From the NCBI GenBank assembly GCA_029964075.1, contig CM057147.1:23953513-24017512 (forward strand): 64,000 nt of DNA, given 5' to 3'. Positions 1 through 64,000 of this stretch are shown one piece after another; within the stretch, counting starts at the first letter, position 1, and the number at the start of each line of letters is the position of its first letter. Made by a program: the position numbers and the translations under genes. This stretch comes from Patiria pectinifera (Eukaryota > Echinodermata > Asteroidea > Valvatida > Asterinidae). The notes below the pieces were generated by a model, which ran no database searches, was not told where the DNA came from, and was given only the letters and a program-made list of their open reading frames with translations.

Positions 1-99
1 GTTCTTAGACCAATTAAGGGATGTGCTGTATTTGTAATGGTTGTGTGAGCAGACATCAGGCCTGTTGCATTTTGCTCTGAAGGATTTTTCACACTATCC

Positions 100-316
100 A
101 AAATATCTGTGTTGAACCCGGAGCCCAACACAGAGATTTTGGGAACCTCTAAGCTTCTACATGTACATGAGGCCAGTGCTCTACACGGGTAGCACTCAAA
201 CCTTGCTTGGGACCTGGGCTGAGAGGCTCTACCCCGGGTAGAAAACCCAAAACCTACAACTGACCCCATGAACAACCCCGGGTAGATGTGAACAGTATGC
301 CCTGCCTACCAGTGTT
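100..316 (-). repeat. Single copy of the 210-230 bp repeat unit
   Basis: On the minus strand this matches the units tandemly arrayed at 52900-53840: a GGGGTCAG..GTAGAT core, then TACCC..GGGTAGAGC, then a segment ending in CACTGG and ATAGTGTG. The allelic copy lies at about 37590-37820. No coding potential is evident. Confidence 0.7.
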
Positions 317-661
317 AGGCCCCCCAAAAAAATATTCGGTCTCTGGTCAGACCAAAGTTCCGGAATTGACGCGGGGACGCGGCTTTTTTTTTTTTTTTTC
401 CAAGCTTGGATTGTACAGACAAGGTGGAGTACTATTTTGCAATTTGGTGTCCTCCACAATTTGCCTTGGTGCTCTCGATCATTTGCCTTGGTGCAATTTC
501 CCATTCCTTGGTGCTCTTTGGTAAAAAAAAATTGAGGAGGAGCAGCAATAGAGGGCGCTGTTGGAGCGACCACGGAACATTTTGAAAAAAAGAAAGATTG
601 ACACGCATGATTAAAATCGACGCGCGCGCTGACCAGAGACCGACTTATTATTTTTTTTTGC
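317..661. mobile_element. Haplotype-specific MITE-like insertion
   Basis: About 345 bp are present here and absent at the allelic site near 37590, where GTGTTA is followed directly by AATGG. Both ends carry the inverted motif CGGTCTCTGGTCAG (about 335-350 and 628-645), preceded by A-rich or T-rich tracts. The empty site reads TTAA, so a TTAA-type target duplication is plausible, although the right-hand copy here reads TTCA. No transposase is encoded. The superfamily is unknown. Confidence 0.65.
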
Positions 662-1496
662 CTTCAATGGAACCAAGTAACATATGCAGTGGGCCCCTGC
701 TGACTTTAAAGCCTGGTTTCTATATCGACGTTAAGCTTATGCAGACAGTACGCGCGCGGAACAGTCGGCAAAATTGAACCGTGTTCAACTTTGCCGATCG
801 TCTGCAAGGTAGTTTGCGACTGTCTGAGTTGTCGGCGACGCTTCAGGATGAAATGTTTCTGTATGTCTGCGTTGCAGTTTGGGTCCTTTTTGCACTTTGA
901 GGTTTCTTACGTCGATATGGAAAGTAGGCTTTATACTGGTAGAAAACCATAGTGTGAACAATTCCTCAGTGTAGTCTGTCACGGGTGGCTATACTGACTA
1001 TATTAAGTCGGGAAAATGAACCATAATAATCCATGACTAAATATTTTGCGATCAAACTCTGAACAATACCATGACAGGAAATGAAGCTGTGAATCCATGA
1101 GGAAATAAAACTGTGTAATGTCTTAATACTGTTTATCCAAGCCACATGTGTTTTTTAAACTAAACATTTCCCCAAACCATTAAAGGTACATGTACATTGG
1201 ATCATTTCCTTTTTGTGCATTTTTATCCTCATTTGAACAACAAAGTTGCTCAAAAATAGGGTGCATAGCAACTAACCGGTTGAACTTTCAGCTCAACTAT
1301 AAATCTTGAGAAAACAGCGACAAACTTACGCAAAACTGTTTGTACTCGCAACTGCATTCTGTTGCAAATGCACATTGAAAAAATAAGTAATATTCTGAAA
1401 CCACCTTCAACGTTTCAGAATAACACCATTTCAGACAAAGTAATTTCACTGAGTATTTGATGCCAGTCCTGCCATCACATTTAGCAACGTTTTTGT

Positions 1497-1728
1497 GGGC
1501 AATTCCACGGTTACTCACGTTACATTTTTGATGTTCTTTTGAGTTCCCTTGGGCTGTAATTACCTTACTGAAAAGGTTTAAATAACTGTTATCCCCATGG
1601 TAGATAGAGTAGACCTAGACCTACCTAAGCACCAAAGATGACACCCAGAAAAATGTGTTATAAACAAGACGCACAAAATCGTTTACTCACGTTACAAAAA
1701 TGTAACGTGAGTAACCGTGGAATTGCCC
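1497..1728. mobile_element. MITE with long inverted ends
   Basis: The element begins GGGCAATTCCACGGTTACTC and ends with the reverse complement. About 34 bp at each end are inverted repeats containing TCACGTTACATTTTTG. Positions 1683-1714 hold a further perfect 14-bp palindrome (TTACTCACGTTACA and its complement around AAAA). It encodes no protein. The other copy is at 36525-36758. Confidence 0.7.
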
Positions 1729-1957
1729 TTGTCAATAAATCAGCAGGTATTGTTACTGCTAACTGCAAATGATCCGAAGTCCTTATCTGAGCGATTGCTA
1801 TCACAATGCTTCCATGCACCATTGAGAGGGTAATATCATTGCCTACAAATGAACTAGTGCAACAAGGTTATACGGGATTGACAGACTAGTGATGGGGAAA
1901 TCATGTCACTTTGTGAAGAGAAGACAATTAAAGAGAGTTATTTGCTCCAAAGCTGGG

Positions 1958-2272
1958 AGTAAACGGGGAGTCAGGTTGGAGTCGGGGAGTCAGGTTGGCG
2001 TAGCGGTACTTTCCTCGCCTTCCACCGCTGTGACCCGGGTTCGAATCCGGCCTGGGCCAATATGTAGATTAGGTTTTCAGCCCCTGCCTAATTCCATGGG
2101 TTTTCCCCAGAATATTCTTCTGGGCTTTTCCTCCCACCTCTAAAACTGTAATTTCTTCTCATTGTCTTCTCTCCACAGGTTTCTTCAGGCTTGCGAGCTA
2201 CAGTGCCTAGGGCGCTTTTGAGGAATCCTTGGTTTCATTACCAGAAATGATTAATAATAATAATAATAAACA
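1958..2272 (+). mobile_element. tRNA-derived SINE (family 1)
   Basis: The head resembles a tRNA with an A-box-like TGGCGTAGCGG and a B-box GGTTCGAATCC. The body contains CCCCAGAATATTCTTCTGGG-like sequence and the tail is (TAA)n. Further copies lie at 26782-27040 (+) and 35971-36285 (-, the allelic counterpart). The head is preceded by a short duplicated GGGGAGTCAGGTTGG segment. Confidence 0.75.
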
Positions 2273-2559
2273 AGAAATAACTTTGACACTTTTCAAGAAA
2301 TGTAGATAACCTGTGTGTCAGACTCGATAGAATTCATGTGTCTTGCTTTTTAGAAACAAACTATTGTGTTACAAAAACTATTCTGGTAAGTAGCGCATGA
2401 GCAGAAAGTTAAACTACGCAAGCAGCAGGCACTGACAACATGTGTATGTGGTCACCAATGCACGTAACGGTTCAATGTATCGGCAACTCCTATTGGCTTC
2501 AATCTCGACCCCAAAACTGTCGACATCATCCCTAACACCAGTCCTGCCATGTAGGATAT

Positions 2560-2860
2560 CATTACAGAGTTGCGGTCAAGTGCTCGTAGGTTTTCACAAG
2601 TTTATCACAAGTCATTCTCAAGATGCTCAGTCTCAAGTCATATGGTGTGAATATGCTACAAAAGGGATGTATTCGAGTCAAATTAAGTCCAGTCACAAGT
2701 TAATCACAAGTCCATCCAGAGTGGATGAACAATAACAAAAGAAATGGCTTTGCCTAGGCTCATGTGAGTAGCTTGTGAGTTGAATTGGGACCGGAGGACT
2801 TGTGATGGACTTGCAGGGACTTGTGATGCACATCCCTGTGCTCCTAAGACACTGTAATGG
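2560..2860. repeat. Cluster of TCACAAGTC/GACTTGTGA motifs
   Basis: The short motif TCACAAGT(C) or its complement occurs many times, irregularly spaced and in both orientations. The allelic copy at about 35385-35670 shows the same pattern. It may be a degenerate old satellite or a foldback element. No function is assigned. Confidence 0.4.
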
Positions 2861-3021
2861 TTCATCCTCAGTTACTTGCTACCTTTTTTTTTACTTGAGC
2901 TGTGATTTCACTTGAGATGACTTCTGATGGATTTTGAACTCCGACTCAGTTTTTGCTTTGGTCAAGGTCAATCAGGACCAATCAGGCAAAGTTTCTAAGT
3001 AATCAATCCAAGTGCTAAATA

Positions 3022-3423
3022 TCAAACGAATGAATACTGGTTTTTGACGGCCCTGGTTGACGAGCCCCTACCCTGGCCGTCCAGAGGGGAGGGCGACTGG
3101 CCGCCCGAATTCATGGACAGGGAAAACTGGCTGCCGGAGCCGAGGAACTCGTTGGATGAGACCATGAGGGAATTGGAGTTGCCCAGCCCCCGGCCGTTGC
3201 CGCCCGCCTCGGGGGTCTGGGGCGTGAGAGGGGTGCTAGGGGTGCTGACCGACTGGGCGTTGGGCACGTACTCGGTCAGCGTGACGTCCGGCTGGCTGGC
3301 CCCGTCCCGGCTGTCCAAGGGGATGGGGTTGGAGCGGAAGTAGTCCAGCATGTCGATGATGCTCTCGAACCACATGTGGGTGACCTGGCACCGGCCGCTG
3401 CCGTCCAGAGTCAGTCGGAGATG
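3022..3423 (-). CDS. SH2B last coding exon, second (allelic) copy
   Basis: This is a 402-bp exon with the acceptor CAG at 3424-3426 and the stop at 3022-3024, exactly the length of the exon at 34821-35222. It encodes the C-terminal half of the SH2 domain (HLRLTL..., MWFESIIDMLDYF) and the C-terminal tail ending RAVKNQYSFV. At least one residue differs from the other copy (LGNSNS against LGNANS). Because it sits in the inverted haplotig it is probably an allele, not a second gene. It is intact, with no frameshift. Confidence 0.85.
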   Translation of the reverse strand, partial: HLRLTLDGSGRCQVTHMWFESIIDMLDYFRSNPIPLDSRDGASQPDVTLTEYVPNAQSVSTPSTPLTPQTPEAGGNGRGLGNSNSLMVSSNEFLGSGSQFSLSMNSGGQSPSPLDGQGRGSSTRAVKNQYSFV

Positions 3424-3671
3424 CTGTGGAAGGAAAAAAAAAAGGAATAAGGAGAGAAATGGATGAGTAAGACTTTCAAGAAAGAAAAAAGCGACAGGGG
3501 TGAATTATAACAGTTTTTAAACTCAGTAATGGGTGATGAAGTAAGTTCCATTGCAAATTTGTACACATAAACTATCTCTTGATATAACAATATTTCTTGA
3601 TCAAACTTGCTAAATGATAAAATGATATTGGATGTTACTTTGAATTCCTGTATGATGATGAACCCTATTTT

Positions 3672-3903
3672 AAATTTTAAATGCTTATATAGCGCTTTCC
3701 ATTATTCCCCCATTCATCGTGCCACGAGACCACGCGGTCTTCTACTCTTGCAGGTACCCATTTATACTCCTGGGCGGAGAGAGGCAAGTGTACGGTAGAT
3801 AAGTGTCTTGCCCAAGAGCACAAACACATGTTCCTGGCGGGGTTCGAACCCATGTACCATTGTACATGAGTCAAACACTGTAACCACTGGACCATGGCAT
3901 TCT
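3672..3903 (-). mobile_element. tRNA-derived SINE (family 2), absent from the other copy
   Basis: On the minus strand a tRNA-like head (GTCCAGTGGTTAC, B-box GGTTCGAACCC) is followed by CTTGGGCAAGACACTT, CCCAGGAGTATAAATGGGTACC and AAAGCGCTATATAAGC. Relatives lie at 25517-25780 (+) and 46478-46858 (-). The allelic intron near 34290-34670 holds unrelated sequence, so the insertion is specific to one haplotype. Confidence 0.75.
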
Positions 3904-5339
3904 GCACGTTCTACACTATTTACAGGGTCAGAAATTTATTCTACCTCCCCTGCCTGCTGGCCTGGTTTGACTAAATTTTGATTGAACATGATGGACTTGG
4001 GCCAGGAGGCCTGAAGCACTGCTGGGGAATTCAACAAATTTGCAGAGCATCCTGTACTGCTGTTATCATATAAGCCATGTGTACGAAGTCCATCCATATC
4101 TACCAGCACTTCAATGGTGGATTTCATTTACTTTCATGGTCCTTTACTTAGTAAAAGTAAGTAAGGAGCTACGGTTAATTCTCAAATAGGGTTTACTGGA
4201 ACGTGTTTGTTTACTGAAAGTGTTCAGGATTCTAAGATTTGTGCAATGCATGATTGGTTTCAGTAAACTACTGTGAGCTTTCCGAGTACTTCATAGAAGC
4301 AACTGCACTGATCTGCAAGCCAGCTGCCACTTTCGCGTAATTAAACGATTCTTTCCAGCGTGCCGCTTGCACTGCCAAGCAGTGATAAATATTACATGCA
4401 TTTTTTTTCCCCTAATTAAGTCAACCACGAAGTGTGACAGACTATGTGTCGATGCCATCTGTGGCCGCCGGTGCATGGAAGCGCACACGTTCAGTTGCTG
4501 TATTTCTCAGAAGACAGAGAATTAAAGTTGGGGAAAACGTACACGACATTAAACCTCTGGTGACCAGATTTTTTTCGCAGTACAGGATACAGGAATTCCC
4601 AAATGAGAATTCTGTGGATTTTTTTTTCATGGAAATGTTTTCTAGAACACAGATAAAACTTAGTATCTTTGTTTTGTTTTTTTCAATTCTCTACAAGTAC
4701 ACTGACTGTATTAAAACTTTGTTTTGATGTGTTGTTTGAATAAATAGAAGGTTGAAAAATGCCTGCTGTTCTCTAATGCACTGGTCATTTTCTAACTTTT
4801 CAGGCATGCAACTTGGAAGAAACAAAAAACGAGGAAACTCCAATCTTTACCAGACTTTGTTCACCGTTTTTCAATTTTGAATGGCATAAGTGTGAAGTGA
4901 AAAACGAGGAAATCAGCTGATCCGAGGAAAAGTTGCATGCCTGTAAAGTATAATGAGATTGCTATGGACAATTTCAAATTAGTATGGGCGTCAGTGCAGT
5001 TTTTTGTCGATTCCATCACAAGTTCAGCAGAAGTCTAGCCAAGATGAACAAAGGAATGCCTTTGTCATAGTTTATGTGAACAGCTCGTGACTTGACTTGA
5101 GACTGAAGGACATGTGATGGACTCAACTATACAACCTTCTGAGAGGAGGATTTTCAGGTGTGTTCATGCGCATGGCATCACAGACAGTGATGTTGGGGCC
5201 AGCTAGTCCAGAATTGGGTGACAAGCGACAAGTACCGGTAGTAGCCTGCTGGTGAACCATAGAACACTCAAGTCAACCTCACCTCCACGTGGTTCACCCT
5301 GGAAACTAATCACCAGTGTTAATCTAACAAGGCTCTGGC

Positions 5340-5660
5340 TAAATGGTAGTCTGAGTATTACCTGTTCTCCACGAAGCCCTATCTCCGGTTGAACATCTGA
5401 TATATCTAGGAATGCGAATTTATGCGACACCGCGCGCCAGTCAATCGGAGTAGACGTTACTAGTTTTTGACGTCATTTCATTCCCAAATCAGGACTAAAA
5501 CTGTGATTGGTAGATTCGGATGCATTTTTTTAAAAATACAACAACAGCTGAGTGTGCATGGATCTACAAAACCTAGACACAACCGTGATTGGCAGGCTCT
5601 GTTATTGCCGGCATATCGCGTAACATATCGTTACAGAGCGCGTGACCGCAAACTTTTTTG
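5340..5660. repeat. Interspersed repeat shared with 47365-47610
   Basis: Shared blocks include TCTGATAT..., AATTTATGC..., CCAATCGGAGT-like sequence, TGACGTCATTT, CCAAATCAGGACT and CATATCGCGTAACAT. The allelic copy is at about 32580-32920 in reverse. It is likely a non-autonomous element; the ends are not resolved and no coding capacity is seen. Confidence 0.6.
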
Positions 5661-5819
5661 CTCAATTCACACAGCGTGTCTAGGTTTTAGTTATAGACGA
5701 GACCCGATATAGAAAGCGCCCGCTGATTGGCCAAAATCTAGAGGTCAAGAGGCTGCTGTCTTGCATAATTAATCAGCACATCGGCTCACATATGATAGAC
5801 CCTTGCCTATTACATAGAC

Positions 5820-6157
5820 TAGCTAAAGGAAGGAAAACCCCGAAAAAACAAACCAACTGCAGTGGGCCAACAACCCAGCCCAGTTCAACTTCTTGTTACG
5901 AAAACTGCAAGTGATTCTCAAACATTCCTAGCTGATGCTGGAAGGGGCTACGGGGAGGCGACTACCAAATCCCAGAGGATGACAACATCAGATTTGTAAG
6001 ACAGAATGATGCCGCTGAGAAGGAGGAAAGTTGGTGGCCCTAGAACGACGTGGAGGCAAACCATCGAGAAGGAAAGGAACACAGTTGGAGGACTTGGAAT
6101 GAAGCCGAGCAAGTAGCTAGAAACAGAGCAGTCTGGACAGAGTACACTGCAGCCTTA
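5820..6157 (+). pseudogene. Non-LTR retrotransposon ORF2 C-terminal remnant
   Basis: Short stretches in two frames resemble the extreme C-terminus of LINE-type reverse-transcriptase polyproteins: GGPRTTWRQTIEKE in one frame, then WNEAEQVARNRAVWTEYTAAL in another after a frameshift. The reading continues beyond the inserted element at 6158-6693 into 6694-6735, where the last residues and a stop follow. This is a frameshifted, interrupted fossil with no intact protein. The allelic copy is at about 32100-32460 on the minus strand. Confidence 0.55.
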
Positions 6158-6693
6158 AGGTGCCCTCAGGTCGACTCACGATTTGCTTGCGCCGCGACCG
6201 AACCGTCGGCATCAAGTAGAAAATAAATGCTCAGATTACAAAACTGAGAGAAACTTTGTGATTCTCATAGGGCAAACAGCATCTCGGCGCAAAATAATTG
6301 CGAAACGCTCATGTCACCCATGACACGACGACGATTCTACGGCGTACACAGTCATGTGACTTCTTTAAGAATAGAGAAAGCATATTGATTACAATCAAAT
6401 GACATTCCACGGCCACACCAGCGGTTCATTCAGCCGTTTTTGCCAACGCTGATTGGCTACATGACTGCGATTGACTCCCGCCTGTCAGGAACACGTCGCA
6501 GAAGTTGAAATGTTTCTACTCTTGCGAATGTTGATTTTATTGAGTGCCGACTGATGCCGATCATCTTAATATCGTCGCAGTTACACTCAGGTTACACTCA
6601 GGTTCACGACGGTCATAGCTCAGGCAAAGCTAGATCCTGAAAAGTCAGTCGCAGCCTGATCTGTCTCATCACAAGGCCTACCTGAGGGCACCT
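6158..6693. mobile_element. PIF/Harbinger-like MITE in the LINE remnant
   Basis: The ends are AGGTGCCCTCAGGT and its reverse complement ACCTGAGGGCACCT, flanked on both sides by TTA, as expected of a 3-bp TWA target duplication. It is 536 bp and encodes no transposase. The allelic copy is at 31574-32099, flanked by TAA. It splits a retrotransposon fossil, so it inserted later. The superfamily is inferred only from ends and target site. Confidence 0.65.
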
Positions 6694-6858
6694 TTATGGA
6701 CCCCACGGCCCGAAGAAGGAAGATAAAGGCGAAGGTGTAAAAAAAAAAAGCTCGCTTTCAGCCTCAGCTTCAATTCTAATTTGAAATTCATCTATTGGAG
6801 CAGTGTTCAGTCCACATAATGCTCAAGCTGTTCAAGATCTCTGTTTTTTATATCTCAC

Positions 6859-7082
6859 CTTTGGCCTGCCGTGGAAGTTGAACGTCAGCACGCACTCCCC
6901 ACGCCGTGTCTCACTCTGTCTGACCAGGAACATGCCGTGGCTTGCGTTACCCCCCTGCAGGACCAGCTTGGCCGCGTCCACCCTGGACAGCGTACCGTGG
7001 AACCATAGGTGCTCATTGAGAGGGTGGTCGGTCACCGGGGCTGGCTCTTCTGAGTCAAGGTTGATGTTTTGATTTGATCCAT
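6859..7082 (-). CDS. SH2B exon with SH2 N-terminal half, second (allelic) copy
   Basis: This is a 224-bp exon, the same length and phase as 31185-31408. The acceptor CTAG lies at 7083-7086 and the donor GT at 6857-6858. It encodes the start of the SH2 domain ([17 protein letters not shown]) and the phosphotyrosine-binding FLVRQS motif followed by ETRRGE. The donor context differs from the other copy (GTGAGA against GTAAGC). It is intact and most simply an allele on the inverted haplotig. Confidence 0.85.
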
Positions 7083-9837
7083 CTAGAAAAAAAAATGCAT
7101 TTACTCTTTTTCAAATCATTATTTGGCCGTTCAGTTTACTTTTCATGATTGGATGGTTTGATGCAGTTGACATATTCCAGACAACACTGGTTTGAACCGG
7201 TTGAAACCACTTCCTGCTGAATAATATCTCACTGTGCGTGTACATACTGTATATATAGGGTCTTTCCGTATTTAATGGGGTACAATTGACTGCAAATTTT
7301 AGGTTTGAGAGTGGGACATGGAAGGTAAAACAAAGCGAGATATTTTGTTCAGTTTTTCCCTGTTCATTCGTGAGGCCTTACTGATCATACCCACAAAAAA
7401 TATAGAGGACTGTCTGTGTTCTTCAGAAATTACAGGGGTCATTGTAAATCATTACGTAACATGGACCAAATGTTCACTATTAATTGAGAGGACATTAATT
7501 ATCATGTGCATGAATCTACCCAAATTTCATCTCATTTATATTCATAACCCATTTTGGATTGTTAACAGCCAAAATAAACCCAATTTTTTTGGTCTTTAAG
7601 ATGTTTATATGTAACGGACGTAACTTTGACAGAAATCGTGTGACAAAGCTACGGTATGTCCATGTTACGTACATACTATTCTTCACACAATACCTTGTGA
7701 CATCTTAAATATGCATTGGTTTTTACAGGTAACAATGCTGTATGTAGGGATAAGAATGAAAAGGCACAATGTTTGGGTAAACATATTTATTGTAATTATA
7801 ACGTTCTATCAATATTAACAAACTTTCCGTCCATGTTACTACATGTATGTAACATTCCGAGCATGTGTAAAATCTAACTGTAAAGTTTTAAATTTTCAGT
7901 GAGCACAATCCTCAACAATGGGGTGGACATGTATAGTACAAGGAAAAAAGAGGACAAACAACTTGATATTATTATCCTGCTTCATTCCCAATCCCATGTC
8001 ACACTTCTGTACCCCTTTAGTGTGGAATGACCCACGTTCAGCAGTCACTGCTGAATGGAACGCGGTCACAGTGAGGTGCCTCCCTTTCATGCCTTTCAGC
8101 TACACGTAAAAAAACACACATACTATAGGAGGGTGTCATGGGTTGGTCTTACATGATCCAATTTTCTCACAAATATAGTGTACATTGTGGACTATGAGTT
8201 ATGTATAAATTTGCGTGACTGTTCTGTATAGGCTCTGTATAATTTACAAGTACTGCTGTGCAACTGGAAGGGCTTGTGAACTAAAAACACAATCTTGACT
8301 TAAAGGGAATGTACATCATTGGCTTTTGCTGTAATTTTTAGAAATGAACTATTTGAGGGGTTAGTACAATAGATCAAATATTGTTACACTGACTTGTTTG
8401 AAGTTTTGTGTTCGAAAATGCTGGAAAAACCAAGAAAAACAAAAATGCTCAAGTAGTCTGGTTCCCTGACTCAAGTACAGATAAAATGGATCAATTTATA
8501 AATGCCGGAAAATTATAAGGTAAGGGAACCAGTCTAGCTGGCCTGCACCCATTCATGAACATGTAACCAATAGCAAACAACATTTTGACTGAAAAAAATT
8601 TGTAAATTTGGAGCAGTAGTTGAAAAATAGTTAGGTTTGTATACAAAAATACCATTTTCTTGAAAATGACTTCACACCAGGTGCCATAATTTTACAGGAT
8701 GCTTTAGACTGTCATTTACCAACACCCTAGTAAGGTATTTTGTAAAAACTTGGTAGTTTTGTTTTTCGATGTTTGCAAATGTTGTATATTCCCTTTAAAG
8801 TTCAAAGGATGCATGGTTATGATCAAGACTTTTTGGAAAATGCTAAAAAAAAAAATTTTAGAAACTGTTTTTCAGAGAAAAAAAGAGAGTCATTATTTTA
8901 AATATCCTTAACGAAATACTATTTTTCCAACAATTTCAGGAAATACAGGAAAGTTTTGAAATTTTCAGGAAAACTTTCAATTAAGTTGGGAAAATAGGGA
9001 ACTCTAAACGTTCTTCTTTATAGCAAAATCGCACTAGATCTATTTCAAATATAGGCATTATTTCAATATATCATTTTTATTTACGTACTCTTTAGGAGGG
9101 TCGGGGCCAGAGGTGGGTTGGGGAATGAGGGGGTGGGTCACTGTGGGTGGGTTAGACAGAGATTTGGGGAGCCTGAAAATGCCCATTACTACATGTATAT
9201 GAACTTGCGATTCAGAAAAACAAAACGATTATCCACCAAAGACCCCGTACAAGCAAAGCACCTGTGATTCCTGCATAAAAACCTCCCACATCTGTCACCT
9301 CAACTTTGACACCCTAAACCCCGAGATCAGGAACACCACAGTCCTGTCAGGTTGACTTTGGCTCTGTATACAGCTGACAAAAACAGCAGTGCGAGTACTG
9401 CACTAGGCAGGATGTGAATAATACATGGTATGAATAACCCAGCAGTCTCTCTAGAAAACTGAACTGCAAACTTTTCTTTTGTACTTGGTTGCACAGGGAC
9501 CACCCCCAAAATGCAGCCATGCACATCAAACTGAGGCAACACCACCTTTAATGAGCGAGGGTGGAATCAGAAATGAAGGGGAATGAAAGGAAAGGGCTTA
9601 AGGGCACATGTGATGAATGTACTGTATGAAAACCTTGTGTTATGACTAAGCTTGTACATGTACAGTACTGTGAAGTTTATACACATGTACACACAATGTA
9701 ACACATTGTATATACAATTTACAAAGTGTAATATACAATGTATATAAATATTTCATTTGCTTGTTACATGTATGTCTCATACATACATGTCATGTACTTT
9801 TAACAAGTTATTTCTGTTCAATTAGTTTCCTCCTAAT
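7083..9837. other. Intron sequence of the allelic copy, no gene seen
   Basis: This is AT-rich intronic sequence matching about 28390-31184 in reverse. The part at about 7260-7900 is unusually similar between the two copies. A 93-codon open frame on the + strand (7318-7599) is intact in both but resembles nothing I recognise. Confidence 0.5.
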
Positions 9838-10074
9838 CAGTGGCGGATCTAGGGGGGCCGAGTGCCTAAAATGGAGGCGAAACCCGAACATCCAACCAGG
9901 CATTTCCTCATGTGGGTGAACATTTCTGTGTTTGAAACGATTAAATAACCAGTTGATAGCAGAAGCAACAGGGAAAAAGGACAAGACATATACAATATAC
10001 CTCCTAAAAAAAAAAATTGTGAAATATGGGGGGGGGGGGAGGGGGCACTGGCTCCCCCCCCCCCGGATCCGCTG
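9838..10074. mobile_element. Short MITE with GTGGCGGATC ends
   Basis: The element starts CAGTGGCGGATCTAGGGGGG and ends in CCCCGGATCCGCTG, so the ends are imperfect inverted repeats. CTAAT lies outside both ends and may be part of a target duplication. It has a long G/C homopolymer and no coding capacity. The allelic copy is at 28152-28387. A hAT-like origin is possible but unproven. Confidence 0.6.
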
Positions 10075-10325
10075 CTAATTCATATGTACCCCTATTGAAG
10101 TGTATGCAAGATACTTTCAATTTGATTCCCAACTGAAGTGTATTTCCACTTTCATTTTTCCCAAAAACAAAATTTCAAAGATAATTTCAAATACATTTGT
10201 ACTTTCAAACTTCGTTATTATTGTATAAAACATGCTGCCGTTCATAAACATGCATATTTATGACGCCAAAGGAATATTGACTTTGAAACTGCATGTGCAT
10301 CAAACATGGGCAGCGGTAAGTATAC

Positions 10326-10825
10326 NNNNNNNNNNNNNNNNNNNNNNNNNNNNNNNNNNNNNNNNNNNNNNNNNNNNNNNNNNNNNNNNNNNNNNNNNNN
10401 NNNNNNNNNNNNNNNNNNNNNNNNNNNNNNNNNNNNNNNNNNNNNNNNNNNNNNNNNNNNNNNNNNNNNNNNNNNNNNNNNNNNNNNNNNNNNNNNNNNN
10501 NNNNNNNNNNNNNNNNNNNNNNNNNNNNNNNNNNNNNNNNNNNNNNNNNNNNNNNNNNNNNNNNNNNNNNNNNNNNNNNNNNNNNNNNNNNNNNNNNNNN
10601 NNNNNNNNNNNNNNNNNNNNNNNNNNNNNNNNNNNNNNNNNNNNNNNNNNNNNNNNNNNNNNNNNNNNNNNNNNNNNNNNNNNNNNNNNNNNNNNNNNNN
10701 NNNNNNNNNNNNNNNNNNNNNNNNNNNNNNNNNNNNNNNNNNNNNNNNNNNNNNNNNNNNNNNNNNNNNNNNNNNNNNNNNNNNNNNNNNNNNNNNNNNN
10801 NNNNNNNNNNNNNNNNNNNNNNNNN
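10326..10825. other. Assembly gap of exactly 500 N
   Basis: Positions 10326-10825 are all N. The round length suggests an arbitrary scaffold gap and not a measured distance. It separates the inverted haplotig from the sequence that leads into the SH2B PH-domain exons. Confidence 0.98.
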
Positions 10826-11856
10826 GAATTAGTTTATGATTTCCCCGGGCCCCGTTGTAACTTACACTGGTTCGCCTTCCGGTCTGTGATATTCCCAGCG
10901 GTCAGTGCGTAGGTTTTTTTTCAGAAATTGCGTTTTAATAGGGGATGTTGCTCAGGGCAATTTTAAAGCTCACTTTGTGAAATTTCATAAAATTTTCAGA
11001 GCAAGTTGTTTTATTATTATTGTTGTGGTTGTTGAAATAAAATTCAGCTCTTGCTTGTGACTTGTTTTTTTCTGCCAAACTTGCTTCAGGTTGTGGAGAT
11101 GTACACGTTTCATGCTCTTTGCATCAAAATCCTGGCTATGCTGTTCAGTTTTTGATAGATCTCATCATTAAAGTTGTTCTTCCCTGTGCTATTTGTGACT
11201 TTCAATCGAAAAATATGTTTTGCTTTTTAATTGCTATTTTTCTAGCAAAACAAGATTATGTTATATTCGAATTAATTGCAACCTGACAATAATTCACACC
11301 TATTTTTCAGTGACTATTTACCAGTATTGGTGCAAATACTACCAAAAATAGAACCACTTTCAGAGGGTTGAAAATGTCCACAAAAAGGGGGGAAAAAAAA
11401 GAGGAATCTTTCTGTTCAAATAAAACGTACAAATCAAATATGCTTCAGGCAAACAAATTGAACGTGCTGAAGAGCACAGGTGCATTCACTTTAAGTTCAG
11501 AGGAGTCTATACAATGGAATGTCTGAAAATGTACCTCACTAGAGAGGCAGCACCTCTGTGTGTTGTACTTGTGGGAGATGCGGTGGCATTTCAGTGAACT
11601 TTGTAAGACTTTCAAATGGCTAAATTTAAACTTGTGCCAGTTTGAAATTTAAGAAAAAGTATTTTCGTAAGAGGTTCGTGATCTGGCTGATGTGCTATAA
11701 TTTTGTATCAATATTTGAAAACATCTACATGGAAGTAGGGGTAGAGATATAAACAATGACATATTTTTTTTAGAGGGGGGTTTCAATACTGAATACAGTG
11801 GGGATGTATATCGTGATAAGAAAATGGAAAGGTTATCTGAAACTTGAAACATTTAA

Positions 11857-12365
11857 AGATATAGTCCATCATTTGTAATTTTTGCATTTTGTTCGTTTGA
11901 AGCAATTAAAGTGTTCAAAATCTAACAAAGGATACTGAACAACTAACCTGATGAAGTTTCAGCGCAGCTTCAGCTGTATATTCCGAGAAAAGCAGCATTC
12001 TAGGATCTCAATTTCAAATCCAAAGTTTCTGAATCATGTTTTGAATTGTTTTGAATTACAGCTATACGCGATGTCTTGCACTGATCCAATGAATTATAGC
12101 AACCGCGCGCCTGTGCGTCGTGCCAATGCTTGCGCGCGCTGCGCCGAATAACAAAACGAACTACAAATTTAAATTTTCCTATGGTGCGTCTTAAGATGCA
12201 CCGTTGGAAAGGCCTTCTTTCGTTGATTACTTCAAAATGATAGCTTGCCAGAAAGATTAATTTCACAGGGAGTCTAGTTCCCTTACTAACTTTCAGCCAA
12301 GTATGTTTTTCAACAATAATACGCCAGTTACTTTTTCGGATGGCTGCAAATGATGGACTATAGCT
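11857..12365 (+). mobile_element. TTAA-flanked MITE, copy A
   Basis: The ends are AGATATAGTCCATCATTTG and its near reverse complement, with TTAA directly outside both (11853-11856, 12366-12369). Copies of the family lie at 19480-19973 (-), 42962-43473 (-) and, more diverged, at about 16875-17425 (+). No protein is encoded. TTAA targets are typical of piggyBac and some other superfamilies. Confidence 0.8.
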
Positions 12366-13393
12366 TTAATGTTACATGAAACTTTTTAGAGGGGGTTTCA
12401 TTACTGAATGTGAATATTGTGATAAGAAAATGGAAGGGTTGTCTGAAACTTGAAACATTTAATGTTACATGAAACTAAAGTGACTGATATAAATATCGGA
12501 AACAAAATTATGCGCACAGCTTAAACGTACCATTTCTTACTGACCTTTCCAACCCAAACACAAAATGAGTTTTCTCTTCTCCATCTAAACCAGCGCCTTT
12601 GAATGTCTTAGAGATAAAGTGTGCCTTATAACTCAGTACTGTCAATTATTATTATTATTTATAAATTTAGGGTCCAAAGGGTGACTTTTTTCCTGTCCCT
12701 GTTACCGTGGTTCTTTGTAATTTACCATGCCGGTACAGGAGTATCATTAAAAAAATGACACTTAAAATGACTAATTTTTATTTGTTTGGTACATGTACAT
12801 GTACAATTGTAGGTCATTTCTTCACTTGTACTTTTGTAGTCACTCTTGGAGGAAGAATACATGTACATTGAGTGCATCCAAAATTATAAAATCGTACATG
12901 TAGATCTCTGATGTAACAGAGACAGAAAAAAGTGGACCCCAAATTTATATAGAATGACTAAATTATAAGTGTGTATACATACATGTACATACATTATGTG
13001 TAGTCATTCTTTTTTCTTAAATCCAAGTCTTAAAAAAAAAGGGAATTTCTTATTTCATGGTTGGGTTTTCACAGAGGAAAACCATTCATGAGATTTATTT
13101 ACCCTTCAACGTTTTCAAGCGGCAATCCTAGGAATGTTTATAATGCACTCATTTAAGATGCAGAAATGTACTGTATGCTGGTATGTGCAGTTCACATCTG
13201 CTGGTTGAAACTGGGGGATTTCGTTTTCCATGTTTGTCATTCAGACGTTGATTACAGCGAAGATTTGAGGGGTCTTATTCTCTCCTTGTTTCCCATTCAC
13301 TGGATGATTACATCGTCATGTCCAGTACATTCACCTGATTCCCCCTTCCCCACAGACTGATGAACAGCTCCTGTGAGAAAGCATTTTGGGGAT

Positions 13394-13415
13394 GGGGGGG
13401 GGGGGGGGGGGGGGG
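13394..13415 (+). repeat. 22-base poly-G run
   Basis: An uninterrupted run of G follows GGGGAT. Such a tract could form G-quadruplex structure but is also prone to sequencing and assembly length error. Confidence 0.9.
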
Positions 13416-13839
13416 AGCGAAGAGGCACTGACTAATTCAGATGGTCGCTAGGGCACAAGCACGCTGTCTGCTTGCCACTTTTAGATCTCCCCCTGCAATA
13501 ACAACTTGTTTGTCCAAAAGTGCCCGTATCTTGTAGCGTGCCTGAGGGGGAAGGCAGGGAAATTCAGAGGGAACATCGTTCTGAACTTGATGAGCTAAGA
13601 GATTGGTACATGTACTGCTGAATAATCTTCAGTCAGGAGGCAGAACCCTCTAGATCCCATAATAGTTGATATTTTACCAATTTCTGGATGATTCTCATTT
13701 CTTGTCGTCTGTGTCCCCATCATTGACTTTTGTGTGTCTGTAGCTGTGCCTTTGTTAGCTTCTATATCCATGAACGCTGTAAACTGCATTTTCTGAATGT
13801 GTGAATATGATTAAAAAGAAAATTGTTTTAATTAATTCT

Positions 13840-14160
13840 CCCTCTCTGGCTGGCAAATTCAGCTACATGTGCATGTACGCCATCACATCAGTCAAAATCA
13901 ATCAAGTGACTGTTTTGAACAGTTAAGAATTCCCTTCTTAAATTTGATATGACCATGCTTTGACTGGAGGTGATTGATATTTTGTACCTGTACATATGCG
14001 TCAGCTTTACCTACATGTACAACTTTTGTCTGTTGATGGAATTTGACTAGTCACAGTGTTTACACGAATATGATCTGACTGGTTTTTTTTTGTACTAGTC
14101 TGATGCAAATGCATGGCAGTGGAAGTGGAAGAAAGTTGTGACAGATCAAACTACCGGTAA
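13840..14160 (+). repeat. Interspersed repeat, copy 1 of 3
   Basis: Shared order of short blocks: CTCTCTGGCTGGCAA, AATCAAGTGACTGTTTT, a GACT..AGG.GATTGAT block, CTTTTGTCTGTTGATGGAAT, and AATATGATCTGACTG. Other copies are at 15953-16275 and about 22540-22840, all within SH2B introns. The family is not recognised and no coding capacity is seen. Confidence 0.6.
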
Positions 14161-14248
14161 TTTTATGGATCTTGAATGTGCCAAAACTTGATGATATGCC
14201 AGCATTTTGAACTGATTTTGTACATTTCTTATTTTATCTCATCTGCAG

Positions 14249-14350
14249 TCCAACAAACCAAGGAACGGCATCTTCTGCTTCCTAATAGAAGAAGCCAGAG
14301 AGACGACTGCACTGGAACTCCCTGAAAAAGAAAACACTTTTGTGCTGAAG
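14249..14350 (+). CDS. SH2B: SH2B-family adaptor: exon for the middle of the PH domain
   Basis: This is a 102-bp phase-0 exon between the acceptor CTGCAG and the donor GTGAGA. Its 34 residues begin SNKPRNG and include TTALELPEKENTFVLK, which is characteristic of the SH2B PH domain (the family has TTALEMPDRENTFVxK-like sequence). SH2B proteins are SH2 adaptors acting downstream of receptor tyrosine kinases, JAK2 and the insulin receptor; the PH domain contributes to membrane association. The preceding exon, which should carry the N-terminal dimerisation domain and first PH strands, is not found upstream in the window and may lie in the gap or beyond. Together with five downstream exons it gives a continuous 386-codon frame including stop. 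Confidence 0.9.
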
Positions 14351-16547
14351 GTGAGAATTACTTGAATAAACACAGTATGGGACACACAGTCGTGTTTTAC
14401 TATACTCTCGAGGACAATGCTTTGTGTTTCCCTTTGTCCCTGTAATATAACACTCTTCCATAGACTAAGCACACAAACTTACTACAGAGGACCGTCTCCA
14501 GCAAAAGACCCAACGCCCGAGGACTGAAAGGATCTGTTGTTCTCCCTTTGTGTGTCGGTCCTCGGGGGTTATGTAGAACATGTACACGTGTACATTGTTC
14601 TTGGTGTACAAGTGTTCACCATTTTCATTGTAGCATACTGTACATCTCTAGAAAGCAGTTTACTTAGCTGAGGGATGCATTTGCCAGTAATGCAAGCGCT
14701 GTCCCCTCGAGCTGTGTTCACTTGTACGTACTCATTTTTTCAAACCGTGGACGAAAAATACCAGAGAACAAAAGAGAACAATATCGTCCACGATTCCCAG
14801 CATACGTCCGCGATTGGGGTCGTGTACAAAACCTATGGGAGTCTTCCTAAAGAGAAAAAAGAGTATAAACAAACGAGGGACAATAGGACGTCCACGCTCG
14901 ACGGTGAACACACGTTTTGGGTGCATGTGTCTGTGGGCCTGTCAAAACCTCCATTTTTGTTATAGGGATATTGGTTTTATCATCTTGTCATTATTTGTTT
15001 CCACTTGGAAAAATCAACTATGAATTTGGCATATCTCAAAATGACGGTATGGAGAACATGTCTTAAAGATGGCTGCTCCCTGCTCTTCAGAAAAATGTTC
15101 TTCTAAGAAATTTAGGAGAAGCAAAAAAATTGTATGTTTTGTTTTAACAGAAAACTTTTCTTCTTATTTTGAACATCTTCAACCCTCTGAAAAAGGGCTT
15201 TCATATTGCGCACAAAGGAACCTGCCCTGCGAGAGCTGAACTTTTGTCGGGCCAGAAATAGTTTGAAGATTTTAAAGAAATAATTCAATTAATAAACATC
15301 AGTGGCTTTTCGTTCAGTGTCTGATTCAAAAGTGAATCACTTTAATATTGCTAGGGAAATAGCATTTGAAAAACAAGTCTAATTTTCGGGGTCAAACTCG
15401 AAGTAGCATGGGGAACGCATCTTTAAACAAAGTGATCTTGGATTAATATTAAACAGATAGTGCAAGTACACGAGTGGTCTAGATTGTTTGTCAAGTAATT
15501 TGATTAATTCCTAGGGAGTGGAGACTTTCTCAGGTTGTTTGGCCTGGGAAATTCCCGGTGGGGACTTTCTGAAGGAGATCTCCCAGGTCAAATATGGGGT
15601 CATCTTGGGAGGAGAGGGGGAGGTGGACGGTTTGTCAGCTCGGTCTTTGAAGGTCCTCAAGTGATAGCTGGCAGACATACATGTACGTGTGTGCGCTTAC
15701 ATATTGGCACTTATGGGGTACTGGGAACAAAGGGCAACAATAGGGACAATGGTACCCCGCAAGTCTATCTTTAGAAATTGAAGTACCCCATAACCGTAAC
15801 GCTATGGGTTTTGAGATTTCTAAGGAGACAAAGGAGAACAAAAGATAGGAACAAGGGTCGAACAATAGTGGTACCCCATAAACCCCATATGCTAAGTGTA
15901 TGTGTACCAACAACAGAGCTCAAATGCATTAATATTTTATCATTTTAAAACCCTCCCTCTCTGGCTGGCAATTTCAACAAGGCCAGCCCAGCAGTCAAAA
16001 TAAATCAAGTGACTGTTTTTTTTTATTTTATGAAAGTCCCTGCCCGTCTTCGTAAAGCAGGATTGACTAGCTGTGATAGTTTGAAACCTGATAATTATAG
16101 CTATGCTTTGGCTGTAGGAGATTGATAAGCAGCTGTTGCCTGCTTTTGTCTGTTGATGGAATTTGACTGTCACAGTGCCTACTAAGAAATATGATCTGAC
16201 TGTTGGTGACTAGCCTGTGTAAAAGGCATGGAAGGGGAACAGGATTGACATTTTGACTGATCAAACACAAGGAGGATTAGAACTAATGAAAACTCTTGAT
16301 AAACTCGGAACAAAAAACAATTCAACCAAATCAAAACCCCTAAAGTTTGCACTCGAAACTTGGTATGTACATATGCACACGTACATGTAGTACATGTACA
16401 CCACCATATTTAGGCCTGTCTGCGAATGTGTTGCAACGAGGTGCAGTTTATAAACAGAGCAGCTGTGGCCAGTAGTGTTTGTGTTGCTAAGTGGGCATTA
16501 ATTATTGATGGGTTTGTTTTAAATTTTTCGTTGAATTTTTTTTTCAG
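14351..16547 (+). other. SH2B intron with repeats
   Basis: It holds a palindromic patch around 15710-15885 with TTATGGGGTAC and GTACCCCATAA, and copy 2 of the interspersed repeat at 15953-16275. Short open frames here (for example 14675-14965) resemble nothing and are not supported as genes. Confidence 0.6.
15953..16275 (+). repeat. Interspersed repeat, copy 2 of 3
   Basis: This is the same family as 13840-14160. It shares GACTAGCCTGTGTAAAAGG and a GATTGATAAG..CAGCTGT block with the copy at about 22540-22840. It starts CCCTCC and ends near GGAGG. Confidence 0.6.
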
Positions 16548-16651
16548 GCAGAGAACAACCTTGAGTATGTCATAGAAGCGCAGAGTATGCAGGATATGCG
16601 TTCCTGGCTGACTAACATCACGGCCTGTATGAATATGCCTAATTTGCCAAG
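16548..16651 (+). CDS. SH2B: SH2B-family adaptor: exon ending the PH domain
   Basis: This is a 104-bp exon after a TTTTTTTTCAG acceptor, with donor GTGAGT. It enters in phase 0 and leaves two bases of a codon. It encodes AENNLEYVIEAQSMQDMRSW and then LTNITACM, matching the last strand and C-terminal helix of the SH2B PH domain (the conserved Trp of the PH helix is the W in MRSWL). The split codon completes correctly with the first base of the exon at 23789. Confidence 0.9.
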
Positions 16652-16874
16652 GTGAGTCGTCTGCATAGAGTTGAGGAACAACAGATACATGTAGATGGCT
16701 ACTGTCCCTTTATGGGGGTGGGGTCAGTTGAAGAAGGAGTGGGAGGTCATTGATCCCCTCCCATAATGTTTATATGCAAAGGAGGTGGAGCTATTGTAAA
16801 TTTAACATTGTTTGTTTGATTCCAATAATAGTTCTACTCGAAAATACTTGACACAATTTCAATTCAGGAGATGC

Positions 16875-17425
16875 CTAAAGGTAGAGTAGATTATTTGTCA
16901 TTTGTGAATTTTTGTTTGTTTGAAGTAACAAAAGTGCTCAAAATCTAAAGATGGGTGCTTAATAACTTACCTGAAGAAGTTTTATTTCTGTGAATGCTGT
17001 ACATATTCCGAGAAAACAGTATTCTGGGGTCTTGGTTTCAATTCAAATGTTGCCGAGTCATATCTTGAATTGCGACCGAAATCAGCATCCGGGAATGTCA
17101 TTCAGCCGATTGCAGCTACGGTACGCGATGTCACACACTGAACTGAGAAATGTTTTCAACCGCATGCGTGTGTGCGTTGTGTTAATGCTTGCACACACCC
17201 ATTCACTGATTTGCCGAATTACAAACCACCTACTAATGTAAATTTCCAAAAGTGGGTCACTTGACACATCTTTTAAGGCCCTCTTTTTGTGTTTTCTTCA
17301 AAATGACAGCATGCCAGAAGGAATGATTTCCCGGGGATATTTTTGCCATTACTATAAACCAAGTAAGCTTTTCAACAATCCTTTCGTCAGTTATTTTTTG
17401 GATAGCTGCAAACAATTTTTTTATC
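16875..17425 (+). mobile_element. TTAA-type MITE, diverged copy D
   Basis: It follows the layout of copies A-C (TTTGTTTGTTTGAAG..., GTGCTCAAAATCTAA, ACTTACCTGA.GAAGTTT, TATTCCGAGAAAA, later AAAATGACAGC and GCTTTTCAACAAT), but with many substitutions and unclear ends. It is an older insertion of the same family. Confidence 0.55.
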
Positions 17426-19479
17426 ATGAAACATGATGACCTTTAAGGGGAGGACAAAGCCTAATCTTCAAAATTAACCAATTTTCTTGTTGGTACAAGC
17501 GATGTTTGTTTCTTTAATTGGAGATTGGCTTTTTTTTGGTGTGATGCAGTGCTAACTAAATTTACATGTACCTTCATAACAATAACATACTGGTATGACA
17601 CATAGAAAACTTTATTCCTACAAATGTACCATTAGGGAGACACGTTATCGTAATTTCTTCAATAATAGGGAGACACCGGCTTTTAGGGAGACACGCAACT
17701 GTCTCCCTAATGGCGCAGCCCTCCTTTAAAGGCAAAATTTTACTGTCGCAATTAGGTTATATTTGTTGCTCGTGGTCTAATTAGTAAAAATACCGAAATT
17801 CATGGAAAAAGGACAAGGGAATATGTGTTAGGGCACATTTAAGTTGGAAAAATCTTGTGCACAAGTCTATGGGAAAGTCTCCCTAGTGACCCATTCCCGG
17901 TAATAATTAGTACAATTTGTATAATTTCACTCAGAGTACAGATGTTTGTCAATAATTTGTTTTCAATCTGGATTCTAACTGTACATGTAAATGATAATAT
18001 CCTTCAGTTCTCCCTCCACTTGTCAAAATGTACAGTAATAGAATAAACATGAACAGTACTCCGAATACAACTGGGGCTGAAGAATCTCCGACAGTGGTGC
18101 ACCAAAGCACCACCCTGCCTCCCTCACCTTCGCTTTTCAATAGCGGCCGAGTGCCACACAAGTCCCTTGGCCCCCACTTAAAGGCAGCGTTCGGCGGCCA
18201 TGCAGTGCCCAGCAAAGTTATTGACCCATCCCAGAGAATATTCATGACAATTCCTGTTCTGCGTTCCCCTTCCCTCCCCCCTTCACCATTGGAGTGCTCT
18301 GAAGTGCAGTGCCATTTTGCACTTGCAAAATCAATTCAGCTGTTTTGTAAATCGACACCCCTGGGAGATGGTAGTGGACAGGAAGGGGAAGGGGGCAGGG
18401 TGGAATGAGGGTGACGGGGAGGGAGAGGTCACTTGATCCATGAAAAAAAATGATAGCGCTTAGTTATTCCAACAAATAACCAGACGCTCCCTTCTATCAA
18501 ACTGCATGCAGGCAACTTTACACTGCAGGTTTTCCCTGTGGTACATGTATATATTGTGAAATGCCAACAAATCTTGTTCATACAGGGTGAGTTAAAAAAC
18601 CCGGAACCCAAACCCCATAAATTATATTTCATATTTAAAAAAATATGTACATGTAGCACCAAAAATAATAATGACTGGAAAGCCAATTTCATGAGCTACT
18701 TTTAGATGAACAAATTGCTGAAATTGCTCAATCTGTTCAAAGAATACCACCATTTTAAACACAATGACTCTTAAACCTGTCTCGTCAAATATGACAAAAC
18801 AGGTCCACATGACGACAAAACAGGTCCACATAACGCAGGTTGGGTGAACGTTATGTGGACTGAGCCAGGTCCACATAAGGTTTCGCCCTCTCTGGAAAAT
18901 AGGTTTAGAGGCATTTTGGGGTTAGGGTCATCGGTCGCAAAATGAAGAGGAACACTCAAGGAAATCAGGATAAAATATTTAGGTTGAGAGAGTTTTCACA
19001 GCGTGAGTACAATATTTTTTTTTCTCAGTTTTCCTTAACTGTGCGAAAACAAAGGAATGTCCACATAGGGTATTGTAAACATGTACGTGCGTGCACACAG
19101 GTGTAAGTATGAATTACCTAGATCTCTGTTATGATGGGACCCAGTTCAATTTCAATTCAATTCAATTCAATTCAACATTTATTTTCACATTGACATCCTC
19201 AATGACAGTTCATAAAAGAAGAAAAAAATTACAAAACGTTCTTCGCACAAGATATGTAATTAAGTTTAATACAAAAGCACAAGAATTAAATGTAAACATT
19301 AAATGATGTCAACGTGAAGGAAAAAAGGTGAAGCAATGCTTTTGTATATGTGTACATATTGTACCTTCCCCTACATGTAGGACAGCTAGGGCATGACTTG
19401 AAACAACAAAACACGGACGAGGACAGGACAATACATTTAAGAGTGCAACTCAGTACAGTGTGTAATTAGCATGACTTAA

Positions 19480-19973
19480 AGCTACAGTCCATCATTTGCA
19501 GCCATCCGAAAAAGTAACTGGCGTATTATTGTTGAAAAACATACTTGGTTGAAAGATAGTAAGTGGATTAAACTCCCTGGCAAGCTATCATTTGGAAGTA
19601 ATCAACGAAAGAAGGCCTTTCCAACGGTGCGTCTTAAGACGCATCGTAGGAAAATTTAAATTACTAGTTCATTTTGTTATTCGGCGCAGCACGCGCAAGC
19701 ATTGGCACGACGCACAGGTGCGCACGGTTGCTATAATTCGTCGGATCAGTGCGCAACATCGCATATAGCTGCAATTCAAAACAATTCACAACATGATTCA
19801 GCAACTTTTGATTTGGAATGGAGATCCTAGAATGCTGTTTTTCTCGGAATATACAGCTGAAGCTGAGTTGAAACTTCATCAGGTTAGTTGTTCAGTATCC
19901 TTCATTAGATTTTGAACACTTTTGTTGCTTCAAACGAACAAAATGCACAACTTACAAATGATGGACTATATCT
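19480..19973 (-). mobile_element. TTAA-flanked MITE, copy B
   Basis: It reads in the opposite direction to copy A, starting AGCTACAGTCCATCATTTG and ending with a near complement. TTAA sits at 19476-19479 and 19974-19977. It shares a TCTTAAGACGC patch and AGAAGGCCTTTCCAACGGTG with copy C. Confidence 0.8.
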
Positions 19974-21342
19974 TTAACAAATCAGGAAAGTAAATTCTTA
20001 AACGTAACTTTTGATGAGCCATTTTCCTCCCAATTTTTTTGGCAAATGAAACCACAGTAGAAACCAATGTTGAGTCATTCCAGTATATGAAACCATGTTT
20101 GAAATGGGCTACTTCTATTTTGTCTCACAAATAGATCACCTTTCGACGAACTAGGTGTTTCATATGAATGAACTTATGGTGAACCTGTGTTGATGTCAAC
20201 ATGGGTAGGGGAGACGATAGAACGAAAAGGCCTCAAGATACCGGTACAATATTTCTTCTCTTCTTGCACTTCATTTTCTACATAATATTGAAGTACCGGT
20301 AACACGCAGTGCATGCGTGTACAAATTCACATCATTCTAAATTAACATCACTCTAAAAAACAAATATGTTGAGGGAGGGAATTGGGATCACGGTTGTCAA
20401 AAAGAATTCATTGAATTGCCAAAAGGCTTGTTGTGCCATTGCAGCCTTCATTTATTCGTAGAGACAACGCACAGTATGCGTGTGTATCATGAGTCACTAC
20501 CGTGCCTATAGAAAGCACACAGTCAAATTTCCTGGGGATTTCTTGCTTCTGAAAAACAGGTCGCCGAATCGAGACTTTCCCCGCTTAGTCCCGGGGCTTT
20601 GAATTCAATGAGGTGTGTGCACTATATGGACAATGAATTCTGAAGAATAGGCTGTACATGTACATGTACATGCACGTATGTTCTATACAATATGTAAATC
20701 ATAGGTCTTACACTTTAGTATTTTTCGCCATGAAGGAAAAGCATCGTCATATTGTGCCTGGCAATGTTTTGCCAGGGTTCATAGAAAGTGCAGCACGTTA
20801 GGAGGTACTGTTTCGCACTATGGGCTCTGTGCACAAGTACGTGATGTACTCTTTCAACGGCCAGAAAAGGAGAGTTGGGGGAGACATAGACTGGTTCTAG
20901 GTCCATCCACTAAGTACATGCATTTCGAGTGATCCAAAGTTATTGGGGCAGGGATTAGTCTGGGAGACCATGGCAAGTTGAATTTGAACATATTCGGGCG
21001 CCAACGGCGCCTGACGCTTACACGAAGACGCTGTGGCTAATACCTGTAGCTTTGGCACATTCAGGAGGTCGTGCGCACTTCTCGTGCAAACCAGTACCAT
21101 GCCACTTATGCGGCAGCCGGCACACTGTGTAACAAAAAAGTGCCAACGAATCGCTACTTTATCAAGCTTGTGACCTCTCCGTGACATCACGGCCATGACA
21201 GCGAATACCTCGCATCGTTCCATGCATGCACATTGCACATGTATTCTAGTAACGTACATACATGTATGTACGTCAATAAGCGGAAATGTCTTAACTCGGT
21301 CTAGATGCTTGCCAAGAACCCCAGATGGGCAAGACTTTTGAG

Positions 21343-21376
21343 GAACATGTACATGTACATGTACATGTACATGTAC
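21343..21376. repeat. (ACATGT)n microsatellite
   Basis: Five to six perfect alternating ACATGT units occur here. TACATGTA words are scattered throughout the window but this is the longest array seen. Confidence 0.85.
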
Positions 21377-22539
21377 GGTACATGAAGTTCCTTTCAAAGA
21401 ATTTCACTTGGATTAACAAAAACTGTATGTAAATACGGTATTTCCCTTCCTTAAGCTTCTTAACTTGTGAGAACCCTGTGGACGGGACACACAGTAGTGT
21501 GCACTGGTTCGCGCACGTCAAGTGCAAAGTAAGCCCCACCAATTTTATAGCCGTCTAGTGACTCAAACTTGAATATTATTCAATAGTGAGTCAAAAAGTT
21601 CATGACAATACAATCAATGATGCCACATACCGTATACATGTACATGTATGCTGCTTGGCTTGTTGAAAATTGTTGGATTTTTCCTTTCCAAAAATCAGAC
21701 TCGTCTCCAAACATTTCCCCTTTCAAATTCAGCAAACTTAGAAATATTCGAAAGGGGGAGGCAGTGACTTGAAACTCTGCTTTTTCAAGCAACTGGTGAC
21801 ACTGAAGAGTTCTTTTGCCTCTTGTTTTCAGTGGCGTGTACTTTAAGAAGTGGTCTGTCAAGAGGGTTGAGTCCCTCCAAATCTTTCCCCCAAACATGCT
21901 AGACTTGCTGGCCTACTGGTGACAAAAGTAAGAAGCTAGAAAGCACTCAGAGAGCGCAAACCTCTGCCAAGGCTAAACAATTCCCACCATATTTCCAGTA
22001 CACCCAAAATAAATACTCGCATAAAATGGTGAACAATCCTTAAAAATATCCTGGATCCAGACCCAGATCCGGATCACTTCCAAAATCTAAGTGACATGTA
22101 CTTATACCAAGGACCACCACTAAAATTGTTTTCATGCAAATCTGTCTTTTTAGGTTATCTTGTTAACAGACAAACAAACCAACCAACAAACAAACTAACC
22201 AAATCCAATGAAAACATAACCTCCGTGGCAGAGGTAAGATTTGGACTGAGACCCAAAGACATAATACATGATACAGACTTGCCTTCAGGCTATACATGTG
22301 CAGTTGTTAGTGCTGTGCATTTTTCATATGATTTAGTATTTGGTAATTCTTGCTAATTGGATAGTCATCCAGGTACATGTACTTTTTCGAAAATACAATG
22401 CATACATAATGCAATACACTGATTTATTTTTTACTACTTGGAAGTCTGATATGAATACTAATCAAATATCAGTATATTGGGCACACGCAGATGAACCCTC
22501 CTATGCAAACTTACACTCTGTGCAAAGTTGTCTTTTCAG

Positions 22540-22840
22540 TCATAATCAGTCAAGTGGGAGACCCGGCCTACATACATGTACCGGTATATGTAGTATAATT
22601 GACTGGCTATAACTGTTTATGTAACTTGATACAGCTATGCTACATGTATGACTGTAGGTGATTGATAAGACAGCTGTGTCTACCACTTGCCTGCTTTTGT
22701 CTGTTGACTGAATTTGACCAGTCAGAGTGCTTGCTTAAAATATGATCTGACTGTTGGTGACTAGCCTGTGTAAAAGGCATGGCAGGGCAAGTGGATGGAA
22801 TTTTTGACTGTCTGTGACTGTTCAAACAGTAGGAGGGTTA
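22540..22840 (+). repeat. Interspersed repeat, copy 3 of 3
   Basis: This is the same family as 15953-16275, sharing GGTGATTGATAAG-like sequence, CTGCTTTTGTCTGTTGA, ATATGATCTGACTGTTGG and GACTAGCCTGTGTAAAAGG. It ends near AGTAGGAGGGTT. Confidence 0.6.
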
Positions 22841-23788
22841 AGCTCCAGCAATTGGTAGGGCAAGTTTCCTGCTCCAATTACATACATACATGTACATGGT
22901 TTCGTTTTTACACTCAGGTAGTGAAACAGCTTAAATTCAACAACATTATTTATCTGTGCTGCAAATGTGTGTATAACATTTTGCATTTTTTTTATTTCCT
23001 CATTGCATCCTATGTTCCAGGACCCATTGGGGTCAGTAGGGTATTGTTTTCCGTATAAACCTCTTCTGAAAGGCAGATTATGCCACGTGTACGTGGCAAG
23101 TACCATAACTGTCCCAACACAATATTTTTTCTAGAATTAGTTTCCAGGTATTGATAATATCAACTCTATTATATCAACTTGCAACATCAAGGAGAGACTA
23201 CAGATTATGACTTGCATACAAGTAGGCAAAACTGTTAACCCACAAAACTGTTTGTGATTACTTTTCAAACAAACCAAAAAGGGAAACTGACAGGGTGCAT
23301 TTTAAATAATCATGTTAAAGGTGGAAACAAAATTAACTGGATTGGGGTTGGAACCTGTCATTTTCTTTGTTCCTACTTCAGAACTATTTTTGTGACTTAA
23401 CTAAATGAATACATATTACCACTGGGCGAGTAACTTGATTACTTGCACGTAGTTTATGCTACTCCTTCTACTCATAGTTTTTCATCTACTTGAGTACTCG
23501 TCCTGGTGTGAGTAGGAGCAGGTACTCACGAGTAGCGATTTAGGGTTTAGGGTTCACATACGTCCCCTGCAAACAGGGAATCGGTCCACTGTGTCCAATC
23601 ATCTTTTCTCAGGAACTTTAAGACATTATGTTAATTTCCTTTCAACTAGGCTGCATTGCCCCTTTAACTTGCACTTGGTCATGCTGACAATATCCCTCTT
23701 CACGCAAAGTTCTATTGTCAGTGAATGTAAATTGTCCTAATACATTTTCCTTTTTCTTTTTGTTTGTACATTATTTCTTTTATGACAG

Positions 23789-23892
23789 GAGACCATTACC
23801 CAGCGTGCCTGATCATTCCCCAGAACCTGACAACTCCTCATCCTCCTTCAGTTTCTTGAGGGGGAGACCGAACCTCACCGTTCAAATCCCTG
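23789..23892 (+). CDS. SH2B: SH2B-family adaptor: linker exon 1
   Basis: This is a 104-bp exon with acceptor ATGACAG and donor GTAAGT. The first base completes an Arg codon from the previous exon; the last base starts the Asp codon finished at 25863. It encodes the beginning of the linker between PH and SH2 domains, Ser/Pro-rich (PSVPDHSPEPDNSSSSFSF) and then basic (LRGRPN). SH2B linkers are usually low-complexity and carry phosphorylation and SH3-binding sites; no specific site is claimed. Support comes mainly from splice signals and phase. Confidence 0.8.
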
Positions 23893-24089
23893 GTAAGTCA
23901 ACTAAACAACCTCTCCAGGGACTTCTATTTTTCAAAGCTATGTCAATGTTTTTGCTGAATGAGAAAAAGCAATGTACATAAATCTCATGGTTAGCATGGG
24001 GCATGCACCTTACATACCTGTATGTCAAGGCCTTATTTCACTAAGTTCATTAACCCTCCCCCCCCCCGCCCCTTTGGCTAGGAACCATC

Positions 24090-24910
24090 CTCAATCCTGG
24101 AAAATCCTCCAGTTGCCACTGTGTAAAAATTGGATTCAGCCTCAATCCTCAAAAATAATCTGTTATACCGGTAATTTGAATTTGTTAAGTGAAGGGGTCG
24201 ACGTTGCCTCAATCCTTCAAAATCCTCCAACAATCACTGTTAATGGGTTGAGGCAGTGCCGATGACATTCAGAAGTAGTGCTGATAATATTGAGCATAAT
24301 GCCAGGGCTAGCTCATTTATGCATGGCTGAACATAAACAATGCAGGGTACAGCTGACTACGAACTCGACACAGTGCATCCTCCAAACTCAACTGACCCTT
24401 TTTTGCCATGCATTCAGCCTCAATCCTCCCAAATCCTTGAAAACTACCAGAAGGATTTTATAGGATTGAGGACGGTTATTCTACCCTTTTTAGTAGATCT
24501 CAATCCTTCCACAAGCTATCTCCCCATAAAAATTGAAGATTAAGGTGACGATTATGATTGATTTATTCAGCCAATGATTAAGACAAAATCACAGACATTT
24601 GTAATGTTGGACTCACATAGAAATGACTCAATTAAAGTACCATACAATTAAAACAATGGCCACAAAAATTAGTACTTGTAATAATAACATACATATATTT
24701 AGGAGTTCTTCCCTATCATACTGATACATTGCCAACACGTTACTGTTAAGAACAACAATACAAAGAAGGAAAAATATCAGAGTGCAAGCCACCACGTCGC
24801 CATTGACCGGTGCCATATTTGGAAGTGTGCCTCAATCTTCCAGAATCCTCCTATTTCTCTTATTTTCATTAGATAGGTGACCACTGCCTCAATCCCTCAA
24901 AATCCTCCAA
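24090..24910 (+). repeat. Dispersed CCTCAATCCTCCAAAATCC motif cluster
   Basis: CCTCAATCC or its close variants recur near 24093, 24142, 24211, 24420, 24500, 24832 and 24890, often followed by AAAATCCTCCA and AACA.TCACTGT. The spacing is irregular, so this looks like a diverged old tandem repeat. Confidence 0.5.
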
Positions 24911-25516
24911 CATTCACTGTCAGTACACGGAGGCCGGTGGTATCAAAAAGCAATGCGGATGATATCTAACTGGTACAATGTTTTTGTTTTTGCTTATTAC
25001 TTTTCTCTCAGTGCGTTATTGCATTGTATGAGAGTTGGGAGTGTAACTGGAACAAAAAATCCAGGAAATTTACAGTAAATAATTTACATTTGATAATTAA
25101 ACAAATAATCGATGGACAGAAAATGCAAGTACATGTATGATCTCAATTCCAAGTGTTTGCATCGATACATTTAAACGAGTATAAATTTATCTAAACACAT
25201 ATGAACACCCATACTGGTTTTCCATACAAACATAAAACACTGTAAACACTCCTTGAAACCGATATTTCCACAAATGTTCTACTTTATTTTTATTTTTGGA
25301 CGTTGACACTAACCCCAAAATAATTCCCAAGACTGTTTTTCAGGAATTGTAAAACATTATGTGGCTAACTGCAAGTCCACATAAGGTCTAAACTCCTGCA
25401 TTGTGTGGACATCATTTATTGTTCATAGGTCCACACAGTGACTGCAGGGCCACATTTATACTTTTGTATTCCCTGGCCTGTTAAGATAGGGGAACTACAT
25501 GTGCATGTTTTTAATG

Positions 25517-25780
25517 TCGGGGAGTGTGGCCTAGTGTTATAGGATTTGTGACTCATGATCAGAGGGTCAAAGGTTCAGAAGCTGCTGGCCATGCCGGTAC
25601 ATGTATATTGGGCAAGCCACTTGCCTCTCTTTATCCAGGAGTATAAATGGGTACCCGCATTAGCAGGGGAGTAACCTGAAATAGAGTGACATCCCATCCA
25701 GGGGGAATAGAAATCTTCTCAGTCGTTTCATGCCACTGAAGCCAGAGATATATGCCGGCCAGATGGGCCATATTGGCCCA
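25517..25780 (+). mobile_element. tRNA-derived SINE (family 2), sense copy
   Basis: A head GGGGAGTGTGGCCTAGTG with a degraded B-box (AAAGGTTCAGAAGC) is followed by GGGCAAGCCACTTGCCTCTC, CCAGGAGTATAAATGGGTACC and a 3' body. It ends close to the acceptor of the next SH2B exon, within about 85 bp. Confidence 0.7.
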
Positions 25781-25862
25781 TGACAGACCACTTTTTCTGC
25801 GTACATGTACCTAATAAAAAGAGCCAATATTTTTGCACTATATGAAATCTTCTTCCCAACAG

Positions 25863-26084
25863 ATTGGACAGCCAACAGCCCCAACAGCCCCCTTACACCC
25901 GAGAACTCTGGGGAGGGCTTCTCCAGTCGGGATCCAAGCCCACCTGCGTCCCCACCGCCCCGGATCCCGCCACGTCGCCGCCATGGTAACACTAACAGTC
26001 CGGATCGGTTGCCCAGCGGCGGCTCCGACACACCCCTGAGCCCTGACTTGCCCCCGCTGCATGATGCTCAGTCCAGAATCCTGG
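25863..26084 (+). CDS. SH2B: SH2B-family adaptor: proline-rich linker exon
   Basis: This is a 222-bp exon with acceptor TTCCCAACAG and donor GTGAGT. Two bases complete the Asp codon from 23892 and one base is left for the next exon. The 74-residue product is Ser/Pro-rich and contains PPASPPPRIPPRRR, a polyproline-plus-Arg stretch of the kind bound by SH3 domains, and several SP sites that could be phosphorylated. GC content is much higher than in the flanking introns. It corresponds to the variable region between PH and SH2 domains; identity rests on phase, splice sites and position in the gene. Confidence 0.85.
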
Positions 26085-26274
26085 GTGAGTATTTGGACTC
26101 AGAGAAGTGATGAAAACTTTGCTTGGCTCGTTACCCCCACGCTACCCAAGGCAATGACTCCCGTCACTAACAACTTGTGAAGGAAATAAAAATGTCACAA
26201 AGGATTGTGGGTAGTTAAGTCACATGTATCCAAAAGAGACCATGCAGGGAAGAATTTTGCAAGGAAAAGTAATA

Positions 26275-26610
26275 CAGTGGAACGTCGCTATACCGAACAC
26301 CGCTATACCGAACATTCGGCTATACCGAACATTTGTCTATACCGAACGTCGTCCTTGTGTACAAAACCAACCGAACACTGTTGTTGAAGACCATCAACAG
26401 AAGAGCAACAAGAGGCTATTATTTCCCCAAGGCATAGAAGGGGAAAGCCACCCACCGATGTAGGAAGTAAGCTCAAAACTGTGTAATTACATAATTCAAT
26501 AGTTGGCACGTGTTCAAAGTCGTCTTTCAGTAACTACCAGGGCATGCAGGATGAAGTTACGAACAATTTCTGTGGATCCCGCGATGTTCGTTTATAGCGG
26601 CGTTCCACTG
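26275..26610. mobile_element. Tigger/pogo-like MITE
   Basis: The ends are CAGTGGAACGTCGCTATA and TATAGCGGCGTTCCACTG, with TA outside both, as expected for the Tc1/mariner-pogo group. CTATACCGAACA is repeated about four times near the left end. It is 336 bp with no transposase. A truncated relative lies at 42731-42957. Confidence 0.75.
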
Positions 26611-26781
26611 TAATCCTAAATACCATGTGCCCTGTGACGTCTGTACCAACTGGCAACCGACAGGCAACGCAAACATTTAAGCATCTTTTTGCATGTTGTT
26701 TTGCCCACTAAACGGTTTATGTTACCACTATTAATCCATCACATTTCAAGAGATACACAGGCAGTTCAGAAGTGCAGAGGA

Positions 26782-27040
26782 AGGGAGTCAGGTTGGCACT
26801 CTAATGGATTCTTTCCTCGTCTCCCACAGGGTTCGATTCCTGCCCCGGTTCACATGTGGATTGAGTTTTCAGTCCCTGCCTGATTCTGTGGGCGTTTCCC
26901 CCAGAATATTCTTCTGAGGTTTTCCTCCCACCTCTGTGATTTCTCAATGTCTTCTCTCTACATTTTGTTTTGCAGGCTTCAGTGCCTAGGGCGCTTTTGA
27001 GGAATGCTTGGTTTCAGTACCAGAAATAAAATAATTAATA
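26782..27040 (+). mobile_element. tRNA-derived SINE (family 1)
   Basis: It shares GGGAGTCAGGTTGGC, a GGTTCGATTCC B-box, CCCCCAGAATATTCTTCTG, CAGTGCCTAGGGCGCTTTTG and a T/A-rich tail with the copies at 1958 and 35971. Confidence 0.75.
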
Positions 27041-28151
27041 AAAAACAAGAAGAGAACAGTTAGCTGAAAATTGGCAACACGTAACCCCAATATTCAATTT
27101 GTAAACAAAAATGTAACACAGTCTATATGCCGGTTCATACCTGAAAGCAAACAGTGCACCTGAAAGCAAACACCAGTGCAAATTTCTCATGTACATGTAT
27201 GGCAATCAAACAAAAAACCATGTGAATACAAGCACTACAGAAAGACGCAGGAAAAACATGTCTACTCAGTATACACGCATGCCCAATGTTCACCAGCTGC
27301 ATGCACACATGTGCTAACCCAGAAAGTCAGACGACCTTGGACTTGTAGGCGCACTGCTGTTCAAGGTTGCCAAGTTTGTGAATGACAAACTCTGCTGGAC
27401 ACATAAAAGACCATGGTGCAGGGATTAGAAGGTCAAGGCAAGAAATCCCACAAGTGTTCTGTGGATAAAAAAAACCAACTTTTGTCATGAAGTTGCTACT
27501 TGTCTGGAACTTGAGTAGTGCCACACATGTACAGGAACACATTGCCTTGTTTTTCAATTGGGTTGTGGCAACCATAAAAGTGTTCTTCCATTTTGGAAGA
27601 AAAGTCGAGGGGACACTGGACAGTCCACACAGTTCTTAGTCCACACAGTCCTTAAAAACTTGTCCCTGGCCAGGGATACAATGCACATGTACATGTACTC
27701 AGTGGTTTGTGAAGCTGAAATCAAAGAATGGTTTGTAACTTGATTTGTACTTGGTGATTTGTTACAATTGTATTGTCAAGCCGAAACGCTCTAAGAGTTC
27801 TTAATTTAGAAAACAAATCTCAAAAAAATTAAAATGAAAAGACAACACACTTAGCATTTGCATTGGTTTTACAGTATTAAGCTGTTTTGAAATTTGGTTG
27901 GTATACTTACCGCTGCCCATGTTTGATGCACATGCAGTTTCAAAGTCAATATTCCTTTGGCGTCATAAATATGCATGTTTATGAACGGCAGCATGTTTTA
28001 TACAATAATAACGAAGTTTGAAAGTACAAATGTATTTGAAATTATCTTTGAAATTTTGTTTTTGGGAAAAATGAAAGTGGAAATACACTTCAGTTGGGAA
28101 TCAAATTGAAAGTATTTTGCATACACTTCAATAGGGGTACATATGAATTAG

Positions 28152-28387
28152 CAGCGGATCCGGGGAGGGGGAGCCAGTGCCCCCTCCCCCCCCCACCATA
28201 TTTCACAATTTTTTTTTTTAGGAGGTATATTGTATATGTCTTGTCCTTTTTCCCTGTTGCTTCTGCTATCAACTGGTTATTTAATCGTTTCAAACACAGA
28301 AATGTTCACCCACATGAGGAAATGCCTGGTTGGATGTTCGGGTTTCGCCTCCATTTTAGGCACTCGGCCCCCCTAGATCCGCCACTG
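28152..28387. mobile_element. Short MITE with GTGGCGGATC ends (allele of 9838-10074)
   Basis: Inverted ends are CAGCGGATCCGGGG and CCCCCTAGATCCGCCACTG. It differs from the other copy mainly in homopolymer lengths. Confidence 0.6.
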
Positions 28388-31184
28388 ATTAGGAGGAAAC
28401 TAATTGAACAGAAATAACTTGTTAAAAGTACATGTACATGTATGTATGAGACATACATGTAACAAGCAAATGAAATATTTATATACATTGTATATTACAC
28501 TTTGTAAATTGTATATACAATGTGTTACATTGTGTGTACATGTACAAACTTCAGAGTACTGTACAAGCTTAGTCATAACACAAGGTTTTCATACAGTACA
28601 TTCATCACATGTGCCCTTAAGCCCTTTCCTTTCATTCCCCTTCATTTCTGATTCCACCCTCGCTCATTAAAGGTGTTGTTGCCTCAGTTTGATGTGCATG
28701 GCTGCATTTTGGGGGTAGTCCCCTGTGCAAACAAGTACAAAAGAAAAGTTTGCAGTACAGTTTTCTAGAGAGACTGCTGGGTCATTCATACCATGTATTA
28801 TTCACATCCTGCCTGGTGCAGTACTTGCACTGCTGTTTTTGTCAGCTGTATACAGAGCCAAAGTCAACCTGACAGGACTGCGGTGTTCCTGATCGCGGGG
28901 TTTAGGGTGTCAAAGTTGAGGTGACAGATGTGGGAGGTTTTTATGCAGGAATCACAGGTGCTTTGCTTGTACAGGGTCTTTGGTGGGGATAATCGTTTTG
29001 TTTTTCTGAATCGCAAGTCCGTAATGGGCATTTTCACGCTCCCCAAACCTCTGTCTAACCCACCCACGGTGACCCACCCCCTCATTCCCCAACCCACCTC
29101 TGGCCCCGACCCTCCTAAAGAGTAAATAAAAGTGATATTGAAATAATGCCTATATTTGAGCTCCAGTGCAATTTTGCTTTAAAGAAGAACGTTTAGAGTT
29201 CCCTACCGGGTATTTTCCCAACTTAATTGAAAGTTTTCCTGAAAATTTCAAAACTTTCCTGTATTTCCTGAAATTGTTGGAAAAATAGTATTTCGTTAAG
29301 GATATTTAAAATAATGACTCTCTTTTTTTCTCTGAAAAACAGTTTCTAAAATTTTTTTTTTTAGCATTTCCAAAAAGTCTTGATCATAACCATGCATCCT
29401 TTGAACTTTAAAGGGAATATACAACATTTGCAAACATCGAAAAACAAAACTACCAAGTTTTTACAAAATACCTTACTAGGGTGTTGGTAAATGACAGTCT
29501 AAAGCATCCTGTAAAATTATGGCACCTGGTGTGAAGTCATTTTCAAGAAAATGTTATTTTTGTATACATTTCCAACGGTGGTCGGCCCACCACTGTTGGA
29601 AAAACCTAACTATTTTTCAGCTACTGCTCCAAATTTACAATTTTGTTCCGTCAAAATGTTGTTTGCTATGGTTACATGTTCATGAACGGGTGCAGGCCAG
29701 CTAGACTGGTTCCCTTACCTTATACTATTCCGGTATGGAGTCAGGGAACCAGACTACTTGAGCATTTTTGTTTTTCTTGGTTTTTCCAGCATTTTGGAAC
29801 ACAAAACTTCAAACAAGTTAGTGTAACAATATTTGATCTATTGTACTAACCCCTCAAATACATGTAGTTCATTTCTAAAAATTACAGCAAAAGCCAATGA
29901 TGTACACGTGCATTCCCTTTACGTCAAGATTGTATTGTTTCTACCTATAGTTCACAAGCCCTTCCAGTTGCACAGCAGTGCTTGTTAATTATACAGAGCC
30001 TATACAGAACAGTCATGCAAATTTATTCATATAACTCATAGTCCACAATGTACACTATATTTGTGAGAAAATTGGATCATGTAAGACCAACCCATGACAC
30101 CCTCATATTGTATGTGTGGTTTTTGTACGTGTACCGGTAGCTGAAAGGCATAAAAGGGAGGCACTTCACACTTGGACCGTGTTCCATTCAGCGGTGACTG
30201 CTTTGCACGTGGGTCATTCCACACTAAAGGGGTACAGAAGTGTGACATGGGATTGGGAATGAAGCAGGATAATAATATCAAGTTGTTTGTCCTCTTTTTT
30301 CCTTGTACTATACATGTCCACCCCATTGTTGAGGATTGTGCTCACTGAAAATTTAAAACTTTACAGTTAGATTTTACACATGCTCGGAATGTTACATACA
30401 TGTAGTAACATGGACGGAAAGTTTGTTAATATTGATAGAACGTTATAATTACAATAAATATGTTTACCCAAACATTGTGCCTTTTCATTCTTATCCCTAC
30501 ATACAGCATTGTTACCTGTAAAAACCAATGCATATTTAAGATGTCACAAGGTATTGTGTGAAGAATAGTATGTACGTAACATGGACATACCGTAGCTTTG
30601 TCACACGATTTCTGTCAAAGTTACGTCCGTTACATATAAACATCTTAAAGACCAAGAAAATTGGGTTTATTTTGGCTGTTAGCAATCCAAAATGGGTTAT
30701 GAATATAAATGAGATGAAATTTGGGTAGATTCATGCACATGATAATTAATGTCCTCTCAATTAATAGTGAACATTTGGTCCATGTTACGTAATGATTTAC
30801 AATGACCCCTGTAATTTCTGAAGAACACAGACAGTCCTCTATATTTTTTGTGGGTATGATCAGTAAGGCCTCACGAATGAACAGGGAAAAACTGAACAAA
30901 ATATCTCGCTTTGTTTTACCTTCCATGTCCCACTCTCAAACCTCAAATTTGCTGTCAATTGTACCCCATTAAATACGGAAAGACCCTATATATACAGTAT
31001 CTGTATGTACATGCACAGTGAGATATTATTCAGCAGGAAGTGGTTTCAACCGGTTCAAACCAGTGTTGTCTGGAATATGTCAACTGCATCAAACCATCCA
31101 ATCATGAAAAGTAAACTGAATGGCCAAATAATGATTTTAAAAAGAGTAAATGCATTTTTTTTCTCAAATTTTATTTTAATCTAG

Positions 31185-31408
31185 ATGGATCAAATCAAAA
31201 CATCAACCTTGACTCAGAAGAGCCAGCCCCGGTAACCGACCACCCTCTCAATGAGCACCTATGGTTCCACGGTACCCTGTCCAGGGTGGACGCGGCCAAG
31301 CTGGTCCTGCAGGGGGGTAACGCAAGCCACGGCATGTTCCTGGTCAGACAGAGTGAGACACGACGTGGGGAGTGCGTGCTGACATTCAACTTCCATGGCA
31401 GGCCAAAG
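31185..31408 (+). CDS. SH2B: SH2B-family adaptor: exon with SH2 N-terminal half
   Basis: This is a 224-bp exon with acceptor TTTTAATCTAG and donor GTAAGC. Two bases complete the previous codon and it ends in phase 0. After a short acidic linker it encodes [20 protein letters not shown] and [12 protein letters not shown] followed by [11 protein letters not shown]. WFHGxLSR and [12 protein letters not shown] are diagnostic of SH2B proteins; the Arg in FLVRQS is the phosphotyrosine-binding residue of SH2 domains. SH2B SH2 domains bind activated JAK2 and receptor tyrosine kinases. The phase-0 junction into HLRLTL matches the vertebrate sequence at this point. Confidence 0.95.
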
Positions 31409-31573
31409 GTAAGCTATCACAAACAGAGATCTTGAACCGCTTGAACATTATGTGGACTGAACGCTGCTCCAATAGATGAATTTCAAATTAGAATTGAAGC
31501 TGGAGCTGAAAGCGAGAGCTTTTTTTTTACACCTTCACCTTCACCTTCCTTCTTCGGGCCGTGGGGTCCATAA

Positions 31574-32099
31574 AGGTGCTCTCAGGTAGACCATGCGATG
31601 ACACAGATCAGTGGGCGACAGAGTTTTGAGGATCTAGCTTTGCCTGAGCTATAACCGTCGGGAACCTGAGTGTAACTGTGACGATATTAAGACGATCGGC
31701 AACAGTCGGCACTCAATAAAATCAACAGTCGCAAGAGTAGAAACATTTCAACTGCTGCGACGTGTTCCCGACAGGCGGGAGTCAATCGCAGTCATGTAGC
31801 CAATCAGCGTTGGCAAAAACGGCTGAATGAACCGCTGGTGTGGCCGTGGAATGTCATTTGATTGTAATCAATATGCTTTCTCTATTCTTAAAGAAGTTAC
31901 ATGACTGTGTACGCCGTAGAATCGTCGTCGTGTCATGGGTGACATGAGCGTTTTCGCAATTATTTTGCGCCGAGATGCCGTTTGCCCTATGAGAATCACA
32001 AAGTTTCTCTCAGTTTTGTAATCTGAGCATTTATTTTCTACATGATGCCGACGGTTCCGTCGCGGCGCAAGCAAATCGTGAGTCGACCTGAGGGCACCT
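31574..32099. mobile_element. PIF/Harbinger-like MITE (allele of 6158-6693)
   Basis: The ends are AGGTGCTCTCAGGT and ACCTGAGGGCACCT, with TAA on both sides. It is 526 bp, non-coding, and splits the same LINE remnant. Confidence 0.65.
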
Positions 32100-32460
32100 T
32101 AAGGCTGCAGTGTACTCTGTCCAGACTGCTCTGTTTCTAGCTACTTGCTCGGCTTCATTCCAAGTCCTCCAACTGTGTTCCTTTCCTTCTTGATGGTTTG
32201 CCTCCACGTCGTTCTAGGGCCACCAACTTTCCTCCTTCTCAGCGGCGTCATTCTGTCTTACAAATCTGATGTTGTCATCCTCTGGGATTTGGATGCCTCG
32301 TCGTAGCCCCTTCCAGCATCAGCTGGGAATGTTTGAGAATCACTTGCAGTTTTCGTAACAAGAAGTTGAACTGGGCTGGGTTGTTGGCCCACTGCAGTTG
32401 GTTTGTTTTTTCGGGGTTTTCCTTCCTTTAGCTAGTCTATGTAATAGGCAAGGGTCTATC
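32100..32460 (-). pseudogene. LINE ORF2 C-terminal remnant (allele of 5820-6157)
   Basis: The minus strand carries the same frameshifted WNEAEQVARNRAVW-type and GGPRTTW-type stretches as the first copy. It is not functional. Confidence 0.5.
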
Positions 32461-34820
32461 ATATGGGAGCTGATGTGCTGATTAATTATGCAACACAGCA
32501 GCCTCTTGACCTTTAGATTTTGGCCAATCAGCGGGCGCTTTCTATATCGGGTCTCGTCTATAACTAAAACCTAGACACGCTGTGTGAATTGAGCAAAAAA
32601 GTTTGCGGTCACGCGCTCTGTAATTATATATTACGCGATATGCTGGCAATAATAGAGCCGGCCAATCACGGTCGTGTCTAGGTTTTTTTGTAGATCCATG
32701 CGCACTCGGCTGTTGTATTTTTTGAAAATGCATCCGAATCTACCAATCACAGTTTTAGACCTGATTTGGGAATGAAATGACGTCAAAAACTAGGAATGTC
32801 TACTTCGATTGGCTGGCGCGTGGGTCGCATAAATTCGCATTCCTAGATATATCAGATGTTCAACCGGAGATAGGGCTTCGTGGAGAACAGGTAATACTCA
32901 GACTACCATTTAGCCAGAGCCTTGTTAGATTAACACTGGTGATTAGTTTCCAGGGTGAACCACGTGGAGGTGAGGTTGACTTGAGTGTTCTATGGTTCAC
33001 CAGCAGGCTACTACTTGTCGCTTGTCACCCAATTCTGGCCTAGCTGGCCCCAACATCACTGGCTGTGATGCCATGCGCATGAACACACCTGAAGATCCTC
33101 CTCCCAAAAGGCAGTGTTGTAGTTGAGTCCATCACAAGGCCATCAGTCTCAGTCAAGTCACGAGCTGTTTACATGAACTATGACAAAGGCATTCCTTTGT
33201 TCATCTTGGCTAGACTTCTGCTGAACTTGTGATGGAATCGACAAAAAACTGCACTGACGCCCATACTAATTTGAAATTGTCCATAGCAATCTCATTATAC
33301 TTTACAGGTATGCAACTTTTCCTCAGATCAGCTGATTTCCTCGTTTTTCACTTCACACTTATGCCATTCAAAATTGAAAAACGGTGAACAAAGTCTGGTA
33401 AAGATTGGAGTTTCCTCGTTTTTTGTTTCTTCCAAGTTGCATGCCTGAAAAGTTAGAAAATGACCAGTGCATCAGAGAACGGCAGGCATTTTTCAACCTT
33501 CTATTTATTCAAACAACACATCAAAAGAAAAGTTTCAATACAGTCAGTTTACTTGTAGAGAATTTAAAAAAAATAACAAAGATACTAAGTTTTATCTGTG
33601 TTCTAGAAAACATTTCCATGTAAAGAAAAATCCACAGAATTCTCATTTGGGAATTCCTGTATCCTGTACTGCGAAAAAAATCTGGTCACCAGAGGTTTAA
33701 TGTCATGTACGTTTTCCCCAACTTTAATTCTCTGTCTTCTGAGAAAAACAGCAACTGAATGTGTGCGCTTCCATGCACCGGCGGCCACAGATGGCATCGA
33801 CACATGGTCTGTCACACTTTGTGGTTGACTTAATTAGGGGAAAAAAATGCATGTAATATTGATGCGTGGCAGTGAAAGCGGCACGTTGGAAAGAATCGTT
33901 TAATTACGCGAAAGTGGCAGCTGGCTTGCAGATCAGTGCAGTTGCTTCTATGAAGTACTAGGAAAACTCACAGTAGTTTACTGAAACCAATCATGCATTG
34001 CACAAATCTTAGAATCCTGAACACTTTCAGTAAACAAACACGTTCCAGTAAACCCTATTTGAGAATTAACCGTAACTTCTTACTTACTTTTACTAAGTAA
34101 AGGACCATGAAAGTAAATGAAATCCACCATTGAAGTGCTGGTAGATATGGATGGACTTCGTACACATGGCTTATATGACAACAGCAGTGCAGGATGCTAG
34201 CAAAATTCATTGAATTCCCCAGCAGTGCTTCAGGCCTCCCGGCCCAAGTCCATCATACTCCATCAAAATTTAGTCAAACCAGGCCAGCAGGATCACGTCC
34301 CCGCAAAAGCCACCAAATGGGGGAAGGGGTGGATTTTGGAGTTGTTAAGGTTAGGGCTAAGGCTGTTAATCTAACTGTTCATGAAAAAAAATCCTGAAAA
34401 GGACTTGGCATTTACAGATGGTTGCAGAAGTTTTTGAGAGAAAAAATTTGAATTGTTTGCAACTTTTTTGAAAGATGTTTTCACAGTGGAAGTTTTCCAG
34501 GAATTCTCATCACAATTTTGACCAATGAATATTCAACTTTTCGTATGGTTGACAACCTTCCAGTACATACATGCGCATTTATGTGTATGGGAACGTTAAG
34601 CGGAGACGGGATTTGCATTACTTCTTCGACACAATTTCATCTGCACCCATGGATACATGTTGTCATGATAGTTCATGTGTACAAATTTGCAATTGAACTT
34701 ATTTCATCACCCATTGCCATTATTGAGTTTAAAAAACTACGTTATAATTCACTCCCATTCTTTTATTCTTTCTTGGAAGTCTTACTCATTACTCTCTCCT
34801 TATTTGTTTTTCTTCGACAG

Positions 34821-35222
34821 CATCTTAGACTGACTCTCGACGGCAGCGGCCGGTGCCAGGTCACCCACATGTGGTTCGAGAGCATCATCGACATGCTGGA
34901 CTACTTCCGCTCCAACCCCATCCCCTTGGACAGCCGGGACGGGGCCAGCCAGCCGGACGTCACGCTGACCGAGTACGTGCCCAACGCCCAGTCGGTCAGC
35001 ACCCCTAGCACCCCTCTCACGCCCCAGACCCCCGAGGCGGGCGGCAACGGCCGGGGGCTGGGCAACGCCAACTCCCTCATGGTCTCATCCAACGAGTTCC
35101 TCGGCTCCGGCAGTCAGTTTTCCCTGTCCATGAATTCGGGCGGCCAGTCGCCCTCCCCTCTGGACGGCCAGGGAAGGGGCTCGTCAACCAGGGCCGTCAA
35201 AAACCAGTATTCATTCGTTTGA
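34821..35222 (+). CDS. SH2B: SH2B-family adaptor: last coding exon (SH2 C-terminal half and tail)
   Basis: This is a 402-bp phase-0 exon after the acceptor TTCTTCGACAG, ending at TGA 35220-35222. It begins HLRLTLDGSGRCQVTHMWFE and continues SIIDMLDYFRSNPIPLDS, the second half of the SH2 domain, then EYVPN. A Ser/Thr/Pro/Gly-rich tail of about 75 residues follows, ending RAVKNQYSFV. The terminal NQYSFV motif is conserved in SH2B1 and APS, where the Tyr is a phosphorylation site reported in APS to recruit Cbl; the same role here is inference. The exon is strongly GC-rich against AT-rich flanks. With the five upstream exons it totals 1158 nt. Confidence 0.95.
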   Translation, partial: HLRLTLDGSGRCQVTHMWFESIIDMLDYFRSNPIPLDSRDGASQPDVTLTEYVPNAQSVSTPSTPLTPQTPEAGGNGRGLGNANSLMVSSNEFLGSGSQFSLSMNSGGQSPSPLDGQGRGSSTRAVKNQYSFV

Positions 35223-35970
35223 TATTTAGCACATGGATTGATTACTTAGAAAGTTTGCCTGATTGGCCTTGACCAAAGCAAAAACTGAGTCGGAGTTCAA
35301 AATCCATCAGAAGTCATCTCAAATGAAATCACAGCTCAAGCCAAAAGAAAGGTCGCAAGTAACTGAGGATGAACCATTACAGTGTCTTAGGAGCACAGGG
35401 ATGTGCATCACAAGTCCCTGCAAGTCCATCACAAGCCCTGCAGTCCCAATTCAACTCACAAGCTACTCACATGAGCTTTGACAAAGCCATTTCTTTTGTT
35501 ATTGTTCGTCCACTCTGGATGGACTTGTGATTAACTTGTGACTGGACTTGTGATTGGACTTAATTTGACTCGACAACATCCCTTTTGTAGCATATTCACA
35601 CCATATGACTTGAGACGGAGCATCTTGAGAAGGACTTGTGATAAACTTGTGAAAACCTTCGGGCACTTGACCGCAACTCTGTAATGATATCCTACATGGC
35701 AGGACTGGTGTTAGGAATGATGTCGACAGTTTCGGGGTCGAGATTGAAGCCAATATGAGTTGCTGATACATTGAACCGTTACGTGCATTGGTGACCTCAT
35801 ACATGTGTTGTCAGTGCCTGCTGCTTGTGTAGTTTAACATCTGCTCATGCGCTAATTACCAGAATAGTTTTTGTAACACAATAGTTTGTAAAAAGCAAGA
35901 CGTGAATTCTATCGAGTCAGACATACAGGTTATCTACATTTCTTGAAAAGTGTCAAAGTTATTTCTTGTT

Positions 35971-36285
35971 TATTATTATTATTATTAATCATTTCTGGTA
36001 ATGAAACCAAGGATTCCTCAAAAGCGCCCTAGGCACTGTAGCTCGCAAGCCTGAAGAAACCTGTGGAGAGAAGACAATGAGAATAAATTACAGTTTTAGA
36101 GGTGGGAGGAAAAGCCTAGAAGAATATTCTGGGGAAAACCCACGGAATTAGGCAGGGGCTGAAAACCCAATCTACATATTGGCCCAGGCCGGATTCGAAC
36201 CCGGGTCACAGCGGTGGAAGGCGAGGAAAGTACCGCTACACCAACCTGACTCCCCGACTCCAACCTGACTCCCCGTTTACTCACA
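35971..36285 (-). mobile_element. tRNA-derived SINE (family 1), allele of 1958-2272
   Basis: It reads in reverse, from the (ATT)n tail at 35971 to the tRNA-like head containing GGATTCGAACCC. It differs from the other copy by a few bases. Confidence 0.75.
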
Positions 36286-36524
36286 GCTTGGGAGCAAATA
36301 AATCTCTTTAATTGTCTTCTCTTCACAAAGTGACATGACTTCCTCATGACTAGTCTGTCAATCCCGTATAACCTTGTTGCACTTTTTCCCTGTTCATTTA
36401 TGGGCAATGATATTACGAAGGCCCCTCTCAATGGTGCATGAAAGTATTGTGATAACAATCGCTCAGATAAGGACTTCGGATCATTTGCTGTTAGCAGTAA
36501 CAGTACCTGCTGATTTATTGACAA

Positions 36525-36758
36525 GGGCAATTCCAAGGTTACTCACGTTACATTTTTGTAACGTGAGTAACCGATTTTGTGCGTCTTGTTTATCATATCA
36601 CATTTTTCTGGATGTCATTTTTGGTGCTTAGGTAGGTCTAAGTCTACTCTATCTACCATGGGGATAACAGTTATTAAAACTTTTCAGTAAAGTAATTACA
36701 GCCCAAGGGAACTCAAAAGAACATCAAAAATGTAACGTGAGTAACCGTGGAATTGCCC
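36525..36758. mobile_element. MITE with long inverted ends (allele of 1497-1728)
   Basis: It is bounded by GGGCAATTCC and GGAATTGCCC with adjoining inverted TTACTCACGTTACA sequence. Confidence 0.7.
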
Positions 36759-37589
36759 ACAAAAACGTTGCTAAATGTGATGGCAGGACTGGCATCAAAT
36801 ACCCAGTGAAATTACTTTGCCTGAAATGGTGTTATTCTGAAACGTTGAAGGTGGTTTCAGAATATTACTTATTTTTTCAATGTGCATTTGCAACAGAATG
36901 CAGTTGCGAGTACATGTAGAAAAAGTTTTGCGTACGTTTTTCTCTGTTTTCTCAAGATTTATAGTTGAGCTGAAAGTTCACCAGGTTAGTTGCTATGCAC
37001 CCTATTTTTGAGCAACTTTGTTGTTCAAATGAGGATAAAAATGCACAAAAAGGAAATGATCCAATGTACATTACCTTTAATGGTTTGGGGAAATGTTTAG
37101 TTTAAAAAACAACATGTGGCTTGGATAAACAGTATTAAGACACTACACAGTTTTATTTCCTCATGGATTCACAGCTTCATTTCCTGTCATGGTATTGTTC
37201 AGATTTTGATCACAAAATATTTAGTCATGGATTATTATGGTTCATTTTCCTGACTTAATATAGTCAGTATATTCCCTGTGACAGACTACACTGAGAAATT
37301 GTTCACATTATGGTCTTCTACCAGTATAAAGCCTACTTTCCATATCGACGTAAGAAACCTCGAAGTGCAAACAGGACCCAAACTGCAACGCAGACATAAG
37401 GAAACATTTCATCCTGAAGCGTCGCCGACAACTCGGACAGTCGCAAACTACCTTGCAGACGATCGGCAAAGTTGAACACGGTTCAATTTTGCCGACTGTT
37501 CCGCGCGCGTACTGTCTGCGTAAGCTTAATGTCGATATAAAAACCAGGCTTTAAAGTCAACAAGGGTCCACTGCATGTGTAACTTGGTT

Positions 37590-37820
37590 CCATTTAACAC
37601 TGGTAGGCAGGGCATACCGTTCACACTTACCCCATGTTGTACACGGGGTCAGTTGTAGATATTGGATTTTCTACCCGGGGTAGAGCCTTTCAACCCAGGT
37701 CCCAAGCAGGGTATGAGTTTTCCCCATGTAGAGCACTGGCCTCATGCAGAAGCCTAGAGGTTCCCAAAATCTCTGTGTTGGGCTTTGGATTCAACACAGA
37801 TATTTTGGATAGTGTGAAAA
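37590..37820 (+). repeat. Single copy of the 210-230 bp repeat unit
   Basis: It carries CGGGGTCAG..GTAGAT, TACCCGGGGTAGAGC and ATAGTGTG landmarks in the same order as the array at 52900-53840. Confidence 0.7.
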
Positions 37821-38185
37821 ATCCTTCAGGGCAAAATGCAACAGGCCTGATGTCTGCTCACACAACCATTACAAATACAGCACATCCCTTAATTGGTCTA
37901 AGAACATATGTATTGAAAATACTTAGTATTGAACTAGTGAGTGTTTGTACTTTCCACATAGCATTTAACTTTTTTATTTCCTCAACTTTTTGTTACATGA
38001 TATGTACAATGGCTCACGTACATTGTACTTTGCTACATGTATACGTTTGTAAATTATGAAGCGAACCAGAAATGGTTTGATTTTGTTCAGTATTGCAGTA
38101 AGCGCAATGTGAAAATTGCTGTGGTCTACCCTAACTACAGGCAGAGTCAAAAAAAATAAAACCCGAATGTCTGGACCATGTTTTA

Positions 38186-38579
38186 GTGAAGTTCTGCAAT
38201 CTAGGATATGAAAGCCCAATTTATAAGCTTTCTTTTAGTACAAGAATCATTCAACTCACTCATGTATTTTTCAAGTTACGGAGTTTCAAACACAACTGCC
38301 GTTTTAAGCTTCTGTCCACGGATCACAAAAAATTCGGTGTTCTTTCAGCAAAACGAAAGCAAATCACATAAGGATGTGTGCGAATTGTTTTCGTTTTGCT
38401 GAAAGAACGCACACCTTTTTTTGTGATCCATGGACAAAACTTTAAAATGGTGGTTGTGTTTAAAACTCCGTAACTTGAAAAGTACATGAGTGATTTGAAT
38501 GATTCTTGTACTAAAAGAAGGCTTATGAATTGGGCTTTCATATTCTAGATTTTGAAAGTGCTGCATGCAGAACTTCACT
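38186..38579. repeat. Long hairpin / foldback element, copy 1
   Basis: Two arms of about 180-195 bp (38186-38362 and 38385-38579) are inverted repeats at high similarity around a loop of about 22 bp. Landmarks in the left arm are AAAGCCCAATTTATAAGC, ATTTTTCAAGTTACGGAG and TTTCAGCAAAACGAAA; their complements follow in reverse order. Weakly similar outer ends (ACAGGCAGAGTC, ACCCTGTATAG) suggest a foldback transposon. Confidence 0.8.
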
Positions 38580-41111
38580 AAAAACAAGGGTCCTGACACT
38601 TGTTGTTGTTGTTTTTTTTAATTAACCCTGTATAGTATCTGAAATCAATATGATATTCTTCTTTCCTTTTGTGGCTGAAGTACAGCAGTGGTAATTGCAA
38701 CCAGTGTGCAACCATGAAAAATAACAAGGAAGTGTGCCCCAATTTGTGAGAAAAAAAATGAAAAAAAATCCATGAATCACTGTGTACAATGCGTGTGAAT
38801 AAATTGATAAACAGAAATGCAATTGCTGAATCGTTCAGGTGGGAGTTTTATAAGAAAACTGGACTGCCAGCACCTCCACAGTGAATGGATAAAACTGGGC
38901 TGTTTTTTTTCTCCAGTGAACGATGTAAATTTCCTTTAGGAAATGCGAAAACAGGATGTGCATGTTATAAATAGATTGACGGGCATTCAACATTCCTATG
39001 ATGATGATAATGGTGTTCGCAATGTTCATTTCAGGGCATGAAGGAAATGCCTTCATTTAAAGGAAATGTACAACATTCGCTCTTGCTGCAATTTTCAGTC
39101 GTAAATGGGTTTGGGGGATAAGAATGTTATAACAAATTTTGTTGAACTGACTTGTTTCACGTTTTGAGCATGAAGATGCTGGGAAAAACCAAGAAAAACA
39201 TCCTGTTCTTGTAGTCTGGTTTGAAGTTTTTTATAATAACAAGTCTGGAAGTCCTCCATGTTTTGCGAGATACTTTTCTGTGTAATTACAAATAAACCTG
39301 GTCATTAAACATAACTTTTTTCTTTTGGCATTCACACAGCAGATGAAGCGACATTCTAATACGTTTTTTTTCTCATTTTGCTACTGAGAAAAATTACAAT
39401 AAGGCCTGCCCTTTTCAATGGTGCTTCTGTATCTACCTGGGGCCAAGTAAAATAATAACTTCTCATCCGAGTCGCCTCCTTGGTTTTTTTTTTCAAGATG
39501 GCGGATTTTCCAAGATGGCTTGCAGGAAAAAGGGAGTGGGCGGGGACAAGAAACTGGTTTATTTTTTTACCTGGCCTAAGGCCCTTTCATTGCCCTTTCA
39601 TGGGTGCTTCTGTACATGCATGAACCCAATGACAGTTGAAACCAAAAATAAACCACTTTGTTATCAGGTTGCTTATGAAAATATATGTCGCTCTTCATCA
39701 GCTCTGCAATCTTTCTTTTTCATGTTTACATGAACACTTACCTTGATGAAATTGCTTCAATGTATGTAAGTGCAATTGTACATGTATACATGTACGTGTA
39801 TGTTTACACGTACATGTTTAGAAGTTTGATATGTTCACGCTAATGAAAATTGACATATCCTGTCCCTTTGCATATATTTCATAGTCGTTCAGTTCAAACA
39901 ATAAGGAAATTACAGCGCAATTTTGCAAGCAGGATCACGTAGTACACTTTTGAAAATTGAGGGGAAAAAATTACACATTAACCATTTTTGCAAATGCATG
40001 TACCTGATTTTTGGGGGTAATTTTTACAAACTCTTTCTGCAATTTGTACAAATGAATTGATGCTGTATATCCACAGTATAAATTTAACAAATTTGAATTT
40101 ATCAAGAAATGTTTGCATCCTGAATATTGCCTGCATGTACATGAGTATGTAATTATGTTTGCTTGTACATATTTTTTTTTTTTGGTAAAGAAACTTGTTA
40201 TGTGAAGTTTTTTTTAGTATCGACACTCCCTTGTATTAAGTGTACATAATTTTACATTGTCTCTTGCCGGTAGTATTAAGCTGCACCCATTTATATTTTT
40301 AAGCCAGTTAAAGTTTAACTTTCTCGAATGCTGTTCCTACTTACATGTCTTAAGATAATGTCACTTTATTTTTTTACAAAGTGCAGTAGATTTTGTAAGG
40401 AAAATGTGTGAGGCAAAGTAAAAAAACAAACATGTTTCTCTTCCCCGCCGGCTTCCATTTTGGAGGCCGCCTGGATTTTTTTATTATTTTTTTATTTTAG
40501 AAAAATGCAGTAAAAAAAACACCGAAAAAGTCCACAAATACTTGCGAAATATGTGAGTCGAAGTTTTCAGTATAGACCAATACAATCTAAATTACACTGT
40601 AAATATGTTCAGTTTTCTTGTCTTTCATTTTAAAAGTGTCTTTGAACAGTGGAAACACCAACGGTTGCAGGAAATTTTAAAATGGCGCAGCCATCTTGAA
40701 TTAAAAAAAAAAATAGTCTTCCTCCTTTTTTTCAAAAACCCAGACGAGAAACATTTTTTTTATTCGGCCTTAATTTAGTGGATACGTTTGAGGCCAAGCA
40801 ACATTTTTGAAAAAAAAATGCTTGAGTATGTTGGGCCCTCTGCAAAACTGTTTAAAATTGTCGTGTATTTGTTTACCTTTTCTCTGAATGCCATTGAAAA
40901 GGAATTTATCTGAGCAAATTGCATTTATTCTGTATTCATTTATTTGTGTTGTACATTGTGTAAACTGGATTTTTAAATTATATTTTGCAAACATTGTCAA
41001 TGGAGATAAACTGTAGTTTGCGTTATTGTTTTGGAGATCAAGGCCACACTAATGTTATACAAGTTTGGTTAAGAGGTGGACAAGTGGTTGCTAGATAAAT
41101 GTTTTTTATAT

Positions 41112-41472
41112 ATACAGGGTGAGTAAAAAAAACCCGAAACCCAAATATTGGGACCATATTTTTTGTGTGAAGTTCTGCAAGTAACACTTTCAAAATCTAG
41201 GATATGAAAGCCCAATTCACAAACCTTCTTTTTGAACAAGAATCTTTCAAATCACTCATGTACTTTTCAAGCTAAGGAATTTTAAACACAAACACCGTTT
41301 TAATCTTCTGTCCAGGTATCACACAAAAAGGTAAGTGTTATTTCAGCAAAACGAAACAAATTCACATATTAAAAGAAAGCTATAAATTGGGCTTTCATAT
41401 CCTAGATTTTGATAGTGCTAGAACTTCATTAAAAATGTTCCCGACAGTTGGGTTTCGTGTTTTTTTTACTCA
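41112..41472. mobile_element. Foldback element, copy 2 with reduced right arm
   Basis: It starts ATACAGGGTGAGTAAAAAAA and ends in an inverted GGGTTTCGTGTTTTTTTTAC. The left arm matches 38186-38362 and the right arm is shortened after ATTCACAT. A fragment with the same end lies at 18582. Confidence 0.65.
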
Positions 41473-42730
41473 ACTTTTGTGTGTATGTAAATGACTGATT
41501 GAAAAATCTGATCTACATGCATCTATATCAAATGCTGTATCGCAATGTTGTTGAACAAAAGAGTTTGCATAAAATGATTTTCTAAATGGAGGAGGATTGG
41601 TCTCGAAGCAAATTTGAAGAAGAAACAAAGATGAAACTCGAAATGTTAGTTTTTGCAAACTTAAATTTATGAAGCCATTGCATAGAAGGTTTATTCTGGA
41701 AAGCGAAGTTAGTTTAAATCATTAAACTCTGGGACTTTTTTTAGGGGCTCCACCGTTTTTGAGTAAATGTTACATGTGCTTTCAACCAATGAATTACTCA
41801 AATTTAGCAAATCTTTATTCACATTGGCCTATAAAGCAAATTGTGACCGTTGCAGTTATGTTGTGGAAGATCTTGGTATGGACTAAATGTGGCACGTTTT
41901 GATTCAGCTTACGCATGTTGCTTTTTTTTGGTAATTTTCATCAAGATTTTAGTATGTGAATTGTCACTTGAGTGCTCCTTTAATCCAAGGCAAAACAAAT
42001 TAATGGCCTAAATATAAATAGTTTTGTTTTAAAAAAAGCATTTGTTGCAAAAAAATAGAATAATTTAAAAATAGGCTAAACCTGCAAAGTTTATAACTTC
42101 ATCATTTGCGCAGAATTCAGGTGCAAGCTAAGATTTTTAAAATAAAAAATAAGCACTGTTTATAACTTTGACATAATATTTAAGATATTTTTCTATCCAA
42201 AAAAAAAAAAAGCAAAAAAAGTATGGAATTGGAAATATTGTTCATAACGCAAAGTAACATTATACAATTAGCAAAATACAAGAATAACTATAGCTTGTGA
42301 TATTTTGTCAAGTATTACATTGGTATGTATATATCTTTCTCAACTTTGTATGTAGCTGTACATATTATATATCCATATGGATGTTATTTTGGATATCGTT
42401 GAGTATTTGGTGATGGGGTAGCTATAAATCTGATATATACATGTATAGCAATCATCGATGATTATTTGGTAGTGGCTGAGCTTGTACTGTGTATGGACAA
42501 TAAAATAACCGGACACCGAAAAGTGCATTAAATAATTGAATTAAAACCAGACTCGACTCAATCATTGGCAGCATTTTTTTCCTGTATCTTTACCAAAAAG
42601 AAAGGTTTTTTTTACTTGCCCATGTGCAAGGTGCTTGGGTGAAATCGAATGTATACTTTGGTTTGCCGTCAAATTCAAATGTATCGATCCAACCGCGTAG
42701 CATGCATCGCCCCAACTATTGGGGAACTAT

Positions 42731-42957
42731 AAAGGAACGTCGCTTTACCGACCATTTTGCTATACCGAACACCACTATACCGAACATTTTGCTATATCAA
42801 ACATCTGCTAATATTGGCTTTCCTTTTTTGTGCAAAACGTACAGAGCGTCTTTCAAAAATGTCGACAGAAGACTGGCGACAAGTTGCTATATCATTTCTC
42901 CAAGGGAATATAAGGGGAAAGCCACCCATTGCTGTAGGTAATAAGCTCAAAAACTGT
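42731..42957. mobile_element. Tigger/pogo-like MITE truncated by another element
   Basis: It begins AAAGGAACGTCGCTTTACCG and follows the element at 26275 through ACCGAACA repeats, GGGGAAAGCCACCCA and AAGCTCAAAACTGT. It then stops where the TTAA MITE at 42962 begins. Confidence 0.65.
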
Positions 42958-42961
42958 TTAA

Positions 42962-43473
42962 AGCTATAGTCCATCATTTGCAGCCATCCGAAAAGTAACT
43001 GGCATAATTATTGTTGAAAAACATACTTGGTTGAAAGATAGTAAGGGAACTAAACTCCCTGTGAAATTATTCTTTCTGGCAAGCTGTCATTTTGAAGTAA
43101 TCAACGAAAGAAGGCCTTTCCAACGGTGCATCTTAAGACGCACCGTAGGACAATTTAAATTAGTAGTTCGTTTTGTTATTGGCACGACGCACACGCGCGC
43201 GCGGTTGCTATAATTCGTCGGATCAGTGCGCGACATCGGGTATAGCTGCAATCGGCTCAGTGAGAACGCGTCTCGGATGCTGAATTCAAAACATGATTCA
43301 GCAACTTTTGATTTGAAATTGAGATCCTAGAATGCTGTTTTTCTCGGAATATACAGCTGAAGCTGAGCTGAAACTTCATCAGGTTAGTTGTTCAGTATCC
43401 TTCGTTAGATTTTGAACACTTTTGTTGCTTCAAATGAACAAAATGCACAAATTACAAATGATGGACTATATCT
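42962..43473 (-). mobile_element. TTAA-flanked MITE, copy C
   Basis: The ends are AGCTATAGTCCATCATTTG and a near complement, with TTAA at 42958-42961 and 43474-43477. It is inserted in the Tigger-like element just upstream. Confidence 0.8.
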
Positions 43474-43518
43474 TTAAGTACAGTCGGCATGTGTACAAAC
43501 TAGTTATCTTTCAGTAAA

Positions 43519-44756
43519 GTACCAGGCCGGTGTCACATGAAAATCCGACTCCTATGAAAATCGGACCCCTTTTCCCTTTTATTGGTTAATCCCTCTCACG
43601 TGACCGGTCACTTTCCTAATTATCATACTTACGCATGCGCAGTATTACCAATGAGTCCGATTTTCATAGAAACCTAAATTCACGCTACACCGGACGTACA
43701 TGCAGGGTGAAGTTTTGAAGCGCGCTCTAATATTTATTGAAAAGTGAGTACCTGTACCGGATTACATTAAATTAGTGCACCCACAATGTTTTTTGAGAAA
43801 GGAGACCATTTGGCGTGTTATTAAAAAATGGTGGAATTGTGTAAATATATATCCAGGGGTCAACTCCCTGGTTTTGGAACTTCCATCTGTGGCAGAGTTG
43901 ATCAAATTACGGTTGAAAAATAGGTCCTTAGAAAGTGAAGGGATGCGCCTTGTAAAATTGCTCCATGTGCAAGCTTGGGAAGTACTGTATAACTTTTCGG
44001 GGGGTGAGTTTGGCGCATGGTGTGAATATTTAAAAATGTAATTGACTCACCAACCAAAAATTGAAAAGAAATAGGAAAGATGAAGGACAAGACAATAATT
44101 GAATTTTTGTTTGAGAAACCCCAGTGATGTCAGCTTGCATGTTATTTTGCCCTGAACTTTATTGATTTTACACTGTTTTCAATTGGGCTTGAATGGGTGC
44201 GCGCACGTGAGTTGTGCTTTTTCCATTTAAAAAAATATATATAATGCGCCAGCTATCATGAGAGGGCGGTATTCTACCAAATCGGTCACTGTATAAAAGG
44301 AAGTGCACGGCCACCACGCTGTCTGTAGAGTGGTGAACGCTTTTAAAATATGCCCAAAACTCGGCAAAAGTAAGACAATAATTTTCTGACAAACTTGTAG
44401 TTGGGTATGTGAGGGGAGATAAAAATGATTTCTCAGAATTTATCAACTTTAAAAGAAATTCTTTATTTTTAATGTGTTTTTTTTCCCCAGGCGCGGCAGG
44501 GCAGGATTTGTTCAAGTGGGCCACGTTCATCATGGTCATGACGGTTAGGAACACTCGGCTGAATTTGTGCCCCATTTCCGGTGTAGCGTGAATTTACGTT
44601 TCTATGAAATTCGGACTCATTGGTAATACCGCGCATGCGTAAGTATGGTAATTAGGAAAGTGACCGGTCACGTGAGAGGGATTAACCAATAATAGGGAAA
44701 AGGGGTCCGATTTTCATAGGAGTCATGGGAGTCGGATTTTCATGTGACACCGGTAC
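43519..44756. mobile_element. 1.2-kb element with about 180-bp inverted ends
   Basis: The left end reads CCGGTGTCACATGAAAATCC... and the right end is its reverse complement (...GGATTTTCATGTGACACCGG, with small differences). The inverted arms run about 43519-43695 and 44575-44752 and include CACGTGACCGGTCACTTTCC and ACTTACGCATGCGCAG. The 880-bp interior has short open frames (43775-44041, 44168-44575 on the minus strand) that match no transposase I know. Target duplication is unclear. Confidence 0.7.
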
Positions 44757-44759
44757 TAA

Positions 44760-45346
44760 GGCAGTGGATATTTAGCCGGAGACGGCAAACATTTAGTACC
44801 ACTGAACATGCGCAGTTACTGTTTCTTTGTACTTGAACATTTTCCGGTGACATTTTCCGGTTGCTTATAAGTTATATTCACAATCGTTAGTGGTAATTTA
44901 ATATAGACCTTTCCGCGCTTGGTTGGCAAATGGCATTTTTGCCAACCACGGCCTGCAAAGCTATGGAAGGTCCAACGCTGTAAAAATGAAGAAGAGTTAT
45001 TATAGAGCACCAAAATATTATTTGATACTTGAAAATACAACATTTTCAACAAAGCTACAAAATAATTCCAACATAGGCCTAGATATGCCTTTTTAGTTTA
45101 CTATGTGTTGATGGCGTTATGAGTACTTTTTTGGAAAAATATGTTGCCAACCACGGCTTCAATTTATGCGCTTACGGCAGCCCATACAAAATGGCGCCAA
45201 TGTTTACAAACAAAAGAAAGGCCTATATCTCATAATTCAGCCCTGTCTTAGAGAGTACAGCGCCCTCTATTGATAGGGATTGCCACCGGCAAACCTTTAG
45301 TAAACGTAACCTGCCGGGATTACCGCCGGCAAAATATCCAAGTGCT
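44760..45346. mobile_element. MITE, GGCAGTGGATATTT family, copy 1
   Basis: It shares CCGGAGACGGCAAAC, GAACATGCGCAGTTACTGTT, AGTACAGCGCCCTCT and GCCGGCAAAATATCC with the element at 61756-62276, in the same order. It lies four bases from the preceding element. The right end is degraded and no target duplication is seen. Confidence 0.65.
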
Positions 45347-45888
45347 ATCTATCAAATGGCACTAAAAAGAGACATTCTGATATTTCTTGACACATCTGAA
45401 CAGTTGGCAATGACACCATCATGACCATCTTGAATATCACTGTCACTGTCAGCAGGTTTAATTTTGTGGAAAGAGGGCAGGGCTTTGATTTATATGTTAT
45501 GAGGTATGTGAGGGAAATTAATGGGTACAAGACAACCAGAAAACAAACAAAAACAAGATGGCAAATGTTAAAGCTAGATGCAATGAAAGCTTAATGCTGA
45601 TTGGCTGAAAACAAACAAAAAAATTCATTTATTATTTTAGCAGCCAATCAGCATCGGGCTTACATTAGGACTGTCGGACTTTCACTCGTGTTGTGAGAAC
45701 TACAACATTTCTTTGTCAAGAAAGAGGTTTGGCATCACTAGGCCTACATGAGCAAAGTCGGGGCCGGGGGAAACGTCAAAGTGCCCTGTATGCCTGGTGC
45801 TCTGCAGCTATGTGGAGCATCCATAGTTTGTCACGTTTATAGTAGGAAACACCTCTGTGTATAGTCTATACATTCTTTCCTATTATCA
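45347..45888. other. No feature recognised
   Basis: This is unique-looking AT-rich sequence with no convincing open frame or repeat. Confidence 0.5.
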
Positions 45889-46030
45889 GAGGTGCCGAGC
45901 TGGTCAGGTGCTGAGTCGGCTGTGTGCCGAGTTGGTTTTTGTACAGCATATTACCATGTACAGGTGCGGAGTTGGTGGGTGCCGAGCTGGCAAGGTGCTG
46001 AGTTGGTGCCGAGTTGGCAGGTGCCGGAGT
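45889..46030 (+). repeat. Imperfect GGTGCCGAGTTGG minisatellite
   Basis: AGGTGCCGAGCTGGTC and variants (GTGCTGAGTTGG, GTGCCGAGTTGG, GTGCGGAGTTGG) recur about eight times at irregular 13-20 bp spacing. Confidence 0.7.
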
Positions 46031-46477
46031 GATTGGTTACCTGTAGGCTAGGCCTGCATGTTTGCTTACCTTGCTGGGAAATCGTGAAGTCATATCGTCA
46101 TCAGACCCCCTAAAACAACGTGGTCGTATTTCGACGCACTCGCATTCAATTTGAGTTGGACAACGGGCGCACGCATTGCACGAGTTACCTGTGCTGATTA
46201 TGGTGACTCAAGGATAATGAAAGTACACATAAAATGCATTTTGGAACACATGAAGTGGGAAGAATTCCATACATGTACATGGACATCACTAATTATCAGC
46301 CATCAGAAAGCGATAACATGTTCTAAAGGCTAAAAAGTCAAATTTAGCTGGGAAAATATTGAAGCATTTACTGAGAAAACCCTTTTGAATTTTTCAGACC
46401 AGTCTCATAAGGTTTGTGCACAGGGTGTCAAGTGATGTCCAGGTATGGAAATACTTCTGATGAAGTGAATCAGTGTG

Positions 46478-46858
46478 TCTATAATAATAATAATAATCAT
46501 AATAATAGTGGATATTTATAAAGCGCACGTATCCACCAGGACTGGTGCTCAAGGTGCTACATCATTAGTATCCCTGCTCATTGGGCACATGAAACATTCC
46601 AAATACCATCTCAGCTCCCTAGGGAGTAGGACTATACAGCTCGATCGATGCAGCCTGTTAAGTGCAAGGAAGCTAATTAACACAATAACCATCTCTGCCC
46701 TCACAGGTACCCATTTACTCCTGGGTGGAGAGAAGCAATGAGTGACAAAGTGCCTTGCCCAAGGGCACACGCACCATGACCCCGCCAGGACTCGAACCCA
46801 CAACCTGCAGCTTTACCCGCAGACCACGAATCAGTGCCCTTAACCACGAGGCCACAGT
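46478..46858 (-). mobile_element. tRNA-derived SINE (family 2)
   Basis: On the minus strand the head TGTGGCCTCGTGGTTAAGG has a B-box GGTTCGAGTCC, followed by CCTTGGGCAAGGCACTTTG and CCCAGGAGTAAATGGGTACC. The 3' end is a (TAA)n-like tract at 46478-46505. Confidence 0.75.
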
Positions 46859-46917
46859 ACTCCACGTACTATACATGTACATCTTTAATGTGTTTGTGTT
46901 TCTATTGCATTCTCCAG

Positions 46918-47003
46918 GTAGCAACCCTGACAACTACGTCCTGTTCTGTGTGGAATCAGATGATTCTGAATCAATCAAGGAGAGACTTCCAGTTCAGAAG
47001 AAG
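46918..47003 (+). CDS. Candidate 86-bp exon of unknown function
   Basis: The acceptor TTGCATTCTCCAG precedes an open segment reading NPDNYVLFCVESDD and ending KERLPVQKK, followed by a possible donor GTAACA. If not spliced there, the frame runs on to a stop at 47058-47060. Diverged copies occur at 47925-48000 and about 48973-49060, both damaged. The three copies lie just upstream of the zinc-finger exon and could be remains of its 5' exons, but no link is proven and no family is recognised. Confidence 0.3.
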
Positions 47004-47364
47004 GTAACATCCAGCCTGTGTGATGGTTCCATAATCTTTGACATTCAGAAGTTGGACTGATGTTTGCCTTACACAGGGGAGTGCATTCCAGTAATCCATC
47101 ACACGTTGACTAAACCAATAATGTCTAAGTAAAACCCTGGAACATGGACCTGCAAAATTTCACATCATGGCCTCTTCTACTCTGCTGAAGCAGTTGGCAG
47201 GATCTTAGCCTTCATCAAACCCCTTTAGTAACTTGAGGGTTTCAATTACACCTCATCACAGCCTTCTACATTTCAAAGTGTCCCTACTTAACTTTCGTTC
47301 AGTTTGTCATCAGGAGTCCATTTCATCGGAAATGCAATGATTCCATGATTGATGTGGTAAACCA

Positions 47365-47610
47365 GTATTTTGGTAATCTGAGTATCACACGTTATCCACG
47401 GAGCGAAATCCTGTATAACGTCTGATATCTCCTGAGATGCAAATTTATGCATGCTGAGCGCCAGCCAATCGGAGTCGACTTTACTAAATCCTGACGTCAT
47501 TTTATTTCCAAATCAGGACTGGATGGTTTGATTGGTCAATTCGAATTCAGTGTTTTGTAATGCAGCAACAACCGGCCCCATATCGCGTAACATGATACAG
47601 AGCGTGTGAC
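47365..47610. repeat. Interspersed repeat shared with 5340-5660
   Basis: It shares AGTAT-AC, TCTGATAT, AATTTATGC, CCAATCGGAGT, TGACGTCATTT, CCAAATCAGGACT and CATATCGCGTAACAT in the same order. Confidence 0.6.
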
Positions 47611-47887
47611 ACGTTGATGTGCACCGTGGCGAATCCGAAGGGGCATACTGTTTCCGCCTTGCCCTTCCGTGAGTTGGTGGGTGTTTTTGTCCGGACAAAT
47701 CTTGAGATCTTGAAAAATACTTATTAATTTGGTTTGTGGATTGTTCTTGGTATTTTTAAGAAGCCTATTGTATTTGGGGCCGAAAGGCCAGACGCATAGG
47801 GGCACGCGCTTGATTGATTGTATCTGCTCGTGTGTAATACTAGACCACGGCATCTGTAGCCTGTCAACTGAATGTGTACTTTTAGTT

Positions 47888-48255
47888 TGGTGTGTGTTTC
47901 TATTGCATTCTCCAGGTGGCAACACAATACAACCAAGTCCCGTCCTGTCATGGAATCAGCTGATTCCGAATGCATCAAGGAGATTTCTAGAAGGTAACGT
48001 TCAGCCCGTGTGATGATTCCGTAATCTTAGACATTCGGTAGTCATGGTAGTAGGACTGATGTTTGCCTTCAGTGGAGTGCATTCCAGTTTTCTATCACAC
48101 GTCTTTAAGTAGAGCAGTTGAACCTGTACAATTTCAGTTGGCACGATGTTAGCCTTATACCCCTTCAGTAACCTTGACAGTTTACATTAAATCTTATCAC
48201 AGCCTCCTTCGCTCCAAAGTGGTCTACTTATGTTTCTTAAATTTGTCATATTATC
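47888..48255 (+). pseudogene. Diverged tandem copy of the 46897-47310 segment
   Basis: It starts with the same TTTCTATTGCATTCTCCAGG as the first copy and keeps TGGAATCAG.TGATTC.GAAT, GCATCAAGGAGA, TGATGTTTGCCTT and a TAACTTG-like 3' part. Indels shift the frame within the exon-like part. The offset from copy 1 is about 1 kb. Confidence 0.6.
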
Positions 48256-48972
48256 TTCAATGTATCGTTTCGATTTGCGATAACACCATGTAGTTATAAC
48301 TACTGCTCAGTAGATATTTAGTTCTGAAAGGAACTTGTCCTGCTTATTACCTTTCGCTAAGTAGTTTTAGTTCTGATAAGAACAGTCCTGCTTCAAGTTC
48401 TAAAAGAACTTGTCTTTGGTGTCAACGTTTCAACTAGCCTGCTCTAGTCTTCATCAGTCTCCCGGCGATGGTGTTAACGCAAACTAAAACGATACTGATA
48501 CTCCACCATGCAAAGCCTAAAATCTTATATCTTCAATGCAACAAAGACAAAATCATTCTCAGAATTCTCATTTCTTATGCACGTTAAGGTCAAAGTTTCT
48601 ATGTCAGAATGGTCATGATGAGGTCTTGCTAATGCGCTTTATAGCATTTTGGTTTAATTTCAGATGAAATGAATTTCATCAATAACATATTTTCCCCATA
48701 AGTGAAGTCTATAGATGAGGAACTGAATGCATCATGAAAATAGCTAGATTGATGGTATTCAAAAAATAAAATCGATATCAAATTTGACGATGTAAAATAA
48801 CTATATAAATAAAGTTTCACAAAAGCACATGAAATCAAATGGCACAAATGAAATCAATGTAACATCTGTGTCAAGATAAATTTATTTTGCAAAGTACAAT
48901 GCAGACTTTATGGCTAGATATGTTTTGAGCTGATAATGCAGCCTACCCCCCCCCCTCCCTTTTTTTATTTTT
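48256..48972. other. No feature recognised
   Basis: This is AT-rich sequence with TCTGAAAGGAACTTGTC-like motifs repeated near 48323 and 48400 and a C-run at 48945. No gene is seen. Confidence 0.5.
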
Positions 48973-49110
48973 TCTGATCTCAGAGATTCCTGTTCTGTGA
49001 CAACACCGACTAAAAAGTGTTTTCCTTTGTGGAACCTGAAGAATCAGATCCAGTTACTCCCAGACCTCGGGAAGATTAGCATCCAGCCTGTGTGATGAAG
49101 CTGCCATAAT
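48973..49110 (+). pseudogene. Third, most degraded copy of the exon-like module
   Basis: After TCTGATCTCAG come CCTGTTCTGTG, TGTGGAAC...GAATCAGATCCA, and GCATCCAGCCTGTGTGATG, which follows the 46918 copy. The donor GT is replaced (AAGATTAGC) and a stop interrupts the frame. Confidence 0.5.
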
Positions 49111-49303
49111 CCTCATACACCCTGCTGTGGAAAGACAGATAGTTGTAATATAGTTGATGCAAATGTCGGCCATCAAGATAAGAGCTATAGAAAAGGGACA
49201 CAAAGTAAAGATATTTGTTTGTTTTCTCTGCAAAAAACCTCATCAAGCTTTAAGCTGAACTGTTGCTAGAAGATCCATACCATACTATAGTTAGCAACTG
49301 TTT

Positions 49304-49588
49304 CCTTGTTAGACCTGTGGTGTAGCCTTTTCTAGGGAATCTACACGTACACGAGAGGGCACATAGTGGACGAAAACCATTTGTTTTGAGAACCAAGGAC
49401 TTGTCTTGAGCAACATAATCTATGAAAGTAAAAGGAGAGTCCATGATTGATAAAAAAACGATTTGTTTTATGTAAGGCCTGTGGTAAAGCCATTTACAAT
49501 TTACATGACTTCCCGCATACTGAAGAGAAGGCGTATGTTCATGGAACTTGTAGTAAAGTCATTTCTGTAGGTAGCCTAAACAGTCAAG
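49304..49588 (+). pseudogene. Decayed C2H2 fingers 5' of the zinc-finger ORF
   Basis: Sequence such as AGACCTGTGGTGTAGCCTTT and AAGGCCTGTGGTAAAGCCAT is the finger consensus with stops and frame changes. One stretch still reads CKACGKAIYNL and CSKVISVGSL in a frame different from the main ORF. These fingers have lost zinc-binding residues. Confidence 0.75.
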
Positions 49589-52066
49589 ATGAATACAAAT
49601 GCGAAACCATTTGTTTGTGAGACCTGTGGTAAAGCCTTTTCTGGTAAAAGTGATCTACGCGTACATGAGAGGGTTCATACAGGTGAGAAACCATTTGTTT
49701 GTGGGTCCTGTGGTAAAGCCTTTTCTTCTAAAAGGAGTCTATGCGAACATGAAAGGGTCCACACTGGTGAGAAACCATTTGTTTGTGAGACCTGTGGTAA
49801 AGCCCATTCTTCTCACAGTAATTTAAGATCACATGAAAGGGTTCATACAGGTGAGAAACCATTTGTTTGTGAGACCTGTGGTAAAGCCTTTTCTTTTAAA
49901 AGGAGTCTATGTAAGCATGAGAGGGTCCACACTGGTGAGAAACCATTTGGTTGTGAGACTTGTGGTAAAGCCTTTTCTCAGCGAAGTCATCTTAAAGCAC
50001 ATATGAGGGTGCACGCTGGTGAGAAACCATTTGTTTGTGAGACCTGTGGTAAAGCTTTTTCTGATAAAAGTAATCTACGCGTTCATGAGAAGGTTCATAC
50101 AGGTGAGAAACCATTTGTTTGTGAGACCTGTGGTAAAGCCTTAACTACTAAAGGTTATCTACGCATACATGAGAAGGTTCATACAGATGACAAACCTGTT
50201 TGTGAGACCTGTGGTAAAGGCTTTTCTACTCAAAGTCAACTACGCTTACATGAGAGGGTGCACACTGGTAAGAAACCATTTGTTTGTGAGACCTGTGGTA
50301 AAGCCTTTTCTTCTGAAAGTTATCTACGTGTACATGAGAAGGTTCATCATACAGATGAGAAACCGTTTGTTTGTGAGACCTGTGGTAAAGCCTTTTCTTC
50401 TGAAAGTTATCTACGTGTACATGAGAAGGTTCATCATACAGATGAGAAACCGTTTGTTTGTGAGACCTGTGGTAAAGCCTTTTCTGGTAAAAGTGATCTA
50501 CGCGTACATGAGTGGGTTCATACAGGTGAGAAACCATTTGTTTGTGGGTCCTGTGGTAAAGCCTTTTCTTCTAAAAGGAGACTTTCTGAACATGAGAGGG
50601 TCCACACTGGTGAGAAACCATTTGTTTGTGAGACCTGTGGTAAAGCCCATTCTTCTCACAGTAATTTAAGATCACATGAGAGGGTTCATACAGGTGAGAA
50701 ACCATTTGTTTGTGAGACCTGTGGTAAAGCCTTTTCTTTTAAAAGGAGTCTATGTAAGCATGAGAGGGTCCACACTGGTGTGAAACCATTTGGTTGTGAG
50801 ACCTGTGGTAAAGGCTTTTCTCAGCTAAGTCATCTTAACGCACATATGAGGGTGCACACTGGTGAGAAACCATTTGTTTGTGAGACCTGTGGTAGAGCCT
50901 TTTCTTCTCAAAGTTATCTACGTGTACATGAGAAGGTTCATCATACAGATGAGAAACCGTTTGTTTGTAAGACCTGTGGTAAAGCCTTTTCTGGTAAAAG
51001 TGATCTACGCGTACATGAGAGGGTTCATACAGGTGAAAAACCATTTGTTTGTGGGTCCTGTGGTAAAGCCTTTTCTTCTAAAAGGAGACTATGTGAACAT
51101 GAGAGGATCCACACTGGTGAGAAACCATTTGTTTGTGAGACCTGTGGTAAAGCCCATTCTTCTCACAGTAATTTAAGATCACATAAGAGGGTTCATACAG
51201 GTGAGAAACCATTTGTTTGTGAGACCTGTGGTAAAGCCTTTTCTTTTAAAAGGAGTCTATGTAAGCATGAGAGGGTCCACACTGGTGTGAAACCATTTGG
51301 TTGTGAGACTTGTGGTAAAGCCTTTTCTCAGCTAAGTCATCTTAACGCACATATGAGGGTGCACACTGGTGAGAAACCATTTGTTTGTGAGACCTGTGGT
51401 AGAGCCTTTTCTTCTCAAAGTTATCTACGAAAACATAAGAAGGTTCATGATCATACCGGTGAGAAACCAGTTGTTGGTGGGACCTGTGGTAAAGCCTTAA
51501 CTACTAAAGGTTATCTACGCATACATGAGAAGGTTCATACAGATGACAAACCTGTTTGTGAGACCTGTGGTCATCTTAACGCACATATCAGGTTGCACAG
51601 TGGTGAGAAATCATTTGAGAAGGTTAATCATACAGATGAGAAACCATTTGTTTGTGAGACCTGTGGTAGAGCCTTTTCTTCTCAAAGTTACATACCAAAA
51701 CATAAGAAGGTTCATGATCATACCGGTGAGAAGCCATTTGTTTGTGAGACCTGTGGTAAAGCCTTTTCTGATAAAAGTAATCTACGCGTACATGAGAGGG
51801 TTCATACAGGTGAAAAACCATTTGTTTGTGGGACCTGTGGTAAAGCCTTTTCTTCTAAAAGGATACTTTGTGAACATGAGAGGATCCACACTGGTGAGAA
51901 ACCATTTGTATGTGAGACCTGTGGTAAAGCCCATTCTTCTCACAGTAATTTAAGATCACATAAGAGGGTTCACACAGGTGAGAAACCATTTGTTTGTGAG
52001 ACCTGTGGTAAAGCCTATTCTCGACGTTGTAGTCTTCAAACACATATCAAGGTGCACCACAATTGA
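49589..52066 (+). CDS. C2H2 poly-zinc-finger protein, about 27 intact fingers
   Basis: This is one open exon of 825 codons starting at ATG 49589, with an in-frame TAA at 49577-49579; the stop is at 52064-52066. Almost the whole protein is C2H2 fingers of 28 residues with consensus CETCGKAFS....L..H..VH and linker HTGEKPFV. Twenty-two fingers run without break, then come one with the first Cys lost (VVGGTCGK), one truncated (CETCGHLNAH) and one reduced to a linker remnant, then five more intact fingers. A block of six (helices GKSDLRV, SKRRL.E, SHSNLRS, FKRSLCK, Q.SHLNA, SQSYLR.) is repeated, with fingers 11-16 and 17-22 nearly identical. Such proteins usually bind DNA in the nucleus. No KRAB, BTB or SET domain is visible; upstream exons may exist. 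Confidence 0.9.
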   Translation: MNTNAKPFVCETCGKAFSGKSDLRVHERVHTGEKPFVCGSCGKAFSSKRSLCEHERVHTGEKPFVCETCGKAHSSHSNLRSHERVHTGEKPFVCETCGKAFSFKRSLCKHERVHTGEKPFGCETCGKAFSQRSHLKAHMRVHAGEKPFVCETCGKAFSDKSNLRVHEKVHTGEKPFVCETCGKALTTKGYLRIHEKVHTDDKPVCETCGKGFSTQSQLRLHERVHTGKKPFVCETCGKAFSSESYLRVHEKVHHTDEKPFVCETCGKAFSSESYLRVHEKVHHTDEKPFVCETCGKAFSGKSDLRVHEWVHTGEKPFVCGSCGKAFSSKRRLSEHERVHTGEKPFVCETCGKAHSSHSNLRSHERVHTGEKPFVCETCGKAFSFKRSLCKHERVHTGVKPFGCETCGKGFSQLSHLNAHMRVHTGEKPFVCETCGRAFSSQSYLRVHEKVHHTDEKPFVCKTCGKAFSGKSDLRVHERVHTGEKPFVCGSCGKAFSSKRRLCEHERIHTGEKPFVCETCGKAHSSHSNLRSHKRVHTGEKPFVCETCGKAFSFKRSLCKHERVHTGVKPFGCETCGKAFSQLSHLNAHMRVHTGEKPFVCETCGRAFSSQSYLRKHKKVHDHTGEKPVVGGTCGKALTTKGYLRIHEKVHTDDKPVCETCGHLNAHIRLHSGEKSFEKVNHTDEKPFVCETCGRAFSSQSYIPKHKKVHDHTGEKPFVCETCGKAFSDKSNLRVHERVHTGEKPFVCGTCGKAFSSKRILCEHERIHTGEKPFVCETCGKAHSSHSNLRSHKRVHTGEKPFVCETCGKAYSRRCSLQTHIKVHHN

Positions 52067-52200
52067 TAGACACCATTTGTTTGTGAGATCAGTTGCGAAG
52101 TCTTTGCTGGTCAAAGTCGCCAATATGCGTCAGAGGGTACTAGTGACGAAGCTATGCATTTTCGTGAGACCTGTGGTAAAGCCTTTTCTGACATTTTTTT
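52067..52200 (+). pseudogene. Decayed C2H2 fingers 3' of the ORF
   Basis: After the stop, finger-like sequence continues (TTTGTTTGTGAGATCAGTTG, and CGTGAGACCTGTGGTAAAGC ending at about 52190) in broken frames. Confidence 0.7.
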
Positions 52201-52899
52201 TAATAAGGAAACAGACTGGTTCAAACTGGTGGAACTTTTTTTTTTTTGTAACTGTGTGCATTAACTTGCAAAGCTTTGTAGTATTTTTTTTCAGTACATT
52301 TTTGTTGCGTTTAATTGTTAATTGTAATATATTTCTTTTTTATCTTTAAATGATGTTCATTTCCCCGTGTAATTTTGATCTCGCATACAGCTCTCACAAA
52401 GGCTGGCCAAACATTCCATACTCATGAAATGGCACACACAATGCAGGCTGTTGTAAAACCATTCAAACAAAATGATAACATAAAGGCCATTAGCCTGGGG
52501 GTAGGTCAGTATCAAATCAGGGCATAGTGGGCGCATGCGCAAGGTACACCGCCCCTAGAGTGGTAACAAGCATTTTGATGGACATTTTGAAAAAAAAGGT
52601 TGATAACCCTCAAAAAGCTGCCACCGCTGCAATGCTACCACTTATTTTCCGACTCTTGAGGTGTATACCTCGCCAAAAATCCCTATGGCGATTATTTCCC
52701 TCATTTGATACCGTAGGCCAAAATTTTGGACGAGGCTGATGGCCTAATAAGGTAGATAATAATAATAATAATAATAAAATTGCATCTAATAAAATTTATG
52801 CTTAATATATGGATAGTACATGCACCTGTGACAGAGTATACTGGTGGTTTTTTTCACACTATGATTTTGCCTACCTATGTTAAAGTCTACAAGGGTCCA
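52201..52899. other. No gene recognised; (TAA)n microsatellite at 52756-52778
   Basis: It may include the 3'UTR of the zinc-finger gene. A 70-codon frame at 52527-52739 resembles nothing I know. Confidence 0.5.
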
Positions 52900-53840
52900 A
52901 TGTATGTGTAACTGGGTCGAATCAAACACTGGTAGGTGAGGCATACTAAACACCGGGTTGTATACGGGGTCAGCTGTAGATTTTGGATTTTTTACCCAGG
53001 GTAGAGCTTCTCAACCCTGTTCATGACCAGGCCTGGATTTTACCTGTGTAGTGCACTGGACCCCTGTAGGAGCCTTGTTGGATTCTTGGTAGTGTGGAAT
53101 GGTTTCCGAAATCTCCACCTTGGGCCTGGGTCCAATGATGAGGCATACCATTCGCACTTGGTACACCGGTTGCATACGGGGTCAGCTGTAGATTTTGGAT
53201 TTTTTACCCAGGGTAGAGCTAATTCTCAAGGCTGTTCCCCAGGTCTGGATTTCTACCTGTGTAGTGCACTGGACCTCTGTAGAAGCCTTGTTGCATTCTC
53301 GGTAGTGTGAAATGGTTTCCGAAATCTCCACCTTGGGCCTGGGTCCAATGAGGCATACCATTCGCACTTACACTGGGTTGTATACGGGGCCAGCTGTAGA
53401 TTTGGGATTTTTTACCCAGGGTAGAGCTTCTCAACCCTGTTCACAACCAGGGCTGGATTTTTACCTGTGTAGTGCACTGGGCCCCTGTAGGAGCCGTGTT
53501 GGATTCTTGGTAGTGTGAAATGGTTTCCGAAATCTCCACATTGGGCCTGGGTCCAATCGATGATGGGTATATAAGTGAGGCATATACCATTCACACTTAC
53601 ACGGGGTTGTATACGGGGTCAGCTGTAGATTTGGGATTTTTTACCCAGGGTAGAGCTTCTGAACCCTGTTCACGACCAGGGCTGGATTTTTACCTGTGTA
53701 GTGCACTGGACCTCTGTAGGAGCCGTGTTGGATTCTTGGTAGTGTGAACTGGTTTCCGAAATCTCCACCTTGGGCCTGGGTCCAATCGATGATGGGTATA
53801 TAAGTGAGGCATATACCATTCACACTTACACGGGGTTGTA
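52900..53840 (+). repeat. Tandem array of four 210-230 bp units
   Basis: The landmark ACGGGGTCAGCTGTAGATTT (or a close variant) recurs near 52965, 53177, 53385 and 53614. Each is followed by TTACCCAGGGTAGAGCT, GTGTAGTGCACTGG and GGTTTCCGAAATCTCCAC. A fifth unit begins near 53830 and breaks off into the next array. Relatives lie at 100-316 and 37590-37820. Confidence 0.85.
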
Positions 53841-56010
53841 CAGGGTGATTCCGAATGATCTGGATCCAAGTTCACCATTTTTTTGTGGCAAATAGAACAT
53901 AGCGACAAAAAGACTTAAAATGGTGGCTGTGGTAAGGAGTTGTGCCATAAATTTAGTGGCTCATTTTCCAGTCTGCGTACGGAATTGATTTTGCCTTTCT
54001 TAAATGTGTTAATATCTTCAAGTGTGTCTGTCACCATGACTAGTATTTTCTACTGCACTGCATGCTTCACATCAGTACACGATTTCAATAAATTTGTTGA
54101 ACCATGGAACCGTAGTCAGAGTGTTTTTTTAGCATGTGTGCTTTGCTTTTCTTCAAAATGGTACAATGGATATATACAGGCCCAGATTACCCAGTAGGCA
54201 CTGTGCCTAGGGCCTAAGTTCGGAGGGCCTAAGTTCGGGCCTACGAAAAATTCGTGGGGCTACGAAAATACTGCAGTGTGCCATAAACACATACAGGCCT
54301 AGCAACACGCACTCACGCAGAGAACAGTTTTCTAAAAGGTTTTTAAACAGTTTTAGGGTCTCTCTCAGAATTTTCTATTTCACCAACTGACGCTGTGCAA
54401 TGTACATCATGTAGGCTCTAGCTACAAATACAATTGGTTTTTCCTTTCTGAAATGTGTCAATATCTTCAATTGTGTCTATCACCATGACTAGTATTTTCT
54501 ACTGCACTGCATGCTTCACATCAGTACACGATTTGAATAAATTTGTTGAACCGTGGAATTGGGCCTGGGTCCAATCGATGATGGGTATATAAGTGAGGCA
54601 TATACCATTCACACTTACACGGGGTTGTACAGGGTGATTCCGAATGATCTGGATCCAAGTTCACCATTTTTTTGTGGCAAATAGAACATAGCGACAAAAA
54701 GACTTAAAATGGTGGCTGTGGTAAGGAGTTGTGCCATAAATTTAGTGGCTCATTTTCCAGTCTGCGTACGGAATTGATTTTGCCTTTCTTAAATGTGTTA
54801 ATATCTTCAAGTGTGTCTGTCACCATGACTAGTATTTTCTACTGCACTGCATGCTTCACATCAGTACACGATTTCAATAAATTTGTTGAACCATGGAACC
54901 GTAGTCAGAGTGTTTTTTTAGCATGTGTGCTTTGCTTTTCTTCAAAATGGTACAATGGATATATACAGGCCCAGATTACCCAGTAGGCACTGTGCCTAGG
55001 GCCTAAGTTCGGAGGGCCTAAGTTCGGGCCTACGAAAAATTCGTGGGGCTACGAAAATACCGCAGTGTGCCATAAAACACATACAGGCCTACCAACACGC
55101 ACTCACGCAGAGAACAGTTTTCTAAAAAGGTTTTAAACAGTTTTAGGGTCTCTCTCAGAATTTTCTATTTCACCAACTGACGCTGTGCAATGTACATCAT
55201 GTAGGCTCTAGCTACAAATACAATTGGTTTTTCCTTTCTGAAATGTGTCAATATCTTCAATTGTGTCTATCACCATGACTAGTATTTTCTACTGCACTGC
55301 ATGCTTCACATCAGTACACGATTTGAATAAATTTGTTGAACCGTGGAATTGGGCCTGGGTCCAATCGATGATGGGTATATAAGTGAGGCATATACCATTC
55401 ACACTTACACGGGGTTGTACAGGGTGATTCCGAATGATCTGGATCCAAGTTCACCATTTTTTTGTGGCAAATAGAACATAGCGACAAAAAGACTTAAAAT
55501 GGTGGCTGTGGTAAGGAGTTGTGCCATAAATTTAGTGGCTCATTTTCCAGTCTGCGTACGGAATTGATTTTGCCTTTCTTAAATGTGTTAATATCTTCAA
55601 GTGTGTCTGTCACCATGACTAGTATTTTCTACTGCACTGCATGCTTCACATCAGTACACGATTTCAATAAATTTGTTGAACCATGGAACCGTAGTCACAG
55701 TGTTTTTTAAGCATGCGTGCTTTGCTTTTCTTCAAAATGGTACAGTGGGTATATACAGGCCCGGATTAGCCAGTAGGCACTGTGCCTAGGGCCTAAGTTC
55801 GGAGGGCCTAAGTTCGGGCCTACGAAAACGTTGGGCTACGAAAATACCGCTGTGTGCCATAAAACACATATAGGCCTACCGACACGCACTCACGCAGAGA
55901 ACAGTTTTCTAAAAAGTTTTTAAACAGTTTTAGGGTCTCTCTCAGAATTTTCTATTTCACCAACTGACGCTGTGCAATGTACATCATGTAGGCTCTAGCT
56001 ACAAATACAA
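53841..56010 (+). repeat. Tandem array of about 790-bp units (nearly three copies)
   Basis: ACAGGGTGATTCCGAATGAT starts units near 53848, 54637 and 55427, giving a period of 789-790 bp. Units are nearly identical, implying recent duplication. Inside each, a segment of about 110 bp (CACCATGACTAGTATTTTCT...) occurs twice. The unit boundary contains the end of the preceding 210-230 bp repeat. An 85-codon frame repeats in the first two units and is cut short in the third; it is probably not a gene. Confidence 0.85.
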
Positions 56011-56459
56011 TATACGAAGTATGTTGTGTAAAGCGAGGTGCCAACCATTTGGCGTCAATGGATGGGGGCGGGGGACATATTAACGTCCCTCCGACTATTT
56101 TTGTCCCCGAATATAAAAAAATTTAACCTACATTTTGCATTTTGATTCTATAGCTCAGAATAGCTGATTCAATGACTCCAAACTCGAAAATGTTTAAATG
56201 ATGAATTTTTGGGGGGCTTTATTTTAAAATAAAATCGTTAAAGAGGTCAGAAATTGCCTGTTTTTCGGGGCCCTTCAGCGGGCCCCGAACCCCACGCCGT
56301 TTAGGCTTAGCGCGCACTCGCATTAGTTCTGATCAAGATGTTTGTACCACCCTCAACTTTTGAGATGCGATTGACGCCCTTGGCCGCTGCTTAGAGCTAG
56401 GACCTATATAAGTTTGGCCTGGCTTGACGCGTACAGTACCCCCAGGTGAAAATTCCAGT

Positions 56460-56935
56460 TGAAACCAGTTGAACTGGTTTCAACTGGTTTCAACTGGTCC
56501 CAGTTGAACTGGGAATTGGTGACTGGTTTTAACTGGTTTTAACTGGTTTTAACTGGTTTTAACTGGTTTTAACTGGTTCAACTGGTGTGAACTGGTTTTG
56601 AACTGGTGTAACTGGTATGAACTGGGCAACTGGTTTAACTGGTTTCTAACTGGGCAACTGGTTTCTAACTGGTTTCAACTGGTATGAACTGGGCAACTGG
56701 TGTAACTGGTTTCTAACTGGGCCACTGGTTGAACTGGTTTCCAACTGGTTTCAACTGGTGGCAAACCGGTTTAACTGGGATGAACTGGGCAACTGGTGTA
56801 ACTGGTTTTCAACTGGTTAACTGGTATGAACTAGTTTAACTGGTATGAAGTTTCCAACTGGTTCAACTGGTTTCCAACTGGTTTAACTGGTGAACATGGT
56901 TTCCAACTGGTTTCCAACTGGTTCACAAAATGACA
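56460..56935 (+). repeat. (AACTGGTTTT/C)n minisatellite, left array
   Basis: About 40 words of AACTGG with 9-13 bp spacing occur here, including five perfect AACTGGTTTT units near 56530-56575. Confidence 0.9.
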
Positions 56936-59134
56936 TGAGCTGTTGCCAACTGGTTTGGAACTGTGAAGTCGTTTTGAATTGGTCTGTAGTTGGCATCAAA
57001 CTGTCGTTAGCGGGTTGATATGGTCTTGAACAGGCGGGCTGAGATCTGTGGGTTGCTTCAAGGGCGAATACATGTAGTTTGTTGAATATATCCAGATACA
57101 TGTACATATTTTGTAATTGATAATAACGAGTAATTGTCCGGAAACAAGTATTACAAACGAGGCAAAGGGGAGCAAAATGTTTTGGCAAATACTGTACGTT
57201 GTATCTATTTGACACTATTTACAAAATGTGTATAATCATAATCAATGAAATATTATAATTGGCTTTTCAAATAAATAGATGCAGAAGTCTTGAACCATGA
57301 AAAACTATCAAGATGGTGGTGGAAGTTATTTTACACTTGATTTTTACAAGATTTTTTTTGATGGCTAGATGATTTTCCACAATCCAATTTACATGTAAAT
57401 TTGAATGTTGAGGATAAAAGAGGGAAGGTTTTGGTTTGAGTTTAATGCCTTGCTCGTTTCATAATTAGGCCACAATCCACGCTAAAACAGTAAAGCTAGC
57501 CTATTCGTTTAAATTATGAAACTCATCTCAATCTCGGTGAGTAAATTTACAGGAAACTTCAATGGCTTGATAAATCCAGGGCAATTAACATTCAGTCTTA
57601 GATCATCATCATATTGACAAAAATGGAGATTGGAGAAATGTACAGACCTGGGGAAACAGGTCCTGGAAGCACAGAACTTTCATGTACTGGTCAAGTTTTA
57701 TCGAATCAAAGATGAAAAACATCAAAGCTGCAACATTGAAGCCTTGCAGAAATAACGTCACTGTTTTGATATCCAGTTCGCGTGTTTCAAATGGTTATAA
57801 CAATTACACTCCGAGTCACTTAATTTGCTGCAGATTGTTCCTATATATATGCGCTTCTCCAGTGCCTTCTGAGCATTTTCCCGTCACTGTCGCGCCCATC
57901 TCAGTTGCAAAACTCCTCTCCTCACGTATCGATTGACTGTTCCATTGTGTCCATGGTTCCCTGACATTGAGAACAAACCGAAAACAAATTAAATAGTAAG
58001 AAAAGCAAACCCTCCAAAAAACCCTCAAGAACAAAGATGGTCTGGGGTGAATAAGACAGCTCTAGTTGTACTTTCAGAAACCACCACTTTGTCAGGATTT
58101 TGCTTTTAATATGTTCAGTCTTAACATTATTAAAAGTAACCTGATTAACTTCTGCAATGCCGAAGAAATTGTGATCCGCAAATAATTTGTATCCTAATAC
58201 CACCAATATTTCATTTACTTTGCTTTATGCAATACTTTCCTGATCCCTGAAATTATTAAAGGTGTGCTGTTTCTTGCATTTTATGGGAATACGACAGAAT
58301 TAACCAGGAGTCCAAACTCATATATTCCTCATTGTGACTGCTTCGAGTATTATGCAGGACTAGTCGTGCTAGTAAATGTACAAAATGTATAATACTCGGA
58401 TATGACTAGCTTCATGTTCTCACCAGCATGACCGGCCGATCACAAACAAAGCTTAAGCATGTTAAGCAAATAATGATATCAAACATAAAATGTAGTACAA
58501 ATCTATGCTGTACAAGATACGAATAAAAAAAGCTGGGTATTGGAAACATTCAGTACAAACTTACCAGTAAGGCCTACAACAAACTGTAGGTTTGAAAGAT
58601 CAGGGCTCCAGAAACGAAACGTTCTGTCCAAACTATCTCCCATTCGGCAAAGACCATGGTGCTACAGTACAGGTATAACTCTGACTAATAATCTGTATGT
58701 TTACAGACATGTGTGATGCTTTTGGACGCGGATTTGGAACTGAATACAATACAGATAATCAGTGTTTTTTTCGAGAAAACGATGTACATTATTTTGTGCC
58801 TGCTCCGTCTTTAACAATTTTGAATGAGTAGTAGAACTGAACTGCATGCAGGCTAGCGCAATGTGGCCTAACGGTTTTTCTGGTTGAGGCAAGGTCATAT
58901 TTACATGTACAAAAGTATATGCTGTGTGTTGACCACTAGCTCAGTACGTGTGTCAAAGGGCATGAAGTGACCTTGCGCAAGACTGGACAGTGTAAGTCAC
59001 AGTATACATGTATGTTGTGTGGAATGTACATGTACATGTACAATGCATTCCCATACAGTATATCGCTGCACGGGTGGGGGGGGGGTTGAGTCCATCATAT
59101 TATAATTAACAGCTGGTAATAACTGTTTCCATTT

Positions 59135-59690
59135 ATATGGTTCCATCAACTGGTTTCATGCAGTTGTGCATGGTCCGGGCCCTAGCTGTTGGTTTTAAAT
59201 TTCCTGTTGACATTGCCATTGATAACTGTTTCTGCAACTGGTTTCTTCAACTGGTTTCAACTGACACTCGGATACCCTCACCAGTTTGGTTGCTAATTCA
59301 ACTGGTTTCAACTGGTTCCTATTGACACCACAAGAATTGCCAGTTGATAACTGGTTTCTACTGGTTTCAACTGGTTCCAGTTAATTGATGGCACGTACAA
59401 GAATTGCCATGGTTTCTTCAACTGGTTTCAACTGGCTGTAATTGGCACAACAAGAATTGCCAGTTGATAACTGTTTTTTCAACTGGTTTCAACTGGTTCC
59501 TGTTGGCACAACAAGAATTGCCAGTTGGTAACTGGTTTCTTCAACTGGTTTCAACTGGTTTCTGTTGAATCCAGTTGAGCTACCAGTTGAAACCAGTTGA
59601 ATCGAACAGGTACCAGTTGGACACCAGTTAATCCCAGTTGAAACCAGTTAAAACCAGTTGAAATTGTAACTGGTTTCAACTGGAATTTTC
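59135..59690 (+). repeat. AACTGGTTTC minisatellite, right array
   Basis: The same word appears within a higher-order unit of about 60-70 bp: CAAGAATTGCCAGTTGATAA followed by two or three AACTGGTTTC words, repeated about four times. Confidence 0.85.
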
Positions 59691-60158
59691 ACCTGGGCCT
59701 GCTCAGTTTCTTCTTTAATAGCATCAACATGAATTTGGTGCCATGCCTTGGGCGGAGTAGGGCCTACGAACACTGGTGTGTAGGGCCTACGAAACACTTA
59801 ATCCGAGCCTGGTAGTGCGAAGCCCATAAACGGCGTGGGTTTCGGGGCCCGCTGAAGGGCTCCGAGAAAAAATGGATTCTAGACGCTCTGTCGTGCGATC
59901 TGAGGCAATTACTGATCACTTTAACCAATATTTGTTTAAGCAAAAGATCATCACATCATTTTCGAGTTTGGAGTAATTGAATCAGCTATTCTGAGCTATA
60001 GAATCAAAATGCAAAATATGTAGGTTAAAATTTTTTATATTCGGGGACAAAAATAGTCGGAGGGACGTTAATTGACGTTAATTGACGCCAATGGTTGGCA
60101 CCTCGCTTCGCTCCAAACACAATATATACGAAGTATGTTGTGTAAAGCGAGGTGCCCA

Positions 60159-60672
60159 CAACCTCGTCCCCAGTGCTTACTTTATTTCCAACCGCGTTTC
60201 CAATAGTAAACCCTGGATAGGAAACTTTCTTCCTGTATCCTGATTGGATACCGCAATTGGCTAGTAATGGATTTTTATCGTGTACTTGGTGCTATATATT
60301 CACAACGTGCAGTACGTGTTTTCGCGATCATTCGTCCACGCCTTCTCGAAAATACTAATTTCCTTTCCAATTTGCTCATATTAATATGAAATATGATACT
60401 GCATGTTGTCTTGATAAGATCGTAACAGATTGATTTCAAAAATCGTGTTTTCGTAACTCACGCCGTGCTCGCGCTGCTACGAATTGACTCTGTTTTTACC
60501 CCAGACACCGCATACAAAAACAAACGCTAATGTGTAACGCATATCCAGGCACCAGACTGTTCCTCATTTGCATACGTCTGCAAAAATCTTGCACATGCAA
60601 ATGATCCAATACCAGGGTGAGAGAGCAGGTAGTGGTGGGCGCGTACTGCTCGACACCCTGGGGACGAGGTTG
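60159..60672. mobile_element. 514-bp MITE with perfect 9-bp target duplication
   Basis: The ends are CAACCTCGTCCCCAG and CTGGGGACGAGGTTG. AGGTGCCCA lies immediately outside both (60150-60158 and 60673-60681). The target is a partial copy of the palindromic element's arm. A 9-bp duplication is typical of Mutator-like elements, which is inference. No protein is encoded. Confidence 0.85.
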
Positions 60673-60681
60673 AGGTGCCCA

Positions 60682-61379
60682 CCATTGGCGTCAGGGTGCA
60701 GACCAGTAAATCGGTCCGAAATTGCCTGCGCGGGCCAAATCGCGATTTGCATGCCCTCAAAATCTTCGGTATTTGAGCATGCTGTGGCCCATGAACTTGA
60801 GGGTTTGTAAAAAATATGGGTGGAAGCCGTGCACAGGACTGGGAGCTTGCAGTTCTGTGTAATTTGGATGTAATTTGGACCCTAAAAGCGCTCTATTTTG
60901 CAATGGAGTGTAGGCATCGTTTTTCAAAATGGCGATGGGCTTCAGGACTATTTTCAGGGGTGATCGTCTTCAGATGGAAATTTCTCCTAAAAGTCATCAG
61001 TTGACCCCCCCGTAAATTGAACAGAAAATGAAAGATGATGAAATAAGCTTTAATTTGATGGGTGTCTCGAACACCTTGGAGAGTTGTGAGTATTTTTTAA
61101 AAGAATTCTGAAGTATGGGCATTTAGCACTGGTGTCTATGGGAATTTTATTGCACTGTGTCTGTGTACATGGAGATCAATGGTTGCACCCTTAATGTAAT
61201 CGTCATTTACATATTGAAGGCGTATTGCGATCATAATAGCGCCATCTATCAAGAGAGGGCGGTGTTCTTCCTAAGCGATGCAAGCACAAAATAATGGACA
61301 CACGGACGTACGTGACGGAAGTACCACCAACACAAAAACTGTTCAACTGATAAATGACTGCATCATGTTTACGTAACAC
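60682..61379. other. Upstream region of the membrane-protein gene, no gene seen
   Basis: It starts with the continuation of the interrupted arm copy (TTGGCGTCAGG). A GCGCCATCTATCAAGAGAGGGCGGT-like word at 61241 is also present near 44250. Short frames here are not supported. Confidence 0.5.
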
Positions 61380-61387
61380 TATAAATA
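61380..61387 (+). promoter_or_regulatory. Candidate TATA box
   Basis: TATAAATA lies 85 bases upstream of the ATG at 61472, allowing a transcription start near 61410 and a 5'UTR of about 60 bases. It is supported by sequence and position only. Confidence 0.35.
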
Positions 61388-61471
61388 AGTGTCGTGGAAA
61401 CGGATATAGGCTGCGCTTATTGATGGCTTTTTCTTGACAACATTTTGTTTGGTGTTACGGTGTTGCCAATT

Positions 61472-61558
61472 ATGGACCGAAATCGTTGTTGGTTCCGACT
61501 GAAACTGTTACTGGCTGTGGCGATGTGCTTGGTTGAAACAGCAAGCATTACAAATCAG
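61472..61558 (+). CDS. Ser/Thr/Pro-rich membrane protein: signal-peptide exon
   Basis: The first ATG (61472) opens 29 codons ending in phase 0 at the donor CAG|GTAGG. The peptide has basic residues followed by a hydrophobic core (LKLLLAVAMCLV) and small residues ETAS, a typical cleavable secretion signal. It joins in frame to the long exon at 62712. No stop or competing ATG intervenes. Confidence 0.75.
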
Positions 61559-61639
61559 GTAGGAAAACTGTCATGACAAACTACACAAATAATGCAAATT
61601 GGACTAACTAGCTTAGCTAGGCCTAGTTCACGGGGTTGC

Positions 61640-61755
61640 ATGTTATTCCCATATTCATGTCGGGTGTTATGTCCTTATGTGTTGTTTGTGTGTGTAACTT
61701 GTATATTTTTGTATGATTGTAACTGGGGATCTCTACTCGACAAGCATTGCTTTTT
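61640..61755 (+). mobile_element. Probable LINE 3' end, 5' fragment
   Basis: TTGTATGATTGTAACTGGGG and following bases continue at 62286 with AGGGATCCCCATCC and a GAATTGAATTGAA tail at 62346-62370 once the inserted MITE is ignored. Such pentanucleotide-like tails are usual in some LINE families. No ORF is preserved. Confidence 0.45.
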
Positions 61756-62276
61756 GGCAGTGTATATTTTGCCGGAGACGGCAAACCTTTAGTAAACGTT
61801 AGTTTGCCGGATATGCACTGAACATGCGCAGTTACTGTTTTTTTTTACTCAAACATTTTCCGGTGACAAGTTTTAGTCTGGCTCCATGCCAAAATTATAA
61901 TTTCGGACTTTATTTCCCTTTTAAAAAAAATCCTCCAGAGCCACAAATCTGAAAAAGAAAATGTAATACTCTGCAAAAAATGTTTGAGACATGTTAAAAT
62001 AATAAAAGAAGAGTATTCTTATTTATTTGGGGATGAGAAAAAAAAACTTAAAAATGTGGTGCGGTCGGACTCGAACGCGAGTCATCCCGCTTACTAGAGC
62101 CTTTGCTTAACCACTACACCAAACGCGCTACACAACTTTTGGAGGGAATTTAATACCTCTTATAATTCAGCCCTATTTTAAAGAGTACAGCGCCCTCTGT
62201 TGATATGGATTGCCGCCGGCAAACCTTTAGTAATCGTTAGTTTGCCGTCATTACCTCCGGCAAAATATCCACTACC
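61756..62276. mobile_element. MITE, GGCAGTGGATATTT family, copy 2, with 9-bp target duplication
   Basis: The ends are GGCAGTGTATATTTTGCCGG and the complement of GGTAGTGGATATTTTGCC. TTGCTTTTT flanks both sides (61747-61755, 62277-62285). Subterminal GGCAAACCTTTAGTAA repeats occur on both sides. It is 521 bp with no transposase, and carries a tRNA-like piece at 62057-62132. Confidence 0.8.
62057..62132 (-). other. tRNA-like sequence inside the MITE
   Basis: On the minus strand TTTGGTGTAGTGGTTAAGC (A-box-like) and CGTTCGAGTCC (B-box-like) are 30-40 bases apart. The acceptor and T stems do not pair well, so it is not called a functional tRNA; a tRNA-derived SINE head is more likely. Confidence 0.5.
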
Positions 62277-62711
62277 TTGCTTTTTAGGGATCCCCATCCA
62301 CATATTTTGTATATATTTAACTCTGATTGTCTTTTTTTTTATGTGGAAAATAAAGTGAATTGAATTGAAAATAATTGAATTAGTTAAAACACCAAAAAAT
62401 ATGTATATTGAAGTATAACTTGAAATGTTGTTTGTTGGACATCTTGGAAAAAAGTTTTATAACTTTTAATGTGGTTATTAGGTTGGCACATGGTTGGAAT
62501 GAATGCATGCAAAATAATAGGCCTATTCTGACTTGAACATTTGACTGTATTATTATAATATTAATGTAACGTAAGCAGAGCCATGAAATTGGGTCGGGGT
62601 GTTCCTTTGCCAGGCCAGGGTCAAATCTTAGGAAGTGGGTGTTGTACTAATGGTGCTTTGCACTTTTTCACTTACATGTACAAATTTCTTCCTATTTCTG
62701 TTATCTTTCAG

Positions 62712-64000
62712 GTCAAAGATCAAAGGTCGCCAGAAACAAGAAGGTCATTGGTTGCAATGGTGGAAGAACGTTCAGACTTAATTCCCGCTGGCTCCATAGG
62801 GACTGATACCAGTGCAAAAGCGAATCCGTCCACAGAAGCTGAAAGCAACGTTGAAGAAAACAACCGTCCAAAGCCAGGAGAAGCGAACCCAAATAAATCA
62901 GTATTTGGCGAATATGGATCAACCTCAAAGAAAACTTCAGTTGCAGAAGCACTGCGTTTACTTAGAAAAGGACAAATACTGGTTGAAGGTAGATCTCTGA
63001 GAGCTCTGCGGAGGGATACCTTTCCTAGCAAGCAAGGAGAAACAGATGTAGAAAGTTTAGTTCAGAGAACAAACGGGCACGGTGTTGTTAGCAAAAAAAT
63101 ACCCAAGCTGTATCTTGGGAAGACAAGGAACACAAATAGGATGAGAAGAGAAGATGGTGGAATAGAAAGTATTCCCACATCAATGACTGCAAATGAATCC
63201 ACTGACAAAGTCACTAAAACTACTTCCAATCCAAGTCCTTCCACAGTGACGCCGTACAGCAATGAGCAGTCAAGAATCACCACTCAAAATGTTCTGTCAG
63301 CGACAACCTCTGCAGCCAATAACAACAGGCCAACTTTCAATTCGCTGCCACCTCAGAGTCCATCTCCAGTGCTTCCAGAAACCTCAACAGAGGCACCAGA
63401 GGCAGCGCCCAAACCCTCTGACCAAACCACTTCTTCGGATCAAGGAGTCTTAACAACAGTGACAACATTGAAGCCTCTTCCAGTCCCAACTTCCATGCAC
63501 TCTACGAAAGAGCAAGTCCAGATCACTAGTCAAGCCACTTTTGTAAGCACTGCTGCAAACAGACAGCCCACCCCGACGCCAAGAACGTCAACAAAACAGC
63601 CCGAACCACAAGTCATCAAACCATTAGCACCTACTTCCAAACCTAAAAATAAACTGTCAACCAAACATATCACTACGGTGTCTCATACGACAGGTTCTTC
63701 GATTTCTTTGCCTACATCACCGTGGCCAACAAACGCAACCAGCACCTTACCGGAGTCCAAAGTCCAGGATGTCAAAGAGAGGACCCCGGATGGCGATTGC
63801 GCAAACGGAAACTGCGATTCGGCCGTTATACCACTCAATCAGTGGGCGGACGATGCTTACTGGGCCTGCGGTAGCCTTCTGACTATACTGCTGATCTTGA
63901 CGGTCGCCGTGCTGTACACGGGACTCTGGAGAAAGCGTAACCACATGTCCAACCCAATCAGTGACGTCAGCTGCCATGCACAGGCGAGCCCATCACGCAA
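62712..64000 (+). CDS. Ser/Thr/Pro-rich type I membrane protein, long exon (partial)
   Basis: After the acceptor TTTCAG the frame stays open for 429 codons to the window end, so the 3' end is missing. Numbered from the ATG, residues 30-175 are charged and end in a furin-like RMRR (172-175). Residues 180-390 are rich in Thr, Ser and Pro, with N-glycosylation sequons (NES, NAT), suggesting a mucin-like stalk. A Cys pair (DCANGNC, 392 and 397) precedes a hydrophobic segment GSLLTILLILTVAVLYTGL (413-435) followed by WRKR, a stop-transfer signal. This predicts an extracellular N-terminus and a cytoplasmic tail. No conserved domain is recognised. A proprotein cleaved at RMRR is inference. Confidence 0.75.

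Follow-up and report, generated by a model that had tools for sequence, protein, structure and literature searches.

The inverted copy of the 3' half of an SH2B gene in this chromosome of the starfish Patiria pectinifera is an assembly artefact with a probability of about 96%: judged from the letters, both haplotypes of one locus seem to have been placed in one pseudochromosome, with one contig (B) misoriented. The artefact is almost certainly of the type known as false heterotype duplication, here combined with the misoriented contig. The window, that is, the whole stretch of 64,000 nucleotides that was analysed, is C19:23953513-24017512. We examined 280 kb around it, which includes two gaps, plus 16 kb (24099001-24115000) with a third gap. 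Positions below are window positions unless marked full, where full is the C19 position minus 23,795,000; subtracting 158,512 from a full position gives the window position. The gaps on C19, of 500 N each, are at 23872338-23872837, 23963838-23964337 and 24104900-24105399, and the scaffold is printed as A-B-C-D, B being backwards. The last base of contig A is at full 77337, some 81 kb before the window starts; B spans C19:23872838-23963837 (full 77838-168837; 91,000 bp); C spans full 169338-309899, assumed to be unbroken over the 24 kb between the two examined stretches (C19:24075001-24099000); and D starts at full 310400 (C19:24105400). Contigs A, B and C tile one locus and D starts inside the same homology. 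The overlapping series makes up about 263 kb of printed chromosome (C19:23841732-24104899), the first base of C matching A at C19:23841732. The window shows the following parts of this series.

1-10325, minus strand: right end of contig B, read as haplotype 1 in wrong orientation, allelic to 27901-37905
318-665, no strand: 348-bp mobile-element-like insertion, in A and B (haplotype 1), missing from C here
3577-3952, no strand: block of about 375 bp shared by A and B, where C has unrelated sequence (34292-34666)
10326-10825, no strand: 500-N scaffolding gap between contigs B and C (exact N count)
10826-64000, plus strand: start of contig C, read as haplotype 2, from C19:23964338
27901-37905, plus strand: stretch of contig C allelic in reverse to 1-10325 (blastn and global alignment)

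When 1-10325 was searched against the window by blastn, reverse-strand pieces were found at 1-317, 666-3576, 3953-8472, 8505-8638 and 8638-10325, collinear with 37905 down to 27901 and with 90.5-96.2% identity per piece. The global alignment of the two stretches gave 9290 matches, 550 mismatches including those of the replaced block at 3577-3952 (94.4%), and 58 small gaps. The final 60 bases of contig B before the gap are identical to the sequence from 27901 onward, and a single shuffled copy gave no match at E 1e-5, so the inverted match is not due to chance. The initial annotation had described a reverse match running to the last base before the 500 N with scattered SNPs and insertions, and both statements are borne out, with an endpoint in C at 37905 and the 348-bp block as an insertion without counterpart in C. 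It had also regarded the first contig as wholly contained in the second copy. The match is real, but contig B does not begin at window base 1, and its match to C extends through most of its 91,000 bp, beyond the window.

The exons of the gene within the window are listed below.

3022-3423, minus strand: SH2B last coding exon (second half of the SH2 domain and C-terminus, with stop), contig B
6859-7083, minus strand: SH2B exon with the first half of the SH2 domain, contig B, first base uncertain by one
14216-14362, plus strand: open frame, probable SH2B PH-domain exon, same protein on A, by eye
16509-16652, plus strand: open frame, probable end-of-PH-domain exon, same protein on A
25784-26107, plus strand: open frame, probable SH2B linker exon, 108 of 108 amino acids the same on A, by eye
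31184-31408, plus strand: SH2B exon with the first half of the SH2 domain, contig C, first base uncertain by one
34821-35222, plus strand: SH2B last coding exon with stop, contig C

The top PDB matches of the encoded protein are the SH2 domains of SH2B1, APS and SH2B3: the list is led by 2hdv (E 1.6e-43), 8atk, 1rpy and 5w3r together with three SH2B3 chains, and the next family follows at E 2.8e-14. Exons and splice sites are equal in the B and C copies, as had been claimed. The donors are gtaagc/gtgaga and the acceptors tctag and gacag/cacag, and the first SH2 exon probably starts one base in, after tctag. Over 225 + 399 coding bases, the two copies differ by 11 synonymous changes and one non-synonymous change. 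Open frames 14216-14362 and 25784-26107 had no Pfam match, and 16509-16652 matched Pfam PH (PF00169) on this one exon with E 0.019, below the cut-off; from these frames, the PH domain is probably split over exons.

Genome-wide searches covered 1,020 sequences (613.5 Mb). The first SH2B exon, which carries the N-terminal phenylalanine zipper (Phe_ZIP; Pfam PF08916, 59.3 bits), has one match in the genome, on contig A at C19:23831848, some 122 kb before the window starts. The SH2 exon pair as a query gave 12 matches, seven of which are at this locus and represent three copies, the first exon on A being matched twice, and the other five are elsewhere in the genome and weak (E 4.5e-5 to 9.3e-4). 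The inverted pair inside the window is real, but the 3' exons are present three times rather than twice, the third copy lying on contig A about 86-90 kb left of the window start; the last two exons are frame-shifted on A and clean on B and C. SH2B here appears to be an ordinary single-copy gene. The 5' exons had been supposed to be displaced; the zipper exon still exists, though on contig A only, so neither copy in the window is a complete gene.

The match list of the SH2 exons also led by chance to another inverted pair, on C1, where 3288077-3293000 matches 3436058-3441000 in reverse (96.7%, 121 mismatches in 4,955 columns). Its divergence is close to that at the SH2B locus and the 15 kb examined there contains no N; it is only a lead.

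A three-way alignment of A, reversed B and C, together with errors in A that rise towards the gap, assigns A and B to one haplotype and C to the second. Among 11,562 ungapped columns, 10,714 are uniform, 538 have A and B alike and C different, 294 have A alone, 11 have B alone and 5 are all different. The 1-kb bin that contains the replaced block accounts for 212 of the 538 columns, and the remainder are spread across all other bins. Large features show the same grouping, in that A and B, but not C, have the 348-bp insert and the block of about 375 bp at 3577-3952. Over the opening 2,500 columns, 0-3 sites in every 500 distinguish A from B. Events private to A make up 0.8% at a distance of 11-12 kb from the gap and reach 7-9% over the final 3.3 kb of A, and private small indels number 192 in A, 89 in C and 17 in B. 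The frame of the SH2 exons on A is broken mostly by single-base losses, several of them within G or C runs. In the first SH2 exon, A shows four single-base losses and no substitutions against B, whereas B and C differ by five substitutions. The end of A therefore looks like poorly polished long-read sequence of the haplotype of B. Two observations count against this reading. In the bins at 0 and 2500, two of 27 bins of 500 columns, B is close to C and A is about equally distant from both, so these bins do not favour the grouping of A with B. Moreover, the second SH2 exon of A has four substitutions against B besides gaps, which are read here as errors. Between B and C, 1,443 substitutions were counted in 51,056 aligned columns (2.8% over 51 kb), using 17 of the 31 match pieces; the 14 pieces dropped from this rate lie in the left tandem units of B and in repeat and zinc-finger arrays. 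As far as the sequences tell, B and C differ as two alleles of one individual do, and not as independent paralogues.

The overlaps continue far beyond the window. The last 30.6 kb of A (full 46732-77337) match C directly from 169338, with 28,336 of the 30,606 bases covered, and B in reverse matches C at full 186413-264675. This chain covers 63,285 of the 91,000 bases of B, a count that leaves out the left 5.9 kb of B, which match C as a second tandem copy. The largest true absence of B from C is about 12.3 kb (full 130522-142812); it must be a haplotype-specific difference and counts against the preferred reading. Homology runs up to the terminal base at five of the six contig ends beside the three gaps, and the sixth, the right end of C, is repetitive. 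Copy numbers along the locus are 1, 2, 2 and 3, as overlapping haplotype contigs predict: there is one full-length place for the 1.7 kb immediately before the A-C overlap (among 80 matches, the rest being short repeats), and there are two for the start of C (of 41 matches), two for a stretch in the interior of B (of 42) and three for the right end of B (of 40). The third gap repeats the pattern, since the start of D matches C from full 258732 and B from 90061. At its left end, B carries about 2.1 copies of a tandem unit of about 6 kb, of which C and D have a single copy each in the sequence examined. D has 0.8% mismatches against the first unit of B and 1.5% against C, which suggests that D is likely the continuation of haplotype 1. 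A 1.3-kb stretch starting 2.2 kb in from the left end of B has 46 matches, of which four are full-length and all belong to this locus (two lie in B and a single one each in C and D); the remaining matches are partial, some of them on unplaced sequences. The right end of C has a second copy about 40 kb past the start of D, a near-equal full-length copy on C6 and long ones on unplaced sequences. Being repetitive, it says little on the overlap of C and D.

These data bear directly on the possibility that the 3' half of SH2B is truly duplicated in inverted orientation on one chromosome, as a large palindrome. The inverted copies do adjoin in the scaffold and the exons are intact in both B and C, yet a real segmental duplication would have unique flanks, whereas here homology stops only where the sequence itself stops at five of six contig ends and the breakpoints coincide with the 500-N gaps. 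Moreover, the three copies are only two sequence classes, with B private at 11 of the 848 variable columns, and the Phe_ZIP exon is single in the genome. We thus consider a palindrome very improbable. A real and recent multi-copy arrangement, in which the SH2B part is inverted and the gaps are breaks made by the assembler at a repeat, is equally hard to believe.

Regarding orientation, the Phe_ZIP, PH-like, linker and SH2 exons of A are all on the plus strand, and so are those of C from the PH-like exons onward; B alone is reversed. It could be supposed that B is printed in reverse relative to C because the individual carries a real inversion polymorphism, with this stretch inverted in haplotype 1 relative to haplotype 2. 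However, the last 12.3 kb of A (full 65012-77337) match the right end of B in reverse, so that A, which is of the haplotype of B, runs into the sequence of B in the orientation of C, and haplotype 1 is collinear with C there. This overlap speaks against a heterozygous inversion, which we regard as extremely improbable, and since A and B share both a haplotype and the 12.3-kb overlap, B must be flipped to continue A.

It is also conceivable, but unlikely, that the scaffolder or a curator cut B out of a larger contig, perhaps a fold-back chimera with C. Its length of exactly 91,000 bp is what a fixed-bin cut would give; by our own reckoning, one contig in about 1000 would have such a length by chance. 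The homology switches exactly at the gap on both sides, which cutting at bins would not produce by design. In addition, there is no full-length copy outside the locus of the 1.3-kb stretch near the left end of B or of the 1.7 kb that precede the A-C overlap. Either way, a cut fragment would also leave a false duplication.

Under the preferred reading of unmerged haplotypes with B misoriented, haplotype 1 would have been assembled as contigs A, B and probably D, and haplotype 2 as contig C. The true order of haplotype 1 is then most likely A, reversed B and D, and C would be the allelic alternative from inside A to inside D. We infer that the assembler kept the copies apart owing to high heterozygosity and noisy contig ends, that D belongs to haplotype 1 and that Hi-C scaffolding misoriented B. 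The haplotig origin proposed in the initial annotation is supported by the three contigs overlapping at gaps and the two sequence classes, and so is its view of a spurious head-to-head SH2B fragment in the wrong orientation, as B alone is reversed at a single locus. Which contig is called the haplotig is a matter of choice, since flipped B and A are the same haplotype and C is the alternative. According to the genome paper, the assembly was made from Nanopore reads with NextDenovo, NextPolish, Juicer, 3D-DNA and Juicebox, k-mer estimates were 426 Mb and 5.16% heterozygosity against 615 Mb assembled in 22 + 1,458 scaffolds, and 40,468 genes were predicted with a BUSCO duplication of 2.1% (PMC10511450). 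A term search of its main text for the word parts purge, haplot and redundan gave no occurrence (PMC10511450). The 2.1% of duplicated BUSCOs suggests that conserved genes are seldom affected, which counts against very widespread duplication among them. In a literature search, this problem in this assembly was unreported among the matches listed, none of which named Patiria pectinifera.

Taken at face value, the chromosome would carry three partial SH2B genes and an inverted duplication. No intact gene exists as printed, because the Phe_ZIP exon is on A, where the SH2 exons are frame-shifted, and it is B and C that have the clean ones. The biology of SH2B here is ordinary, and the case is a trap for gene counting; counts of synteny, gene families or structural variants from this assembly call for prior purging of haplotypes.

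With regard to known systems, the locus resembles the SH2B/APS/LNK adaptor family in having a Phe-zipper exon (PF08916) and an SH2 domain closest to those of SH2B1, APS and SH2B3, whereas its PH domain is weakly supported. For false heterotype duplications, the marks described are half read depth, gaps between copies on the same scaffold, discordant pairs and single-copy k-mers (PMC9516828). Here, 500 N lie at both ends of B and at C19:24104900. In agreement with that class as described there, both alleles stand as paralogues in one scaffold, with gaps, allelic divergence and partial duplicate exons; unlike it, the starfish case also has a reversed contig, an overlap of three contigs and an error-like contig end (PMC9516828). 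The tail of A together with B is moreover like a homotype false duplication, in that the same haplotype is present twice and the errors in A rise to its end, a class whose assignment calls for read depth and k-mer multiplicity (PMC9516828).

The two haplotypes, read as unmerged alleles on contigs B and C of C19, appear to differ in a tandem array of C2H2 zinc fingers, with an apparent allele-length polymorphism inside one animal. The two open frames are as follows (full coordinates are C19 positions minus 23,795,000).

Window 49580-52066, + strand: C2H2 zinc-finger open frame, contig C copy (pattern count and Pfam)
Full 145000-149058: its allele on contig B (pattern count)

By a simple pattern count, the contig C allele encodes 27 fingers in an open frame of 828 aa and the contig B allele 21 fingers in 716 aa, and the C2H2 fingers of the contig C copy were confirmed with Pfam. 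Farther right, window 52950-53840 and 54209-55817 hold tandem repeats of 229 bp, together with a 15-bp doublet that returns at intervals of ~790 bp; the matching contig B stretch apparently has a different copy number.

Two other features were found on contig B.

C19:23928759-23933121 (full 133759-138121): two inverted repeats
C19:23872838-23885244, contig B at its left end: a ~6-kb unit repeated in tandem

The inverted repeats (749 bp each, 99.9% alike, spaced about 2.9 kb apart) sit within a 12.3-kb stretch that haplotype C is without, and look like a young transposon insertion. The ~6-kb unit is present in about 2.1 copies at the contig B end, which diverge from each other by about 1-3%, while a single copy was seen on contig C and likewise on contig D, the next contig. 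Its copy number possibly differs by haplotype, and the array is a likely reason for the contig break. The length of contig B (C19:23872838-23963837), exactly 91,000 bp, may come from the scaffolding software having cut on a fixed bin, or may be chance.

On another chromosome sequence of the assembly, C1:3288077-3293000 and C1:3436058-3441000 form an inverted pair (96.7% identity, about 143 kb between them), possibly a second flipped haplotig.
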